Of a stretch of DNA of 64,000 nt, positions 1 to 64,000 are shown piece by piece (the stretch's first letter is position 1; each line of letters starts with the position of its first letter). This stretch comes from an uncultured bacterium. GTDB taxonomy: Bacteria > Verrucomicrobiota > Kiritimatiellia > CAIVKH01. Where the stretch lies: NCBI GenBank assembly GCA_903906425.1, contig CAIVKH010000188.1, positions 1-64,000 of the forward strand, given 5' to 3'. Made by a program: the position numbers and the translations under genes. Under the pieces are notes generated by a model. The model searched no databases. It had not been told where the DNA came from and saw nothing but the letters and a program-made list of their open reading frames with translations.

Positions 1-157
1 ATTCTTCTGTCAATCTATTTTCAGAAAAATCCACGCCGACCTCAACTGGTGAGGAGACTAGACGATTTGAGGAAACGCACAATAGAAATGTGGGCTGGTT
101 CTTCGCGTTCTGAATAGAGCCAAAGAAACGACGGCATCCGGCGAATCAAGGTCAATC

Positions 158-1468
158 ATGAAGACAACACGATCCGCTTCCAACGCCGTTTCCCGCCGCA
201 GTTTTCTGAAAGCATCCGCGCTGGCCGCAGGCGCCATAGCCGGCTTCCCGACGATCATTCCGGCCAACGTGCTCGGCCCATGCGCTCCGAGCCGTCGAAT
301 CAACATGGCGACGATTGGAACCGGCGGACGCGGCACCGGCGATCTGCAGGGCATGATGGGATTTCCCGACGTTCGAATGCTTGCCGTTTGCGATGTGGAC
401 CGCTCACGCCGGCAGCGGGCGCAACAGATCGTGAATCAACATTACGGCGATGACGCCTGCAAGGAATACGCCGACTTCCGCGAGCTGCTTTCGCGCGATG
501 ACATTGATGCGGTCGTCATCGGCACACCGGAGAACTGGCACTCGCTGCTGACCATCGCGGCGGCAAAAGCGGGCAAGGACATTTACTGCGAAAAACCATT
601 TGCTCCGACCATCGCCGAAGGGCGCGCGGCGGCGGACGCGGTGAGGCGCTACAACCGCGTGCTTCAGGTCGGCAGCCAGGAACGGTCGCGAGCGCTTGGA
701 CGCTACGCCTGCGAACTCGCGCGCAACGGCCGGCTCGGCCGCATCCACACCGTGCGCGTGAACCTGCCCGCGGCCCACAACGAAATCGGCGTGCAGGAAC
801 CGCAGCCGGTGCCGGATGGTTTTGATTACGACATGTGGCTCGGCCCCGCGCCGTGGGTGCCGTACACGCCGAAACGCTGCCACGGTGTCTTTCGCTGGAT
901 TCTCGATTACTCCGACGGCGAGCTGACCGACCGCGGCTGCCACGTCGGCGATCTGGCGATGTGGGGCAACGGAACCACCCAAACCGGCCCGGTCGAGATC
1001 GAAGGCCGCGCCGATTTCCCGAAGGACGGACTTTGGAACACGCCCTTCGGTTACGAAATCCACGCAAAGTTTGCCAACGGCGTGAAGATGATCATCCAGG
1101 ACGTCGAGCCGCGCGGCGTGAAATTCGAGGGCGACGAGGGCTGGGTTTTCTACCACGTCCACGAAGGCAACATCGAATCCTCGGACGAGCGACTCGTCCG
1201 CGAGCCGATCAGGCCGGACGAACTCCACCTCTACGACAACACGAACGACCACTATCGGAATTTCATCAATTGCATCCGCAGCCGGAAAGAAACCATCGCA
1301 CCCGCCGAGGGCGGCCATCGGACGGCGTCGCTCTGTCATTTGGCAACCATCGCATGCATTACCGGCCGCAAGCTCCGTTGGGATCCCGTCGCAGAGAAAT
1401 TCAAGGGCGACGACGCAGCGAACGGAATGGTTTCCCGCGCGATGCGCGCGCCGTGGCGCCTGGCATGA
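158..1468 (+). CDS. Tat-exported Gfo/Idh/MocA family oxidoreductase
   Basis: A 436-residue NAD(P)-dependent oxidoreductase of the Gfo/Idh/MocA type, which act on sugars, inositols or related polyols. The N-terminus is a twin-arginine signal (RRSFLK at residues 13-18, then an Ala-rich hydrophobic stretch), so a folded, cofactor-loaded enzyme is probably exported. The Rossmann dinucleotide loop GTGGRG is at about 54-59 and the family motif EKP at about 145-147. The C-terminal half has the usual substrate-side alpha/beta domain. The ATG at 158 places the Tat signal at the very start. It stands alone, converging on ybeY with only 13 bases between the stops. Tat-exported members are common in PVC bacteria, often in sugar catabolism; the substrate cannot be read from sequence. 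The 157 bases upstream hold nothing I can recognise. Confidence 0.9.
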   Translation: MKTTRSASNAVSRRSFLKASALAAGAIAGFPTIIPANVLGPCAPSRRINMATIGTGGRGTGDLQGMMGFPDVRMLAVCDVDRSRRQRAQQIVNQHYGDDACKEYADFRELLSRDDIDAVVIGTPENWHSLLTIAAAKAGKDIYCEKPFAPTIAEGRAAADAVRRYNRVLQVGSQERSRALGRYACELARNGRLGRIHTVRVNLPAAHNEIGVQEPQPVPDGFDYDMWLGPAPWVPYTPKRCHGVFRWILDYSDGELTDRGCHVGDLAMWGNGTTQTGPVEIEGRADFPKDGLWNTPFGYEIHAKFANGVKMIIQDVEPRGVKFEGDEGWVFYHVHEGNIESSDERLVREPIRPDELHLYDNTNDHYRNFINCIRSRKETIAPAEGGHRTASLCHLATIACITGRKLRWDPVAEKFKGDDAANGMVSRAMRAPWRLA

Positions 1469-1481
1469 TTCGAATGTCAGC

Positions 1482-1937
1482 CTAGGGATGCGCCGGAGCC
1501 GGCCTGTATTGCCGCAGCCATGCGCGTTCTCGCTTGTGCATCCGCGCACGCATCGCCGGCGTGCGGTCGTCGAAGCCCGCGAGATGATCGAAGCCGTGCG
1601 CGACGTAAAACGCCAGTTCGCGCGAAGGCTCGCCCCTTCGCCGCGTCGCCTCGGAAATCGCGCGCTCGAAATTCACATAAATTTCGCCGCGCATTCCTTC
1701 GACGCCCGGCGGCGGCGGCAGAGAGAACGTGATGACATCCGTCGGCCCGCTGTGATTCAGGAATCGCTCGTTGATCCCGGAAATTCCCGCGTCGTCGGTC
1801 ACGACAATCGAGATCTCCGCCCAATCACCCGCGCGAAATTCGGAGATGTTTTCCGCCAGCCATGACGCGAAGTGGCGGACGTCGGCGGATGAAACGGGAA
1901 ACTTTCCTTGCGCGTTGCTGACCGCGATTTTCATCAT
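1482..1937 (-). CDS. ybeY: Endoribonuclease YbeY (rRNA maturation factor), altered metal motif
   Basis: A 151-residue YbeY-type metal-dependent endoribonuclease, which acts in 16S rRNA 3' maturation and ribosome quality control. The conserved sequence around the fold (DDAGISGINERFL, then GPTDVITF) is clear. The family metal motif normally has three His (HGxLHLxGyDH). Here it is HGFDHLAGFDD at residues 114-124, with H114 and H118 kept but Asp at the third ligand position and Asp also replacing the usual Leu. The ATG overlaps the phoH stop as ATGA, so the two genes are translationally coupled, the usual phoH-ybeY arrangement. Identity is secure from fold motifs plus synteny; full catalytic competence is less certain. 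Confidence 0.9.
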   Translation of the reverse strand: MMKIAVSNAQGKFPVSSADVRHFASWLAENISEFRAGDWAEISIVVTDDAGISGINERFLNHSGPTDVITFSLPPPPGVEGMRGEIYVNFERAISEATRRRGEPSRELAFYVAHGFDHLAGFDDRTPAMRARMHKRERAWLRQYRPAPAHP

Positions 1938-2905
1938 TTCGGATTTCGAACTTCGGATTTTCGGGTCGCGGCGTAGGCCTGAATTATTTTCTGCACCAGT
2001 TCGTGCCGCACGACATCCGCGTCGGTCAGTTCGGCAATCGCGACGCCTTCGATGTTCGCGAGCGTCCTGCGCGCTTCGAGCAGGCCGGAACTTTTGTGCG
2101 CGGGCAAATCAACCTGCGTCACATCGCCGGTGATGACGCATTTCGAATCGAAACCGAGCCGCGTGAGAAACATGAACATCTGTTCGTTGGTCGTGTTCTG
2201 CGCCTCGTCCAGAATCACGAACGCGTGGTTCAGTGTGCGCCCGCGCATGAACGCGAGCGGCGCGACCTCGATGACACCGCGCTCGATGTGCTTCTCAATT
2301 TCCTCCGGCGGCATCATGTCGTAGAGCGCGTCGTAGAGCGGCCGCAAATACGGCAAAACTTTTTCGCGCATGTCGCCGGGCAGATAGCCGAGATTTTCGC
2401 CGGCCTCGACGGCGGGCCGCGTGAGGATGATGCGGCTGACATCGCCGCGCAGAAGTTCCGACACGGCCATCGCCATCGCCTGATAGGTCTTTCCCGTGCC
2501 GGCCGGCCCGAGTCCGAAAACGCAATCGCAGCGGCGGATCGCTTCGAGATAGCGCATCTGCCCGAACGTGCGCGGAAACACCGGCGGCTTGCCCGGCGCG
2601 ACATCAATCCGGCTCGCGTACAATTTTTCGAGATCGGCCTCGCGTCCGTCCTCGAAGGCCTTCAGCGCAAAGAAAACTCCGTGCTCGTGCAGCACGACAC
2701 CGTGATCGCGCGCAAATTTCAGCGCCTCGAAATATCGGACGGTCCGCAAAATCGCCGCGTCGTCGCCTTCGATTTTCAGCCACGTGTCGCGCGCCGAAAG
2801 TTTGACGCCCAGCACGCCCTCGATGCGCGCCAGATATTCCCCGCGGCGTCCGGTCAGCTCCGCCGCCTCGCGCGGGTTGTCAAAATATATCGTCTTTTCG
2901 CTCAT
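1934..2905 (-). CDS. phoH: PhoH family P-loop ATPase
   Basis: A 323-residue PhoH/PhoL-type cytoplasmic ATPase, a predicted RNA-associated P-loop NTPase. An N-terminal region of about 100 residues precedes the ATPase core. The Walker A motif GPAGTGKT is at about 133-140, and a Walker B segment VILDEAQN follows about 100 residues later. The ATG at 2905 is followed downstream by ybeY with a 4-base ATGA overlap, the arrangement conserved in many bacteria and linked to rRNA processing. A two-copy palindrome array (2920-2966) begins 15 bases upstream of the start and separates phoH from vapC. Confidence 0.95.
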   Translation of the reverse strand: MSEKTIYFDNPREAAELTGRRGEYLARIEGVLGVKLSARDTWLKIEGDDAAILRTVRYFEALKFARDHGVVLHEHGVFFALKAFEDGREADLEKLYASRIDVAPGKPPVFPRTFGQMRYLEAIRRCDCVFGLGPAGTGKTYQAMAMAVSELLRGDVSRIILTRPAVEAGENLGYLPGDMREKVLPYLRPLYDALYDMMPPEEIEKHIERGVIEVAPLAFMRGRTLNHAFVILDEAQNTTNEQMFMFLTRLGFDSKCVITGDVTQVDLPAHKSSGLLEARRTLANIEGVAIAELTDADVVRHELVQKIIQAYAATRKSEVRNPK

Positions 2906-2919
2906 CGCGTCTCTTCATT

Positions 2920-2966
2920 TTCCAATGATTGGAATTTTTCGCCTTCGTAATTTCCAATCATTGGAA
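2920..2966. repeat. 32-bp-phased palindrome array, locus 1 (2 copies)
   Basis: Perfect 15-bp palindromes at 2920-2934 (centre G) and 2952-2966 (centre C), start-to-start 32 bp. It lies between vapC and phoH (both minus). The second copy overlaps the 3' end of vapC and provides its stop codon. Confidence 0.95.
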
Positions 2967-3383
2967 CTTCCGCAAGCGCGCGGCGGGAATCCAGTTCTCC
3001 AGCCGGAGTCCCGAGATGCGCGCAAATTCGCGTGTGTTATTGGTGACAAGAATCAGTTCGTGGCGCAGCGCCTGCGCAGCAATCAGCATGTCGTGCGCGC
3101 CGATGGGCGTGCCGCGTTTTTCGAGCACAATGCGGGTGCGGGCGTAAAGGTCCGAATGCGTTTCGTCGTAGGAAATGATCCGCAGAGGCAACAGAAAACT
3201 CTCCATCAAAGCGATGTTGTGCGCCGGACGCGCGCTGCGCATGACACCGTACCAAAGCTCGCTGTGGGTGATCGCGGAGATCGCGAGGGCGCCTGCGGGC
3301 ATCGCCTCGATCCGCGCCACCATTTCCGGCGGGCGGTACCGCATGAAATGAATACACGTGTCGGTGTCCAGCAGATGACTCAT
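2958..3383 (-). CDS. vapC: VapC-type PIN-domain ribonuclease toxin
   Basis: A 141-residue PIN-domain endoribonuclease toxin that cleaves RNA when released from its antitoxin. Acidic residues expected of the active site are visible: D6 (LLDTD), E42 (THSELWYG) and D98 (AHDMLIAA), with an N/E-rich segment near 114-119. The start overlaps the vapB stop (TGATG). The last residues (RKFQ) and the stop codon are encoded by a copy of the dispersed palindrome at 2952-2966, so the C-terminus appears to have been set or rewritten by that repeat. Targets cannot be inferred. Confidence 0.92.
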   Translation of the reverse strand: MSHLLDTDTCIHFMRYRPPEMVARIEAMPAGALAISAITHSELWYGVMRSARPAHNIALMESFLLPLRIISYDETHSDLYARTRIVLEKRGTPIGAHDMLIAAQALRHELILVTNNTREFARISGLRLENWIPAARLRKFQ

Positions 3384-3616
3384 CAGTCAAAACTTTTTCG
3401 TGTCTTTTGCAAGGGTTGCCGGCGACCGCCGCCGAAAACATCCTCATCGAATTTGCCGGCGGCATCGAGCATTGAGCGATAGGAATCTTTTGCGGGCAAC
3501 AAGACGATGACATTGCCCTGCCGCTTGATGAAGACGCGGTCGCCCTCGAAGCGAAAGTCGCGGGGAAGCCGCACCGCCTGACTGCCACCATTTTGAAATA
3601 ACCGTGCCGTCGTCAT
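3383..3616 (-). CDS. vapB: VapB-type AbrB/SpoVT-fold antitoxin
   Basis: A 77-residue antitoxin. The N-terminal swapped-hairpin DNA-binding domain shows the characteristic pattern ARLFQNGGSQAVRLPRDFRF, followed by a strand pair and an acidic/aromatic tail that should wrap VapC. It binds and inhibits VapC and, in this family, represses its own operon. It is first in the vapB-vapC operon and its stop overlaps the vapC start. A good promoter lies directly upstream (3625-3652) and leaves only 8 bases between the -10 box and the ATG, suggesting an almost leaderless transcript. Confidence 0.92.
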   Translation of the reverse strand: MTTARLFQNGGSQAVRLPRDFRFEGDRVFIKRQGNVIVLLPAKDSYRSMLDAAGKFDEDVFGGGRRQPLQKTRKSFD

Positions 3617-3624
3617 GTGAACGA

Positions 3625-3652
3625 TCTATACCTCTGCGTAGCTACAAGTCAA
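3625..3652 (-). promoter_or_regulatory. Predicted sigma70-like promoter of vapBC with embedded 8-bp palindrome
   Basis: Reading the minus strand, TTGACT (3652-3647), a 16-base spacer and TATAGA (3630-3625) match -35/-10 boxes. The spacer contains the perfect palindrome GTAGCTAC (3638-3645), a plausible VapBC operator for autorepression. The -10 box ends 8 bases before the vapB ATG. Prediction only. Confidence 0.55.
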
Positions 3653-3661
3653 CCGGCGTCA

Positions 3662-6600
3662 TCATGGCGCGGGCTGGACGCCGAGGCGGAACTGCAGAAG
3701 CGGCGCGGGCGGGGCGTTGGTCAGGTCGAAGACGGCGGTGAAGTTCGTCACGATGACGGGGGGATTCGTGAGCACGAGAAACGGCGGGTCGCCGGCGTTG
3801 CTGGACATTTGCAGCGAGTAGATGCGGTTGCTGACGTACGGCCAGCGGATGACGTAGCGCGACAGGATGGGATCGGCAGAGGCGCCCGTGATTCTCAAGA
3901 TGCTGTTCGAGTCGGTCGACGATGTGCCGGCGATTTCTTCGGCGGCGTTGCTGAAGCCATCGCCATCGGCGTCGCCGGCGGGATCGAGAACAAACACGCT
4001 CGCACTGGCGGCCGGGCCAATATTGCCGGCGGCGTCGCGCGGCCAGACGAAAACATTGTTCGTGGCGTTGAGTTGGAGGCCACCGAGCGGCGCGGGCGAT
4101 GACGGTGCAAATGTTCCGTTCGTCGTGCCGCCGCCATTGGTCGTGCTGAGAAAATATCCGGCAACTCCGAGGCCGATGTCGGTGAAACCGCTCCACGAAC
4201 TCGTGATGACGTTGCCGGCGAAATAATTTCCGAACGCGCTCGTCGCCGCGATGACAACCGCGCCGGTTGCCGAGGGCGCAACGTTATCCACCGCGAACGG
4301 CGCGCTCGTCACCGCACGGCCCGCGAACCAGACATCGGAAGGCGTGACGCGAACGAGAACATTCGATGAAAACGCGATGGCGGGCGCGTTCGTAGTCGGC
4401 CACAGGATCGCTAGCGCATTTGACGGAGCAGTCACGATACCGCCGAGCTGCTGCGTCGCCGCGTTGTTGATGCTGACGCCGCCTGTGGCCGCTGTCGCAG
4501 AAGTCACGAAAAGATTCGTCCACGTTGCGCCGCCGTTCGCGGAAAATTCCACGCGCAGAGAAACCGGATCGCCATCGGCATCGAAAATGGAGTTGCTGAT
4601 GGTCACGCTGCCGGAACCGTTCAGCGGCCACTGCCGCGCAAAATTGATCGCCGCGCGCGGCCGCGAATCCACGCGCATCGTGACGCTGACGATGTTCGTC
4701 GGCGCGACCGGATCGTTGCCTTCGATGCGGACGAGCGCACGATACAATCCGCCGTTGGTTGCGATGGCGGCGTTCAGCGCGCACGGGGCATTGCTTGCGC
4801 TGACGCCGGAGACGGACCCTGTGGGCGGCTGGACGGCCAGCCAGTCAGCCGCGAATGCGTCGGATGTGATCGTGATGTCGTCGAGATACCAGCCTTCGTA
4901 GTGCGTGTAATAATCCGCACCGAACCGGAACATGAGGATGATGTCCTGATTCGCGAACGCGCTGAGATCGAATGACGCTTGCTGCCATCCGCCGGTGCCA
5001 GCGAAGCACGGCGGATAGTCGGGCGCGAACGCGGATTCGGGATTTGGCGTGATCATGTAAGGATAGCCGCCGACAGGCGTGAGGTAATCAAATGATGCAC
5101 CGGCATTCGTCGAGATTTCAACGACCGCGCCATCCCACGCATAAACGCCGTGATCGAGTTCGCTCCAAATCCAATGCCAGAAATTCAGCACGGCGTTGCT
5201 GCCGGGATGAAGCGTCGGCGTGTAGAGCCGGTCGTCGGACGCGTCAGGATAAAGATGCGTCGAATCGTCGCCCTGATACCAGGAATGCGTTCCAGAATGT
5301 GCCCGGTACGTCGTGATGTGCCACAAGTCGAGGCTACCGTTGTGCGTCCATTTGTTCGTTCCGCTTTCCATGTCGTCGGTCAAATCAACACGGACGACGC
5401 GCGCGGTCCACGACAGTTGACCGTTGCCTGCGTTGCTGACGACGATACTCACGATGCCGGTCGTTCCGCTTTCGACAAGATTCGTGCCGAGGTCCGGCGG
5501 CGTCACGATCATGACCGGATACGCGACGAGAAAAGCGAACGGGCCGTTGGTGGAAGTGTTCGCTCCCGGATCGGAAGCCGTGATGAAATAGCTGAACTGG
5601 TCGCCGCAAGTGCCGGGCGCGGGAATCGTCGCGGTGAAATGATCGTTCGCATTCGACGCCATCGCGGCGCTCTGCCACGTGCCGCCGTTGCGCTGCCAGT
5701 GGAGCGTGGCGGACGCGACGGCGAGATTGTCGGTGATGACGGCATCAACGTTGAACGGCGCGGGACGCGGCTGTGGATTTGCGAGCGGAACATGCGCGAT
5801 GACCGGCGGGACGGGGAACGACCTGGCATCGCGCGGATTTGTCTGGTCGGCAAATTCCGCCTGATTGTTGAAGCCGTCGCGATCCATGTCGCCGGAAAGC
5901 GAATTCCCGATGCCGCCGAAATAGAGCATCTCCCACCAATCCGCCATGCCGTTGCCATCGCCGTCCTGAGTGGCGGGCAGATATTTCGCCACGGCGTTGT
6001 GCGACCGGCCCATCGAAAATTTCCCGCCGGGATTGTCGGCGACGTTGATCGAATCCGGCAGCCTCGCGCCATCGAGATACCACCCCGTGAACCGGTACAT
6101 CACTCCGCTCACGATCCCAGCCGGCGGCGCGGTGATCGTGTGCGCGATGCTGTTGGCCGCCCACCACGTCGTCGTGCTGACGAGGCCCGGCGGCGACGAG
6201 CTCTGCACGAGGCCGTAGGAATCGAACCGCCACTGCCACGTCAGCCGCGAATTTTCCAATGATTGAAAACTCACGGAATTGGAATTTCCAATGATTGGAA
6301 CACTGCCGCTGCCGGTCCAGCCGGTGCAGGTGTAGCCGGCGAAATTTTCCGTCCATGCGAACGCGGGGGCGGTCGCGATGACGGTGTTACCGGATGCGAA
6401 TATCGTCACACCGTAGGGCGGCCAGACCGCGCCGGCGCGCACGGGCGTGCCTCTGACCTCCAACGAGACGGCGGCGGTGACGCTGAACTGGTAAAGCATC
6501 GCCGGCGCGCCTGCGGGGCTGACGGCCACGAGGCCGTTGGTGGCCGCAGTGATGTAATAATGAACAACGGTGTTCTGCGGCTGCGCGGGGATGAAACCGC

Positions 6601-9067
6601 GATAGAGGCTATTGGAAAGCAGAGCGACGGCCGATGCGTTGAAATTGGTCGAGCCGTCCGTGTTCCACATCACGAAAAGCTGGTTCGTGTCAATCGCGAC
6701 GGCGGACGTGATCGTTGCGGTGACGGCATACGGATTGACGGTGTCGAAGGTGCTGGCCAGCGGCGTGTGAACGATGACCGGCGCAACCGGACCGCTGAGC
6801 ACGACCGCGTAGGGCTGCGGCCCGCTGGGAACGTTGAAGCCGCGGACTTCGATCCGGTAAAGGCCGCGCGCCGCGGCGGCGAGATCAATCCCCTCGATGT
6901 TGTTCGTGCGGTCCGGCGCGGACATGCCGCTCGCGAAATTCGTGACGCCATCCGGGCCGATGACGACGAGGTCGAGATCGTTCACGAGATTCTGGCTGCT
7001 GCCGGGAGTTCCGGGAAAATCGGACCAGCACAGCGTGACGCGAAACGCGTTCGTGCCGCCGACATTCACGGTGTAAACGTTCGTTGCGCCGGTCACCAGC
7101 GAATTGCCGTCGAAGAACGCCAGCGAGTTTGGCGCGGGCGGGAATAGCGTGTCTTCGGCATCAATCTGCCCCCATCCTTCGACGCTGTTCGGCCGCGGCA
7201 GCGGCGGAATTTCGCGATACGAACCGGTGCCATACTGCCCGGGCGTGAGGGAGCGTGCGCCGTTGACCAGCGCGGCCTTGATCAGAGCGGCACTCGGATT
7301 CGTCACGCCGGCCCGGTCCGTGAAATACTGGCGGAACAATGTCGCGCAGCCAGCGGACAGCGGCGTGGCCATGCTGGTGCCGCCATCAATCATGTAATTC
7401 GAGTTGTCCGGCGCAGGCCCCCAACTGTAGCCGGCGATGCTCGAGTGTGTGGAAATGATGTCGGTTCCCGGCGCGACGATGTCGGGTTTGACGCGGCCGT
7501 CGAGGCACGGCCCCCGCGAAGAAAACGCGGCCATGCCCTGATGAACGCCGTCGTATGGCTGTGATAGGAGGTCGAAGACGATCGGGTTCATGAAATAGCC
7601 GAAGTCAATGTAGTGGTAGTCCGACGCCTCGCCGGCGTTGTGGAAATTTTCAGATGCGCCGACGGTGAGGGAATTCTTCGCCGTGCCGGGCGAATCCATC
7701 GTGCCGGGATTGATCACGCCGTTGCCGTCGTTGTCATAGCCGTCATTTCCGGCGGCGATGCAAACGAGCATGTCGGGATGGTTCCACATGAACTCGTCAA
7801 CGTCCCGCGCCTCGGATGTGTAGAAGCCGTAGGCGGGCGAGCCCCAACTGTCGGAGTGAATGTGCGCGCCGTTGGTGAGCGCCTGAAGGAAAAGATCGCC
7901 GAGATTTGCAGGCAGTCCGCCCAGCCCGCCGCCGCTGTCGAGCACGGATTGCATGACGAGTTGCGCGCCGCTGGCAACGCCGCGATATTTTCCCCCGCTG
8001 GCGGTGCCGTCGCCGAGGACCGAGCCGCAAACATGCGTGCCGTGGCCGTACGGATCACTCCAGTTGTTCGCGCGGCCCAGCGCGATGGCCGCCTTCACGC
8101 GGCCCATGAAATCGGTGTGCAGGTTCGTGATGTCGCCGGTGTCCAGCCCTGTGTCGGCAACGGCGACGACCTGCCCCGTGCCGGTCAGCCCGCGCGCGGT
8201 CCAGACGTTCGTGACGTTCAGCCGGGGGCCTTCGACCGCGCGGTTGTTGAAGAGTTTTGGCGGCACGTATTCTTCGATCCACTGCACCGACTCCAGTGTT
8301 GAAATTTCAGGAATGGCCGCGGCGGGAATCTCCGCGCGAACGCGGCCGAAATTTGAATTCCGGACCGGATCAATCTTCGTCGCGCCGCGGGCCGCAAGTT
8401 CTTTAGCGACCGGTTCGACCTCGTTTGGCGTGAACGTGCTCACGTCCACCAGCACCTTGCCTTCGCGTTTCGCCGCCAGCGCCGGCTGGATTTTGTATTC
8501 GGCTTTGTACGGCCCGATCCATTGCACAAAAGGCAGCGCCGCGACGCGCCGCAGGGCCGCCACGTCCATTTTCACCGCAAACGCGTTGTTCGGAACGTAG
8601 CCGCACAAAACTGCGCCGGCGTCCGCCAGTTGTTTTTTGTCCTCTTCATGAACAGGCCCGCCGAACTGTACGATCCACGCCGTCGAGCGCGCCGCGGGCA
8701 GGGTAGCGGCCCGGTCGATCCAGTCGCGGGCTGGCGTGCCGGCCTCCGTCTTTTCGGACGTGTCAATCACATGCGTGACGAGCCGGATTACGTGATTTTC
8801 GTCGCGCGGTTCCCCGATCATTTTTCCCTTCGCAACGACAGCGGGATTGGCGGCCGCAGCGCGATTCGTCACAAGAATGTTCGCCGCCGCGCTCATCTTC
8901 GCCGGCGAGACGGCTGGCGCACGCAGGCCCTCGGCGGTTTTTTTGCGCGGGCCGGACGCCGTTTCAAGCCCCGCCGGGATCCGCCACACCATCCATGCCG
9001 CCAGCAGCAGCAACGCGCACGCGACCGCGATCCACCACTTCCTTTGCTGATTGGTGTTTGTGGGCAT
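3662..9067 (-). CDS. Secreted subtilisin-like (S8) serine protease with long C-terminal beta-domains
   Basis: An 1801-residue exported protease. I use the ATG at 9067 rather than the in-frame TTG at 9073. An N-terminal hydrophobic helix (about residues 10-28) is a signal or anchor. After a propeptide-like region come the S8 triad Asp305 (VADTGLDTG), His342 (GHGTHVCG) and Ser565 (GGTSMATP), with an oxyanion Asn in AAGND. C-terminal parts include a jelly-roll domain (WSDFPGTPG), an Ig-like segment, a TGW/GSVP beta-domain, Asp-rich thrombospondin-type Ca-binding segments (DGDGNGMADWW; DADGDGFSNAAEE), a MAM-like domain and a final beta-sandwich tail. A two-copy palindrome array (6254-6300) lies in frame inside it. 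A related protease is at 20285-23668. Substrate unknown; the adjacent giant protein is a candidate. Confidence 0.92.
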   Translation of the reverse strand: MPTNTNQQRKWWIAVACALLLLAAWMVWRIPAGLETASGPRKKTAEGLRAPAVSPAKMSAAANILVTNRAAAANPAVVAKGKMIGEPRDENHVIRLVTHVIDTSEKTEAGTPARDWIDRAATLPAARSTAWIVQFGGPVHEEDKKQLADAGAVLCGYVPNNAFAVKMDVAALRRVAALPFVQWIGPYKAEYKIQPALAAKREGKVLVDVSTFTPNEVEPVAKELAARGATKIDPVRNSNFGRVRAEIPAAAIPEISTLESVQWIEEYVPPKLFNNRAVEGPRLNVTNVWTARGLTGTGQVVAVADTGLDTGDITNLHTDFMGRVKAAIALGRANNWSDPYGHGTHVCGSVLGDGTASGGKYRGVASGAQLVMQSVLDSGGGLGGLPANLGDLFLQALTNGAHIHSDSWGSPAYGFYTSEARDVDEFMWNHPDMLVCIAAGNDGYDNDGNGVINPGTMDSPGTAKNSLTVGASENFHNAGEASDYHYIDFGYFMNPIVFDLLSQPYDGVHQGMAAFSSRGPCLDGRVKPDIVAPGTDIISTHSSIAGYSWGPAPDNSNYMIDGGTSMATPLSAGCATLFRQYFTDRAGVTNPSAALIKAALVNGARSLTPGQYGTGSYREIPPLPRPNSVEGWGQIDAEDTLFPPAPNSLAFFDGNSLVTGATNVYTVNVGGTNAFRVTLCWSDFPGTPGSSQNLVNDLDLVVIGPDGVTNFASGMSAPDRTNNIEGIDLAAAARGLYRIEVRGFNVPSGPQPYAVVLSGPVAPVIVHTPLASTFDTVNPYAVTATITSAVAIDTNQLFVMWNTDGSTNFNASAVALLSNSLYRGFIPAQPQNTVVHYYITAATNGLVAVSPAGAPAMLYQFSVTAAVSLEVRGTPVRAGAVWPPYGVTIFASGNTVIATAPAFAWTENFAGYTCTGWTGSGSVPIIGNSNSVSFQSLENSRLTWQWRFDSYGLVQSSSPPGLVSTTTWWAANSIAHTITAPPAGIVSGVMYRFTGWYLDGARLPDSINVADNPGGKFSMGRSHNAVAKYLPATQDGDGNGMADWWEMLYFGGIGNSLSGDMDRDGFNNQAEFADQTNPRDARSFPVPPVIAHVPLANPQPRPAPFNVDAVITDNLAVASATLHWQRNGGTWQSAAMASNANDHFTATIPAPGTCGDQFSYFITASDPGANTSTNGPFAFLVAYPVMIVTPPDLGTNLVESGTTGIVSIVVSNAGNGQLSWTARVVRVDLTDDMESGTNKWTHNGSLDLWHITTYRAHSGTHSWYQGDDSTHLYPDASDDRLYTPTLHPGSNAVLNFWHWIWSELDHGVYAWDGAVVEISTNAGASFDYLTPVGGYPYMITPNPESAFAPDYPPCFAGTGGWQQASFDLSAFANQDIILMFRFGADYYTHYEGWYLDDITITSDAFAADWLAVQPPTGSVSGVSASNAPCALNAAIATNGGLYRALVRIEGNDPVAPTNIVSVTMRVDSRPRAAINFARQWPLNGSGSVTISNSIFDADGDPVSLRVEFSANGGATWTNLFVTSATAATGGVSINNAATQQLGGIVTAPSNALAILWPTTNAPAIAFSSNVLVRVTPSDVWFAGRAVTSAPFAVDNVAPSATGAVVIAATSAFGNYFAGNVITSSWSGFTDIGLGVAGYFLSTTNGGGTTNGTFAPSSPAPLGGLQLNATNNVFVWPRDAAGNIGPAASASVFVLDPAGDADGDGFSNAAEEIAGTSSTDSNSILRITGASADPILSRYVIRWPYVSNRIYSLQMSSNAGDPPFLVLTNPPVIVTNFTAVFDLTNAPPAPLLQFRLGVQPAP
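6254..6300. repeat. 32-bp-phased palindrome array, locus 2 (2 copies, inside a gene)
   Basis: An imperfect copy at 6254-6268 (right arm TTGAAA) and a perfect one at 6286-6300, 32 bp apart. This is the only array in the window lying wholly inside a coding sequence, the S8 protease at about residues 922-938. The reading frame is kept; the copies encode VPIIGN and FQSLEN. Confidence 0.95.
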
Positions 9068-9125
9068 GATCAAAGTTACTTCATTTCATCGGGCGAGACA
9101 TCGTCAGGTTTCGCGCGGCGCAATT

Positions 9126-9172
9126 TTCCAATGATTGGAAATTTGCGCGACGGTGGTTTCCAATCATTGGAA
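9126..9172. repeat. 32-bp-phased palindrome array, locus 3 (2 copies)
   Basis: Perfect copies at 9126-9140 (centre G) and 9158-9172 (centre C), 32 bp apart. It sits between the giant PKD/ASH gene (stop at 9190) and the S8 protease (start 9067), both on the minus strand. Confidence 0.95.
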
Positions 9173-9189
9173 CTCTGGCTGTGGGGACC

Positions 9190-12100
9190 TCATGGCAATC
9201 GTAATCGGAAGAATTGTGAATAGAAGGGCGCGCGGTTGGTGAGCATGAGCATCGGACCTCCGCCGGCGGGGCTGTTGGTGACGATGTCCCATGTGGCGTC
9301 GCCGGTGATGTTGGTGGTGGATTCGAGCACGAACGGGGAGGCCGCGGCCGGCCAGGTGATGACCGCGCCGTTCCTGTAGCCATCGAATTGCACGTCGGGC
9401 GCGACGACGAAGATGTTGAACGACATGTCCGCACCCAGCGACGGCTGGCCATCATCGTCCACATGAACGGTGACGGTGTTGGTCGTGCCGAAGTAATCCG
9501 CCGTTGGCATCCACGTGAAGACGCCGCTGTAGCGGTCGAGCAGCGCGTCGGGCGGCGCGCTGACGAGCGAGAAGGTGAATGCGTTGGCGGGAATATCCGG
9601 ATCCGCTACGACGTTTGTGACCGACAGTAGAGCGAGCGGATAGACGGAGCGGTCGGCCGTGGCGGCGAAGACGGGGCTGCGGTTGACCTCCGTCACATAA
9701 ACGGTGAATGAATTTGTCGCGGCAACCGGCGGGAGGCTGGCTTCGCCGACGACGGTGGTGACAGTGTACGTGCCGGGACCCTGGCCCTCGTCCGGCGCCC
9801 ACGATATCACGCCATTGGTTGGATTGATCAGCATCCCCGCCGGCGCGTTGAGCAGGGCATAGGAGAGAATGGACGGCGGGACCCCCGCGCTGACTTGCGC
9901 ATTAGCCACGACCATGAGCTGCATTTCGGGGACGGTCTGATCGTCGAGCAGCGGCATCTCCGCCGTGGGAACACCCGTCCCTGTCACAGGAATCGCCGGG
10001 CTTTCAACCGTGCTGGCGAATGTCAGGTCATAACTTTGTACGCCTGTGGCCACCGGGGCAAACCGCACGGTGAGATTCGACGAACCGTGAGCGGCAAGAT
10101 TGAACGATGCGTTACCGACAATCTCGAACGTGCCGCCAATTTCGGCGGAGCCACTGGTGGCGAAGTCGCCGAGATTAGTCACGACGAACGTTGCCTGCAC
10201 GCTCTGGCCGGTGACAATAAAGCCAAAGGCATAAGCCGATGGAGTGACGCCGAGCGCCGCAGGCGCTCTCACATAAATTCTGAATGTTGTATCCGCGCTC
10301 AGCGGTGGTAAGCCGTCATCGGTCACACGCACCGTGATGGTGTTGGAAATACCCGCCACGCTTGCATCCGGGGTCCATGTGAGCACTCCGCTGATAGGAT
10401 TGATCTGCATGTCACCTGGCGAATTGACGAGTGAGAATGTCAGCACATTGGCGGGCTGGTCGGGATCGGACGCAACATTGGTGACCGTGACGAAATCACC
10501 GGGGGAAACGACGCGATTCGAAACGGACGCCAGAGACGGACTGCGATTTACTTCTCTAACATAGACGGCAAATGAGTTCGTCGCGGCAAGCGCAGACATG
10601 CCTTCTGCGATCACAACGGTCGTCACGATACCTGTACCTGGCCCCTGGCTCTCATCCGGCGTCCATGAGATCACGCCATAAATTGGGTCAATATGCATTC
10701 CTGCCGGCGCATCAAGAATGGCATAGGTGAGAGCCGGCGGCTGAATGTCGCCGAGGACTTGTGCATTGGTCATGACCATAAGTTGCATTTCGGGAATCGT
10801 CTGATCGGGAATGTAAGGCAGCACCGGCATCATCACCCCCCTGCCCGTGACTTCATTTGCAATTGTTCCGCCCGTGCTGGCGAAGGTCACGCTGTCCGTG
10901 TATGAGACATATCCCTGCGGGGAGAACCTGACCGTAATATTGGTCGAGTCATGTGGCGCAAGGTTAAACAAAGGATCACCTATGATGGCAAACGCACTGC
11001 CGACCGTCACCGTGCCCGCGGCTGCCAGATCACCATAATTAGTCACGACGAAGATGCTATCGGAATATGTACCGACCAGCACGGGGCCAAAATCGTAGCC
11101 CGCGGGACTCACACCGACAGACGCTGGCAATAGTGCAACGCCACTTACTGCGCCCGTCACGGTGCCGCCGTCGCTGGAGATGATAAATTCGCTTGTGCAT
11201 GCGCCCTGTAAATAGGGCTGGAAACTTATCGTGATGACATTCGTCGCCCCCGGATCAATACTGAACGAACTGCCGTCTGCAATCGCGAATTGAGCACCCA
11301 TGTCAAAGGATGCGCTGCCTGTCAACGTCAGACATCCTGTGTTCACGACCGCTAGACGCAGATTGCTGCTCTCGCCGACCAGCGTTGGACCGAATACCAG
11401 CGACGTCGGATTTACAAAAAGTTGCGGTGGACAATTTGTGGCGGTGATGTAAGCCAGTTGCGTATTCGTGTCCGCGCCGACAGGTCCCTGTGCGATCAAT
11501 TGAACAGTCCGTATGCCGGTGACTGTGAAAGCATGGCTTACGATCGCCCCCGTCACGTTGCTTGCTGCGCCATCGCCAAATGACCACACGCGGTTCGTGA
11601 TCGTACCCGTAGAAAGGTCGGTAAAAGTGACAGAGAACGGGACCTGACCGGTACGAACATCCGCAACGAAATCAGCGTGGGGAATAAGTGCTCCGATGCC
11701 TGTTACGGGAATCACCAGATATCCGGTACTATCGACAACAAACAATTGCTCGTTGAATGCACCCACATTCGGCGGAGTGAAATTGATCAAAATATTCGTC
11801 GCGGCATTCGCATCAACACTGAACACAGCATTACCGGCAACCGAGAATGCTCCACTAAGATAGATCACCCCGGCAAGCGTCCCTCCTCCGCTGTTTGTTA
11901 CAGTAATGTTCATCTGCGCAGTATGACCTGCCGCCACAATACCAAAATCGAAGTTAGTCGGACTTACTCCGAGAATCGGTGATGCAGGCGGCGTCATGCC
12001 GACACCTGTGACAACGCCTGTCGCATTGCCACCGCCGCTGATGACGATAAAATTGTTTGTGTAACCACCCTCTGATTGGGGCGCAAAATCGATCGTGACC

Positions 12101-15100
12101 ACAGTTATCGCACCAGAATCAACGGCAAACGGGCTGCCGGACACAATAGCAAACGGACCGCCAACCGCAACTTCACCTGTCAACACCTCGCATCCCATGT
12201 TTGAGACCATTATATCCAGACTTTTACCACCCGGCACTGACACCTGACCAAAATCCAGTCTCACAAGATCAATGGCCAGTTGCGCCGGGCAATTCGTGAT
12301 GACAATGAAATCTGTCCGGGAGTTGGTAGCCTGGCCAAGCGGGCCTTGCACGACCAATTGAATCGCCCTTACGCCAGTGTTTGTGAAAGTATGTGTCACG
12401 GCCGATTCGATTGTATTACTCGATGCACCATCACCAAACGACCAGTATCTGTTCGTGACTATCCCGGTTGACATATCCGTGAATGTCACGACCAACGGAA
12501 CTTGTCCCGTCCGGATATCAGCGGCAAAATCAGCACAAAGCAGGGCTGACCCGGTTCCCGTAACCGGATTAGTAGCGCCGCCACCATTGCTGGTGAAAAT
12601 CACATTGTTACTGAACGTCCCATCTGATATCGGTGCAAAGCTAATCAAGATGTTTGTCACACCGTAGCCTGCCATGCTGAACGATCCATCGCCGATCACC
12701 GCAAATGCGCCACCTACAGTCGTTGTCCCCATAAGCGTGGATTCGCCGAGATTCGTCACGATGAATGCCGTCTGCACGGCTTGTCCCGTGGCGACGACTC
12801 CAAAATCATAGTCGGCGGGAGTTACGGCGAACTGTGCCGGCGTGATCGCCATCCCGATCACCGTCCCCGTCATGCTACCTCCGTCGCTCATAAGATCGAA
12901 CTCATTCGTAAAACCGCCAGATGTCAACGGCTGAAAGCGGATCGTTATATAATTCGTCACACTTGGCGCAATGGAGAAGGGTGTCTCAGACACGATCGCA
13001 AACGCGCCGCCGACAGCAGCAGAACCCTTCAGATTCAGGCACCCGATGTTAGCAACAGCAATGCTCAAGTCACTACTCCGACCAACCGTCACAATGCCAA
13101 AGTCCAACGGCGAGGTGTCAACGAGCAATGACGGAGGACAATTCGTTACAACAATGAGTCCCACCTGCGCATTTGTATCTGCTCCGACAATCCCATCAAC
13201 AATTAATTGCACAGTATTGGTGCCAGTGGTCCAATAGGTATGCGCCACGATCTTCCCTGTGGCATTACTTGTTGTTTCGTCACCAAACGACCAGAAACGA
13301 TTCGTGACTATGCCGGTGCTTGTATCAGTGAATGCGACGACCAACGGCACTTCGCCAGTATGAATATCGGCGACAAAATCCGCGAGCGGTATAACGGCTC
13401 CTACACCCGACACTGGGATGTACAGTTCACCGCCATCGCTTGAGAATGTTACCCAATCACCGAATGCTCCTTCCGTTGGAGGCGTGAATCCAAATAGCAC
13501 GTTTGTCGCTCCATGCCCCGCTAACGAGAAAGAGCCGTCACCAATGACTGAAAATACGCCGCTGACAACTGTTGTTCCGGTAAGCAAGGAATCTCCAATG
13601 TTTGTTATGGCAATGGATATTTGTGCTGTCTGGCCTGTGACAACCACACCGAAATTGCAGTTTGTCGGATTTACGCCAATTAGTTGCGGTGTCAGAACTG
13701 CCCCCATGACAGTACCTGTCACTGTGAGAGCGTCACAGGCATACATAATCTTGTTTGAATAGATGCCATACGCCATTGGCAAGAAACTGATCTCGACAAG
13801 ATTCGTCGCGCCGGGAGATATATCAAAAGGGCTTCCATTTACGACTGTGAACGGACCGCCGACAGAAGCCCAACCGTGCAACACCATACATCCGTCATTT
13901 GCTACGGCAAGTGTCAAATTGGAGCTTAGTCCGGGCTGGACACGGCCGAAGTCAAGCGGATCAGGAGCGATGGACAGACGCGGCTGGCAATTTGTGCACA
14001 CGATACAACCGATTTGATCATTCGTGCTCGTACCGAGTGGACCTTGGACTATCAGCTGAACGGTATTGGTACCCACACTTGTGTACACGTGCTGCACGAC
14101 AGTTCCTGCTACACTGCTCGATTCCCCATCACCGAACTCCCAGCGACGATTCGTTATCGTACCCGAGGACTGATCTGTGAATATAACTATGAATGGAATC
14201 TGCCCCGTCCAAACATCTGCTTCAAATGCAGCATGAGGCATGATCGCTCCGACACCCCAAAATGGGAGTGCTTGCTCCCCGCCATTACTGTCGAAGACTA
14301 CGTTCTGGCTCATCTGGCCTTCTGTCGAGGGCGTGAATGTTACTATAATGTTCGTCGAGCCATGGCCGGCTAAAGTGAAGGAACTATCGTCGCGAATTGC
14401 GAATGGACCACCCGCGGTTATAGTTCCGGAAAGCGTGGAATCACCGTAGTTCGTCACCCACAGACAGGTCTGTGCAGTCTGGCCGGTGGCCACGACCCCA
14501 AAGTCATAATAAACAGGGCTTACACCTAGCACGGCCGGCGAAAGAGCTACGCCGATAACAGTACTTGTGGCACTTCCGCCACCGCTCATCACAACTGCCT
14601 GATTCGTGTAGCCTCCCGCAATTACGGGACGGAAACTGATTCCAATCACATTGGTCTCGCCAGGTGACATTTCGAAAGAACTCCCTGACACTAACACGAA
14701 AGGTCCGCCAATGTTAACTTCACCGGTCAATACCTCGCAGCCGACATTTGCAATCAAGAACGTCAAATCATTGCTTTCTCCTGCCACAAGCGTGCCGAAG
14801 TTCAGCAGCGCAGGACTGGCCGATAATAGTGGCGGACAATTCGTAGCAACGATGAAACCCATTTGGATATTTGTATCTGCATTGATCGGATCTTCCACGA
14901 GCAACTGAACCGTATATGTTCCGGCGGCAGCATAGACGTGCGATACGGCTGAAGACATTGTGTTGCTCGCACCGCCGTCCCCAAAAGACCACGACCGGTT
15001 TGTGATGACACCGATGGAATGATCCGTGAATGTCACAGCAAGTGGAACTTCACCGGTCCGAACATTGGCCATGAAGTCTGCGTGCAGCAGGGAGGAGCCC

Positions 15101-18100
15101 AATCCCGTGGCAAGGTTCGTCAAGACGCCGCCGTTACTTGTAATAACGATCTCATTAGTGAATCTGCCGACCGCTTGCGGACGGAAGCTGACCGTGATGC
15201 GATTCGTTTCGCCAGAAGCAACATTGAAGGGGTTCCCATTCGCAATTACAAATGGTCCACCTACAGTTGCCGCACCAGTCATTGTCATGCATCCCATGTT
15301 CACGATAATCAGATCAAGATCATTACTTTGCCCGACATCAACCAAGCCAAAACTACTTGTTATGGGACTGGCTAATAGAAGAGGAGGACAATTTGTGGCG
15401 ACTATGAATGCCGGCTGAATATTCGTATCGGAGCCTAGCGGGCCTTGTGTAATCAATCGAACGGCATGACTACCAGTGTCCGAATATACATGTGTCACGA
15501 TCAATTCAGCCGTATTACTCGTCACACCGTCGCCAAAAGACCATAGCCGTCCAGTGATCGTGCCGTGAGACAAGTCCGTAAAAGTGACTGCAAACGGGAC
15601 CTGACCTGTTCGGACATTTGCAGAGAAATAGGCATGTGGCATGATGGCCCCATTGCCCGTGACGAGGCTCATGAAATCGCCGCCTTTGCTTGTCAGCACC
15701 AACTCCGTGGCGAAAGTTCCTCCCGACTGCGGCGCGAACTCGACCACGATGTTTGTCGTCCCTCGACCGGCCACCACAAAAGAACCGCCACTAATGACAG
15801 AGAACGGGCTATCGACCATCGCCACGCCACTGAGCGCCGATTCCCCATAATTCGTAACCACGAAGACTGCCTGGACAGTCCGTCCCGTCTCGATGGTTCC
15901 AAAGTCATAACTCTGTGGATTTACACCCATCGCTGAAGGTGTAAGTGCCACACCAGTGACGCCACAGGTCGTGCTGCCGCCATCGCTAATTATGACAATA
16001 CTGTTCGTGAACCCACCCCCAGTCATTGGTCGGAAACTGATCGCCAATAGGTTGGTCACCCCGGAAACATTATTGAAAGGACTACCCCCTGTAATCACAA
16101 ACGGCCCTCCACCTGACGCGGTTCCATTCAGTGATTCACAACCCAAGTTCACAAGCGCCAGTTTCAATTCGTTACTCGTTCCGACAGTCACTGCGCCGAA
16201 GTTTAGTTGCGAAACACTAACAGACAGTACTGACGGACAATTAGTCGCGACGATGAAATCCGGTTGTATATTCGTGTCGGCGCCGGGCGGCCCGTCTACG
16301 ATCAATTGGACCGCATTCATGCCGGTCGAAACATATGTGTGCGAGACCATTGTATTCGCCGTGTTACTTGTTGAGCCATCACCAAACAACCAATTACGAT
16401 TCGTCACGGGTCCAGTCGAACAATCGGTGAATGTCACAACAAATGGTACCTGCCCCGTTCGCACATCGGCCACAAAATCCGCATGTAGCGGCGGCATTCC
16501 CACGCCTGTCACGGGATTCGTTGAATCACCGCCACTACTCGTGAATATAGCGCTATTGCTGAATACCCCTTCCACCAAAGGTAAAAAACCGATTACTATA
16601 TTGGTTGTCTGCCCTGCATCCAGATTGAAAGAGCCATCGCCAATGACAGAAAACGCACCACACACGATAGTCGTACCAGTGAGTATGGATTCACCTTGAT
16701 TCGTAACTACGAACGACGTCTGCACCGACTGCCCTGTGGCCACAATACCAAAATCGTAGTTATCAGGACTTACCATTAGCCGCGGTGCATCCAATCCAAC
16801 GCCAGTCACAACAATCGTTGCGTTCCCACCTTCGCTTGTGATCGCAAGCTCATTTGTAAAGCCGCCCCGAGACTGCGGCTGAAAACTGACGATAATATTG
16901 CTTGATGCCCCGGAAGAGAGATTGAATGCACTGCCTGTAACTATCGCGAAGGGATCGGCGACGGAAGCCTCACCCACCATCGCCAGGCATCCGGCGTTTT
17001 GAACCGTCAGGTTGAATTCACGCGTATGTCCGATAATGACACTTCCGAATTCCCACAAAAGAGGACTGACAGCCAACTGCGATGGACAGTTGGTGGCAAA
17101 GATCAGGTCTCTTTGGATATTCGTCTCTGAGCCAAGAGGCCCTTCGACAATCAGCAGAACTGTATTGGTCCCAGCCGACATGTAAGTGTGTGATAAGTTC
17201 AAATCCGTCGTGCTGGTCATGGTCCCGTCTCCAAACGACCAGATGCGGTTAGTTATAGTCCCTATGGAATAGTCCGTGAAATTGACCGTGAAGGGTATTT
17301 GGCCGGTTTGAGCATCCACGGCAAAGCTCGCGCGGGGAAAATGAGCACCTGCTCCTGTGACCGGATTCGTGGATGTCCCACAATCGCTGGCAAAAACGAC
17401 ATCATTGTTCGCCGAACCGTCTTCGAGTGGCGCAAATCGGATCACAATATTCGACGCTTGATGGGGAGCGAGAGCAAAGGCCCCATTGCCAACGATGGCG
17501 AATATCCCACTCACCGTAGCCGTTCCTGCCAAAGCCATCTCGCCGCGATTTGTCACAACGAACACGGCTTGCGACGTCTGCCCAACCGCCACTGCGCCAA
17601 AATCGTGGGTCGCCGGACTCACATCAAGCATAGGCAACGCAATTCCAGCGACCGTACTTGTTGCAGTGCCACCATCACTAATTATGGATACTCTGTTCTC
17701 ATATTCGCCAGCTGTAGGCGGCAGAAATCTGATCGTTACGGCGTTTGTTTCGCCCGCTGCGAGTGTGAAAGGAGTTCCAGCCAGTACCTCAAATGGTCCG
17801 CCGACAACCACCGATCCTGTCAACGTCAGGCAACCGATATTCATCACCGTCAATTGCATATCGTTTGTCTGACTCGTTATGATGGTTCCAAAATCCAGTT
17901 CTGTCTGGGCAACGAATATCTGTGGTGGACAATTCGTGACGACAATGTAGTCGGTCTTCATGTTAGTGGCGGCACCAATCAACCTCTGAGCGATTAACTG
18001 CACTGAATACGTGCCGGCTGAAGTGTAGGTGTGTGACACGATTCCAAACATCGTATTACTCGTAGTGCCGTCGCCAAAGGACCAAAGGCGGTTTGTTATC

Positions 18101-20025
18101 ATACCAGAAGAGATCTCTGTGAACGTCACCACAAGCGGCGTCTTGCCAGCACGAATATCTGAGGCAAAATCTATGGCTGGTACGTCTGCGCCAACGCCTG
18201 AAACAAGATTGGCCGAATCGCCACCATTGCTTGTGAAAACCACATTGTCGTCGAAAGAACTCATCGTCAGTGGACTGAACCCGATCGTTATGTTCGTCGA
18301 AGCATGCCCCGACAGAGTGAAAGAACCATTTCCGATGACTGCAAACGCGCTGCTCACAGAGGTTGTGCCTACAAGTAATTCATCGCCGAGATTCACCACT
18401 GTAAAATCGGTCTGCGCCGTCTGACCGGTGACCACGAGGCCGAAGTCATAGCTAACGGGACTGACCCCAAGCATTGGCGGAGCCGAGGCAAGGCCATGAA
18501 CACTGGTCATTGCAGATCCTCCATCGCTGGTGATCACGACAGCGTCCAGATATTCACCTGCCGGCTCCGCATCGAAACGGACAGTGATGGAGTTCGTTCC
18601 TCCCGGTTCCATGGTGAACGGGCTGCCCGCCTCGATGAAAAACGGTTCGCCAACGGTTGCTGATCCGTTCAGCGTCAGGCACCCCGTGTTCACGATGGTG
18701 ATGGTGCGTTGACTACTTTGTCCTAGCTGAAGCGCGCCAAAATCCAGCGCTTCGCCAGACACATACAATTGCGGAACACAATTCGTTGCGAGAACGAAGT
18801 CCGGCTGTGTATTCGTCACCATCCCGACGGGGCCTTGGATAATCAACTGAACTGTCATGGCCCCGGTGCTTGTGTAGGTATAACTCACATTCGTATCCGT
18901 CGCATTGATCGTTGTTCCGTCGCCGAACGACCACAAGCGATTTGTGATATCCCCTGTTGATAGGTCAGTGAAAGCGACCATGAATGGAATCTGACCAGTG
19001 CGCACATCTGCGACGAATTCCGGGTCCAGCGGCACGGCTCCAACTCCGATGACCGGACAGACTGAGCCTCCGCCGTTGCTCGCAAAGACAACATCGTTGC
19101 TGAATTCGCCGACCACATCCGGCTCGAAGCTGACGAGGATATTTGTCGCACAATGACCAGCGAGATTGATCGAACCGTCGCCGATAATTGCGAATGCGCC
19201 GCCGACGGCCACCGTCCCTGCCAGAGCGGCCTCGCCAGGGTTCGCGACCAAGAAGACGGTCTGCGCGGCCCGTCCAGTGGCGACGAAACCGAAATCATAG
19301 CTCGCCGGACTCACAAGGAGTGACGCGGGCGCGATGGCAAGCGCACTGAGAGGGATCGTCGAACTGCCGCCGTCACTATTGACATGCACAACCCCTCCAT
19401 AATTGTCAGCAACCGGTGGACAGAAGCTGATCGTGACCAGATTCGTCTCGCCGGGCGCGACACTGAACGGACTGCCCGCCGTCACAGAGAAGGGCCAGTC
19501 GGCGGAAACATCGCCATCCAGATTCATGCAGCCGGTATTGATCACCGTCACGATCCGATCACTGCACGACCCGACCGCAACCGATCCAAAATTCAGCGAC
19601 GCCGGTCCGGAGACCAGCAGAGGCGGGCAACTGGCCACAACAATATAGTCCGGCTGCGTGTTGGTATCCTCGCCGTCAGGCCCCTGCACAATCAGTTGCA
19701 CGGTGTTCGTGCCGGCCGCCACGTACGTGTGTGAAACGCCAGCGTCCGTCGCATTGCTGATCGCCCCATCGCCGAACGACCAGATCCAATTCGTGATCGT
19801 GCCGCTGGACAAATCGGTGAAATTGACCGTGAACGGGACCGCGCCAATGCGGACATCCGTTGAGAAATCCGCGAGCGGGCCAGTCTGTGCCAGCGCGGCC
19901 CCGCTGGCGCCCATCGCGAGCGAGAGAACCGCGGCAAGGCGCATGGTGGACCACAGGCGCAACAGCCTGCGGCCACGCAAAAAAAATCCTGCCAGCCTTT
20001 TCCCTCTTTCGAAGAAGATCATCAT
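9190..20025 (-). CDS. Giant secreted PKD/ASH-repeat surface protein
   Basis: A 3611-residue exported protein. Two ATGs (20025, 20022) follow a GGAG; a GTG at 20037 is also in frame. A long basic n-region precedes a signal peptide ending ASGAALAQ. The body has eleven units of about 283 residues, each a PKD domain (core W.FGDG or FGDE) followed by two ASH/choice-of-anchor-D beta domains (LDFG.V..G, then YDFG.V.TGQ). Unit 6 (about 15650-15090) has only one ASH domain. The last 550 residues hold putative-Ig/cadherin-like modules (PEMQLMV..NAQV; ISW.PDE), one more ASH domain and the tail ending QFFRLRLP. It is presumably an adhesive or matrix protein of the cell surface. The middle of the gene is visibly poorer in G+C than its ends and neighbours. 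Confidence 0.92.
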   Translation of the reverse strand: MMIFFERGKRLAGFFLRGRRLLRLWSTMRLAAVLSLAMGASGAALAQTGPLADFSTDVRIGAVPFTVNFTDLSSGTITNWIWSFGDGAISNATDAGVSHTYVAAGTNTVQLIVQGPDGEDTNTQPDYIVVASCPPLLVSGPASLNFGSVAVGSCSDRIVTVINTGCMNLDGDVSADWPFSVTAGSPFSVAPGETNLVTISFCPPVADNYGGVVHVNSDGGSSTIPLSALAIAPASLLVSPASYDFGFVATGRAAQTVFLVANPGEAALAGTVAVGGAFAIIGDGSINLAGHCATNILVSFEPDVVGEFSNDVVFASNGGGSVCPVIGVGAVPLDPEFVADVRTGQIPFMVAFTDLSTGDITNRLWSFGDGTTINATDTNVSYTYTSTGAMTVQLIIQGPVGMVTNTQPDFVLATNCVPQLYVSGEALDFGALQLGQSSQRTITIVNTGCLTLNGSATVGEPFFIEAGSPFTMEPGGTNSITVRFDAEPAGEYLDAVVITSDGGSAMTSVHGLASAPPMLGVSPVSYDFGLVVTGQTAQTDFTVVNLGDELLVGTTSVSSAFAVIGNGSFTLSGHASTNITIGFSPLTMSSFDDNVVFTSNGGDSANLVSGVGADVPAIDFASDIRAGKTPLVVTFTEISSGMITNRLWSFGDGTTSNTMFGIVSHTYTSAGTYSVQLIAQRLIGAATNMKTDYIVVTNCPPQIFVAQTELDFGTIITSQTNDMQLTVMNIGCLTLTGSVVVGGPFEVLAGTPFTLAAGETNAVTIRFLPPTAGEYENRVSIISDGGTATSTVAGIALPMLDVSPATHDFGAVAVGQTSQAVFVVTNRGEMALAGTATVSGIFAIVGNGAFALAPHQASNIVIRFAPLEDGSANNDVVFASDCGTSTNPVTGAGAHFPRASFAVDAQTGQIPFTVNFTDYSIGTITNRIWSFGDGTMTSTTDLNLSHTYMSAGTNTVLLIVEGPLGSETNIQRDLIFATNCPSQLAVSPLLWEFGSVIIGHTREFNLTVQNAGCLAMVGEASVADPFAIVTGSAFNLSSGASSNIIVSFQPQSRGGFTNELAITSEGGNATIVVTGVGLDAPRLMVSPDNYDFGIVATGQSVQTSFVVTNQGESILTGTTIVCGAFSVIGDGSFNLDAGQTTNIVIGFLPLVEGVFSNSAIFTSSGGDSTNPVTGVGMPPLHADFVADVRTGQVPFVVTFTDCSTGPVTNRNWLFGDGSTSNTANTMVSHTYVSTGMNAVQLIVDGPPGADTNIQPDFIVATNCPSVLSVSVSQLNFGAVTVGTSNELKLALVNLGCESLNGTASGGGPFVITGGSPFNNVSGVTNLLAISFRPMTGGGFTNSIVIISDGGSTTCGVTGVALTPSAMGVNPQSYDFGTIETGRTVQAVFVVTNYGESALSGVAMVDSPFSVISGGSFVVAGRGTTNIVVEFAPQSGGTFATELVLTSKGGDFMSLVTGNGAIMPHAYFSANVRTGQVPFAVTFTDLSHGTITGRLWSFGDGVTSNTAELIVTHVYSDTGSHAVRLITQGPLGSDTNIQPAFIVATNCPPLLLASPITSSFGLVDVGQSNDLDLIIVNMGCMTMTGAATVGGPFVIANGNPFNVASGETNRITVSFRPQAVGRFTNEIVITSNGGVLTNLATGLGSSLLHADFMANVRTGEVPLAVTFTDHSIGVITNRSWSFGDGGASNTMSSAVSHVYAAAGTYTVQLLVEDPINADTNIQMGFIVATNCPPLLSASPALLNFGTLVAGESNDLTFLIANVGCEVLTGEVNIGGPFVLVSGSSFEMSPGETNVIGISFRPVIAGGYTNQAVVMSGGGSATSTVIGVALSPAVLGVSPVYYDFGVVATGQTAQTCLWVTNYGDSTLSGTITAGGPFAIRDDSSFTLAGHGSTNIIVTFTPSTEGQMSQNVVFDSNGGEQALPFWGVGAIMPHAAFEADVWTGQIPFIVIFTDQSSGTITNRRWEFGDGESSSVAGTVVQHVYTSVGTNTVQLIVQGPLGTSTNDQIGCIVCTNCQPRLSIAPDPLDFGRVQPGLSSNLTLAVANDGCMVLHGWASVGGPFTVVNGSPFDISPGATNLVEISFLPMAYGIYSNKIMYACDALTVTGTVMGAVLTPQLIGVNPTNCNFGVVVTGQTAQISIAITNIGDSLLTGTTVVSGVFSVIGDGSFSLAGHGATNVLFGFTPPTEGAFGDWVTFSSDGGELYIPVSGVGAVIPLADFVADIHTGEVPLVVAFTDTSTGIVTNRFWSFGDETTSNATGKIVAHTYWTTGTNTVQLIVDGIVGADTNAQVGLIVVTNCPPSLLVDTSPLDFGIVTVGRSSDLSIAVANIGCLNLKGSAAVGGAFAIVSETPFSIAPSVTNYITIRFQPLTSGGFTNEFDLMSDGGSMTGTVIGMAITPAQFAVTPADYDFGVVATGQAVQTAFIVTNLGESTLMGTTTVGGAFAVIGDGSFSMAGYGVTNILISFAPISDGTFSNNVIFTSNGGGATNPVTGTGSALLCADFAADIRTGQVPLVVTFTDMSTGIVTNRYWSFGDGASSNTIESAVTHTFTNTGVRAIQLVVQGPLGQATNSRTDFIVITNCPAQLAIDLVRLDFGQVSVPGGKSLDIMVSNMGCEVLTGEVAVGGPFAIVSGSPFAVDSGAITVVTIDFAPQSEGGYTNNFIVISGGGNATGVVTGVGMTPPASPILGVSPTNFDFGIVAAGHTAQMNITVTNSGGGTLAGVIYLSGAFSVAGNAVFSVDANAATNILINFTPPNVGAFNEQLFVVDSTGYLVIPVTGIGALIPHADFVADVRTGQVPFSVTFTDLSTGTITNRVWSFGDGAASNVTGAIVSHAFTVTGIRTVQLIAQGPVGADTNTQLAYITATNCPPQLFVNPTSLVFGPTLVGESSNLRLAVVNTGCLTLTGSASFDMGAQFAIADGSSFSIDPGATNVITISFQPYLQGACTSEFIISSDGGTVTGAVSGVALLPASVGVSPAGYDFGPVLVGTYSDSIFVVTNYGDLAAAGTVTVGSAFAIIGDPLFNLAPHDSTNITVRFSPQGYVSYTDSVTFASTGGTIANEVTGRGVMMPVLPYIPDQTIPEMQLMVMTNAQVLGDIQPPALTYAILDAPAGMHIDPIYGVISWTPDESQGPGTGIVTTVVIAEGMSALAATNSFAVYVREVNRSPSLASVSNRVVSPGDFVTVTNVASDPDQPANVLTFSLVNSPGDMQINPISGVLTWTPDASVAGISNTITVRVTDDGLPPLSADTTFRIYVRAPAALGVTPSAYAFGFIVTGQSVQATFVVTNLGDFATSGSAEIGGTFEIVGNASFNLAAHGSSNLTVRFAPVATGVQSYDLTFASTVESPAIPVTGTGVPTAEMPLLDDQTVPEMQLMVVANAQVSAGVPPSILSYALLNAPAGMLINPTNGVISWAPDEGQGPGTYTVTTVVGEASLPPVAATNSFTVYVTEVNRSPVFAATADRSVYPLALLSVTNVVADPDIPANAFTFSLVSAPPDALLDRYSGVFTWMPTADYFGTTNTVTVHVDDDGQPSLGADMSFNIFVVAPDVQFDGYRNGAVITWPAAASPFVLESTTNITGDATWDIVTNSPAGGGPMLMLTNRAPFYSQFFRLRLP

Positions 20026-20204
20026 CAGTCTCCGCACCGGCCCCGATTCAAGCCACCCTGCGGCTTTGCCTCAGTCGGGCCGGTGCAATACATCACATTT
20101 CGCGGGAGGCAGATTCTACAGGGCCGCCACCGCATCTGAAACCACAAAGTTGCTCGCCGCCAAAATCCCCGGCCACGCACCCGCGCCGCCGCCGCCTCGC
20201 TGGC

Positions 20205-20282
20205 TTCCAATCATTGGAAAACCGGCGCACCCAAACTTCCAACCATTGGAAAATTACGCACCGCAACTTCCAATGATTGGAA
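20205..20282. repeat. 32-bp-phased palindrome array, locus 4 (3 copies)
   Basis: Copies at 20205-20219 (perfect), 20237-20251 (variant AACCATT) and 20268-20282 (perfect). Intervals are 32 and 31 bp; this is the only 31-bp step in the window. It lies upstream of the giant PKD/ASH gene and just after the stop of the second S8 protease. Confidence 0.95.
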
Positions 20283-20284
20283 AC

Positions 20285-23200
20285 TCACGGCAGACGCAGC
20301 CTGAAGAATTCCGTATCGGCGGGCACACCGTTCGTCTCAATCAGAAATACCCCGTTCGTGCCGGGCGCGTTTGAAGCCGTCATCCACGACGCCGGATCGA
20401 AAATGTTCGTGGACATTTCCAGGACATACACCGATGCCGCGGCGGGCCACGTGATCAGCGCGCCATCCGCGATGCCGCCAAGATTCACCGCCGGCGCGGT
20501 GACGACAACGTTGAACGAAACATCCGCGCTCAGCGGTGGCGCGCCGTCGTCAGTCACGCGCACCGTGAAATTGTTCGTCGTGCCGTAAAGCGCGGCCGAC
20601 GGCGACCACGAAAGCAATCCGCTTACCGAATCGAGCAGCGCCCCGTCCGGCGCGACGACGAGCGAGAACGCCAGCGAATTCGTCGGGATGTCCGCGTCCG
20701 ACGCCCGGTTCGTGACCAGCAGCGAAGCGCCTGCGAAAACTTCCATGTTTGAAACTACCGCCAGCACCGGTGCCCGATTCACCTCGGTGACAACCGCGAC
20801 AAAAGAACCGGTCGTCGCAAGCGGGCTCGCTCCGTTGTCGGTCGCGACCGCTGTGATGACGCTTGTCGAAGGCCCCTGATCTTCCGCAGGCGTCCACGAG
20901 ATCACGCCGCTGGCGGAATCAATCGTCATGCCTGTCGGCGCGGACAAAAGCGAATACGTGAGCGTGTTTGTCGGAATGTCCGGATCGGTCGCGGCGTTCG
21001 TGAAGATAAACGTGGTGAGTTCCGCGATGGTTTGCGTCGGAACGAACGGAAAAACCGGCGGACTGTTGCTCTCGCGGACAACCAACGTGAATGAGTTTGT
21101 CGTGCTCATCGGCGGCACGCCGTTATCGGTGACGACCGTCGTGACAAGATTCGTGCTCGGCTCCTGCACCTCCGTGGGCGTCCACGTGATGACACCATTC
21201 GTGTCGATCACCGCACCGGTCGGGGCAGTCACCAACGAATAGCTGAGCGAATTCGCCGGAATATCGCCATCAATCGCTCGATTCGTGATGACGATGGCAG
21301 TCAGCTCATAATTCGTTTGCGTCGCGAAGGCCGGCAGGAACGGAGCCGTGTTCATCGTGTCGCCGCGCAACAAGAGCGAATACGGTTGCGATCCGCCGCT
21401 GGGCACGTTGTGACCGGCGACACGGATCACATAGACGCCCGTTGTTGGAGCCATGAAATCAATCCCCTCGACGTTGTTCGATCGGTCCGGCGACGACATG
21501 CCGTGGGTGAAATTCGTCGCGCCGGCCGGGTTGATCACGACCAGATCGAGATCATTGACAAGCTTCGTTCCTGATCCGGCAGTGCCCGGATAATCCGACC
21601 AGCAAAGCGTGACGCGAAGCAGATTTGTCCCGCCAATCGAAACCCGGTAAAGATTCGTCGCGCCGGTCGCGAGAGTCCCGTCGTCGAACGCCGCTATTGA
21701 AAGAGGCACCGATGGAAACAGCGTGTGCTCGACATCGATTTGTCCCCATCCTTCAACGTTATTCGGCCGCTGTCCGCCTGGAATCTCACGCGTTGAGCCT
21801 GTTCCGTATTGTCCGGGAGAAATCGAGCGAGCGCCATTGATCATCATGCCTTTTATTAGCGAGGCACTCGGACTGGTGACGGCGGTCATCGTCGCGAAGA
21901 ACTGGCGAAAAAGAATCGCACAACCCGCAGTGAGCGGTGTGGCCATGCTCGTGCCTCCTTCGATCATGTAGTTGGTATTGTCCGGCGCGACGCCCCAGCC
22001 CGTTCCGCTGGCGGAGCGCGAACGCGTCGAAATGATGTCGGTTCCCGGCGCAACGATGTCGGGTTTGAAACGGCCATCGCGGCACGGTCCGCGCGACGAA
22101 AGTGCAGCCATGCCTTGATTCACGCCGTCGTACGGTTTTGACATCAAATCGGACAGCACAGGATTGACGAAGGGATGACTGGACAGGCCGCTGTAGGCAA
22201 GTCCCGAAGCTTCGCCGGTATTGTGGAAATTCTCCGATGCGCCGACGCTGATGCAATTCTTCGCCGTCGCGGGTGCGCGCATCGAACTGAGATCAACCAC
22301 GCCGTCCGAATTTGCGTCGGTGCCCTGATTGCCCGCCGCGAAGCAGATGACCATATCGCGGTTGGACCAGATGAAGAAATCAACATCTTGCGAATAGCTG
22401 TTGTAGGAACTGTCGGTCGTGTCGCCCCAACTGTCCGAATGAACGCGCGCCCCGTTTGTGTAGGCCGGCGAAAAAAGCGCGCCGAGACTCGAAGGGATCC
22501 CCCCGAGATTACCGCCACTGTCCATCACCGACTGAATGACGAGTCGTGCATCAGCGGCCACGCCACGATATTTCCCGGCGCTGGCCGCGCCGGAACCGAG
22601 CACGGAGCCGCAGACGTGCGTGCCGTGGCCATTGCTATCGCTCCAATTTCCAACGCGTCCCAGCGCGTAGGCCGCCTTCACGCGGCCCGCGAAATCGGTG
22701 TGCAAGGTGGACAAGTTTCCGGTGTCCAACCCGGTGTCGCACACGGCGGCAATCTGGTTGCTGCCGGTCAACCCGCGCACAGCCCAGACGTTCGTCACGT
22801 TCAGCCGCGGCCCCTCCACCGCGCGATTATTGAAAAGCATCGGGCGGTCGAATTCCTCGATCCACTGAACCGTCTCCATCGCCGCCAGCGTCGGGATCAC
22901 CGCAGCCGGAACGTCGGCGTGAACGCGGCCAAATTCGCCGACGCGAATCTCCTCGATTTTTGCCGCGCCGATTTTCGACGCGGCCTCCGCAATGGCGGAA
23001 ACGTCGTCGGCATGAAACGCGTTGATATCCACCGTCACCGTCCCGGAATTTTTCGCAGCCAGCTTCGGCTGGATTTTGTATTCAGCTTTGTATGGCCCGA
23101 TCCAGTTCACGCCGCTCAGCGCCGCCACGCGACGGGCAGTCGCCTCGTCCATTCGCGCCGCGAACGCAAACTCCGGCATGTAACCGAAAAGTTTCGCCCC

Positions 23201-23668
23201 GGCCTCGCGCAGCCGAATCTTGTCCGCCTCGGTGACCGGCCCGCTCAACTGCACGATCCACGTCGCCTCCCCTGCGCCGAACGCGAGCGTCCCCACATCG
23301 CGCGCCAGCACGCCGGCACCCGAACTGCGTGATGTGTCGAGCGATTGACCTTCGAGGCTGATCACTTTTTCCACGTCGCGCGACGCGGCTGACGCCTGCA
23401 TCTCCGCCGGACCTGCATCAGAAACTTGCGAAGCCGCGCCGGCGGAACTCGCCGTCAAGTTCGTCGGCGCCGGACTGGAAAATCCGCCCGCCGCCGCGCG
23501 CACCGCGACAGCCTTCTGCGGAAAGGAAGTCTCCACGGAAACATCGCAGAAAACTCCGCGGCCCGACGAAAAAACAGGAAACGCGCGCAGGCAAAGAACT
23601 GCCGTGAGGATTGCAAAGAAAATCCCCGCAGCCAGCAGCGCGCCTCTCCCGCATGCTTTTCGTGTCAT
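20285..23668 (-). CDS. Secreted subtilisin-like (S8) serine protease, second copy
   Basis: An 1127-residue exported S8 protease related to the one at 3662-9067 over the N-terminal 700 or so residues (shared IGPYKAEYKIQP, WIEE, FNNRAVEGPRLNVTNVW). I chose the ATG at 23668, which gives a clean signal (MTRKACGRGALLAAG..); an in-frame GTG exists at 23701. Catalytic Asp311 (CDTGLDTG), His348 (GHGTHVCG) and a Ser near 570 (GGTSMATP) are present, followed by the jelly-roll domain (WSDYPGTAG). The C-terminus then differs from the first copy: three or four putative-Ig/cadherin-like modules (ISWTPAEDQG) like those in the giant protein, then the tail ending EFFRLRLP. Its position upstream of the giant gene in the same orientation suggests co-function. 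Confidence 0.92.
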   Translation of the reverse strand: MTRKACGRGALLAAGIFFAILTAVLCLRAFPVFSSGRGVFCDVSVETSFPQKAVAVRAAAGGFSSPAPTNLTASSAGAASQVSDAGPAEMQASAASRDVEKVISLEGQSLDTSRSSGAGVLARDVGTLAFGAGEATWIVQLSGPVTEADKIRLREAGAKLFGYMPEFAFAARMDEATARRVAALSGVNWIGPYKAEYKIQPKLAAKNSGTVTVDINAFHADDVSAIAEAASKIGAAKIEEIRVGEFGRVHADVPAAVIPTLAAMETVQWIEEFDRPMLFNNRAVEGPRLNVTNVWAVRGLTGSNQIAAVCDTGLDTGNLSTLHTDFAGRVKAAYALGRVGNWSDSNGHGTHVCGSVLGSGAASAGKYRGVAADARLVIQSVMDSGGNLGGIPSSLGALFSPAYTNGARVHSDSWGDTTDSSYNSYSQDVDFFIWSNRDMVICFAAGNQGTDANSDGVVDLSSMRAPATAKNCISVGASENFHNTGEASGLAYSGLSSHPFVNPVLSDLMSKPYDGVNQGMAALSSRGPCRDGRFKPDIVAPGTDIISTRSRSASGTGWGVAPDNTNYMIEGGTSMATPLTAGCAILFRQFFATMTAVTSPSASLIKGMMINGARSISPGQYGTGSTREIPGGQRPNNVEGWGQIDVEHTLFPSVPLSIAAFDDGTLATGATNLYRVSIGGTNLLRVTLCWSDYPGTAGSGTKLVNDLDLVVINPAGATNFTHGMSSPDRSNNVEGIDFMAPTTGVYVIRVAGHNVPSGGSQPYSLLLRGDTMNTAPFLPAFATQTNYELTAIVITNRAIDGDIPANSLSYSLVTAPTGAVIDTNGVITWTPTEVQEPSTNLVTTVVTDNGVPPMSTTNSFTLVVRESNSPPVFPFVPTQTIAELTTFIFTNAATDPDIPTNTLTYSLLSAPTGMTIDSASGVISWTPAEDQGPSTSVITAVATDNGASPLATTGSFVAVVTEVNRAPVLAVVSNMEVFAGASLLVTNRASDADIPTNSLAFSLVVAPDGALLDSVSGLLSWSPSAALYGTTNNFTVRVTDDGAPPLSADVSFNVVVTAPAVNLGGIADGALITWPAAASVYVLEMSTNIFDPASWMTASNAPGTNGVFLIETNGVPADTEFFRLRLP

Positions 23669-23762
23669 AAATGGTGGGGAAAATACCCCGAACGCACGCA
23701 CTTTTCCGAACTGAGATCAATTACATGAAGCCAGTTCCGTGCCAGCGCGCCGCCGCGAGAAC

Positions 23763-23841
23763 TTCCAATCATTGGAGGCCACGCCGCCGCACTTCTCCAG
23801 TCATTGGAAAATCCGGCCGCGCAAATTTCCAGTGATTGGAA
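23763..23841. repeat. 32-bp-phased palindrome array, locus 5 (3 degenerate copies)
   Basis: Copies at 23763-23777 (last base changed), 23795-23809 (CTCCAGTC form) and 23827-23841 (CCAGTG form). All three deviate from the consensus yet both intervals are exactly 32 bp. It sits between the aldo/keto reductase stop and the S8 protease start (both minus). Confidence 0.9.
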
Positions 23842-23862
23842 AAATGCGACGGCGGTCCGGCA

Positions 23863-24849
23863 TCAGCGGTTGAGCGCCTTCATCGCTTGCGGCGGATAGC
23901 GCTCGCCGGCGGTCGCGTGCGGCGCGAAAACTTTTGCGATCCGCTCGCGGTCGCTCTTCGTCAGATGAAGCTCGGCGGCCCTGACATTTTCTTCGAGATA
24001 GCGACGGCGTTTCGTACCGGGAATCGGGACGATGTCGTCGCCCTGCGCGAGCAGCCACGCGAGCGCGACTTCGGCTGGCGTGCATTTCTTCTCGCTCGCG
24101 ACGGCTTCGACGACGCGGACGAGTTCCAGATTCTTCTCGAAATTTTCGCCCATGAATCGCGGATGAAAGCGCCGGTAATCGTCGGCGGGCAGGTCCTCGA
24201 ATTTTTGAAATCGCCCGGTGAGAAATCCGCGGCCGAGCGGGCTGTAGGCGACGAAGCCGATGCCGAGTTCGCGGCAGGTCGGAAGAATTTCGTCCTCCGG
24301 ATCGCGCGTCCAAAGTGAATATTCGGTTTGCAGCGCGGTGATCGGATGAACTTTGTGCGCGCGGCGGATCGTCGCGGGCGCGGCCTCGGACATGCCGAGG
24401 AAACGGATCTTGCCCGCCTTCACAAGTCCGGCCATCGCGCCGATGGTGTCCTCGATCGGCGTGGCCGGGTCAACGCGGTGCTGATAATAAAGATCAATCA
24501 CGTCCACGTTCAGCCGCTTCAGGCTCGCGTCGCAGCAGGCGCGGACATATTCCGGCCTGCCGTTGACGCCGAGAAAACTTCCATCCGCGCCGCGCACGTT
24601 TCCGAATTTCGTCGCCAGAAAAAGGCGCGGCCGTCGCCCGGCGATCGCGCGCCCGACCAGCTCCTCGTTGCGGCCGATTCCATACATGTCGGCGGTGTCC
24701 AGAAACGTGACGCCAAGGTCCAACGCGCGGTGGATCGTCGCGATGGATTCTTCATCATCGCGCCCGCCGTAAAATTCCGACATGCCCATGCAGCCGAGTC
24801 CCAGCGCCGAAACCGCCGGTCCGTTCTTTCCCAATCTTCGCTCTTTCAT
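23863..24849 (-). CDS. Aldo/keto reductase
   Basis: A 328-residue NADPH-dependent aldo/keto reductase with the TIM-barrel signature: the catalytic Asp and Tyr in FLDTADMYG, Lys in LATKFG, His in YYQHRVDP, and a C-terminal NADPH-binding segment ([15 protein letters not shown]). Length and motifs fit the YakC/pyridoxal-reductase-like branch, cytoplasmic. Two adjacent ATGs exist (24852 and 24849); the GGAGG placed 5 bases ahead favours 24849. It is divergent from the glycosyltransferase gene at 24961, with 111 bases between the starts. Physiological substrate unknown. Confidence 0.92.
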
Positions 24850-24960
24850 CATTCCTCCGAAAGTTGATCGCGCTGAAATCTAAACCAGCGACACACGACT
24901 GTCGAAATACGGCTGGCGCAAACTTGCGGCGCGGCGCGAAACGTGACTATCGTCCGTGCG

Positions 24961-25962
24961 ATGAACGGCAAGCCGGCAATTCTCACGAACATGGCGTTCT
25001 GGCAAAGCGGCGCCTGGACGGCGGCGACCACCTCGATCTATCCGATGGAGGGCCGCGCGTCCGATCCGGAAGTTCTTTCGCCGTGGCGCGAGGCGTGGCT
25101 GCTGTTCCGGCAGCGCGCGCGCTTCGACGCCGTGGTGACGATGGGCACGCGCGCGACGCTGGCGTACGGGCTGCTGTGCGCGGTCGCCGGCGCGGATTCG
25201 AAGCAGATCTTCACCGAGGTTTTCATTGACGACGCGAAGCCTGGAAGTTTTTTCTGGCGAATGAAAGCCGCGGCGTTCCGCCTCGTCGCACGGCGCGCGA
25301 TTGGCGTGCTGACGAACAGCTCGATGGAAGTCGAAACGAACGCGGCGCGATTCCGCCTGCCGCTCGAACGCGTGCGCTTCGTGCCGATGCACAGCAACAT
25401 TCCGTTCGCCGAACCGTCAGCCGCCGACGGCGGCTACGTCCTTTCCGCGGGCCGCACGCTGCGCGATTACGCGACGCTGCTGGCCGCCGCGTCGCGCATT
25501 GAAAGCCGCATCGCGATCGTCTGCGGGCGCGATGACCTGGCCGGCGTAAAGATGCCGGCGAACGTGGAAATCCTCCGCGAAATTCCGCGCGATGTTTATC
25601 TCGAAAAATTGCGCCGCTGCTCGCTCGTCGCGCTGCCGCTGCTGCCGACGGAGCGGTCCACCGGCCAGGTTGTCGTGCTCGAAGCGATGGCGCTCGGCAA
25701 GCCCGTCGTCGCGACGCGCTCTCCCGGCACGATTGATTTGATCCGCGACCGCGAGAACGGCCGCCTCGTTCCGCCGCTCAATGCGGAAGCTCTCGCCGCA
25801 GCGGTGAACGATTTGCTGGCGCGAAAATCTTTCGCCGCCGAACTCGCGGCGCGCGCCCGCGCCGATGTCACGCAATCGCGCACGTTCGATCTTCACGCCG
25901 AAGAAAAATTGCGCGCCATCGCCGATCTGCTCGACCTCCGGCGCAGCGAATCACAGCGCTGA
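24961..25962 (+). CDS. Group 1 glycosyltransferase (GT4-like)
   Basis: A 333-residue cytoplasmic GT-B glycosyltransferase. The C-terminal nucleotide-sugar domain is clear: VLEAMALGKPVVATRSPGTI with the conserved Glu, followed by NGRLVPPLNAEALAAAV. The N-terminal domain is shorter than usual but contains FDAVVTMGTRATLAYG. A GTG at 24943 is in frame; I prefer the ATG at 24961, although neither has a clear ribosome-binding site. No other glycan-assembly genes are adjacent, so donor and acceptor cannot be inferred. It ends just before a convergent intergenic palindrome array. Confidence 0.85.
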   Translation: MNGKPAILTNMAFWQSGAWTAATTSIYPMEGRASDPEVLSPWREAWLLFRQRARFDAVVTMGTRATLAYGLLCAVAGADSKQIFTEVFIDDAKPGSFFWRMKAAAFRLVARRAIGVLTNSSMEVETNAARFRLPLERVRFVPMHSNIPFAEPSAADGGYVLSAGRTLRDYATLLAAASRIESRIAIVCGRDDLAGVKMPANVEILREIPRDVYLEKLRRCSLVALPLLPTERSTGQVVVLEAMALGKPVVATRSPGTIDLIRDRENGRLVPPLNAEALAAAVNDLLARKSFAAELAARARADVTQSRTFDLHAEEKLRAIADLLDLRRSESQR

Positions 25963-25987
25963 GACGCCGCGCGATCGAAGCCGTAAT

Positions 25988-26034
25988 TTCCAATGATTGG
26001 AAATTTGCGCGACCGCATTTTCCAATCATTGGAA
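25988..26034. repeat. 32-bp-phased palindrome array, locus 6 (2 copies)
   Basis: Perfect copies at 25988-26002 (centre G) and 26020-26034 (centre C), 32 bp apart, in a convergent gap between the glycosyltransferase (plus) and the membrane protein (minus). The spacer closely resembles that of locus 3 (both start ATTTGCGCGAC). Confidence 0.95.
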
Positions 26035-26073
26035 AATTTCACGATCGGCGGCGGATCAAGAATTATCTTCCGG

Positions 26074-27063
26074 CTAGACCGTCGCCTGCGGCATCGCCGG
26101 CAGCGGCGGAACCACGAGCGGAGCGCCGGTTGATGGCGGTAAATCGGGCGGCGCCGGCGTGGCGAGGCAGTCGCCGTCGGAGCCGAACTGGCGGAGGAAT
26201 TCGAGCGAGTAGAGACGGAAGGTTGCGCTGATCGGCAACAGCAGCGCCGCGTTGACCACCGGCACCGCGAGCAGAAAAAACGCGCAGCAGCACGTGCAGA
26301 TTCCGGTGACGAGCGTGAGCACGCCGGCGATGGTGCTGAAAAGAAAACGGACGAGAAAATAGGGAACGAAGCACAGGCCGTTGCCCGCCGTCAGCCGCCG
26401 CCAGATGCGCCAGCTTTCCGTCGCCGTCACGCGGTGCTTCCACATGATCGGCACAACGAAGTCTTCGAGTAGCAGATAAATCACGGAGACGACAAGGAGG
26501 AAAAGAATGACCAGCGGCAGCGTCACCGCGAGCGCGATGCCGGCGTGGAAATCAAAATGGTGGTGGCGTATCGCGGGCAGTGCGATGGCCAGGCCAAGCG
26601 CGAGGATCGCGAGGAAAATGAAAAACGTGATCCAGCCGAAAACGAAGCTCCACCAGAAAAGCGAATTTCCTTCGCGCCGGTATTCGTGCCACGGTTCGCT
26701 GACTTGCGCGCGGTCAAGGATGATGTTGTCCAAAAACATAAACACGCCCCGCGCCCGCAGCCACGCCAGAACCACGCTCAAAACGAAGACGATGATGAAA
26801 ACGACGACGGCGATTGAGATGATGATGGCGAGGTGTTCGCGGATGAAATGGCCCGCGGCGCTGAAGTCCGGACCGCCGCTGTGCGACTTGCCGTCCGGGA
26901 AGCTGCTGAAACTGCTGCCGCCGCCTCCGTTTTCGCCGAGCATCGCCAGCCACGCGGTGAAACCAATCGCAAACCATTTGCCGAGATTGAACGGCCGGAA
27001 CAGCCGCTGCTTCATGCCGGCAAATGCGCGCTCGAACGGCGGAAAATATGAGATGTTTGCCAT
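26074..27063 (-). CDS. Multi-pass integral membrane protein (DUF7544-like)
   Basis: A 329-residue membrane protein. The open frame extends far upstream (to 28131), but that part runs antisense to the aldo/keto reductase gene and is not real. The ATG at 27063 gives the typical start MANISYFPPFERAF followed by RLFRPFNLGKWFAIGF. About six hydrophobic segments follow, in two clusters, with a cytoplasmic-looking amphipathic stretch (DRAQVSEPWHEYRREG) and a Pro-rich C-terminus. This resembles a widespread family of uncharacterised membrane proteins (DUF7544/DUF4013-like). No catalytic residues are evident and function is unknown. It is divergent from the aldo/keto reductase at 27187. Confidence 0.75.
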   Translation of the reverse strand: MANISYFPPFERAFAGMKQRLFRPFNLGKWFAIGFTAWLAMLGENGGGGSSFSSFPDGKSHSGGPDFSAAGHFIREHLAIIISIAVVVFIIVFVLSVVLAWLRARGVFMFLDNIILDRAQVSEPWHEYRREGNSLFWWSFVFGWITFFIFLAILALGLAIALPAIRHHHFDFHAGIALAVTLPLVILFLLVVSVIYLLLEDFVVPIMWKHRVTATESWRIWRRLTAGNGLCFVPYFLVRFLFSTIAGVLTLVTGICTCCCAFFLLAVPVVNAALLLPISATFRLYSLEFLRQFGSDGDCLATPAPPDLPPSTGAPLVVPPLPAMPQATV

Positions 27064-27186
27064 GGCGGGGAGTATGCCTGATTGGCCGCGCGCGGCAACG
27101 CCGATTTTCGCGGTGACGGTCTCATCTGCTGATTGCCTTTGCCGTCCGTTGCGATAAGGTGCGCCGAAATTTTGCGAGCCACAATA

Positions 27187-28377
27187 ATGATGATTCAACG
27201 ACGAAGATTCGGCCGGACCAATTTGGAGATGCCCGTCTTTTCCTGCGGCGGCATGAGATACCAGCAAGCGTGGAACGACGATCCGATGCCGGAGATAACG
27301 AAGGAAAGTCAGGACAATCTCGAAGCCTGCATCCATCGCTCGCTCGAACTCGGCATCAATCACATCGAGACCGCCCGCGGCTACGGAACGTCCGAGGCGC
27401 AACTCGGCCGCATCCTGCCGACGCTTCCGCGCGATGAGATGATCGTGCAGACGAAAGTCGGCCCGAAGCCGACCGCCGCGGAATTCCGAAAAGTTTTCGA
27501 CCACTCGATGAGCAACCTGCGGCTCGATTATGTTGATCTGCTCGCCCTGCACGGCCTGAACACGCCGGAGCTTGTCGAGATGTCGCTGCGTCCGGGCGGT
27601 TGTCTCGATGAAGCGGAAAAATTGCGGCGCGAGGGCCGCTGCCGGTTCATCGGATTTTCCACGCACGGTTTGCTGCGCGATTTCTTTCCGGCGGTTCAAT
27701 GCGGCCGGTTCGATTACGTCAATCTGCACTGGTATTTCGTGAACGAATTCAACTGGCCCGCGATTGAAGAGGCGCGCCGCCACGACATGGGCGTGTTCAT
27801 CATCAGCCCCAGCGACAAGGGCGGAAAACTTTATGAACCGACCGAGAAGATGAAGAAGCTCTGCGAACCGATCACGCCGATCATGTTCAACAACCTCTAC
27901 TGCCTCTCGCGCGACGAGGTTCACACGCTCAGCATCGGCGTTGCGAAGCCAACGGATTTTAACGAGCACATCGGCTCGCTCGCGTGGTGGGGAACCCGCC
28001 AGGAACAGACAGCTGAGATCGCAAAGAAAATCGAGGCGGAGATGATTGCCGTGCTCGGTGAGGATTGGGTTCGCAACTGGCACGTCGGCCTGCCCGACTG
28101 GGATCACGTTCCCGGCCAGATCAACATCCACGAAATATTGCGGCTCTGGACTTACGCAAAATCGCTCGACATGATTTCATTCGGCAAGATGCGCTACAAT
28201 CTTCTCGGCCAGGCCGAGCACTGGTTCCCCGGACAGAACGCGGCAAACGTCGCCCAAGCCGATCTGCGCGCCGTGCTTGCGAAGAGTCCATTCGCCGCGC
28301 GGATCCCCGCGATTCTCGCCGAAGCCCACCAGATGCTTTTCGAAGCGCCGAAGAAACGGCTCAGCCAGTCGGAGTGA
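27187..28377 (+). CDS. Aldo/keto reductase with extended C-terminal domain
   Basis: A 396-residue aldo/keto reductase-superfamily protein. I take the ATG at 27187 ([16 protein letters not shown]) instead of the longer frame from 27133. The barrel has [12 protein letters not shown] (Glu where Asp is usual, Tyr kept), VQTKVG (Lys) and LLALHGLN (His). The C-terminal extension ([24 protein letters not shown]) matches the helical tail of a subgroup that often carries a ferredoxin-like Cys cluster; that CxxCxxC cluster is absent here. The 3' end overlaps the convergent nucleoside-hydrolase gene by 17 bases. Substrate unknown. Confidence 0.85.
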
Positions 28378-29359
28378 TTTTCGACGGGCGTTTTGGCGGG
28401 CGGCACATCAGCTCCTCGACGATCTTCTGCACCTCGCGTTCACCGTCCGCATCGAGTTCGATCAGCACGTGATTTTTCGTCGGTTCCTCGCGCCACTGGT
28501 TGGTTCCGTTTTCGAAGATGTGGTTGTAGCCCTTCGTGCGCAGGTGCCAGAACTTCGCGTCGGGCCGCACGGCGTACAGCGTCGCGACCAGATCCCAGCT
28601 CGGCCGCGTCGGCGTCTTGCCGAGATAAAGTTCGTACACGCGGCGGGCGGGATTATCTGCCGGCGTTTCGCGGAGGCATTTGCCCGTCATGATTTCTTCG
28701 CCAAGTCCCGTGAACCAGATCGTGCCCGGCCAGTCGCGGACCGCGGCCACCGTCGCCTGCGGATCGGTTTTGAAATTCCCAAACATTTTCGGATCGAGAT
28801 GCTCCGGATAGCGCCCGCCCATGCAAACCCACCGCGCGACTTTCTTGCAGATCAACTCCGGGCCCGCCAGATCGCTGAAGCCATCCGCCTTCGTCTCCAG
28901 CAGATCGCGCATGTTCGTCACATCGCCGACCGTCACGATGGTCACGCTGCCGTCCGGTTGTGCCGCGAGGATCTTCCGATAGATCTCCATCGCCGCCGGC
29001 GCGCCATCGTACGACTTGATCTTGCCGGGAAATTCCTTCGCGATCGTCTCCGCATATTTTGACCCCTGATGCGCGCCCGTTTCGCGCCCGCGCGGCACGC
29101 CGATCGGGAGGTCGGGCCGGCCGTGGTAGCGATTGATCGCCTCGACACACGGCGCGGAGAATTTGAAACGCGCGCTGCAAACCGTCGCGAGGATTTCCGC
29201 CTCGCCCGCATCAGCCATCGCGTGCAGACAGGCCAGCGCCCCCGCGTCATCGCAATCCGAATCCATGTCCGTATCGAAAATGATTTTCACCGGCGCGCCG
29301 AAAACCGGCCCGACCGCGAACAGCGCAAAAACGACTCCGCACAACAACATTCGTTTCAT
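28361..29359 (-). CDS. Secreted nucleoside hydrolase-like protein
   Basis: A 332-residue protein of the inosine/uridine-preferring nucleoside hydrolase fold. The Asp-rich calcium and ribose site is present as [17 protein letters not shown] near the N-terminus. A signal peptide ([21 protein letters not shown]) shows export, so it probably cleaves N-ribosides or a related glycoside in the periplasm. The ATG at 29359 with AGGTGA 6 bases upstream is preferred over the in-frame GTG at 29368. Exported members with this organisation are frequent in PVC bacteria. The 3' end overlaps the convergent aldo/keto reductase by 17 bases. Confidence 0.88.
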
Positions 29360-29417
29360 TCGATTCACCTCGCCCGCATCCTATCCCCCACCCCGCCGCA
29401 TTCCAATTCCTCGTCAG

Positions 29418-29464
29418 TTCCAATGATTGGAAAAATGCGGCCGCGTGATTTCCAATGGTTGGAA
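29418..29464. repeat. 32-bp-phased palindrome array, locus 7 (2 copies)
   Basis: Copies at 29418-29432 (perfect) and 29450-29464 (variant ATGGTT), 32 bp apart, in the divergent gap between the nucleoside-hydrolase gene and the respiratory operon. The rest of the gap up to 29621 holds two A8 tracts (29510-29517 and 29535-29542), 25 bases apart, and nothing else I recognise. Confidence 0.95.
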
Positions 29465-29621
29465 ATTGCGCGGCGGCGCGGGGGCTGCGATATCTGGCGG
29501 CGCATTTTCAAAAAAAATCGTTGCGCGGGTTGCGAAAAAAAACTTCTGCGCTACTTTTCGGGGCTTTGTGGCTCCAAAGGTGGAACGGTGGCGGGGCCGG
29601 AAGTACAGGACGGATTTTTTT

Positions 29622-30749
29622 ATGAACAATTTTCCTGCGGTGGACCCTATCCCGCTGCCTGCGCCGGTGTGGCTGTTCAAGGCGCTTCATATCCTGACGA
29701 TGGCGCTGCATTTTTATGCCGTCGAATTGTTGATCGGCGGTTTGCTGATCGCGGTGCTGCTCAATCTGATGGGCGTCATGGGGCGCGGCAGCGCGATCTC
29801 CGGGGTGCGCCTTGGCGCGGCGGCGTCGCTGGCCAAGCGGCTGCCGATTGTGATGACATATGTGATCAATCTTGGCGTGCCGCCGCTACTTTTTTCGCAG
29901 GTGCTTTATGGGCGCGCGCTGTACACGAGCAGCGTGCTGATCGGCGCGTACTGGATCGCGGTGATCCCGATGCTGATGGCGTGCTACTGGCTGCTCTACA
30001 AGTTCAACGCGGGCGCGGAGCGCGGCAGGCCGGTGTGGTGGATCGGCGCGCTGTCGTGGCTCATCGCCGGTTCGATCGCGAAAATTCTGTCGACGAATAT
30101 GACGCTGATGCTGCGGCCGGAAGTCTGGCAGCAGATGTATTCGGCGACGGCGGGCGGGACGCATCTGCCGCCGCACGATCCGACGACGTCGCCGCGCTGG
30201 CTGTTCATGCTGGCGGGCGGGCTGGTTTTCGCGGGTTTGTGGATGGTGTGGCTGGCGGGGCATAAGCGGATCGAGATGCCGGTGCGCGAATATCTGGCCG
30301 GGCTCGGCGGAAGAGTCGCGGTGGCGGGCGTCATCGCGCAGCTCGCCGCGGGGCATTTCGTCTATCACCTGCAGCCGGCGAAGGTCCTGGCGGACATCGC
30401 GGCGAATCCGTTCTATCACCTTTCATCATTTGTGTGGATTGGCTCGGTGGCGCTGATCCTGGTTTTCGGCGCGTGGGTGGGTTTCAAGAAGGTCACGGCG
30501 TTTGCCGCGGGCTGGGTCGGGGCGACGCTCGGTTTCCTCGCGCTGGCGGGCTGGACGATCTTCCGCGATGGCGTCCGCGATTACACGCTGCTCGGAAAAG
30601 GCTACGACGTGTGGCAGCGGACGGTCGTGACGAACTGGTCGGTGGTCGGCCTGTTCCTCCTGCTGTTCGTCATCGGCCTTGGCACCATCGGCTGGCTGGT
30701 GTCGGTGATGGTCCGCGCAAAACCCGTAACGGAGAGTGTGGTCAAATGA
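29622..30749 (+). CDS. Multi-haem-type membrane subunit, CydA-like, first gene of Rieske/cytochrome b operon
   Basis: A 375-residue polytopic membrane protein with about eight to nine hydrophobic helices. The first helix carries closely spaced His (WLFKALHILTMALHFYAVE), a pattern resembling the quinol-oxidase subunit I (CydA) fold, and His/Arg near other helix ends could ligate haem. The open frame extends upstream to 29427, but the ATG at 29622 gives the expected membrane N-terminus. It overlaps the Rieske gene by ATGA, so it is translationally coupled in a four-gene respiratory operon. Family assignment to CydA-like proteins is an inference from helix patterns; location in a quinol-oxidising complex is well supported by context. 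Confidence 0.7.
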   Translation: MNNFPAVDPIPLPAPVWLFKALHILTMALHFYAVELLIGGLLIAVLLNLMGVMGRGSAISGVRLGAAASLAKRLPIVMTYVINLGVPPLLFSQVLYGRALYTSSVLIGAYWIAVIPMLMACYWLLYKFNAGAERGRPVWWIGALSWLIAGSIAKILSTNMTLMLRPEVWQQMYSATAGGTHLPPHDPTTSPRWLFMLAGGLVFAGLWMVWLAGHKRIEMPVREYLAGLGGRVAVAGVIAQLAAGHFVYHLQPAKVLADIAANPFYHLSSFVWIGSVALILVFGAWVGFKKVTAFAAGWVGATLGFLALAGWTIFRDGVRDYTLLGKGYDVWQRTVVTNWSVVGLFLLLFVIGLGTIGWLVSVMVRAKPVTESVVK

Positions 30750-31246
30750 GCGACACAAATCAGGACAACAAGATTTCACGCGGCACCGACGGGCTCTTTT
30801 CGCGGCAGGGTTTCATCCGCACCGCGCTGGGCGGCGCGGGATTGGTTTATGCGGGCGTGATCGGCTATCCGGTGTATCGCTATCTCATGTCGCCGGTCGA
30901 AAAGGCCGAGCGCGAGGGCGCGGTGACGGAGGTGACGCTCAAGGATGCGCAGAAGCTCGCGCCGGGCAGCGCGCTGATGTTCAAGTTCGCGTCGAAGCCG
31001 AGCATGTTGATTCATCACGACGACGGGACGTGGACGGCGCTGACCGCGGTCTGCACGCATCTCGGCTGCACAGTTCACTACGAGGCGGAGAACAAATGCA
31101 TCCGCTGCGCGTGCCACGGCGGCGTCTATGATCCGAAGACCGGCGGGAATGTGAGCGGCCCGCCGCCGAAGCCGCTGAAGCAATATGCAGTCACGGTCAC
31201 GGATGTCGCCGTGGTCGTTTCGAGGAAGCCACAGGAGCACGCATGA
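30746..31246 (+). CDS. Rieske [2Fe-2S] iron-sulfur protein
   Basis: A 166-residue Rieske protein of a cytochrome bc/b6f-type complex, which passes electrons from quinol at cytochrome b to a c-type haem. Cluster ligands are C103 and H105 (CTHLGC) and C121 and H124 (CACHGG); C108 and C123 should form the usual disulfide. One N-terminal membrane anchor follows SRQGFIRTAL, where the second Arg of a canonical Rieske Tat signal is Gln. The long open frame from 30434 is spurious; the ATG at 30746 overlaps the previous stop (ATGA) and has GGAG upstream. Its own stop overlaps the cytochrome b start by ATGA. Confidence 0.95.
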   Translation: MSDTNQDNKISRGTDGLFSRQGFIRTALGGAGLVYAGVIGYPVYRYLMSPVEKAEREGAVTEVTLKDAQKLAPGSALMFKFASKPSMLIHHDDGTWTALTAVCTHLGCTVHYEAENKCIRCACHGGVYDPKTGGNVSGPPPKPLKQYAVTVTDVAVVVSRKPQEHA

Positions 31247-32316
31247 AACTCCAATCCTTTTATGAATGGGCCGACGAGCGGCTCGGGCTTGCGGACATCG
31301 CGGCGTTCGCGAAGAAGAAAACCGTCCCGCTGCACAAGCAGTCGTTCTGGTATTACTGGGGCGGCATCTCGATGTTCCTCTTCATCGTGCAATGCGTCAC
31401 CGGCGTGCTGCTGCTGATGTATTACCGGCCCGGGCCGGACGCCTACGAATCGGTCCGGCAGATCACCTACGAAATGAATTTCGGCTGGCTGATCCGCTCG
31501 GTTCATTCGTGGGCCGCGACGCTGATGATCTTCGCGATCTTCGTCCACATGTTCTCCGCGTTCTTCATGAAAGCCTATCGCAAGCCGCGCGAATTCGGCT
31601 GGTGGAGCGGCATGATTCTGCTCGGCATGACGATGGTCTTCGGATTCAGCGGCTACCTGCTGCCGATGGATGACCTCGCGTACTTCGCCACGAAGGTCGG
31701 CCTCGAAATTCCGTCGGCGTTCCCCGTCATCGGCCCGAAGCTCGCGGAGATTGTGCGCGGCGGACCGGACGTCAGCGAATACACCGTGCATCGTTTCTTC
31801 GCGCTCCACGTCGTGATCCTGCCGGCATTCTTCTCCATGCTCCTCGGCTTTCATCTCTGGCTCGTCCAGAAACACGGCAACGCCACGCCGCCATGCGAAG
31901 AGGTGAAACCTCTCGCGCAGCGCAGGACCGTTCCGTTCTTCCCGAACTTCCTGATGAAGGATTTCGCGATGTGGTTTGTCGCGCTCAACGTGCTGACCGT
32001 CTTCGCGTTTCTTTTCCCGTGGGATCTCGGCCCGCAGGCCGATGTGCTGAAGCCCGCGCCGCCCGGCATTCACCCCGAATGGTATTTCATGAGCCAGTTC
32101 CAGGTCTTGAAGATCATCGGACAGTTGATCCCCGGCATGGCGGGCGAAATCTTCGGCATCGTACTTTTCACGGCCGGCTTCGTCCTCTGGTTCCTCATCC
32201 CGCTTTATGACACCTCGACCGTCAGGGGCCTGCGCGCCCGCCGCGCCACATGGTTCGGCTTGTTTGTGCTCGCCGTTCTGATCGTCACGACGGCCTGGGG
32301 CTATCTCGCCATTTAG
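31243..32316 (+). CDS. Cytochrome b of a bc-type quinol oxidoreductase
   Basis: A 357-residue full-length cytochrome b (N- and C-terminal parts in one chain). Two His pairs 14 residues apart on helices B and D ligate the two b haems (SVHSW...FVHMF; ALHVV...GFHLW). The Qo-site PEWYF motif is intact (GIHPEWYFMSQF). It has about eight transmembrane helices. With the Rieske protein it forms the quinol-oxidising core. No cytochrome c1 or f gene follows; instead the next gene encodes a CydA-like protein with one haem-c site. Start by ATGA overlap with the Rieske gene. Confidence 0.95.
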   Translation: MKLQSFYEWADERLGLADIAAFAKKKTVPLHKQSFWYYWGGISMFLFIVQCVTGVLLLMYYRPGPDAYESVRQITYEMNFGWLIRSVHSWAATLMIFAIFVHMFSAFFMKAYRKPREFGWWSGMILLGMTMVFGFSGYLLPMDDLAYFATKVGLEIPSAFPVIGPKLAEIVRGGPDVSEYTVHRFFALHVVILPAFFSMLLGFHLWLVQKHGNATPPCEEVKPLAQRRTVPFFPNFLMKDFAMWFVALNVLTVFAFLFPWDLGPQADVLKPAPPGIHPEWYFMSQFQVLKIIGQLIPGMAGEIFGIVLFTAGFVLWFLIPLYDTSTVRGLRARRATWFGLFVLAVLIVTTAWGYLAI

Positions 32317-32337
32317 AAACGGAAACAGGACACCTCC

Positions 32338-33747
32338 ATGAACTATCCCTTTTGGAACGTACCTCACATCGGCAGCGCCTGGGTCATCGGCATCATCGCC
32401 ATCTTCCACATGATGATCGCGCTCTTCGCCGTCGGCGGCGGCCTGTATCTCGTCATGGCCGAAAGCAAGGCCCTGCGCGACCACCGCGAATGGCTGCCCG
32501 TCATCCGCGACCACTCGAAATTCTTCCTCATCCTCACCGCCGTTTTCGGAACCGTATCCGGCGTTGGCATCTGGTTTGCCATCGGCCTCGCCAATCCCGA
32601 AGGCACCAGCACGCTCATCCACAACTTCGTTTTCGGCTGGGCCATTGAGTGGGTCTTCTTCATCATCGAGCTGAGCACCGCCGCGGTTTATTACTACTCA
32701 TGGAACCGCATCTCCGATTCTCTTCACGTCAAAGTCGGCTGGCTCTACGCGATCTCGTCGTTTCTCACGCTCGTCATCATCAACGGCATACTCGCCTTCA
32801 TGCTCACCCCCGGCGACCCCTGGCTCGCCGTCGCTGGCACTGGCCAGGAAGCCAGCCGCTTCTGGCAGGCCTTCTTCAACCCGACCTACTTCCCGAACCT
32901 CGCGATCCGCTGCCTCATTTGCGCGTCGCTCGCCGGCGTCTGGGCGCTCGTCACCTGCAGCCGCATCGACGGCCAGCAAAAGCCCGAACTCAAAACCTCC
33001 CTCGTGCGCTGGAGCGCAAAATGGCTGTTGCCGACCTTCATTCTGCTGCCCGCCGCGCTGCTCTGGTATCTGTGGAAAGTCCCCGAATCGCAGCGCGCCC
33101 TCTTGCAGCTCGGCGTCTCCACCATCGGCACCGGCGCCTTCACCATCGTCACCCGCGTCATGCTCATCGTCATGCTCACCTCCGTGACCATCGTCGCCGT
33201 CACCTACTTCTTCGCCCTGCGCGAGCCCCTCGAATTCAACCCCGGCCACGCCAGCGCGGTCGTCTTCCTCGCCCTCATCGCCACCGCCTCCGGCGAATAC
33301 GTCCGCGAAACCCTCCGCAAGCCCTACGTCATCGGCCAGCACATGTACTCCAACAGCGTCCGCGTCAAAGACGTTGACCGCCTCAACGCCGAAGGCTACC
33401 TCACCCGCTCCCTCTGGACCCGCAACGGCGGCGCCACCCAGCTTGAAAAAGGCGAAGCCATGTTTCGCGGCCAGTGCATGGCCTGCCACACCGTCTATGG
33501 CTACCGATCCATGAAACGCCTCATCGGCGAACGCGACCGCAAAGCCATCGAAAGCGTCCTGGCCATGCTCCACGACTACAAACCCGACTCCCCCTATCAC
33601 GCCTACATGCCCCACCTCGCCGGCACCAGGGAAGAAATCGACTCCCTCGCCGCCTACCTCGCCACCCTCAACCCCCCGCCCCCCACGGACGAAAAGGCCA
33701 AACCCAAAACCGCCGCCGCCTCCGCTCCCGCCCCGAAACGCCTGTAA
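32338..33747 (+). CDS. CydA-like membrane protein with C-terminal monohaem cytochrome c domain
   Basis: A 469-residue protein. The N-terminal 300 or so residues form about eight to nine membrane helices resembling cytochrome bd oxidase subunit I (FHMMIALFAVGGGLYLVMAE; GWAIEWVFFIIELSTAAVYYY; WNRISDSLHVKVGWLYA), with a His in helix I. After a final helix comes a cytochrome c domain with one haem site CMACH at about 380-384 and a possible Met ligand in YMPHLAG, then an Ala/Pro/Lys-rich tail. It takes the place usually occupied by cytochrome c1 as the electron exit of the Rieske/cytochrome b complex. Last gene of the operon, 21 bases after cytochrome b. Confidence 0.85.
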   Translation: MNYPFWNVPHIGSAWVIGIIAIFHMMIALFAVGGGLYLVMAESKALRDHREWLPVIRDHSKFFLILTAVFGTVSGVGIWFAIGLANPEGTSTLIHNFVFGWAIEWVFFIIELSTAAVYYYSWNRISDSLHVKVGWLYAISSFLTLVIINGILAFMLTPGDPWLAVAGTGQEASRFWQAFFNPTYFPNLAIRCLICASLAGVWALVTCSRIDGQQKPELKTSLVRWSAKWLLPTFILLPAALLWYLWKVPESQRALLQLGVSTIGTGAFTIVTRVMLIVMLTSVTIVAVTYFFALREPLEFNPGHASAVVFLALIATASGEYVRETLRKPYVIGQHMYSNSVRVKDVDRLNAEGYLTRSLWTRNGGATQLEKGEAMFRGQCMACHTVYGYRSMKRLIGERDRKAIESVLAMLHDYKPDSPYHAYMPHLAGTREEIDSLAAYLATLNPPPPTDEKAKPKTAAASAPAPKRL

Positions 33748-33760
33748 CGCACCCGCAAAC

Positions 33761-33807
33761 TTCCAATCATTGGAAGACTGCCTCCCGGCCACTTCCAATC
33801 ATTGGAA
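33761..33807. repeat. 32-bp-phased palindrome array, locus 8 (2 copies)
   Basis: Two perfect copies, 33761-33775 and 33793-33807 (both centre C), 32 bp apart, starting 14 bases after the stop of the respiratory operon. It forms the left edge of a gene-free repeat island. Confidence 0.95.
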
Positions 33808-33986
33808 AAACAGAACCTTGTACGGTCTACACCCTCCAGGGTGCCTTCCGGGCACGCCAAAGTGTGCGCGCCAAGCATCATTTCCGGACATCAAGGCGAT
33901 CTTCTCCGCCGCCGCAGACTTCCAAAATACCGCCGCAGCAACCCGCTTTCGTGGCCTGCCTTTCTTCTGTCGCGACGCACCGTCTT

Positions 33987-34349
33987 GAAATACCGCCCCG
34001 GAATGATGCCGGGCCGGCGCAGAATGATTCCGGGCCCGCCCATCGTCTCGAAATACCGGCCCAGAATGAATCCGGGCCGGCGCAAAATGATTCCGGGCCG
34101 GCCCATCGCCTTGAAATACTGGCCCAGAATGAATCCGGGCCGGCGCAGAATGATTCAGGGCCGGCCCATCAACTCGAAATACCGGCCCAAAATGAATCCG
34201 GGCCGGCCCATCAACTCGAAATACCGGCCCAGAATGAATCCGGGCCGGCGCATCAACTCGAAATACCGGCCCAGAATGAATCCGGGCCGGCGCAGAATGA
34301 TTCAGGGCCGGCCCATCAACTCGAAATACCGCGACGGAATGAATCCGGC
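33987..34349 (+). repeat. Modular tandem repeat built of 21-bp units (63- and 42-bp periods)
   Basis: The phrase GAAATACCG/T starts at 33987, 34050, 34113, 34176, 34218, 34260 and 34323, giving periods 63, 63, 63, 42, 42 and 63. The 63-bp unit splits into three 21-bp modules sharing GGCCGG-type cores and AGAATGA, and the 42-bp units lack one module. Because 21 is a multiple of three, several frames stay open through the array; I do not regard any as a gene. The stretch 33808-33986 before it holds two small hairpins (around 33829-33856) and no gene. Confidence 0.9.
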
Positions 34350-34442
34350 CGGGGGCACCGAACCCACCGGAACTTACTCGCGACTTAGCGGCCTGGACCC
34401 CGTCGCGACGCTGAGCATAGAGAAAGCCTGACCGCGCGCTTC

Positions 34443-34508
34443 AAGGAGTGGCGACATTCCTGTCGCCATCGGAATGAAGATTGGGCGACAAGAATGTCGC
34501 CCCTCCTT
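34443..34508. repeat. Long inverted repeat (25-base arms), second palindrome family
   Basis: Arms at 34443-34467 and 34484-34508 are near-perfect reverse complements around a 16-base loop. Each arm is itself a palindrome of the form GGCGACATTC-TGTCGCC. It could form a very stable hairpin or cruciform. No T-run follows on either strand, so it is not a standard terminator. It lies in the gene-free island between the respiratory operon and the GH97 gene. Confidence 0.85.
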
Positions 34509-34527
34509 GCGCGTCTCCACTTCCGCT

Positions 34528-34574
34528 TTCCAATCATTGGAAGGAGGCGCTTGGGTAACTTCCAATGATTGGCA
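34528..34574. repeat. 32-bp-phased palindrome array, locus 9 (2 copies)
   Basis: Copies at 34528-34542 (perfect) and 34560-34574 (variant ending GGCA), 32 bp apart, ending 7 bases before the GH97 stop codon. It forms the right edge of the repeat island. Confidence 0.95.
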
Positions 34575-34580
34575 ATTGCG

Positions 34581-36557
34581 TCAGGGTTTCATCGCCTTGA
34601 TCGTGGCGACGAAGCCGCCGCGCGGGAGCATCTTGACGGCGAATTCGCCGCCGGCCTCGAATGGCGTTGTGTCGCTGGCGAAGCTGTGCATGTCGGTGCC
34701 GTCGCCGATGCGAGTGAGTTCGTAGCGGCCGGCCGGCAGCCACGCGCCGGGCTTGATCTTCTCTTCGCGCGGTTCGGGCGTGCCGTTGATTCCGGCGATG
34801 TACCAGGTGTCGCCGTTCCGGCGCGCAATGATCGCAAACCGGCCGGGCTCGCCCGCGACGAAGCGTACGTCGTCCCAGGTGACGGGGACGTGCTTGAGGA
34901 AATTCTTCGGGGCGTCGGGGAGGTTCAGATATGACTCGGCCTTGTCGGCGAAGTGTAGCCAGCCGGTTTCGAACAGCACCGACAGCGCCAGTTCGTGCGC
35001 GACGGTGGTGAGCCGCGCGTTCTTGTTGTCCGAGAAAGTCACCGGCGTGTAGTCCATCGGGCCGACGGCGTTTCGCGCGAACGGCAGGATCGTGTTCTGC
35101 ACCGGCGCGCTGGCGGGATATTTCGGATCGAAGATATAGCACTCCTCGCCGCGCACCGCTTCCATGCTCATCAGGTTCGGCCACGTGCGCTCCCATCCGC
35201 GCGGCAGCGTGCAGCCGTGGAAATTCACCATGATGTGCCGCTGCGCCGCGTCCTCCATGAGGCCGTGATATTCCTCGAACACGTTCTGCTTGTCGCTCTG
35301 GAAGAAATCCACCTTGATGCCTTTGACGCCCCACTTCTTCAGCATGTCGAGTTCGTAGCGGCGGACCGGCGCGACGGTGAGCGTGTCGCGCGGCTTCTCC
35401 GTCACGACGTTGTGCGGGCCGCCGGAGTTGTACCAGAGCAGCACGCCGATCCCCTTCTCCTTCGCGTGGCGCAGCACATCGTGGACATTGCCGTTGTCCA
35501 TGATGTCCCAGTTCGCATCCACCAGCACATATTCCCAGCCCATCTCCGCGGCGAGGTCCACGAACTTCTTCTGCTTCTCGCCGTCCATGGGACTCGGATT
35601 GTCCGACCACCAGCTCCACGCCACGCGGCCCGGCTTGATCCAGCTCGTGTCCTTGATGCGCGATGCATCGGCGACGTCCGTCACGAGCGTTGACTCGACG
35701 ATGTCCCCCAGCCCGCTGCCGACGACGATCACGCGCCACGGCATTTCCCACGGCAACGTCGCGGTCGGTTTCACCGCGCCGGTTCCGTTGCCTTCCGCCG
35801 CGCTCGGCCATGCGATGCGATACACGCCCTGCGGCGCTTCGCTGCCCAGCCGCGTCCCGCAGAAGTTCGCGCCGACATTCGCCTCGGTGATCAGCGCCCA
35901 CCGGCCTTCCCCCGTGCGGAACAGAACCGGGAAGGACCAGCCGAGACCGTTGGGCGACGGCATTCCGGGGGCGATTCCGTTTTCGTAGTACACTTCATAA
36001 GCCGGCGAGTACGTCGTCGCCTTGTCGCTCGCCGCCATCCACATCTTCGCGTCCTTCGGGATCGCGAAACCCGTTGCATCCGTCTCAACCGTTTGAGATG
36101 CGCCGCCGCTGCCGGGAAGGCGGTAGCGAAATGCGACGCCGTTGTCGTAGGCGCGCAGATCAATTTCCATCGGCTGCCCCGCCGCGTTGCGAAATGCCAG
36201 CGTCAGATGCTGCGCGCGATTGTGGCACTGATGCCGCTTGCCGTGAGGCACCTCGTAATTTTCCTCGATCAACTTCTGCGGCTGCGCCGAAACGAAAACG
36301 AGGCCGTTCAGAAAATCCTGCCCCTGCAACTGCAGGCCGAGCGGCGAGTCGCCGACGACGACTGCACGGCTGCCTTCCGCGCCCTGCTCGACGCGATAAT
36401 AGAGACACGCGCCTTTCGGGAAATCCGCCTTGCCGCCGAGATCGGCGAGCTGCACGGAAATTTTCACGAGGCCGTTCGGCGAAGTGACGGACCAGTTTTC
36501 CGCCTGCGCCGCCATCGCGAAGCCGGCAACCACTGCTGACATAATCAAAGTTTTCAT
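34581..36557 (-). CDS. Secreted GH97 glycoside hydrolase, retaining (alpha-galactosidase-like)
   Basis: A 658-residue glycoside hydrolase family 97 enzyme with a signal peptide (MKTLIMSAVVAGFAMAAQA). It has the three-part GH97 layout: an N-terminal beta-sandwich (about 20-300), a (beta/alpha)8 barrel beginning around SWIKPGRVAWSWWSD, and a C-terminal beta domain. Calcium-site and acid/base Glu are in MSMEAVRGEE. The barrel has Asp417 in GIKVDFFQSD, where retaining GH97 alpha-galactosidases carry their nucleophile, so a retaining exo-alpha-glycosidase is expected. Start supported by AGGTGA 5 bases upstream. It follows the PQQ-propeller gene on the same strand after 54 bases. Confidence 0.92.
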   Translation of the reverse strand: MKTLIMSAVVAGFAMAAQAENWSVTSPNGLVKISVQLADLGGKADFPKGACLYYRVEQGAEGSRAVVVGDSPLGLQLQGQDFLNGLVFVSAQPQKLIEENYEVPHGKRHQCHNRAQHLTLAFRNAAGQPMEIDLRAYDNGVAFRYRLPGSGGASQTVETDATGFAIPKDAKMWMAASDKATTYSPAYEVYYENGIAPGMPSPNGLGWSFPVLFRTGEGRWALITEANVGANFCGTRLGSEAPQGVYRIAWPSAAEGNGTGAVKPTATLPWEMPWRVIVVGSGLGDIVESTLVTDVADASRIKDTSWIKPGRVAWSWWSDNPSPMDGEKQKKFVDLAAEMGWEYVLVDANWDIMDNGNVHDVLRHAKEKGIGVLLWYNSGGPHNVVTEKPRDTLTVAPVRRYELDMLKKWGVKGIKVDFFQSDKQNVFEEYHGLMEDAAQRHIMVNFHGCTLPRGWERTWPNLMSMEAVRGEECYIFDPKYPASAPVQNTILPFARNAVGPMDYTPVTFSDNKNARLTTVAHELALSVLFETGWLHFADKAESYLNLPDAPKNFLKHVPVTWDDVRFVAGEPGRFAIIARRNGDTWYIAGINGTPEPREEKIKPGAWLPAGRYELTRIGDGTDMHSFASDTTPFEAGGEFAVKMLPRGGFVATIKAMKP

Positions 36558-36611
36558 GAAATCACCTCTCGCAACTTTCTAGCCGTTTCTGTCAACCGCC
36601 GCAAAAAAATC

Positions 36612-38222
36612 TCAAAACTTGCGGACGGCCCACAGATAGTTTCGGGAATTGATGTAGAGCGTGCCGTCCACCGCGACGGGCGTGGCGTACATCGGCGCGC
36701 CGAGGCCGATCTCGCTCAGGACTTTCTTTTCGCGGCCCGCGGCGAGCACCCAGAAATGCTTCATCGTCGGCAGATAAATTTTCCCGTCGGCGACGAGCGT
36801 GGAGGACCAGACATCCGCGCCGGTTTCCTGGACCCACAAAAGTTTTCCGGTGTCGGCTTCGAGACAGTGCAGGCGTCCGGCAACATCGGCGATGTAGAGC
36901 AAACCGTCGGAAATGGAGACGGTGGAGAGCGTGCGGTCGAGGCCCTGATAGCTCCAGATTTTTCCGGTCGCGGTGATGTCGCCGGTCTTCGTCGCGTCGA
37001 TGCACCAGAGCGCGCCGCGGCCGTGGCCATGTTCGGGATCGCGGCCGATGGCGATGTAAACGCGGTTGCTGAGGAACACGGGGCAGGCGATGAACTCGCT
37101 CATGCCGACGTAGCTGCTTTCGCTTTTCTTGTTGAGCGATTTCTTGAGCCGCTTGTCGCCGAGCGAATATTTCGCAGCCCAGTTCAGGTCGCCGGTGATC
37201 TTGTATTCGGGCGGATTGCAATCGAACGACCAGACCGTTTTGAGCTTCACCGGTTTTTCGCCCGCGGCGGCCAGCGTTTCGAACGCGTAGCAAACGCCAT
37301 CGCCGGCGGCAAAGAACACCAGCTTGCGTCCGTTGACGACGCCGATGGACGGCGTGGACCACTGACCGTGCATGATCATCGGCCCGATGCGCGGCTCGTC
37401 GTCAGTGGCGAGCAGCCGGCCCGTTTTCTTGTCGAGCACGATGAGGTTCGGCGCGGTCGGCGCGGGAGCCTTGCGATCATCGTAGTAAGCAACCTCGGCT
37501 TCGCGATCCGCACCGTTGCAGGTGCAGACATAAACGAAATCGCCGTCAATCAGCGGCGAGCCATCGCACGCATCGGACGGGCGGATGCCGTAATCCCACA
37601 AATCAAAATTCCAAAGAATCTTTTCACCGCGCACGCCGGCGGGCACATCGGGCCGCGACGGCTTGTCCTTTGTGGAATCCAACGGGCTGGTCAAGACGGC
37701 GAATGGCTGCTCGCCGCCGTTCGCGTCGAGACACATCACCTCGGCGCGGTGGTTCACGAAATAGACGCGGTCCTCGTCGAACGTCGCGGTGGCGCAGATG
37801 CCGAGGTTTGGCGTGATGCGGCCGAGCATGTATTTCAGACCCGGTTCGACTTCCGCGGGAAATTTGCGAAACGGCGCGGCGTATTCCCACAAAAGTTTTC
37901 CATCGCGCGCATCGAGGCATTTGAAAATTCCGAAACCGGCCTCCTTGCCGCCGGTGAAAATTTTTCCGCCGGCAATCGTCGGCGACGGATACGTCAGCGA
38001 ACTGGTGCGCACGCCCCACAAAACATTCGTTGCGGTGGAGCGGATGATCTCGCCCTTCATCGAATCTTTTTCGCCGGGCCCGAACGAGTCCGGCAGGTTC
38101 GTTTCATCGGCGACCATGTTCTTGCAGTGTGTGCCGCAAAATTCCGGCCAGTCCTTCGCCGCCGAACTGAAAACAGAAATCACCAACGCAAACAGGAAGA
38201 CCGGAACCGGAACAACATTCAT
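36612..38222 (-). CDS. Secreted PQQ-like beta-propeller protein
   Basis: A 536-residue exported protein with a signal peptide (MNVVPVPVFLFALVISVFSSA) and repeated propeller blades of the PQQ/quinoprotein type, such as CLDARDGKLLWEYAAP, CLEADTGKLLWVQETGADV and VLDKKTGRLLATDDE. The opening DWPEFCGTHCKN resembles the DWP.FRG start common in PVC exported propeller proteins. No dehydrogenase active-site Cys pair or metal-binding signature is recognisable, so it is more likely a binding or scaffold protein than an alcohol dehydrogenase. It lies upstream of, and possibly is co-transcribed with, the GH97 gene at 34581-36557. Confidence 0.85.
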   Translation of the reverse strand: MNVVPVPVFLFALVISVFSSAAKDWPEFCGTHCKNMVADETNLPDSFGPGEKDSMKGEIIRSTATNVLWGVRTSSLTYPSPTIAGGKIFTGGKEAGFGIFKCLDARDGKLLWEYAAPFRKFPAEVEPGLKYMLGRITPNLGICATATFDEDRVYFVNHRAEVMCLDANGGEQPFAVLTSPLDSTKDKPSRPDVPAGVRGEKILWNFDLWDYGIRPSDACDGSPLIDGDFVYVCTCNGADREAEVAYYDDRKAPAPTAPNLIVLDKKTGRLLATDDEPRIGPMIMHGQWSTPSIGVVNGRKLVFFAAGDGVCYAFETLAAAGEKPVKLKTVWSFDCNPPEYKITGDLNWAAKYSLGDKRLKKSLNKKSESSYVGMSEFIACPVFLSNRVYIAIGRDPEHGHGRGALWCIDATKTGDITATGKIWSYQGLDRTLSTVSISDGLLYIADVAGRLHCLEADTGKLLWVQETGADVWSSTLVADGKIYLPTMKHFWVLAAGREKKVLSEIGLGAPMYATPVAVDGTLYINSRNYLWAVRKF

Positions 38223-38291
38223 GTCGCTTTGTTACTTTGCGAAAAGCCGGATGACAAGTGCCGACGGCGTCGCGCCGGCGCTGATCGCAAC

Positions 38292-38338
38292 TTCCAATGA
38301 TTGGAAAATGCGGACGCGCAAATTTCCAATCATTGGAA
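38292..38338. repeat. 32-bp-phased palindrome array, locus 10 (2 copies)
   Basis: Perfect copies at 38292-38306 (centre G) and 38324-38338 (centre C), 32 bp apart, about 70 bases upstream of the PQQ-propeller start and 21 bases after the end of the nucleotidyltransferase remnant. Confidence 0.95.
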
Positions 38339-38358
38339 GTTGCGATGCGTGCCGGGAA

Positions 38359-38915
38359 TTATTTTCGCGGCGTTCGCGTGCCGGGCTTGCGACGCGAGCG
38401 CAAAGCTGAAGCGCGTTTTTCGGGCCGAGAGCGGGCGCGTTTTTTCTTTTCCTGTCGCGACTGAATTGCCGCCCATGTGGAGCGGAGGGCCGGCATGACG
38501 ATGCGATCTTTTTCGCGGTTGGCGGCGGCTTTGCTGGCGATGACACGGTCGAGGCGCAGAACTTTGAGGGAAATGTCGCGGATGCGAACGATGACGGCAT
38601 TCTTGGATTCGTCATCAAATTCGCCGACTCCGCTGACGTTGAGGACCATTCGAAATTTCCTGTGACGCGTCCGGCGAAGTGAGGCGGATTGTGAATCAAA
38701 GGTGGAACATAAATGCCGCCGGCGCGTTTTGCAGCGGCCGCGATTCGCGGGTCGCCGGGATTGCGAAACCAGAGATCAATGTCGCGTGTGACTACGATGG
38801 CCCCCTGCAAAACAGCGGCGGAAACGCCGACGATCATGAAGGGAATGTTTGCCCTGACGAGACACCGAAGAAATCCGATTTCTTCAGACGAGAATATGTT
38901 TGAGGGCTTGGCCAC
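38359..38915 (-). pseudogene. Frameshifted nucleotidyltransferase (MNT/DUF6036-like)
   Basis: Two frames together make one protein of about 185 residues. The first part, from a possible GTG at 38915, reads ANIPFMIVGVSAAVLQGAIV then TRDIDLWFRNPGDPRI, the G-[S/A]..D.D pattern of minimal nucleotidyltransferases. Around 38650 the frame changes, and the second part (VLNVSGVGEFDDE, LRLDRVIASKAAANREKDR) is the typical C-terminus of the same family. A single-base deletion explains it; a sequencing error or programmed shift is possible. It is preceded by, and overlaps, the intact small partner gene (38884-39081). Confidence 0.75.
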
Positions 38916-39081
38916 GGGTGAGCGAAAGGCGGAGTCGTTCTTCTGGTGTTTCTTCAAGAGCGAGCAACGTATGCCACACATCGTGCGGGTCGGCTTCTGG
39001 ATGGTGTTTGACTATCTCGGCCGTTTCTCGCTCGAGTTGCCGGCAGCGCCGGATCAATTTCTGTTCCTGCCCTTTTGTCAT
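38884..39081 (-). CDS. Small partner protein of nucleotidyltransferase (putative TA-like pair)
   Basis: A 65-residue hydrophilic, helical protein (QEQKLIRRCRQLERETAEIV, then HHPEADPHDVWHTLLALE) ending in LTRGQALKHILV. Small proteins of this kind recur immediately upstream of DUF6036-type nucleotidyltransferases, which suggests a toxin-antitoxin or regulatory pair; this rests on recall of the arrangement, not on a search. It starts 14 bases after the carA stop and overlaps the frameshifted nucleotidyltransferase by about 30 bases. Confidence 0.65.
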   Translation of the reverse strand: MTKGQEQKLIRRCRQLERETAEIVKHHPEADPHDVWHTLLALEETPEERLRLSLTRGQALKHILV

Positions 39082-39094
39082 GGCGCAAGTTTAC

Positions 39095-40180
39095 TCAGCC
39101 GTTTGTGTCAATCAACTTGATAAAGCGCTCGAACAAATGGAACGCGTCGTTCGGGCCGGGGGCGGCTTCGGGGTGATATTGCACCGAAAAGACGGGCAGC
39201 TTTTTGTGGCGCTGGCCTTCGCTGGTTTTGTCGTTGAGATTGATGTGCGTGGTTTCGACGTCGTCGGGCAACGATTCGGGAGCGACGGCGAAGCCGTGGT
39301 TTTGCGAGGTGATGTCCACGCGGCCGGTGGATTTTTCGATGACGGGCTGGTTCGCGCCGCGATGGCCGAATTTCAGCTTGAAAGTTTTTCCGCCGAAGGC
39401 GAGGCCGAGGAGCTGGTGGCCGAAGCAAATTCCAAATGTCGGCAGGCCGGTGTTCACGATCTTGCGGAGGTTGGCGACGGTTTGCGGAACGCCTTCGGGA
39501 TCGCCGGGGCCGTTGGAAATAAAAAATCCGTCCGGCTTGATCGCGAGGATCTGTTCGGCGGTCGCGGTGTTCGGGAAGACGTGAAGCTGACAGCCGAGGT
39601 CGCTCATGATACGGAGCTGGTTCGTTTTTATTCCGCAATCCATGATGGCGATTTTCCGCGCGTTCTTTTCGCTGCCGGGAAAAACGAAAACCTGTTTCGT
39701 GCTGACTTCGGTGCAGAGATCTGCGCCCACGAGACCGGGCGAGTCTTTTGCCTTTTGCGCGAGCTTCGCCGGATCGAGTTCGCGCGTGGAGACGACGCAT
39801 TTTTTCGCGCCGCGCGAGCGGATGTGAAATGTGACGGCGCGGCAATCTACTTTGTGAACGCCGAGAATATTTGCTGCGCGCAGATAATCGGGGAGCGTTT
39901 GCGTGCTGCGCCAGTTGCTCGGGATGCGGCTGCATTCGCCGATGACGAGGCCGCGCGCGTGCGGCTTCCACGATTCGACATCCTCGGTGTTGACGCCGTA
40001 GTTGCCGATGAGCGGATAGGTGAGCGTGACGATCTGGCCGTTGTACGACGGGTCGGTGAGGATCTCCTGGTAGCCGGTCATGGACGTGTTGAAAACCAGT
40101 TCGCCCCAGCATTCGCCGTCGCCGGTGAACGACTCGGCGGGAAACGTTGTGCCATCTTCAAGTGCGATGAGTGCTTTCAT
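39095..40180 (-). CDS. carA: Carbamoyl-phosphate synthase small subunit (glutamine amidotransferase)
   Basis: A 361-residue small subunit of carbamoyl-phosphate synthase. It hydrolyses glutamine and delivers ammonia to the large subunit for arginine and pyrimidine synthesis. The N-terminal CarA domain (ALEDGTTFPAESF; PSYNGQIVTLTYPLIGNYG) is followed by a class I amidotransferase domain with C252 (GICFGHQ), H336 and E338 (QYHPEAAPGP). The frame opens at a TTG (40219), but MKALIALEDG from the ATG at 40180 is the natural start. carB is not adjacent. The short gap to the next upstream gene carries a strong intrinsic terminator. Confidence 0.96.
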   Translation of the reverse strand: MKALIALEDGTTFPAESFTGDGECWGELVFNTSMTGYQEILTDPSYNGQIVTLTYPLIGNYGVNTEDVESWKPHARGLVIGECSRIPSNWRSTQTLPDYLRAANILGVHKVDCRAVTFHIRSRGAKKCVVSTRELDPAKLAQKAKDSPGLVGADLCTEVSTKQVFVFPGSEKNARKIAIMDCGIKTNQLRIMSDLGCQLHVFPNTATAEQILAIKPDGFFISNGPGDPEGVPQTVANLRKIVNTGLPTFGICFGHQLLGLAFGGKTFKLKFGHRGANQPVIEKSTGRVDITSQNHGFAVAPESLPDDVETTHINLNDKTSEGQRHKKLPVFSVQYHPEAAPGPNDAFHLFERFIKLIDTNG

Positions 40181-40244
40181 GTGCGCGGCGAAATAAACGG
40201 ATGCGCGGGCGAAATGCAAGCGAAAGGCAGAATTGCAAAATAAA

Positions 40245-40274
40245 AAAACCGCCCCGGAAGTCCGGGGCGGTTTT
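40245..40274 (-). terminator. Rho-independent terminator (azoreductase-like gene; bidirectional form)
   Basis: Inverted repeat AAAACCGCCCCGGA / TCCGGGGCGGTTTT (40245-40258 and 40261-40274) with A- and T-runs on both sides. In the minus direction it lies 25 bases after the flavoprotein stop and its T-run extends to 40242, so it should terminate that gene before carA. Confidence 0.9.
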
Positions 40275-40299
40275 GCGATTCAGAAAGTCGCGACGAATA

Positions 40300-40938
40300 T
40301 TACGGCTCGCTGGAGATGTCTTCCGCCAGTTCCTGCGCGGCTTCGACAGCCATCTGTTTGCGGTCGGCGCTGTCGCCATGCATCACCGGGTCCTGGCCGT
40401 CGGCCCACGCGACTTCGATGTCGGTGACGCCGATGTATCCGAAGAGGCCGTTGATCATCGGCATGAGGCCGTCGCGCGGATCGCCTTCCTTGTACACGTC
40501 GCCGGAGGAGACGAGCAGGATGACCTTGCGGAGCTGATGGAGCGGCTTCGGGCCTTCGGGGCTGGGTTCGAACGCAATACCGGGCATGGCGACCTGGTCG
40601 AGCCACGCCTTGAGAATGGCGGGCGCGCTGCCGCCCCAGAGCGGGAGCGTCAGGACGAGCACGTCGGCCTGCTTGAGAAGTTCGCCTTGTGCGAAGGCGT
40701 AGGCCGCGGCTTTTTCTTCCTTCGCGGTGGGCTGATAGCCGGGCTGGACAAACGGCTTGGTGAGCCGGTTGTAGGCCTCGAGGGAAAGGTAGGGCGGCGG
40801 CTGTTCGTACAAATCAACGTTGTTGAGTGTGACATCGGGATTCGTTTCAAGCAGCTTGCCAAAAAATGCGGTGGCGAGTTGTTTCGACGCCGATTCTTCG
40901 ACGGGCCGCGGGTTCGCGCAGATGTGCAGTACGTTCAT
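40300..40938 (-). CDS. azoR: FMN-dependent NADH:quinone oxidoreductase/azoreductase
   Basis: A 212-residue flavodoxin-fold protein of the AzoR (AcpD) family, which reduces quinones and azo bonds by two-electron transfer using FMN and NAD(P)H. The N-terminal strand and phosphate-binding loop (HICANPRPVEESASKQLA) and the FMN-contact segment PLWGGSAPAILKAWLDQV match the family. An SSGDVYKEG segment corresponds to the second flavin loop. Cytoplasmic, probably protective against quinone stress. Single gene with its own terminator; the kinase gene upstream is 33 bases away on the same strand, so co-transcription is possible. Confidence 0.9.
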   Translation of the reverse strand: MNVLHICANPRPVEESASKQLATAFFGKLLETNPDVTLNNVDLYEQPPPYLSLEAYNRLTKPFVQPGYQPTAKEEKAAAYAFAQGELLKQADVLVLTLPLWGGSAPAILKAWLDQVAMPGIAFEPSPEGPKPLHQLRKVILLVSSGDVYKEGDPRDGLMPMINGLFGYIGVTDIEVAWADGQDPVMHGDSADRKQMAVEAAQELAEDISSEP

Positions 40939-40971
40939 GTCGTTATTTCTTTCGTCCTTCTTTTCTTATTT

Positions 40972-42174
40972 TCACCTGGCCGCGCCGACGTTCACAAGAT
41001 CGTCGGTGCTGACCTCTCCGGTTCTCGGGTCAATCAGCTTGGACAGGTAGTTCTCAAGTTCCCGGCCATATTCCGTATCCTTGCCCACCTGTGCAAGCTG
41101 CTTGTGCACCAAGATGAGCCCGCCACGACCGGCCTCGGCCGCCTCGGCGCTGGCGTAGCGTTTCGCCGGATCGGGATGCAGAAATTTCCGCAGCACGCCG
41201 ACGAACGCCTCGTTGCGCCGCACGTAGTCGGGCAACAAGTCGGGCAGGATGTCGCATAGCTTCAGCTTGTACGCAAGCAAATCGTTCTCGTTGACCTTGC
41301 CATTTTGCATCCGCAGCAGCGGCTGGCCCCGCAGCATTTCGAGGCCGACGAGCCCGACCGCATAAATATCCGACGCGGGATTTGCCGCCTCGCGCCGGTG
41401 CTGCTCCGGCGCCATGTAGGTCGGCGTGCCGAGCAGAAACAACTGCTGCTCGTGCGTGAACGTGCCCCGCCCGTAGTCGATCACTTTCACCGTGCCCAGC
41501 CGGTCAATCATGATGTTGGCCGGCTTGATGTCGCAGTGGACGAATCCGAGCTCGTGCAGAATTTCAAGACCGCGCAGAACGCGCCGCATGATGTGAATTG
41601 CGATGCCTGGCTGGATCGCCAGACGCCCGTCGTTTTGGTGAAACACCACGTCGAGCGTTTGCGCCCATTCTTCGGCCGTGCAACGTGATTTCGCGCGGGC
41701 GACGTGATCGCCATCAAGCAGGTAGCGCAGCCCGACACCGTCGATCATGCCCATCTGAACGTAGCCGATGCCGTTGTATTCCTCATAAATGTCCGGCGAA
41801 ACCAGATTCGGACTGTCGAGCAGTTGCATCTTCGATGTCTGCTCCGCGATGCGGCCCATGTCCGTCCAATATTTTTTCGCGTTCGCATAAATCGACGGGT
41901 CGAAAACCTTGATCGCGTGCCGCGTCACGCAGCCGCGCGCGCCCTGCCGCAGCCCCTTGAAAACCACGCCCTGCCGCCCGCGCCCCAGCTCGCGCACGAA
42001 CCGGTACGCCACCGGATAAAACAGCGCGCGCGCCTGCAAAATCGCCTGATAATGCTGCATGAGCTGCGTCAGCCCGCGGCCCGACGTTGCCACCGGCGTC
42101 GTCGACGGCGGCGCGGCCAGAGTCGTCCTGCCATGCAGGTCGTCAGCCAGCGTTTCTATTTCGTTGTCATTCAT
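40972..42174 (-). CDS. Ser/Thr protein kinase (Hanks type)
   Basis: A 400-residue cytoplasmic kinase with no predicted membrane helix. The domain begins near residue 60: Gly loop LGRGRQGVVF (63-72), ATP-binding Lys89 (HAIKVF), catalytic loop HCDIKPAN with Asp215, and a DYG in place of DFG (Asp233). TPTYMAPEQ marks the activation segment end. The HRD arginine is replaced by Cys (HCD), so activation-loop phosphorylation may not be needed. The 60-residue N-terminal part is hydrophilic. The gene is divergent from the giant PA14/CotH gene, with a three-copy palindrome array between them. Partners unknown. Confidence 0.92.
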   Translation of the reverse strand: MNDNEIETLADDLHGRTTLAAPPSTTPVATSGRGLTQLMQHYQAILQARALFYPVAYRFVRELGRGRQGVVFKGLRQGARGCVTRHAIKVFDPSIYANAKKYWTDMGRIAEQTSKMQLLDSPNLVSPDIYEEYNGIGYVQMGMIDGVGLRYLLDGDHVARAKSRCTAEEWAQTLDVVFHQNDGRLAIQPGIAIHIMRRVLRGLEILHELGFVHCDIKPANIMIDRLGTVKVIDYGRGTFTHEQQLFLLGTPTYMAPEQHRREAANPASDIYAVGLVGLEMLRGQPLLRMQNGKVNENDLLAYKLKLCDILPDLLPDYVRRNEAFVGVLRKFLHPDPAKRYASAEAAEAGRGGLILVHKQLAQVGKDTEYGRELENYLSKLIDPRTGEVSTDDLVNVGAAR

Positions 42175-42295
42175 TCAAAATTCCGAAAAAGCGCGGCACT
42201 CTACCAGCCTTCCTGCAAAAGTCCAAAGCTCCAAACCCGGGACGCCGGAAATTCCCGGACCGCCGAAACCGGCCACGGCGCGCACCGCCGCAAAC

Positions 42296-42374
42296 TTCCA
42301 ATGATTGGAAATCACGAAACGCAAAACTTCCAATCATTGGCAGTCACGAAAAGCAAAATTTCCAATGATTGGAA
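42296..42374. repeat. 32-bp-phased palindrome array, locus 11 (3 copies)
   Basis: Copies at 42296-42310 (perfect, G), 42328-42342 (variant ending GGCA) and 42360-42374 (perfect, G), both intervals 32 bp. It sits in the divergent gap between the kinase and the giant PA14/CotH gene. I see nothing else in that 295-base gap. Confidence 0.95.
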
Positions 42375-42469
42375 ACGTTTCTTCTGTGTATTGTCTTGTT
42401 TAGGGTCGGGCGTGACGTTGGAGAGTGTGGCGTATTTTTCAGGACTGCGAAGAAAGAAATCTTAAAAAA

Positions 42470-45400
42470 ATGAGTTGTCGAAGAGTTTTGCTCGCCGGAT
42501 TACTGGCGTTGCCGTTGGTTGCGCCGTCCCGCGCGCCCGCGCAGTCCTTCGGCATCTACCGCGAGCTGTGGACGAACCTCCCGCTCGCGGCGTCGAACTC
42601 GCTGAACGTACTGACGAACACGACGCTGAACCCGAACTGGCCGACGAATCCCGTGGCCGGATTCACGATGACTTTCACGAATTTCGAGACTGAACTGAAT
42701 TCGGGAAAAACGAATTACGGCCAGCGGCTCCGCGCGTTCGTCGTTCCGCCCACGAACGGAAACTACACGTTCTGGATCGCCAGCGATGACGCATCGCAGC
42801 TATCGCTCAGCAGCGATGAAAATCCGTCGAACACAACCATCATCTCGCTGGTGACGCTCGCCTGCACGAATCATCAGTGGAGCAAACAGACCAGCCAGCA
42901 GTCGGCGCAAATTTTCATGGAGGGCGGCCGACGATATTATACCGAGGCGCTGATGCAGCAGAGCAGCAACCTCGACAATCTGTGCATCCGCTGGAAAATC
43001 CCCACCGGCGCAATCGAGGAACCGATGACGGCTGCCGGTACCAACGGAACGATCATCATTCCATGCAGCGGCACGAACACGACGCCTGGAATTTACCGGC
43101 AACCCTCGAACGCGACAATCGTGGCGGGCACGAGAGCCGTCTTCAACGTGATTGCCACAAACAGATCGCAGCTGTCCTATCAGTGGCTTCAAAATGGAAT
43201 CGTCGTGACCGGCGCGACGCGTTCGCTGTATGCGGTGAACGGCGCGATGCAATCGCAAAGCGGTGCCGTCTTCCGCTGCGTGCTTTCGAATTCTGCGGGC
43301 GCGGTGACGAGCGCCGTCGCGACGCTGGTGGTGCAACCGCCGCCGGCATTCGGCGTCTATCGCGAGCTGTGGACGAACCTCAGCGCGACCATCACCAACT
43401 CGCTGAATGCACTGACCAACACGCTGAACAATCCGAATTGGCCGACGAACCCGGCGGCGAATTTCACGACCGTGTTCAGCAATTTCGAGACGGAAGTGAG
43501 TTCGGTGAATACGAATTATGGCCAACGATTGCGCGCCTTTGTCGTGCCGCCGGCGAACGGTCCCTATACGCTTTATATCGCGAGTGACGATTCCTCAAAG
43601 CTGTTTCTCAGCACGGATGAAAATCCGAGCAATGCGTCGGCCGTCTCGTCGGTCAATACGAATACATCGCCGCACCAATGGAACAGCGAAACCAACCAAA
43701 AATCCGCAGCGATCTGGATGGAGACGGGCAGGCGCTATTACATCGAAGCACAGATGCAACAAGGGCTGGGCAACGATAATCTGTGCGTCAAGTGGGCAAT
43801 TCCCAATTCGACGAGTGAGGAGCCGCTGACGGCCAACAGTTTGCAAGGCACGGTGCTGATTCCCTGCAACGGTATCGTCGCGCCGCCCGGCATTTGGAGA
43901 CAGCCGTCGAGTGCGACGGCTGTTGAAGGCGCGACTCCCGCCTTCACCGTCGTGGCCACGAATGGTTCGCAGCTGACATATCAATGGATGCTCAATGGCA
44001 CGAACATCTCCGGCGCGACCAAGTCTGTTTGCGTGGCGAGCAATGTGTTGCCCGCACTCAGCGGTTCTGGCTTCAGCTGCCTGTTGTCCAACTCGGCGGG
44101 CGTGGCAACGAGCGCCGTCGCGACGATCACAGTTCAACCTGCGCCGACGTTCGGCATCTTTCGCGAGTTGTGGAGTAATCTGAACACGACCGCGGGAAAC
44201 TCGCTCGCGATGCTCACTAACACGACATCCAATCCAAACTGGCCCGCCTGTCCGACAGTTGCATTCACAAAATACTTCACCAACTTTGAAGCGGAGATCA
44301 ACTCGGGAAAGAACTACTACGGTCAGCGCATGCGGGCGTTCGTCATTCCGCCCGCGAACGGAAACTATACGTTCTGGATCGCCAGTGATGATTCTTCCGG
44401 CTTGTTCTTGAGCGCCGATGAAAGTCCAACCAACAAGTCGCTGATTTGTTACGTGGCCCCGAATCAATCAACCGGGTCGGAAACATACACGACATACACC
44501 AACCAAATGTCATCGCAAGTTTATCTCGAAGGCGGACGGCGATACTACATCGAGGCGCAGATGCAGCAGGGCCTCGGCAATGACAATCTTTCGGTTCGCT
44601 GGCAATTGCCATCTGGCGAGTATGAACAGCCGATGACTTCCACAAGTGGAGTCGGAACGCTCTTGATTCCATACAACGGAATTGATCTTCCGCCGGGCCT
44701 TTGCCGGCAGCCCACCAACATCACGGTTTATGATCGGTTCAACGCAAGTTTTTCAGTGGTTTCTTCCAACCGTTCGCCCGTAACTTATCAGTGGACTTGC
44801 AATGGAACGAACATCGCAGGCGCGGTCAAACCGTCTTATGTGGTAAGCAACGCGACGGTCGGGATCAGCGGACAGATCTACATCTGCGTCATTTCGAATC
44901 CTGCCGGCGTGACGACCAGCGCCCTCGCCACACTTACTGTCATTTACGACACGACGCCGCCAACCGTGGTAAATGCGTTCAACTTAGGCCCGACAAATGT
45001 TCAGATAAACTATTCTGAGCCGGTGGAACCTTCCAGCGCGACGAACACAGCTAACTATGTTTTCAGCAACGGAGTGGCCGTCACAGGCGCGATGCTGTCG
45101 CCGGACAACACGTCGGTGACGCTGGCTGCCGGGCCGCTAGTTTACGGAAGCAATTACTGGGTTGTGGTCAATAATGTCCGCGATCAGGCGACCACACCCA
45201 ACATACTTGCAACGAACACCCTGGTGAAGTTTACCGCCACTCCTTATCTGTCGCTGGACATCGGAAATTCGACGATCACCTCGGTTGTAACCATCGTGAG
45301 CAATGGCGTTGACATTCTTGCTGCAGGTTCCGGCATCGGCGACGGGCCATCGGATCAATTCAACTTCAACTCACTGGCGCGAACGGGGGATTTCGATGTG

Positions 45401-48400
45401 AGCCTGCGACTTGCGAACCTCGGCCTTTCTGACGTTTTTGCCAAAGCCGGACTGATGGCTCGCGAAAAGCTGACAGTAGGCAGTCGTTTTGCCGCATCTT
45501 TCGCAACGCCTTCCATGGCTGGCGATTTCTTCGAGTGGCGTGATCCGGCGGGTATTGCGAGCAGTAAAACAGGTAATTTCCCTGCAAATTTCCCGAATTC
45601 GTGGCTGCGACTTAAACGTGCTGGTAATGTCTTTTCGGGATATGCCAGCTATGACGGCTTGGCGTGGACGCAATTGGGCGGCGCAACAATCGTGATGACA
45701 AATCCGGTCTATGTCGGGCTCATACTCACAAGTCGTTCCACCAACCAGGCCATACTGGCGCAGTTTCGCGACATTACCGAAATGACCGGCAACGTGGTCA
45801 TCGCGACAAGTGTGAGCCCCCGCGACTTGATCGGCCCGACCAGTCGGAAGACTCCAATCGTATTTTCCGAGATGATGTATAAACCCGCACCGCGTGCCGA
45901 CAGTAACAACGTCGAATTTGTTGAGATTTATAACTCCAATCCTTGGTTCCACAACATCGGCGGTTACAGCATAGTCGGCAGCAGCATGGCCTACACTTTC
46001 CCATCCGGAACGGTCATTGCTGGCGGTGCATATCTCTGCATTGGCGCATCACCGCAGGGAATAGCCAATGTTTATGGGGCAACCAATATTATGGGGCCTT
46101 ACACTGGCAGCCTGAAGAAATCCGACACGCTGAGTCTGTATGACGAAGTCGGCGCTCTTCTACTCTCCATTTCATATAGCGACCTGTTGCCTTGGCCGGT
46201 GGCAGCCGGCGGTATCGGCCACTCGCTTATTCTCACGAACCCGACCTATGGCGAGAACGACCCGCGGGCGTGGGACATCAGCTCTCAAATGGGCGGCACG
46301 CCGGGCACGATCAACACATATGTTCCCGATCCTCTCGATGGCGTTGTCATCAATGAGTTCCTCGCACACACGGACCTGCCGATGCAAGATGCGATCGAAC
46401 TGTACAACCACAGTAATGCGCCAAAGAATCTCTCAGGCGCGTGGCTTAGTGAAGATTCGACAACTAATAAGTTCCAAATCCCGCCTGGCACCATTATTCC
46501 CGCCCGCGGTTTTGTCTATTTTCAAGACGGCCAACTCGGGTTCCGCCTCAATAAGACAGGCGATAAGATCTTCTTGTGGAATTCGAACCAGACCCGCGTG
46601 GTAGATGCGGTGAATTTCGAACCTCAGGAAAACAGTGTCTCCATGGGACGCGTGCCCGATGGCTCCGGCGATTTCTATCGGCTCGCATCACTGTCACTTG
46701 GCACCAACAACGGACCGCAGCGTTTATCCCCCATTGTCATCAACGAATTGATGTACAAGCCGATTTCTGGAAATGACGATGATCAATATGTTGAACTGTT
46801 CAATCGGGCATCCAGTAACATCGATCTAAGCGGATGGAACTTCTCCAGCGGGATAATGTTTTCATTTCCATCCAATACTGTCATGTCGCCCGGCGGCTAT
46901 CTTGTGATTGCGAGAAGTGCGGCACACTTGCGGACGAACTATCCGAATTTGGATTTGTCGAACTGCCTTGGCGATTTCGGGGGCAAGTTAAGCCATGGCG
47001 GCGAGCGCGTCGCGCTGGCGTTCCCGCACACGAGCATCGTCATAACGAACGGCCTGACGAATTCCTCGACAATGTACATTTCCGTAAGCGAAGTTACCTA
47101 CAACACAGGCGGCCGATGGGGCTTATGGGCTGCGGGTGGCGGAAGCAGCCTTGAATTGATCGATCCGAATGCTGACACACGGCTCCCATCGAGTTGGGCC
47201 GACAGCGATGAAACGGCCAAAGCGGCATGGACAAACATCGAGTTCACCGGTGTACTGGACAATGGAGCAAACTACGGATCATCCATATCGAATGCGCAAC
47301 TTGGAATACTGGATGTTGGCGAATGTCTCGTGGATGACGTTGAGATATATTCAGGAACCAACATGCAGAATCTGGTCATCAACCCGAGTTTCGAAGGCGG
47401 CGCGACCAACTGGTTTCTCGAAGGCGATCATGTCCGTTCGAGTCTTGAGAATATTGGGTACAATGGCAGCAGTCGGTCGCTCCACATGAGAGCGAGCAGC
47501 CGCGTGTGGACCGGCGCGAACTGTTGCGAGTTCTATCTTCAAAGCAACACAATGGCATCGGGCCAGACTGCGACAATGCGTTATAAAGCCCGCTGGTTGC
47601 GTGGATGGCCGGAGATTTATTTACGGCTCAATGGCAATTGGCTTGAGGCCACCGGTCCAATGCCGGTTCCCTCAAATCTTGGAACGCCGGGACTACCGAA
47701 CAGCCGTTACATTACAAACGCGCCACCGGCGATCTATTCCGTCTCCCATTGGCCCACGGTGCCTTCAACAGGTCAGTCCGTCGTTGTAAGTTGTCGCGTA
47801 AGCGATCCCGACGGTGTGGCAAGCCTTGCCATGAATTACCGCATTGATCCGGCAACGAACTACACGTCGGTTGTGATGAAGGATGACGGTACGGGCGGCG
47901 ACGTCATTGCGGGTGATGGCATTTTCAGTGCAACATTTCCGGGACAGGCGAGTAACAAGGTCATTGCCTTCACAATTCTCGCGACTGACTCCCGTGGCGC
48001 GACGAACCGTTTTCCGGAAATTCGCAACATCAACGAACCGGATCGCGAATGCGTCGTGTATTTCGGCGACGGAAACCCCACTGGCAGTTTCGGCATCTAT
48101 CACTTGTGGTTGACGCAGGCGATGATCAACCGGTGGAATTCCCTGCCTGACTTGAGTAATGAATCGCACGACTGTACAATGGTGAATGGCAACCGAGTCA
48201 TATATAACATGCAAGCTCGCTATGCCGGCAGTCCTTACCACCAAAATTTCAATGGGCCAAATGGCACATCACTCTGCCATTACAAGTGGACGTTTAACGA
48301 TGATGACAAGTTTCTAGGCCTGACCTCATTCAACAAGATTCATCAACCGGGCAACAGTGCGGGCGATGACCCGACAATTCAACGCGAACAACTCGCACAC

Positions 48401-51400
48401 ACCTTCATGCGAGCACTGGGCGTACCGTGGCTCAACAGGCGCTATGTCGTCGTGTATGTGAACGGCAACCGCCGCAGCACCTTGATGGAAGACGCGCAGA
48501 CGCCCGATTCTGACATTGTTGATGAACGATGGCCTAATGACGCAGACGGATGGTTATACAAGATGCAGCCATGGTTCGAGTTTCCGCCCGCCTTTACCGA
48601 CAATGCGGCGAATCAGAACAAGTCATTTTGCTTGTTGGGAAACTACACCACCACCGGCGGCGAAAAGAAGAAGGCGCGTTACCGATGGAATTATATGATT
48701 CGTAGTTCGCCCTATTCTGCAAATGACTTCACGAACATCTATGCACTGATTGATGCCGCCAATTCTCCAAGCAACACCCTTTCCGCAAACATGAAGAATA
48801 TCGCGGACATGGAGAACTGGATGCGTATCTTTGCGGCCAATCATGCAGCGGGAAACTGGGACTCCTTCGGCTGCAATAATGCGCAGAATCTCTATGGTTA
48901 TATTGGTCAAAAGGGCACGAAATATTCCCTGATCATGTGGGATTATAATATCGTCATCGGTCTTTCATCAACATGGACACCACCAGCACCTTATCTTTTC
49001 ACCTACGACAGTGGCAGCGATGTGGCGATGGACCACCTCTATCGCAATCCTGAATTCCGTCGCATGTATTGGCGGGCCTTGCAGGAGTTGGTCAATGGGC
49101 CGCTCGATGCATCGCAATATGGACCATTCCTCGACACAAGGTTCACCACGTTCACCGCAAACGGTATAAGTGTCGAGAACCCTAATACATTTCTCAAAGG
49201 TTGGATGTTCACGGCGCAGACAGGTATCGCCGCACAGGTTTCGGGAGCGAACGCGACGAACTTCACCATCAGTCCGACGATCACTTATTCGAACAACATC
49301 GCTTTCATAAGCGGTTCGGCTCCGTTCAATGTGAAGACGGTCTGGTTCAATGGGGCTGAGTGGCCAATAACATGGACAAGTATAACTGGATGGACTGCGA
49401 GAGTCGTTGCACCACCGGGCACAAACAGTTTCAGTGTGGCTGGCGTCGACATCCATGGCAATCAGATAGCGGGCGACACCGGCGTCGTCTCTGTTGTGTA
49501 CACTGGATATTCGCCATCCCTGACCGGTCAAGTAGTGATCAGCGAAATCATGTACAACCCCACGGCCGGCCCCCAGTATCTTGAGTTGTTCAATACTTCC
49601 ACAAATATGGCCTTCGATTTGTCGGGCTGGAAGTTCAATGGGGCCTCATACACATTCCCGGCTGCATCCATGCTCGCGCCTAGCTCCTTCCTGACCCTGG
49701 CAACTGACAGTCGTGCATATTCGGCGCTCTATGGCGGAACGAATATCGTATTCGACATTTTCACCGGAACATTGGATTCAAACGGCGAAACATTATCATT
49801 GCTCGCTTACCTCGGGAATCAGACGTCTGTCGTGGATCGGGTCCGATATGAAGCCGGAGTTCCATGGCCGGTCATCACAAACGGAGCCGCGTTGCAACTT
49901 ATAGACCCCACGAATGACAACAGCCGGGTTTCAAATTGGGGTATTGGCATATCAAATGTACCCTTCAGCCGGCAATGGGTCTATGTGGCATCCACCGGCA
50001 CGGTGTCCGGCACGAATCTGCTTATTTACCTGCAGAGCAACGGCAGTAATTATGTGGATGATGTGCACCTCGTTGTTTCCAATCAGGATGTCGGGACCAG
50101 CATTGTCAGCAATGGCGGTTTTGAGACAGCCTTTAACCCGTGGACTTCGACCACTTATTACACAAGCTCAGCCATCACGACGAACTTCAAGCATTCCGGC
50201 ACATCGGCGCTAAGCATCGTGTCGTCATCCGGCGGCGACAGCAGTCTGAACGTGGGGCAGAGCATTCTTCCGGCCCCGCCATCGGGTGCGGTCTGCACGA
50301 TGAGTTACTGGTATCTGCAAAGCACCAGTAGCGCGCCAAACATTGTTGTCCTATTGCAGGGCGGTGGCGTGTCAAACATGTCCGTGCCTTACGTCCCGCC
50401 GCTGACCAACACAGCTCTCGAAACACCTGGGAGGAGTAATTCAATCAGCAGCAGGCTGCCCGCCTATCCTGCTTTGTGGCTCAATGAAGTTGAGGTCGAC
50501 AATATCACTGGACCAACGGATAACATTGGAGATCACGATCCGTGGGTGGAAATATGCAACACGGATACAAATCCTATAAGTCTTGCCGGGCTCTTCCTGG
50601 CAGATAACTACACAAATTTGCTGGAATGGGCATTCCCGACAAATGCAATGGTACCATCGAACGCTTTCGTGGTCGTCTGGTGTGACGCACAGACGAATCA
50701 GGCGACAACCAACATGTTGCACACAAATTTCCGGCTGCCATCGGGAAATGGACGGATCGCGCTGTCGCGGATGGTTGGGGCGGCAACTCAGATCGTTGAC
50801 TATCTAACCTACACGAACCTTCCTTCCAACTGGAGTTATGGCGATGTGCCGGACGGGCAACCCTTCTACCGCCAGAAGATGTTCAATGTCTCGCCGGGCG
50901 CGCCCAACAACAGCGTTGCGGCGCCACTCAACGTCTTCATCAATGAGTGGATGGCGGAGAACACGAATACGCTGGTTGATCCGGCTGACAGCAAGTGCGA
51001 AGATTGGTTTGAGATATACAATCCGGACACGAACAGCGTTGACCTGGGCGGCTATTATCTGACCGACACGTTGTCGGACCCACTGCAGTTCATGATCCCG
51101 GCAAACGGTCATTACCTTGTTCCACCGGGTGATTACCTCTTAGTCTGGGCCGATGGAAAGAACTCGAAGAACTCGACCAATGATCTTTCCCTTCATGTGA
51201 ATTTCAAACTAGCCAAGGAAGGCGAAGCCATCGGGCTTTTTGCCGTCAACGGCACTGCCATTGATGCGATCACGTTCGGGGCGCAGACCGCGGACACAAG
51301 CCAGGGACGATATCCCGATGGGACGGCGAACATCTTCTTCATGCCCCCCACCCCGCTTGCGGCCAATAATATCTTCAACACGGCCCCCATCGTTGCCGCC

Positions 51401-51895
51401 ATCAGCAATAAGTACGCCTATCTGGGCCAGACCTTGCGTTTCGTGGCCACGGCGACGGACAACGAGGGGCAGTTCCAGACGCTGGTCTTCAGCCTCGATC
51501 CCGGCGCGCCCGCGGGTGCAAGCATCAATGGTGCGACCGGCGAATTCAGTTGGCCTGTGACGAACGCGGCGGTTGTTGGCACCAATTCCATCACTGTGCG
51601 CGCGACCGACAACGGCACGCCGCCGATGAGCGGAACCAATGCGTTTGCCGTGATCGTGCTTTCGCCGGCCGCTTACACCTGTGTTTCGGTGCCGGCGGCC
51701 GGCGCGATCGTACAGCTTATGTTCGTCACCGCTCAGGGGATGACTTATCAATTGGAATACAAGGATGCCCTCGATGATCCTGGTGGCTGGCAACCGCTGG
51801 GTGATCCCGTCGCGGGTGATGGCTCGACGGTAGTTATCGCGGACAATCTGTCGTCGTCTTTACAGCGGTTCTATCGCCTGTGCATACTCCCATGA
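42470..51895 (+). CDS. Giant secreted PA14/Ig/lamin-tail/CotH-kinase-like protein
   Basis: A 3141-residue exported protein. The ATG at 42470 gives a signal peptide ending SRAPAQS; the GTG at 42425 is in frame but unlikely. Three consecutive modules (about residues 25-850) each pair a PA14-like domain (FGIYRELWTNL, YGQRLRAFVVPP, GGRRYYIEAQMQQ) with an Ig-like domain (YQW..NGT...GA). Then come an SbsA-type Ig domain, a laminin-G/DUF1349-like domain and several lamin-tail domains (VINELMYKP..G). A CotH-like spore-coat-kinase domain lies at about 1850-2250 (GIYHLWLTQAMINRW; IWDYNI-like MWDYNIVIG), followed by more lamin-tail domains, a putative-Ig domain and the tail ending RFYRLCILP. Likely a surface or extracellular protein; enzymatic activity of the CotH part is unproven. 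Confidence 0.9.
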   Translation: MSCRRVLLAGLLALPLVAPSRAPAQSFGIYRELWTNLPLAASNSLNVLTNTTLNPNWPTNPVAGFTMTFTNFETELNSGKTNYGQRLRAFVVPPTNGNYTFWIASDDASQLSLSSDENPSNTTIISLVTLACTNHQWSKQTSQQSAQIFMEGGRRYYTEALMQQSSNLDNLCIRWKIPTGAIEEPMTAAGTNGTIIIPCSGTNTTPGIYRQPSNATIVAGTRAVFNVIATNRSQLSYQWLQNGIVVTGATRSLYAVNGAMQSQSGAVFRCVLSNSAGAVTSAVATLVVQPPPAFGVYRELWTNLSATITNSLNALTNTLNNPNWPTNPAANFTTVFSNFETEVSSVNTNYGQRLRAFVVPPANGPYTLYIASDDSSKLFLSTDENPSNASAVSSVNTNTSPHQWNSETNQKSAAIWMETGRRYYIEAQMQQGLGNDNLCVKWAIPNSTSEEPLTANSLQGTVLIPCNGIVAPPGIWRQPSSATAVEGATPAFTVVATNGSQLTYQWMLNGTNISGATKSVCVASNVLPALSGSGFSCLLSNSAGVATSAVATITVQPAPTFGIFRELWSNLNTTAGNSLAMLTNTTSNPNWPACPTVAFTKYFTNFEAEINSGKNYYGQRMRAFVIPPANGNYTFWIASDDSSGLFLSADESPTNKSLICYVAPNQSTGSETYTTYTNQMSSQVYLEGGRRYYIEAQMQQGLGNDNLSVRWQLPSGEYEQPMTSTSGVGTLLIPYNGIDLPPGLCRQPTNITVYDRFNASFSVVSSNRSPVTYQWTCNGTNIAGAVKPSYVVSNATVGISGQIYICVISNPAGVTTSALATLTVIYDTTPPTVVNAFNLGPTNVQINYSEPVEPSSATNTANYVFSNGVAVTGAMLSPDNTSVTLAAGPLVYGSNYWVVVNNVRDQATTPNILATNTLVKFTATPYLSLDIGNSTITSVVTIVSNGVDILAAGSGIGDGPSDQFNFNSLARTGDFDVSLRLANLGLSDVFAKAGLMAREKLTVGSRFAASFATPSMAGDFFEWRDPAGIASSKTGNFPANFPNSWLRLKRAGNVFSGYASYDGLAWTQLGGATIVMTNPVYVGLILTSRSTNQAILAQFRDITEMTGNVVIATSVSPRDLIGPTSRKTPIVFSEMMYKPAPRADSNNVEFVEIYNSNPWFHNIGGYSIVGSSMAYTFPSGTVIAGGAYLCIGASPQGIANVYGATNIMGPYTGSLKKSDTLSLYDEVGALLLSISYSDLLPWPVAAGGIGHSLILTNPTYGENDPRAWDISSQMGGTPGTINTYVPDPLDGVVINEFLAHTDLPMQDAIELYNHSNAPKNLSGAWLSEDSTTNKFQIPPGTIIPARGFVYFQDGQLGFRLNKTGDKIFLWNSNQTRVVDAVNFEPQENSVSMGRVPDGSGDFYRLASLSLGTNNGPQRLSPIVINELMYKPISGNDDDQYVELFNRASSNIDLSGWNFSSGIMFSFPSNTVMSPGGYLVIARSAAHLRTNYPNLDLSNCLGDFGGKLSHGGERVALAFPHTSIVITNGLTNSSTMYISVSEVTYNTGGRWGLWAAGGGSSLELIDPNADTRLPSSWADSDETAKAAWTNIEFTGVLDNGANYGSSISNAQLGILDVGECLVDDVEIYSGTNMQNLVINPSFEGGATNWFLEGDHVRSSLENIGYNGSSRSLHMRASSRVWTGANCCEFYLQSNTMASGQTATMRYKARWLRGWPEIYLRLNGNWLEATGPMPVPSNLGTPGLPNSRYITNAPPAIYSVSHWPTVPSTGQSVVVSCRVSDPDGVASLAMNYRIDPATNYTSVVMKDDGTGGDVIAGDGIFSATFPGQASNKVIAFTILATDSRGATNRFPEIRNINEPDRECVVYFGDGNPTGSFGIYHLWLTQAMINRWNSLPDLSNESHDCTMVNGNRVIYNMQARYAGSPYHQNFNGPNGTSLCHYKWTFNDDDKFLGLTSFNKIHQPGNSAGDDPTIQREQLAHTFMRALGVPWLNRRYVVVYVNGNRRSTLMEDAQTPDSDIVDERWPNDADGWLYKMQPWFEFPPAFTDNAANQNKSFCLLGNYTTTGGEKKKARYRWNYMIRSSPYSANDFTNIYALIDAANSPSNTLSANMKNIADMENWMRIFAANHAAGNWDSFGCNNAQNLYGYIGQKGTKYSLIMWDYNIVIGLSSTWTPPAPYLFTYDSGSDVAMDHLYRNPEFRRMYWRALQELVNGPLDASQYGPFLDTRFTTFTANGISVENPNTFLKGWMFTAQTGIAAQVSGANATNFTISPTITYSNNIAFISGSAPFNVKTVWFNGAEWPITWTSITGWTARVVAPPGTNSFSVAGVDIHGNQIAGDTGVVSVVYTGYSPSLTGQVVISEIMYNPTAGPQYLELFNTSTNMAFDLSGWKFNGASYTFPAASMLAPSSFLTLATDSRAYSALYGGTNIVFDIFTGTLDSNGETLSLLAYLGNQTSVVDRVRYEAGVPWPVITNGAALQLIDPTNDNSRVSNWGIGISNVPFSRQWVYVASTGTVSGTNLLIYLQSNGSNYVDDVHLVVSNQDVGTSIVSNGGFETAFNPWTSTTYYTSSAITTNFKHSGTSALSIVSSSGGDSSLNVGQSILPAPPSGAVCTMSYWYLQSTSSAPNIVVLLQGGGVSNMSVPYVPPLTNTALETPGRSNSISSRLPAYPALWLNEVEVDNITGPTDNIGDHDPWVEICNTDTNPISLAGLFLADNYTNLLEWAFPTNAMVPSNAFVVVWCDAQTNQATTNMLHTNFRLPSGNGRIALSRMVGAATQIVDYLTYTNLPSNWSYGDVPDGQPFYRQKMFNVSPGAPNNSVAAPLNVFINEWMAENTNTLVDPADSKCEDWFEIYNPDTNSVDLGGYYLTDTLSDPLQFMIPANGHYLVPPGDYLLVWADGKNSKNSTNDLSLHVNFKLAKEGEAIGLFAVNGTAIDAITFGAQTADTSQGRYPDGTANIFFMPPTPLAANNIFNTAPIVAAISNKYAYLGQTLRFVATATDNEGQFQTLVFSLDPGAPAGASINGATGEFSWPVTNAAVVGTNSITVRATDNGTPPMSGTNAFAVIVLSPAAYTCVSVPAAGAIVQLMFVTAQGMTYQLEYKDALDDPGGWQPLGDPVAGDGSTVVIADNLSSSLQRFYRLCILP

Positions 51896-51960
51896 ACTTA
51901 GGGCGCTCTGTCGAGCCCCGTTCAATTGCCTCACGCCATCTCTGCGCGCCAGCTCAGGAC

Positions 51961-52007
51961 TTCCAATGGTTGGAAGTTTTCGGCGCGCAAGTTTCCAATG
52001 ATTGGAA
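51961..52007. repeat. 32-bp-phased palindrome array, locus 12 (2 copies)
   Basis: Copies at 51961-51975 (variant ATGGTT) and 51993-52007 (perfect), 32 bp apart, in a convergent gap between the giant PA14/CotH gene and the small lipoprotein gene. Confidence 0.95.
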
Positions 52008-52087
52008 GTTGCGATGCGAGCGTTCGCGATGCGGCCAGAACATAACGTTGGCCGGGCGCAGCCGGCTGGCCGCGGATGGGACGCCGG

Positions 52088-52456
52088 TTATTTCTTCGCG
52101 GGGGCGATGATGATCCGGTAGTAGCGCTGGACGCCGGCAGGAACCTGGTCGGTTTTCTGGATGTTTTCGCCGGTGCCGTTGATCCGTTCGCAACCCGGAA
52201 GGACGTTCCAGCGGGAGTTCGCGTCGCGGGTTTCGGCATACCAGAGCGAGTATTGTTCGCCGATTTTGGATTTCCAGCTCAGGGTAACCTCTTCGCCAAC
52301 TCGCGTTGTGAATAGCGCCGTTTGAGCGAGCGGCTTCTCGACCTCGGTGACGCAGCCGGCGGCGGAAAAGAGGATGATGGCAGCGGCAATCCATGCGCGC
52401 GCGTGGTTCGCGTACGAAAAACGCGGGCCGTGATCGCTGTCGTGTATCTTCCTCAT
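52088..52456 (-). CDS. Small lipoprotein consisting of a tail-type beta domain
   Basis: A 122-residue predicted lipoprotein. An N-terminal hydrophobic segment ends in a lipobox-like FSAAGC near residue 35. The mature part (VTLSWKSKIGEQYSLWYAET, then a W, GTG and QRYYRI) has the same pattern as the C-terminal tails of the giant secreted proteins here (W-strand, Y.L strand, W, F/YxR end), but stands alone. It starts 9 bases after the stop of the upstream secreted-protein gene, so the two are probably one operon. Function unknown; it may be a free-standing version of that surface-targeting or packing domain. Confidence 0.75.
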   Translation of the reverse strand: MRKIHDSDHGPRFSYANHARAWIAAAIILFSAAGCVTEVEKPLAQTALFTTRVGEEVTLSWKSKIGEQYSLWYAETRDANSRWNVLPGCERINGTGENIQKTDQVPAGVQRYYRIIIAPAKK

Positions 52457-52464
52457 CGCAGTTT

Positions 52465-53226
52465 TCAGGGCTTCGGAACCGTCGTGGGCTGGACTGGCTG
52501 GGCGCGCTCGTGAATGTCAATGACCTGCGGGGTCGAGGTGAGCGGCAGCGTGCCGGGCGGCGGCTTGGCAGCGTCGGGGCTTGCCGGCGTGTCCTGAATT
52601 TTGACCGGCGGCATTTCAGGTGCAGTGTTCGTGGCGGGCGACGGCGAGAAAGGCGGAGGTGTGCTGATGGCCCGGGTCGTTTCGCGTTTGATCGGGCCGG
52701 GTTGGTCGTACCAGCTGGAATGGCGGAACGGCTCGGCTTCGTCCTGCAACTTCAGGTTGTAGCGGCCGGAGAACCACTGCCACTCTTCCGGCGTCCACTG
52801 GAACAGGCGCCCGAATTCGTTCACGAGCGATGCGTTGTCCACGTCCTTGAGCACCTGCACGTGCTTGGCCCAGCCGGTGGCATTCTTCAGCGATGCCGGC
52901 AGCGTGTTTTCGTCGCCGAGCATCACGACCTGGCGGGGCGTGTCCTGAAGGAAGCGCACGTCCCGGTAGTCCTGCAGCGTGATGTGGATCCATTCGGTGC
53001 CGTTCCACGCGTAGAGCAGCGGCTCGGACGTCGAGGCCTCGCCGCGATAGGACACCAGCACGGCCGGACGCTTTTTGATCACATCGAACGACATTTGGAT
53101 GACTGAATAGCGCGCCGGCGCGACGATAAGCGTGTAATCGCCCTCCGTGGCCTGCGCCGGGTGCACCACCGCCAAGCCCGCCGCAACCGCAGCGGACGCA
53201 ACAAACAATTTCAAAATCCGTGACAT
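52465..53226 (-). CDS. Secreted protein of unknown function
   Basis: A 253-residue exported protein I do not recognise. I use the ATG at 53226 (GAGGAA 5 bases upstream), which starts a clean signal peptide (MSRILKLFVASAAVAAGLAV ending PAQA); the longer frame from 53394 is unsupported. The first 130 mature residues look like a compact alpha/beta domain (APARYSVIQMSFDVI, RPAVLVSYRG, AWNGTEWIHI, VVMLGDENTLP). The last 80 residues are Pro/Thr-rich and probably disordered. It precedes the lipoprotein gene by 8 bases. Confidence 0.75.
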   Translation of the reverse strand: MSRILKLFVASAAVAAGLAVVHPAQATEGDYTLIVAPARYSVIQMSFDVIKKRPAVLVSYRGEASTSEPLLYAWNGTEWIHITLQDYRDVRFLQDTPRQVVMLGDENTLPASLKNATGWAKHVQVLKDVDNASLVNEFGRLFQWTPEEWQWFSGRYNLKLQDEAEPFRHSSWYDQPGPIKRETTRAISTPPPFSPSPATNTAPEMPPVKIQDTPASPDAAKPPPGTLPLTSTPQVIDIHERAQPVQPTTVPKP

Positions 53227-53441
53227 ACTTTTCCTCACAATTTCTATGCAGATTAACAACGCCGCGATGAAATGCAAGGGCAGCTTGATCCCCGGCAATG
53301 GCAGGACCGGCCGACGATAAACTTCCGCCGCAACCGGCGACCGGAACATCGCGTCGATGAAATCGAACATCAGCACCCGTATCGCGCTCACCAAAGCGCC
53401 AGTGCGCGTGGAATATTCGCGCGCGCCGCAACTGACGGCAA

Positions 53442-55319
53442 CTACGGACCGGCCTGCGGCACGATCCGCATCGCATGGCCGCCATGTTCGGGGATGGCGA
53501 CTTCGATCACGGTCGTTGAATCAACGGGCTTGGTCTCAATCTTGACCGGGCCGGGATCTTCGCTGTCGGGATTGGCGTCGGTGTAGATGGTCGCTGTGTA
53601 TTTTTGGCCGGCTTCAAGAAAGCTGAGCGGAATGGCGAGCGACCGCATCTTGACGGCGCGGATCGAGCCGACCCACCACTCGTTTCCTTTGCGACGCGCA
53701 ACGGTCACGCATTCGCCGATCTTTCCATTGATGACACGCGTTTCATCCCACGTGACGGGCAGCGCGTCCCAGAATTCGAGTTCCTTTTCGCCTTTGTACA
53801 TCGAGGGTTTGTCGTACCAGTAGATGACCTGCCACGGGCTGAAAAAAATCACGGTGAGCGCAAGTTGGTGGGCGTGGCTGTTCTTGAGCCGACCGCTGTA
53901 CCAGCAATAGGTGTAGTCGGCGGGGCCGGCGAGAAACCGCGTGAACGGCAACGTCGCGTTGTGAGCCGGCGTCGGAAATTCCTCGTTGCCGCCGATGCCT
54001 TCCATCGTCATCCAGTTCGGATACGTGCGGTTGATTCCCGTCGGCCGCTGTTCGTCGTGGACATCGACCATGAGATGATGCTCGGCGCACTTGCGGACGC
54101 CTTCGTTGAGCCATGTTGTCCACTGCTGCGGGCCGACGTTGACGAAACCGAACTTGATGCCGGCGACGCCCCACTTTTCATAGAGCGGCAGGACCTGGTC
54201 GAGCTGCTGTTCGAGGGCGAGGTGATTCACATAAAGGATGACGCCGATGCCTTTGGTCTTGCCGTAATCGATGACAGCCTGCAGATCGAGCGGCCCTTTG
54301 GATCGCTTGGGATCGACATGAACGCCACTGGCATCTGATTTCTTGTCGTACTCATAGCCGTACCAGCCGGCATCGAAGAGCACATATTGAATATTGCGGG
54401 CAACGCAGAAATCCACGCAGGCCTTGCCGCCATCGGTGGTGAGGGTGGTCTCGCGAATGACCTTTCCGGGCTTGATCCACGAGGTGTCCGCGATGGCGCA
54501 CGGCGGATTCAGATTTGGAATGATGAAATTATTTTCCAGGAGTTTACCCGGCGAGTTGCCGACCATGACCACGCGCCACGGCAGCCGATACGGCGCCGCC
54601 ACTTCGGCCGGACCATCGAGAATACTTTCGAGCGCGTTCGTCCCGTCTTTTGCGAGCTGGAATTTCATCCGCGAAAAATCCCAGTTCTTCGCCTCGGCCA
54701 GCGCGCAATAAAGGTCGCCGGCAATCTCCACCGGCAGCGGACGCTCGGCACCGGACATGATTTTGCTGAGCGGCATCCGCCCGCCGCGCGCCTTGATTCC
54801 CGCATAGTCGGACTGCGCGTGCGAGACCGCCCACGTCGTGTAATCGCCGGTGAACTGGAAGCGCGTGTTTTCCGCCGCAACCGTGAATTTCTTCAGCGCG
54901 GCCTGCTCCGGAAAGCTGTAGCAAAACGCGACGCCTTCATTGTAGGCGCGGAAGACGATCTGCAACTTCCGCGGCGGATTCTGGCTGTCGGTGAGTTCAA
55001 TCGTGACTTCATTATAGTGGTCGCGAATTTCGCTTCGCTCGCCGCAAACGGGTTTCCATTTTTCGTCGTGCAACGCCGTCGTCGTTTTCGCCACGGTGAA
55101 ACCATCCATCAGCGCCGGTCCATCCTTGAGCGTGAGCCCGAGCTGCGAATCGGCCAGCACGACGCGACCATCGATGCTGACGTTGTAGAAAAGTGCGCCG
55201 CCTGATTTGACCGCGAAGTTCGCGACGATCTTCCCGTCGGGCGATTTGACCTCGATGGAACGAGCCGCGAACGACACGAGTGCGAGAACGAGAAAGTGCG
55301 CGAAAATTTTTGTATTCAT
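53442..55319 (-). CDS. Secreted GH97 glycoside hydrolase, probably inverting (alpha-glucosidase-like)
   Basis: A 625-residue GH97 enzyme with a signal peptide (MNTKIFAHFLVLALVSFAARS). The N-terminal beta-sandwich, barrel (SWIKPGKVIRETTLTTDGG; YVLFDAGWYG) and C-terminal beta domain are all present. At the position of the retaining nucleophile the sequence is GIKFGFVNVG, with Gly391 instead of Asp. As far as I recall the family, members lacking this Asp act by inversion using Glu bases, and acidic residues are present in VDVHDEQRPTG and TMEGIGGNEE. It would therefore differ in mechanism from the GH97 at 34581-36557. Start supported by AGGTGAAATC. It follows the heparinase-like gene on the same strand. 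Confidence 0.9.
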   Translation of the reverse strand: MNTKIFAHFLVLALVSFAARSIEVKSPDGKIVANFAVKSGGALFYNVSIDGRVVLADSQLGLTLKDGPALMDGFTVAKTTTALHDEKWKPVCGERSEIRDHYNEVTIELTDSQNPPRKLQIVFRAYNEGVAFCYSFPEQAALKKFTVAAENTRFQFTGDYTTWAVSHAQSDYAGIKARGGRMPLSKIMSGAERPLPVEIAGDLYCALAEAKNWDFSRMKFQLAKDGTNALESILDGPAEVAAPYRLPWRVVMVGNSPGKLLENNFIIPNLNPPCAIADTSWIKPGKVIRETTLTTDGGKACVDFCVARNIQYVLFDAGWYGYEYDKKSDASGVHVDPKRSKGPLDLQAVIDYGKTKGIGVILYVNHLALEQQLDQVLPLYEKWGVAGIKFGFVNVGPQQWTTWLNEGVRKCAEHHLMVDVHDEQRPTGINRTYPNWMTMEGIGGNEEFPTPAHNATLPFTRFLAGPADYTYCWYSGRLKNSHAHQLALTVIFFSPWQVIYWYDKPSMYKGEKELEFWDALPVTWDETRVINGKIGECVTVARRKGNEWWVGSIRAVKMRSLAIPLSFLEAGQKYTATIYTDANPDSEDPGPVKIETKPVDSTTVIEVAIPEHGGHAMRIVPQAGP

Positions 55320-55339
55320 GATTTCACCTGCCCGCAGAT

Positions 55340-55386
55340 TTCCAATGATTGGAAACCAACGCGAGGCAAATTTCCAACGATTGGAA
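55340..55386. repeat. 32-bp-phased palindrome array, locus 13 (2 copies)
   Basis: Copies at 55340-55354 (perfect, G) and 55372-55386 (variant AACGATT), 32 bp apart, between the heparinase-like gene (stop at 55413) and the GH97 gene (start 55319), both minus. Confidence 0.95.
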
Positions 55387-55412
55387 ACCGCCGCATCGCC
55401 GCCAGCTTCGCG

Positions 55413-57293
55413 CTATTGAACCGGAACGAAGGCCATCCGGATCGTCGCGGACTGAACCGGCTTTTTGAGCTTGAGGCCGATACGCGTGCAGGCCGGCGAG
55501 CTGTTTTCAATCTCCTCGCTGGCGACGTCGAAGCCGTCGGGCGTCTGGATTCCGGCGCGGATGGCTTCGCCGCCGCTGGAAAATTCGATGACGCGCTCGC
55601 CGGTCTGCTTCCATTTTGCGTGGGTCGGCAGGGAAATCTCAAACGATTGAGGCGAGTCGAAGACAACCATGTCCTCGACGATCACGCTGCCGGCTCCTTC
55701 GCGGCTGTAGCGAAAAGTGCGGATCAATTTCTTCAGGCTGGGCTCGTCGTAGGCGCAGGTCATGTCGATGACGATCTCGTCCTGCGCGGGAGTGAAATTC
55801 GTCTGGATAACTTTCGGGTGGATTTTCGTGGCGTCAACCTGGAGTTTGCCGGCGATGACGGGCACGGGATGCCCGAATGAATTTAGTATCTTGGACTGGT
55901 AGCGTTTTGCGCTGAACGTGTCGGCGCTGTAGTGCTTCGGCCCGCCGGGTTCGCCGACGAGCAGTTCCTTGCCGAGTTGGACAATGAAGGAACCGACGTC
56001 GTTGTGGCTGTGGTTGCCGTTGCCGCCGGCCTTGATCGAGGCGTTGAGTTTGTTGGTGGAATCCGCCATCGGGCGACAGATCAGCACGCCGACCTTGTCA
56101 AAATAGGAGCGCGGGCCGACGGTGTTTTCGCCGGGACCGGCAAGTTTCCGGACACTGGTGGAATTGGGAAATGCGTCCATGCAGGCGGTGTTCAGATTTC
56201 CGAGGCGGACGCGCAGCGGCGGGTCGTAGCCGCGCACGCCGAGGCCGAGCGTGAGGTTGCAGTAGCGGACGAACCAGTCATCGGGCCGCGAGCCGGTGTG
56301 GCAGTCGGCATAGGGCGGCGCGATGCTGTCGGCCATTTGAATTCGAAAACCAAAAAGGGCGATGGCGCGGATTTTCGGATCGTTGAACGAATCGATTTTC
56401 CCGCCGGAAACCTGGAGGAGCCGCTCGCGGAGATTGATGAAATTTCCGAAGCCATAATTCCAGTAGCCGGTGCCCTCGGAGCAATAGCCGTCGGTATCGT
56501 AGCCGGCCAGATAGTGGCGTCCGTAGTGCTCGGCCGCGGCCACGAACACTGCGCGTTCGTGGCGGCCCGGCATCGCGGCGAGCGCCGCGCAGGTGACGCC
56601 GTTGAGGCAGACGGAATTCCAGTTGTGATCGGCCTTCAGCCAGAAGTTGCCCTTGCCGGTCCGCAGCGACGCGCGCACCGGCTTGAAAACGCGCTGCTCC
56701 ATCGCGGCGAGAATCTTCGTGCGGGCATCGAGATCGAGTTTGTCGCCGAGCAGGAACAGCGCCTGCGCGAGCTCCGATGCGAACCACGACGAACGCAGAT
56801 CCACGTCGTAGGCCGTGCCCTTGTAGTTGCCGAGGCTGCGGTCGTGCGCGGGCAGCGTCCACGATTTCTCGCCGGCATATTCGTTCAACAGGAAATTGAT
56901 TTTGCTGAGAAATCGCCCCTTGTTCTCGATGCATTCCGCCATCACCAGCGGATACAGCCATCCGCTGCGCCGGCCGAGCATCGCCTCGCCCTCGCCGCGC
57001 GAGCCTGTCTTCGAGAACGTGAGATACGCCTCGTCATCCCACGCGGGAAATTCCTGCGTGAGCATTTTCTCCGCGTGGCCGACGACCTTTTTTCCTTCCA
57101 GCGCCGCGACAATTTCGGCGTTGGTCCACGCCTCGCGCCGCGTCGAGGGCGCGCCGAAGCCCGACGCCTGCTCCGGAAGCATCGCCTCGATCGCCTCGAT
57201 GCGTTTCGCGTCGAGCTCGGGATAACTTGCGTCCAGCGCCGCCCGCGCACCGAGCGAAACCGCCGCCGAAAGGAATAAAATCAAGAGTCGCAT
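55413..57293 (-). CDS. Secreted heparinase II/III-like polysaccharide lyase
   Basis: A 626-residue exported protein of the heparinase II/III superfamily. I chose the ATG at 57293 (GGGAGA upstream, signal MRLLILFLSAAVSLGARA) over a TTG at 57311. The N-terminal half is an (alpha/alpha) toroid with ADHNWNSVC at about 221-229 and YDTDGYCSEGTGYWNYG. The C-terminal beta-sheet domain opens with the family hallmark GNHSHNDVGSFIVQLG (H428, H430, D432). Such enzymes cleave uronic-acid-containing polysaccharides; the exact substrate cannot be read. Its neighbour is a GH97 enzyme, consistent with degradation of an acidic glycan, and the window also has a GHMP sugar kinase resembling uronate kinases. Confidence 0.88.
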   Translation of the reverse strand: MRLLILFLSAAVSLGARAALDASYPELDAKRIEAIEAMLPEQASGFGAPSTRREAWTNAEIVAALEGKKVVGHAEKMLTQEFPAWDDEAYLTFSKTGSRGEGEAMLGRRSGWLYPLVMAECIENKGRFLSKINFLLNEYAGEKSWTLPAHDRSLGNYKGTAYDVDLRSSWFASELAQALFLLGDKLDLDARTKILAAMEQRVFKPVRASLRTGKGNFWLKADHNWNSVCLNGVTCAALAAMPGRHERAVFVAAAEHYGRHYLAGYDTDGYCSEGTGYWNYGFGNFINLRERLLQVSGGKIDSFNDPKIRAIALFGFRIQMADSIAPPYADCHTGSRPDDWFVRYCNLTLGLGVRGYDPPLRVRLGNLNTACMDAFPNSTSVRKLAGPGENTVGPRSYFDKVGVLICRPMADSTNKLNASIKAGGNGNHSHNDVGSFIVQLGKELLVGEPGGPKHYSADTFSAKRYQSKILNSFGHPVPVIAGKLQVDATKIHPKVIQTNFTPAQDEIVIDMTCAYDEPSLKKLIRTFRYSREGAGSVIVEDMVVFDSPQSFEISLPTHAKWKQTGERVIEFSSGGEAIRAGIQTPDGFDVASEEIENSSPACTRIGLKLKKPVQSATIRMAFVPVQ

Positions 57294-57324
57294 CACATCT
57301 CCCATTATCAATCGTCACTGGATT

Positions 57325-57371
57325 TTCCAATGATTGGAAAAACTGCCGCCGCAAATTTCCAATGATTGGAA
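57325..57371. repeat. 32-bp-phased palindrome array, locus 14 (2 copies)
   Basis: Two perfect copies, 57325-57339 and 57357-57371 (both centre G), 32 bp apart, in the divergent gap between the heparinase-like gene and the TPR protein gene. Confidence 0.95.
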
Positions 57372-57454
57372 ATTCCGGCGGCGCGCCGCAGGACGACGTC
57401 TTTTGCGTTTCCGCGGCGGATTGGCTATCCTGCCGCACAAGAATGGAAATTTCG

Positions 57455-58327
57455 ATGCGGCGCATGTTTCAAATCCTAGCGGCGATGGCGATGGCGGCAG
57501 CGGCGATGCCGCTGCGGGCCGCCGTCTCAGCGCCGGTGCCACCGTGGGAGCGCGCGAGCATTTATTATGTGCCGCCCACGAACAAGCCGGGGCGGCCGCC
57601 GCCGACGCTGCCAACCTCGCGCGATGTTCTGAACGCACTGGAGAACGAGGCGCCGACCTCGCTGGCGGCCGTCGTGCTCGGGTCGAGCCCGTCGCTCTAT
57701 GCGATGTCGCGGCAGTCACCGACGAACCTGCCGGCGGATGCAAAGACGATGGAGCAGGAACACAATTTCGCGGTGATGATCCGCGACGTGGACCGCATGT
57801 CGAAGGAGGGGCGGGCCGAGGAGGCCATCAACATGCTGAAAGAGCAGTTGAACAAACCGATGCCGCCGCACCAGCGCGCCGCGATCAACAACCGGATCGC
57901 GTCCTATTATTTCCGGATGCAGCGCTACGCTCAGGCCATGCCGTTCATGCGCGAGGCCGTCCGGCTCGACCCGACTGACTTCCCGACGCTGTGCAACCTG
58001 GCCGCCGTGCTCATGTCGATGGGCGAGACGAAGGAGGCCAGCTTCTTCCTCATGAATATTGACACCACAAAAATCCAGAACAACGACCGCCTCGTGTTCA
58101 GTGTTTTTTTCAACCGCGCGTGCCTGGCCAGCCTCGACAACCAGCTCGGCACCGCGATCCAGGAACTGCGCAAGGCCGCGCAGACCGATCCGCACCAGAC
58201 GCTGGCCTCGCTCGGCGATCCGCAGCTCGACGCCATCCGGCCCAGCCTCGACTTTTTCGATCTGCGGGCGCGGCTCGAAGCGATCATTGCCCCGCTCGCG
58301 CCGGTCACGTCGCGCGGCTCGCCGTAA
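57455..58327 (+). CDS. Exported TPR-repeat protein
   Basis: A 290-residue protein with a signal peptide (MRRMFQILAAMAMAAAAMP ending LRAA) and tetratricopeptide repeats in the second half (RAAINNRIASYYFRMQRYAQ, then AMPFMREAVRLDPTDFPTLC, and FNRACLASLDNQLGTAIQEL). TPRs bind partner proteins, so a periplasmic assembly or scaffold role is likely. The ATG at 57455 is preferred (GGAAA upstream); 57443 is an alternative. The long upstream frame from 57227 includes a palindrome array and is not coding. It precedes the deoxyribosyltransferase-like gene by 85 bases. Confidence 0.8.
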   Translation: MRRMFQILAAMAMAAAAMPLRAAVSAPVPPWERASIYYVPPTNKPGRPPPTLPTSRDVLNALENEAPTSLAAVVLGSSPSLYAMSRQSPTNLPADAKTMEQEHNFAVMIRDVDRMSKEGRAEEAINMLKEQLNKPMPPHQRAAINNRIASYYFRMQRYAQAMPFMREAVRLDPTDFPTLCNLAAVLMSMGETKEASFFLMNIDTTKIQNNDRLVFSVFFNRACLASLDNQLGTAIQELRKAAQTDPHQTLASLGDPQLDAIRPSLDFFDLRARLEAIIAPLAPVTSRGSP

Positions 58328-58412
58328 CATTTCGCGGTTCGGCCTTGATCCGCGGCGGCCGCTCGTGGAATTTACGGCACCGGCCCCGGAGTGCCGGAAC
58401 AAGGAAACAAAC

Positions 58413-58838
58413 ATGCAAAACAAGAAAAAGATTTATCTCTGCGGCCCGATCATGGACGAACACGAGGGCCACGCGCGCGCCTGGCGCGAACGCGCAAAGA
58501 AAACCCTCGGCAGGAATTTCATCCTGCTCGATCCGATGCGCCGCAACTTCAAGGACCGCGAAGTGGATTCCGCCAACGAAATCGTCGAGTTCGATTTGCA
58601 GGACGTGCGCGACGCCGACATCGTCCTGGTCAACTACAACAAAAACTCCATCGGCACCTCGATGGAAGTTTTTTACGCCTCGCACAACCTGAAGAAATTT
58701 GTCGTCGCGTTTTCGCCGTTCAGCTTCACGGAGAGCAGCCCCTGGATGGTCCGCTTCTGCACGAAGATCCTCCCCGACCTCGACCTGGCCTGCAAATACA
58801 TCAAGTCGCACTTCGTCGAGCTGGATCACGCGGGCTGA
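58413..58838 (+). CDS. Nucleoside 2-deoxyribosyltransferase-like protein
   Basis: A 141-residue cytoplasmic protein with the nucleoside 2-deoxyribosyltransferase fold: N-terminal IYLCGPIMDEHEGHARAW, the DPMRR loop, EIVEFDLQDVRDADIVLVNY, and SIGTSMEVFYA with the Glu that is the nucleophile in characterised members. These enzymes swap bases on, or hydrolyse, deoxynucleosides and their monophosphates, serving nucleotide salvage or pool sanitation. Strong ribosome-binding site AAGGAAA 6 bases before the ATG. Length fits the short single-domain members. No salvage operon surrounds it. Confidence 0.85.
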   Translation: MQNKKKIYLCGPIMDEHEGHARAWRERAKKTLGRNFILLDPMRRNFKDREVDSANEIVEFDLQDVRDADIVLVNYNKNSIGTSMEVFYASHNLKKFVVAFSPFSFTESSPWMVRFCTKILPDLDLACKYIKSHFVELDHAG

Positions 58839-58848
58839 GCAAAGAAAA

Positions 58849-58870
58849 GCCCCGGAGAAAACTCCGGGGC
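58849..58870 (-). terminator. Rho-independent terminator of the small basic protein gene
   Basis: Stem GCCCCGGAG / CTCCGGGGC (58849-58857, 58862-58870) with an AAAA loop. On the minus strand it is followed by TTTTCTTTG, and it lies 26 bases after the small basic protein stop. On the plus strand no T-run follows, so it serves the minus gene. Confidence 0.88.
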
Positions 58871-58895
58871 CTCGCAAATTCAATATTGCCGCGCG

Positions 58896-59045
58896 TCAGG
58901 ATTTTGTCTTGGGCAGGCCGAAGGCGCGGTCGCCGTCCTTCCACTTGCCCTTTTCCTTAAGGATGTCAATGCGCTCAAAACGCTTCAAAACATTGCGTTT
59001 CGCTGCGATCTTGCTGCCGGCTTTCAAACTCGAATGCAAACTCAT
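58896..59045 (-). CDS. PVC-type small basic protein (49 residues)
   Basis: A short gene with ATG at 59045 and TGA at 58896-58898. The product is 49 residues and strongly basic: MSLHSSLKAGSKIAAKRNVL, then KRFERIDILKEKGKWKDG and ending GLPKTKS. This matches the small basic protein family described for Chlamydiae and Verrucomicrobiae (S.HSSL..., RNVLKR.ERI..L, GLPK.K), which I recall as ribosome-associated in annotation only; its role is not established. It has its own intrinsic terminator 26 bases downstream. It is a good taxonomic marker for the PVC superphylum. Confidence 0.88.
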   Translation of the reverse strand: MSLHSSLKAGSKIAAKRNVLKRFERIDILKEKGKWKDGDRAFGLPKTKS

Positions 59046-59137
59046 GATTTATTCTCCATTCCCGAAAAAGCGCGCAGTAATTAGCAGAATCCGCCGCAAT
59101 GTCAACCCTGCGAACGCGGCCACTGGGGGCAGTCGCG

Positions 59138-59416
59138 TCAACCGGACCTGGCGCGATCCTTGTCGGATTCTCCACCGCTGCGCACCTTCGCGATTTCGTT
59201 GCGCAGATTTTCTTCGACCTTCTGCGCCAGCTCGAAGTCGCCTGCGGCCGCCGCTTCAGCCACGCGCGGCTTGAACGTGATTTCCAGCTCGGCAATTTTC
59301 GCGCGGACGCGGCTGTCAATCTCGGCGATCGCCTTTTTCTGATCGTCGTTCAGCGGCGCAAGCTTCCCGTGTTTTTGATCGAGCCGCTCCATCGCAAGTT
59401 CGTAGGCACTTTTCAT
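59138..59416 (-). CDS. Small coiled-coil protein with UvrB/C-like motif
   Basis: A 92-residue hydrophilic helical protein. I place the start at the ATG at 59416 (MKSAYELAMERLDQKHGK), a beginning I recall in short PVC proteins of unknown function; the longer frame crosses a palindrome array and is not real. The centre (PLNDDQKKAIAEIDSRVRAK) and C-terminal half (FELAQKVEENLRNEIAKVR) should form long helices, the latter resembling UvrB/UvrC-type interaction motifs. Function unknown. The gene is divergent from the GHMP kinase gene. Confidence 0.75.
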   Translation of the reverse strand: MKSAYELAMERLDQKHGKLAPLNDDQKKAIAEIDSRVRAKIAELEITFKPRVAEAAAAGDFELAQKVEENLRNEIAKVRSGGESDKDRARSG

Positions 59417-59460
59417 TTTCTGGATTCTCCGCCACTCAAAATAGCCGGCCCGCCGAAAAC

Positions 59461-59507
59461 TTCCAATCATTGGAATTTTGCGCCGGCGCTTTTTCCAATG
59501 ATTGGAA
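59461..59507. repeat. 32-bp-phased palindrome array, locus 15 (2 copies)
   Basis: Perfect copies at 59461-59475 (centre C) and 59493-59507 (centre G), 32 bp apart, in the divergent gap between the coiled-coil gene and the GHMP kinase gene. The spacer core GCGCCGGCGC is itself a palindrome. Confidence 0.95.
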
Positions 59508-59568
59508 ATTGCGAGCCGGCGCGCGGTTTTGATTTGCGAATCTGCGTGCGCGGCGCTATTCAGCACGC

Positions 59569-60573
59569 ATGATCATCCGTACCAAAGGCCATCCGCGCGC
59601 CGGCATGATTGGCAATCCTTCCGACGGTTACTTCGGAAAAACCATTTCTTTTGCCTTCGGCAATTTCGAGGCCGAGGTGGTCCTCTTCGAATCGCCGGAG
59701 CTGGAAATCCTGCCGGCCGAGCGCGACCATTCGCGGTTCGACGGCATCGCGAGCCTTGCGCGCGACGTGCGGCTTCACGGATATTACGGCGGCCTCCGGC
59801 TGCTCAAGGCCGCGATCAAACGATTCCATGACTACTGCACCGAGAACGGCGTGACGCTCGACGAGCGCAATTTCACGATGCGCTATTCGTCGAACATCCC
59901 CGCGCAGGTCGGCCTGGCCGGATCGAGCGCGATCATCACCGCGGCCATGCGCGCGCTGATGGCGTTTTACGGCGTTTCAATTCCGAAGCCGATCCTCGCG
60001 GGCATCATTCTGGCGGTTGAGAACAACGAGCTGAAAATTCCCGCCGGACTGCAGGACCGCGTCACACAGGTTTATGAAGGGCTCGTCTTCATGGATTTCA
60101 ACCGGCCGTTGATGGAAAAGCAGGGCCACGGAAATTATGAGCCGCTGAACATCGAACTGCTGCCGCCGGTTTATATCGCCTACCGAACCGAACTCTCCGA
60201 GGGCACCGAGGTTTTTCACAGCAACATTCGCGAGCGATGGAACCGCGGCGAGCCGGAAGTCGTCAACGCGATGAAGAACTGGGCCGCGCTGACCGACCAG
60301 TTCCGCGAAGTCCTGCTTGCCGGACAGAAAGAAAAAATCGGACCGCTGATTGACGCCGGGTTCGACCAACGCAGGACGATTTACAAAATCAGCGAAGGTA
60401 ACGACCGGATGGTTCAAACCGCGCGCTCCTGCGGCGCCAGCGCCACCTTCACCGGCTCCGGCGGCGCCATCTGCGGCACCTATTCCGACGCAGCCATGTT
60501 CCACCGCCTCGAACAATCGCTCTCGAAAATCGGATGCAGGGTCATCAAGCCGCATTTCGTCAAATCGGCCTGA
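59569..60573 (+). CDS. GHMP-family sugar kinase (glucuronokinase-like)
   Basis: A 334-residue GHMP kinase. The phosphate-binding motif PAQVGLAGSSAI is at about 111-122, with an N-terminal RTKGHPRAGMIGNPSDGYFG and a C-terminal GHMP motif ATFTGSGGAICG. These enzymes phosphorylate the anomeric or other hydroxyl of sugars. The N-terminal GNPSD..FG pattern is what I associate with glucuronokinases, which make sugar 1-phosphates for nucleotide-sugar synthesis. The galU-type gene follows 24 bases downstream, consistent with a two-step salvage route from free sugar or uronate to UDP-sugar. Substrate specificity is an inference. Confidence 0.82.
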   Translation: MIIRTKGHPRAGMIGNPSDGYFGKTISFAFGNFEAEVVLFESPELEILPAERDHSRFDGIASLARDVRLHGYYGGLRLLKAAIKRFHDYCTENGVTLDERNFTMRYSSNIPAQVGLAGSSAIITAAMRALMAFYGVSIPKPILAGIILAVENNELKIPAGLQDRVTQVYEGLVFMDFNRPLMEKQGHGNYEPLNIELLPPVYIAYRTELSEGTEVFHSNIRERWNRGEPEVVNAMKNWAALTDQFREVLLAGQKEKIGPLIDAGFDQRRTIYKISEGNDRMVQTARSCGASATFTGSGGAICGTYSDAAMFHRLEQSLSKIGCRVIKPHFVKSA

Positions 60574-60597
60574 CGAACGACAAAGGACAACGGACAA

Positions 60598-61482
60598 ATG
60601 TCAAAAGACACCATGATCAAAAAAGCCGTCATTCCCGCCGCCGGATTCGGCACGCGATTTCTCCCCGTGACAAAATCGCAGCCCAAGGAAATGTTACCGA
60701 TCGTTGACACGCCCGTGATCCAGTGCGTCGTCGAAGAGGCCGTCGCCGCGGGCATCCGCGACATTTTGATGATCATCGGAAAGGGCAAGCGTTCCATCGA
60801 GGAACATTTCGACCGCAACTTCGAGTTGGAATCTGAACTTGAGGAAAAGAATCGCGAACACGAACTGCAGACGATCCGCCACATTTCGAGCATGGCGAAC
60901 ATTCATTTCGTCTGGCAGAAGGAACTCAAGGGCCTCGGCGATGCGATCCGCTGCGCGCGCGACCACGTCGGCAAGGAACCGTTCGCCGTCCTGCTCGGCG
61001 ACACGATCATCGACGCGAAACCCGGCGTCACGAAACAGCTCATCGAAGTGTTCAACCGCTACCAGGAATCCGTCGTCGGTCTCGAAGAAGTCCCAAGGGC
61101 CAAAGTCAGCCGCTACGGCATCATGTCCGGCAAGCCCCTCGACAAGGGAGGCATTTATCTCGTTGACGACTGGATCGAGAAACCGAAGGTCGAGGAAGCC
61201 CCGTCGAACCTCGCCATCGCCGGCCGCTACATTTTGGTCCCCGAAATTTTCGACCTGCTCGACTCGCAGACCGCCGGCAAGAACAACGAAATCCAGCTCA
61301 CCGACGCCATGCGCCGCCTCGTCAAAATGCGCGCCATGTACGGCCTGCGCTTCGACGGCGTCCGCTACGACATCGGCAACAAGCTCGACTTCGTGAAGAC
61401 AAATCTCATCTACGCGCTCAAGCGCGAAGACATGGCCAAGGACCTCCGCGCGTTTCTGAAGACGCTCGTGAAATCGGACTGA
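60598..61482 (+). CDS. galU: UTP-glucose-1-phosphate uridylyltransferase
   Basis: A 294-residue GalU-type nucleotidyltransferase that makes UDP-glucose (or a related UDP-sugar) from UTP and the sugar 1-phosphate. The N-terminal signature IPAAGFGTRFLPVTKSQPKE is complete, with the catalytic Lys in LPIVDTP context, followed by IIGKGKRSIEEHFD, and LLGDTIIDAK holds the metal-binding Asp. GIYLVDDWIEKP and VRYDIGNKLDFVKTN complete the family pattern. Cytoplasmic. It lies 24 bases after the GHMP kinase gene, so they probably form one operon, with the CDF transporter gene 12 bases downstream. Confidence 0.95.
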   Translation: MSKDTMIKKAVIPAAGFGTRFLPVTKSQPKEMLPIVDTPVIQCVVEEAVAAGIRDILMIIGKGKRSIEEHFDRNFELESELEEKNREHELQTIRHISSMANIHFVWQKELKGLGDAIRCARDHVGKEPFAVLLGDTIIDAKPGVTKQLIEVFNRYQESVVGLEEVPRAKVSRYGIMSGKPLDKGGIYLVDDWIEKPKVEEAPSNLAIAGRYILVPEIFDLLDSQTAGKNNEIQLTDAMRRLVKMRAMYGLRFDGVRYDIGNKLDFVKTNLIYALKREDMAKDLRAFLKTLVKSD

Positions 61483-61494
61483 TCGCATCTCGCG

Positions 61495-62412
61495 ATGACA
61501 ACCGCCGCACCATCCCTCACGCGCTTCGCGTGGCTGTCCATCACCGCCGCGATCTGCACGATCTTGCTGAAGGGCGCCGCCTATTTCCTCACCGGCTCCG
61601 TCGGCCTGCTTTCCGACGCGATGGAATCGTTCGTCAATCTTGCCGGCGGAATTGTCGCGTTGCTGATGCTCACGTGGGCCGAGCAGCCGCCCGACGAGGA
61701 ACACGCCTACGGCCACGGCAAGGCCGAATATTTTTCCAGCGGCGTCGAGGGCGGCCTGATCATGATTGCCGCGCTCTGTATCGGCTGGACCTCCGTCGTC
61801 CGCCTCATCTGGCCGCGCGCCATCGAACAGGCGGGCATCGGCCTTGCCATCTCAACCGTTGGCTCGCTGATTAACTACGTCGTCGCTGTCGTGCTCATGC
61901 GCGCCGGGAAAAAAAATCATTCGATCACGCTCGAAGCGGACGCCAAGCATCTGTTCACCGACGTCTGGACATCGTTCGGGGTCCTTGTGGGCGTGGGGCT
62001 GGTGGCGCTGACCGGCATCCAGCGGCTCGATCCGATCGTCGCGATGCTCGTCGCCGTCAACATCGTCTGGCAGGGCGTAAGCCTTGTGAAGCGCTCCGCC
62101 CTCGGCCTCATGGACACCGCGCTTCCGCCCGACGAAAGCTCGCGCGTCCGCGCCGCCCTCGAAAAATACGCCGCGACCGGCGTGCAGTTTCACGCCCTCC
62201 GCACGCGCCAGGCCGGCGCCCGCCGCTTCGTCTCCTTCCACGTGCTCGTCCCCGGCAAATGGACCGTCGCCGCCGGCCACGACCTGCTCGAAAAAATCGA
62301 AGCCGAAGTCCGCGGCTCAATCCCGAACGCCACCGTGGACACCCATCTCGAACCCATCGACGATCCCGTCTCCTTCCACGACCAGAAACTCGACCGCACA
62401 CCCGAACCGTAA
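61495..62412 (+). CDS. Cation diffusion facilitator (CDF) metal efflux transporter
   Basis: A 305-residue inner-membrane CDF transporter that exports divalent metals such as Zn, Fe or Mn in exchange for protons. Six membrane helices are visible. Metal-site motifs are Asp41 in [11 protein letters not shown] (helix II) and H152/D156 in HLFTDVWTS (helix V), the His/Asp pattern typical of zinc-transporting members. The His-containing loop [13 protein letters not shown] lies between helices II and III, and a cytoplasmic C-terminal domain follows from about residue 215. It begins 12 bases after galU. The 75 bases after its stop include a GC hairpin (about 62430-62451) without a T-run. Confidence 0.93.
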
Positions 62413-62487
62413 AAGAGGAACCGCCCGTACCGCCGCGCTGCCGCGCGGCGGCGATGAGCGCCGCATCGAAAACTCGCGCACCGCAAC

Positions 62488-62534
62488 CTCCAATCGTTGG
62501 AAAAACCCGCGCCGCAAACTTCCAATCATTGGAA
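62488..62534. repeat. 32-bp-phased palindrome array, locus 16 (2 copies)
   Basis: Copies at 62488-62502 (variant CTCCAATCGTT) and 62520-62534 (perfect, C), 32 bp apart, in the convergent gap between the CDF transporter and the GrpB-like gene. Confidence 0.93.
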
Positions 62535-62573
62535 ATTTCCGATCACCGACCTCCGATCGCCAGCCTCAGCTTT

Positions 62574-63080
62574 TCATCGATTGCTCAGCGCTTCCTCGAT
62601 GAAGTTCGTCTTTGCCGCCGTGTATGACGGCCTGTCATTTTCGAATTTTGCGGCAAGATCGCGTTTCATTTTCTCGTATTCCGCCCGCAGCAGACCATTC
62701 GCGCGGAGCGCGTCGCGGAATGAAATCCACCGCGGCCAGTGTCCACTCTGCCGCTCGACAACGTGAACGTGAAAAAAAGTCGGATCGCCCTTCGTGAAAA
62801 ATTGCCGCCCCGGCAGACCGAACTCGCCCTTGCTTTCGTAGCCGGCGCTTCGCATCGCCTCGATGATTTGCGGAAGCACGTTGAAGGATTCCGTTTTGAT
62901 CGCGATGTCAATGATCGGCTTCGCGATCATCCCCGCGACCGCCGTGCTGCCGATGTGTTCGACTTTCATCGCGAGCGGACCGAGTGCCGCGCGGAGCGCC
63001 GATGCCTCGCGTGAAAAGATTTCAGGCCACGCCGCGTCGTACGGTTCCAGATGAACTTCGTTGCTCTTCAGTCCAGCCAT
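62574..63080 (-). CDS. GrpB/UPF0157 family protein (nucleotidyltransferase fold)
   Basis: A 168-residue GrpB-family protein of the nucleotidyltransferase superfamily. Family motifs are VHLEPYDAAWPEIFSREAS, VEHIGSTAVAGMIAKPIIDI (the acidic D.D-like segment ends in IDIAI) and HVHVVERQSGHWPRWISFRD. Some relatives act as dephospho-CoA kinase accessory domains or as uncharacterised nucleotidyltransferases; the role here is unknown. The ATG at 63080 is preferred over the GTG at 63086. It stands between the CDF gene (convergent) and a DUF6807-type gene on the same strand. Confidence 0.88.
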   Translation of the reverse strand: MAGLKSNEVHLEPYDAAWPEIFSREASALRAALGPLAMKVEHIGSTAVAGMIAKPIIDIAIKTESFNVLPQIIEAMRSAGYESKGEFGLPGRQFFTKGDPTFFHVHVVERQSGHWPRWISFRDALRANGLLRAEYEKMKRDLAAKFENDRPSYTAAKTNFIEEALSNR

Positions 63081-63126
63081 GCGCACAGACTAGACCATTC
63101 GCGAATCGCGAATCCAGCTTCGCGCG

Positions 63127-64000
63127 TCAGGGTTTCTTCGGCTCTGCCGCGGGTTTCTTGGCCGCCGCCTTGGATTTTTCGTCCGGCGATTTTCCGTATT
63201 CCGCGGGCCGCGATGTCATCTTCGGCGTCGGCCGGTTTTCGCCCGCGTATTCGTTCCATGCCTTCTGCGCGATTTCCGCCGACGGCATCTCGCCTTCGCA
63301 AATCAGGAACCGCGCACGGATCGTCTGCGTGCCGCCCGCAGGGATCACCGCCTTCGGAAAAACACCGAAGCGGCCGTAATCGCGATAGGCCGAAATCGCC
63401 GCGTTCGTCGGATTCGACGGGTGATTCAGGAAAACGACGCTGTAGCGCTTGCCCTTGATTTCATACGTCTCGCCGAACCACGGATAGTCTTTGTCCTTGT
63501 GCGGATTTGGATTTTCCACCGGGAAAAAATACATCGTCTTCTTGCGGTCAACCTCGTTCGCCGGCCGATACTGCAAGCCCGCGTGCTCAGGATCGCCATC
63601 GAGTTTCGTCTCGCCGGCGACGGCCTTCAGATTCGAAACCATGTCAATCATCGCATACGCCGGCGCGGGTGGCGGCAGAAACGAAAGCGTCCGCTTTTCC
63701 TCGATGATCGGCTTGTCACCCGCATCCATCCAGTTTACGTGCGACACAAAACTCGCGCCGTCCTTGCCGGATTTTTCGCCGGAAAACGACTGGTGAATCT
63801 GATCGCCGCCCTTCATGTGCCAGCGGTCGTAGGACTGCCCATTGACCGTGATCTTCATGAAGCCGATAAAGATTCCGCGATGGTGCGTGAAATCGCCGCC
63901 AGGTCCTTTCGTGATCGGCGCGGTTCCCGTCGGATCGAAAACGTGAAGGAACGGCTTGTACGTTTCGAGCCGCTTCGCCGGCGTGGTGACGTCATGCGCG
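63127..64000 (-). CDS. DUF6807 (PmoA-like) family protein, 5' end beyond window
   Basis: A partial gene. The frame stays open from the stop at 63127 to the right edge of the window (about 290 residues visible), so the start lies outside. The apparent ATG at 63858 is internal. Upstream of it the frame continues with KPFLHVFDPTGTAPITKGPG and DFTHHRGIFIGF, the hallmark of the DUF6807/PmoA-like beta-sandwich family (P.LHP..GP.G....T...D.PHHRG). Members are frequent in PVC and Bacteroidetes polysaccharide-use regions; the name PmoA is historical and methane oxidation is not implied. The C-terminus is Lys/Ala/Pro-rich. Confidence 0.82.
   Translation of the reverse strand, partial: AHDVTTPAKRLETYKPFLHVFDPTGTAPITKGPGGDFTHHRGIFIGFMKITVNGQSYDRWHMKGGDQIHQSFSGEKSGKDGASFVSHVNWMDAGDKPIIEEKRTLSFLPPPAPAYAMIDMVSNLKAVAGETKLDGDPEHAGLQYRPANEVDRKKTMYFFPVENPNPHKDKDYPWFGETYEIKGKRYSVVFLNHPSNPTNAAISAYRDYGRFGVFPKAVIPAGGTQTIRARFLICEGEMPSAEIAQKAWNEYAGENRPTPKMTSRPAEYGKSPDEKSKAAAKKPAAEPKKP

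Follow-up and report, generated by a model that had tools for sequence, protein, structure and literature searches.

The uptake sequences of Neisseriaceae (DUS) and Pasteurellaceae (USS) are built on one short motif, repeated a great many times, which is not a palindrome (PMC1939737) and which works singly. They are reported to originate by point mutation in existing sequence, at permissive coding and non-coding positions, to be spaced on the scale of DNA tracts, to differ as dialects between genera and to be depleted in acquired DNA (PMC1939737, PMC2397512, PMC3630211); for Neisseria, the copies have been argued to arise by recombination and not by point mutation (PMC2397512). REP and REPIN elements, with their tyrosine transposase (RAYT), are palindromic doublets found in hundreds to thousands of copies, mostly extragenic, and REPINs are reported to lie at random within extragenic space (PMC3116915). 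The sites of SlmA, Noc and MatP are palindromic and dispersed over the chromosome, and number in the tens. A literature search for the motif described here, for the peptides it encodes and for repeats in Kiritimatiellota returned nothing relevant, and no paper on such arrays was found.

The window, by which we mean the whole 64,000-nucleotide stretch that was analyzed, contains 35 sites with two or fewer mismatches, where 0.1 would be expected by chance, and these fall into 16 arrays. One array lies inside a protease gene. The others are listed here without strand, as none is assigned to an array; the gene names in the first line were read from sequence.

2920–2966: two-site array between PhoH-like and PIN-like genes
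9126–9172: two-site array, intergenic
20205–20282: three-site array, intergenic
23763–23841: three-site array, intergenic
25988–26034: two-site array, intergenic
29418–29464: two-site array, intergenic
33761–33807: two-site array, intergenic
34528–34574: two-site array at a gene end
38292–38338: two-site array, intergenic
42296–42374: three-site array, intergenic
51961–52007: two-site array, intergenic
55340–55386: two-site array, intergenic
57325–57371: two-site array, intergenic
59461–59507: two-site array in the N-terminal part of a small predicted gene
62488–62534: two-site array

The product of the protease ORF matches Pfam Peptidase_S8 with an E value of 3e-40 and also carries a MAM domain. 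The locus is organized as follows.

3662–9073, minus strand: S8 (subtilase) protease gene that includes a MAM domain and contains the array; identified by ORF and Pfam; further genomes of the class carry orthologues
6254–6268, no strand: palindrome copy 1, TTCCAATGATTGAAA, one mismatch; minus-strand reading FQSLE(N); site 2 in gene order; substitution rank P 0.005
6269–6285, no strand: 17-bp spacer, native coding sequence (SNSV..); substitution not raised, P 0.22
6286–6300, no strand: palindrome copy 2, TTCCAATGATTGGAA, perfect; minus-strand reading VPIIGN; site 1 in gene order; substitution rank P 0.012

The preliminary description had placed two in-frame copies 32 bp apart in this S8 protease, encoding GSVPIIGN and SFQSLENS inside a module reading TCTGWTGSGSVP...LTWQW. 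Both statements held, with the added detail that the first copy is imperfect: it has one mismatch to TTCCAATSATTGGAA, the second copy matches perfectly, and the start-to-start distance is 32 bp. The description had also stated that relatives share the spacing from GSVP to LTW.W, and this proved correct when tested in orthologues. Seven distinct site-less orthologues, at approximately 38–44% identity, aligned without gaps from GSVP to LTW.W (L023 is the same protein as L003, so the two were counted once), as exemplified by GSVPIIGNSNSVSFQSLENSRLTWQW opposite GSVPVSGATNSVVFTILTGSALTWHW. No indel was found across the array columns in these seven proteins, and the clean insertion of about 47 bp that would have refuted replacement was looked for in the protease orthologues and was absent.

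Substitution was assessed by subtracting orthologue-to-orthologue identity from array-to-orthologue identity and ranking the difference over windows of each gene; the P values are thus within-gene ranks, the windows overlap, and the orthologues are fairly distant. In the protease, divergence from the orthologues was raised at site 1 (rank P 0.012, lowest 1.2% of windows) and at site 2 (P 0.005, lowest 0.5%). Substitution was not raised in the flanks or in the spacer, for which P was 0.22 and identity to orthologues was 0.40 compared to 0.44 between orthologues. Because the spacer does not stand out, we conclude that it is old DNA and that only the two sites were rewritten; a native spacer also argues against the 47-bp array having been imported or converted as a block at this locus. 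What the data show at the protease is base substitution at two 15-bp sites, without change in length. The earlier claim that the palindromes replaced codons is therefore supported at the protease, with exceptions elsewhere (TrpF, AroB). As to its further claim of selection or conversion as opposed to transposition, site-by-site substitution is shown, and selection, drive and conversion confined to 15-bp sites cannot be distinguished.

Arrays within other genes were analyzed in the same manner. In UDP-glucose dehydrogenase the array columns are ungapped in seven relatives, with P of 0.005 and 0.037 at the sites and 0.12 at the spacer. Ffh gave a similar result, none of 18 orthologues being gapped and P being 0.042 and 0.002 at the sites and 0.10 at the spacer; the region is also ungapped against solved bacterial Ffh proteins. 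In ThiD of G013, which belongs to another family, the region aligns without gaps to three PDB chains and to almost every relative, and substitution is raised at one site (P 0.016 for site 1, 0.11 for site 2, 0.69 for the spacer); the sites are common to the siblings G040 and G097, and PE..LLGR is retained. A within-genus DNA comparison was possible for a coiled-coil-like gene of G040, the array region of which is gapless against G013 and G095, both partly matching. We conclude that native codons were pre-adapted, being half-matching before they were rewritten, as in Ffh, where the native VPxIG.RA motif became VPMIGKRA. The Ffh spacer is non-canonical and scores below every intergenic spacer, and the protease spacer is weak, as expected if protein constraint preserved the old codons.

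Substitution in place is not a universal rule, as demonstrated by TrpF of the window's genome (G000; L225, C26:4686-4732), which has approximately 14 extra residues at an array with a canonical spacer, and by AroB of G013, which has 7 extra residues at its array. TrpF also hosts arrays in G013, G040, G029, G022, G045 and G055, in two neighboring loops and with extra residues; we regard it as a recurrent host gene in which arrays were acquired independently in several genera.

Arrays were also observed at the N-terminal ends of proteins. In G040 (L284, C66:100001-120000, at 317-18412), roughly ten sulfatase-like genes lie in a row, and nearly every one has an array right after its Tat-type signal peptide (FPRLGK..FQGLE); at C173:8839, C1:6461, C2:53164 and C22:5776 of G000 arrays code for part of N-terminal signal-peptide-like stretches (FPIIGILVLAFFQSLE).

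The whole genome (6.66 Mb in 383 contigs) contains 2752 perfect sites and none matching a reversed control pattern, a copy number that likens the motif to DUS and USS. For 377 perfect sites we examined the sequence 31–33 bp away: a partner was present with two or fewer mismatches for 370 and with three or fewer for 372 (267 with none, 89 with one, 14 with two, 2 with three, and a further 1 with four). At control offsets, no partner with fewer than four mismatches was found for the same 377 sites. The doublet is thus nearly obligatory, its members about three helical turns apart and helically phased. Arrays in 880 kb of G000 mostly contain 2–4 sites, at a spacing of 32 bp, sometimes 33 and rarely 31, and are flanked by A/T tracts and then G/C approximately one helical turn out. 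Complementarity between the halves of the spacer was 0.35, below the null of 0.415, and the arrays may therefore have polarity.

The layout of the arrays was determined from 880 kb sampled of the 6.66 Mb of G000 and from 400 kb of G013, both being MAG sequence on which a home-made gene caller was used. Among the 175 arrays that were classified, 160 lie outside genes, often just past a stop codon. This position speaks for reading them as transcription signals, that is, terminators, insulators or promoter operators at gene boundaries. We consider this reading very unlikely. Gaps of at least 100 bp are occupied at similar rates whether the adjoining genes converge, diverge or are co-directional; both gaps around a span of 600–1000 bp are occupied in only 1 of 55 cases; spacer polarity has no relation to gene strand (P 0.85); and in G045 (L078, read from sequence) a separate hairpin resembling an intrinsic terminator adjoins the site.

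Neighboring arrays avoid one another. In G000, 8.5% of neighbors are closer than 1.5 kb compared to 25% expected when occupied gaps were shuffled within size classes, and the coefficient of variation (CV) was 0.62 compared to 0.86 (P<0.001); the avoidance was replicated in G013 (P 0.009). The longest sparse stretch is nearly array-free for approximately 35 kb (0–35 kb of contig C8 of G000; L041, L056) and carries the DISARM genes DrmA, DrmB, DrmC and DrmMI plus an IS630-type gene. One array, with sites of 3 and 1 mismatches, lies within the DrmMI gene, the alignment of which to relatives is too gappy for indel calls.

Spacers that are identical at 16 or more of 17 positions occur more frequently than predicted. 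A column shuffle gave a large excess, which shrank under nulls that preserve the halves but remained. Pairs with near-identical spacers tend to share their center bases and not their outer flanks. In some intergenic arrays the shared stretch is a complete 47-bp unit ending at the palindrome edges, and so the data suggest that some copying, or array-to-array conversion, of this unit may take place among intergenic arrays. Such copying fails to explain the coding arrays, because their spacers are native.

A second alternative is that the arrays are REPIN-like miniature elements moved as a unit by a RAYT. Like REP and REPIN elements they are palindromic doublets with an extragenic bias and a high copy number, some share the 47-bp unit bounded by palindromes, and TrpF is longer by about 14 residues at its array. 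We nevertheless consider this alternative very unlikely. The protease, Ffh, UDP-glucose dehydrogenase and ThiD have arrays without a change in length and with native spacers, which is substitution and not insertion; for coding arrays, the gapless orthologues and native spacers largely refute a REPIN/RAYT origin, but TrpF and the shared 47-bp units still allow for insertion at some arrays. The spacer halves, being less complementary than chance, would form no REPIN hairpin, and the phasing is fixed at 31–33 bp. A Y1 transposase was not found in the array-bearing G021, G050 and G039 and is common in array-free genomes, so that it is unlinked to the arrays. Finally, the arrays are evenly spaced, in contrast to the random placement reported for REPINs. 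The two Y1 genes that were checked in G000 have no array nearer than approximately 1.3 kb. A canonical IS200-type Y1 transposase (E 2e-38) was observed in an array-free genome (L328, G072 C160:14425-14790).

Doublets of TTCCANNNNNTGGAA were found in 45 of 97 relatives, with counts of 0 to 1349 per genome. The spacing is the same throughout and the center bases differ by genus, being ATSAT in G000, AGSCT in f7, and AGGTT or ATGTT in f15. The relatives G068 and G013 are identical over thousands of bases (100% match) to the named records RGIG6649 (Kiritimatiellae, sheep rumen) and CAISWQ01 (LaPlata-15m-a_bin-260); G000 belongs to this class as well. Named records with three-site arrays are labeled Kiritimatiellae, Lentisphaerae, Verrucomicrobia, Spartobacteria, PVC-group or 'uncultured bacterium'; we take the labels other than Kiritimatiellae to be old names for Kiritimatiellia. 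Only one exact-dialect doublet was present in 2.9 million viral contigs, and we therefore do not consider the array a phage element.

We propose that an array serves as a double binding site for a sequence-specific DNA-binding protein, as yet unidentified. In this proposal, base substitutions would occur in place at two 15-bp spots where codons already half match, leaving the native spacer untouched; a dimeric protein would bind cooperatively to two palindromes, or to more, along one face of the DNA; and a genome-wide drive or selection, inferred and not shown, would keep making and preserving doublets. With more than 1000 recurrences, and with base changes instead of insertions within genes, something in the cell appears to write the pairs into the genome. 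Because a doublet requires many substitutions, the intermediates must carry some advantage. A doublet made by substitution and recognized by a protein is the likely explanation, although recognition is inferred in the absence of binding data, and this assessment does not extend to our guess at the driver. Against the model stand the unidentified binder, the extra residues in TrpF and AroB, and the shared 47-bp units, which would not be expected from stepwise substitution alone.

Of the known systems, uptake sequences come closest to these putative protein-recognized doublets, and self-DNA uptake coupled to molecular drive is our leading guess for the driver, albeit one that we would put at slightly below an even chance. 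The competence machinery would prefer doublets, and each point mutation toward a site would spread by transformation. In its favor are a point-mutation origin (TrpF and AroB being exceptions here), siting at permissive positions, dialects, distances comparable to DNA tracts and scarcity in acquired DNA, all features reported for uptake sequences. Stop-to-stop ComEC frames from 36 relatives fell into two classes, of approximately 510–650 and 770–910 residues; the long class is more frequent in array-bearing genomes (15 of 18, compared to 6 of 18 array-free genomes, P 0.006, uncorrected for kinship). The presence of ComEC is itself uninformative, as it was found in 35 of 36 genomes, array-bearing or array-free, the missing case being an array genome. 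A point against it is that the uptake sequences known so far lack palindromic symmetry and act singly, unlike these palindromes in phased doublets.

Palindromes and doublets are better suited to a chromosome-organizing protein, which we regard as possible and nearly as probable a driver as uptake; both uptake and binding are inferred. A nucleoid protein on doublets every few kilobases would bridge or anchor loops, and selection on chromosome shape would make and space the sites. The obligatory doublets with 31–33 bp phasing suit a cooperative dimeric protein, and the arrays are evenly spaced in G000 and G013 and independent of gene direction, a regular dispersal of the type expected of organizer sites. 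They resemble the SlmA, Noc and MatP sites in being palindromic and dispersed over the chromosome, and differ in that there are over a thousand doublets and no identified binder. The organizer reading would require strong selection at each of more than 1000 doublets, and to our knowledge no nucleoid protein has over a thousand discrete sites of such information content.

A bolder reading, which we raise only as a possibility, is that the doublets constitute a chromosome code common to the class Kiritimatiellia: doublets of phased palindromes at intervals of a few kilobases, introduced by substitution into intergenic DNA and even into essential genes, and read by an undescribed, inferred cooperative binder whose specificity shifted between genera. 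If our explanation is true, a whole bacterial class includes members with up to more than 1000 two-part sites per genome, and protein sequences, Ffh included, have been altered to keep a DNA pattern. The recurring peptides FQSLE, SNHWK and PMIG in these proteins would then be footprints of DNA sites and should not be mistaken for protein motifs. The arrays would represent another case in which self-marked DNA for uptake originated, or else a nucleoid system with more defined sites than any known to us. With lineages that carry from 0 to approximately 1350 doublets and use differing dialects, it would be possible to study by comparison how such a system originates and is lost.
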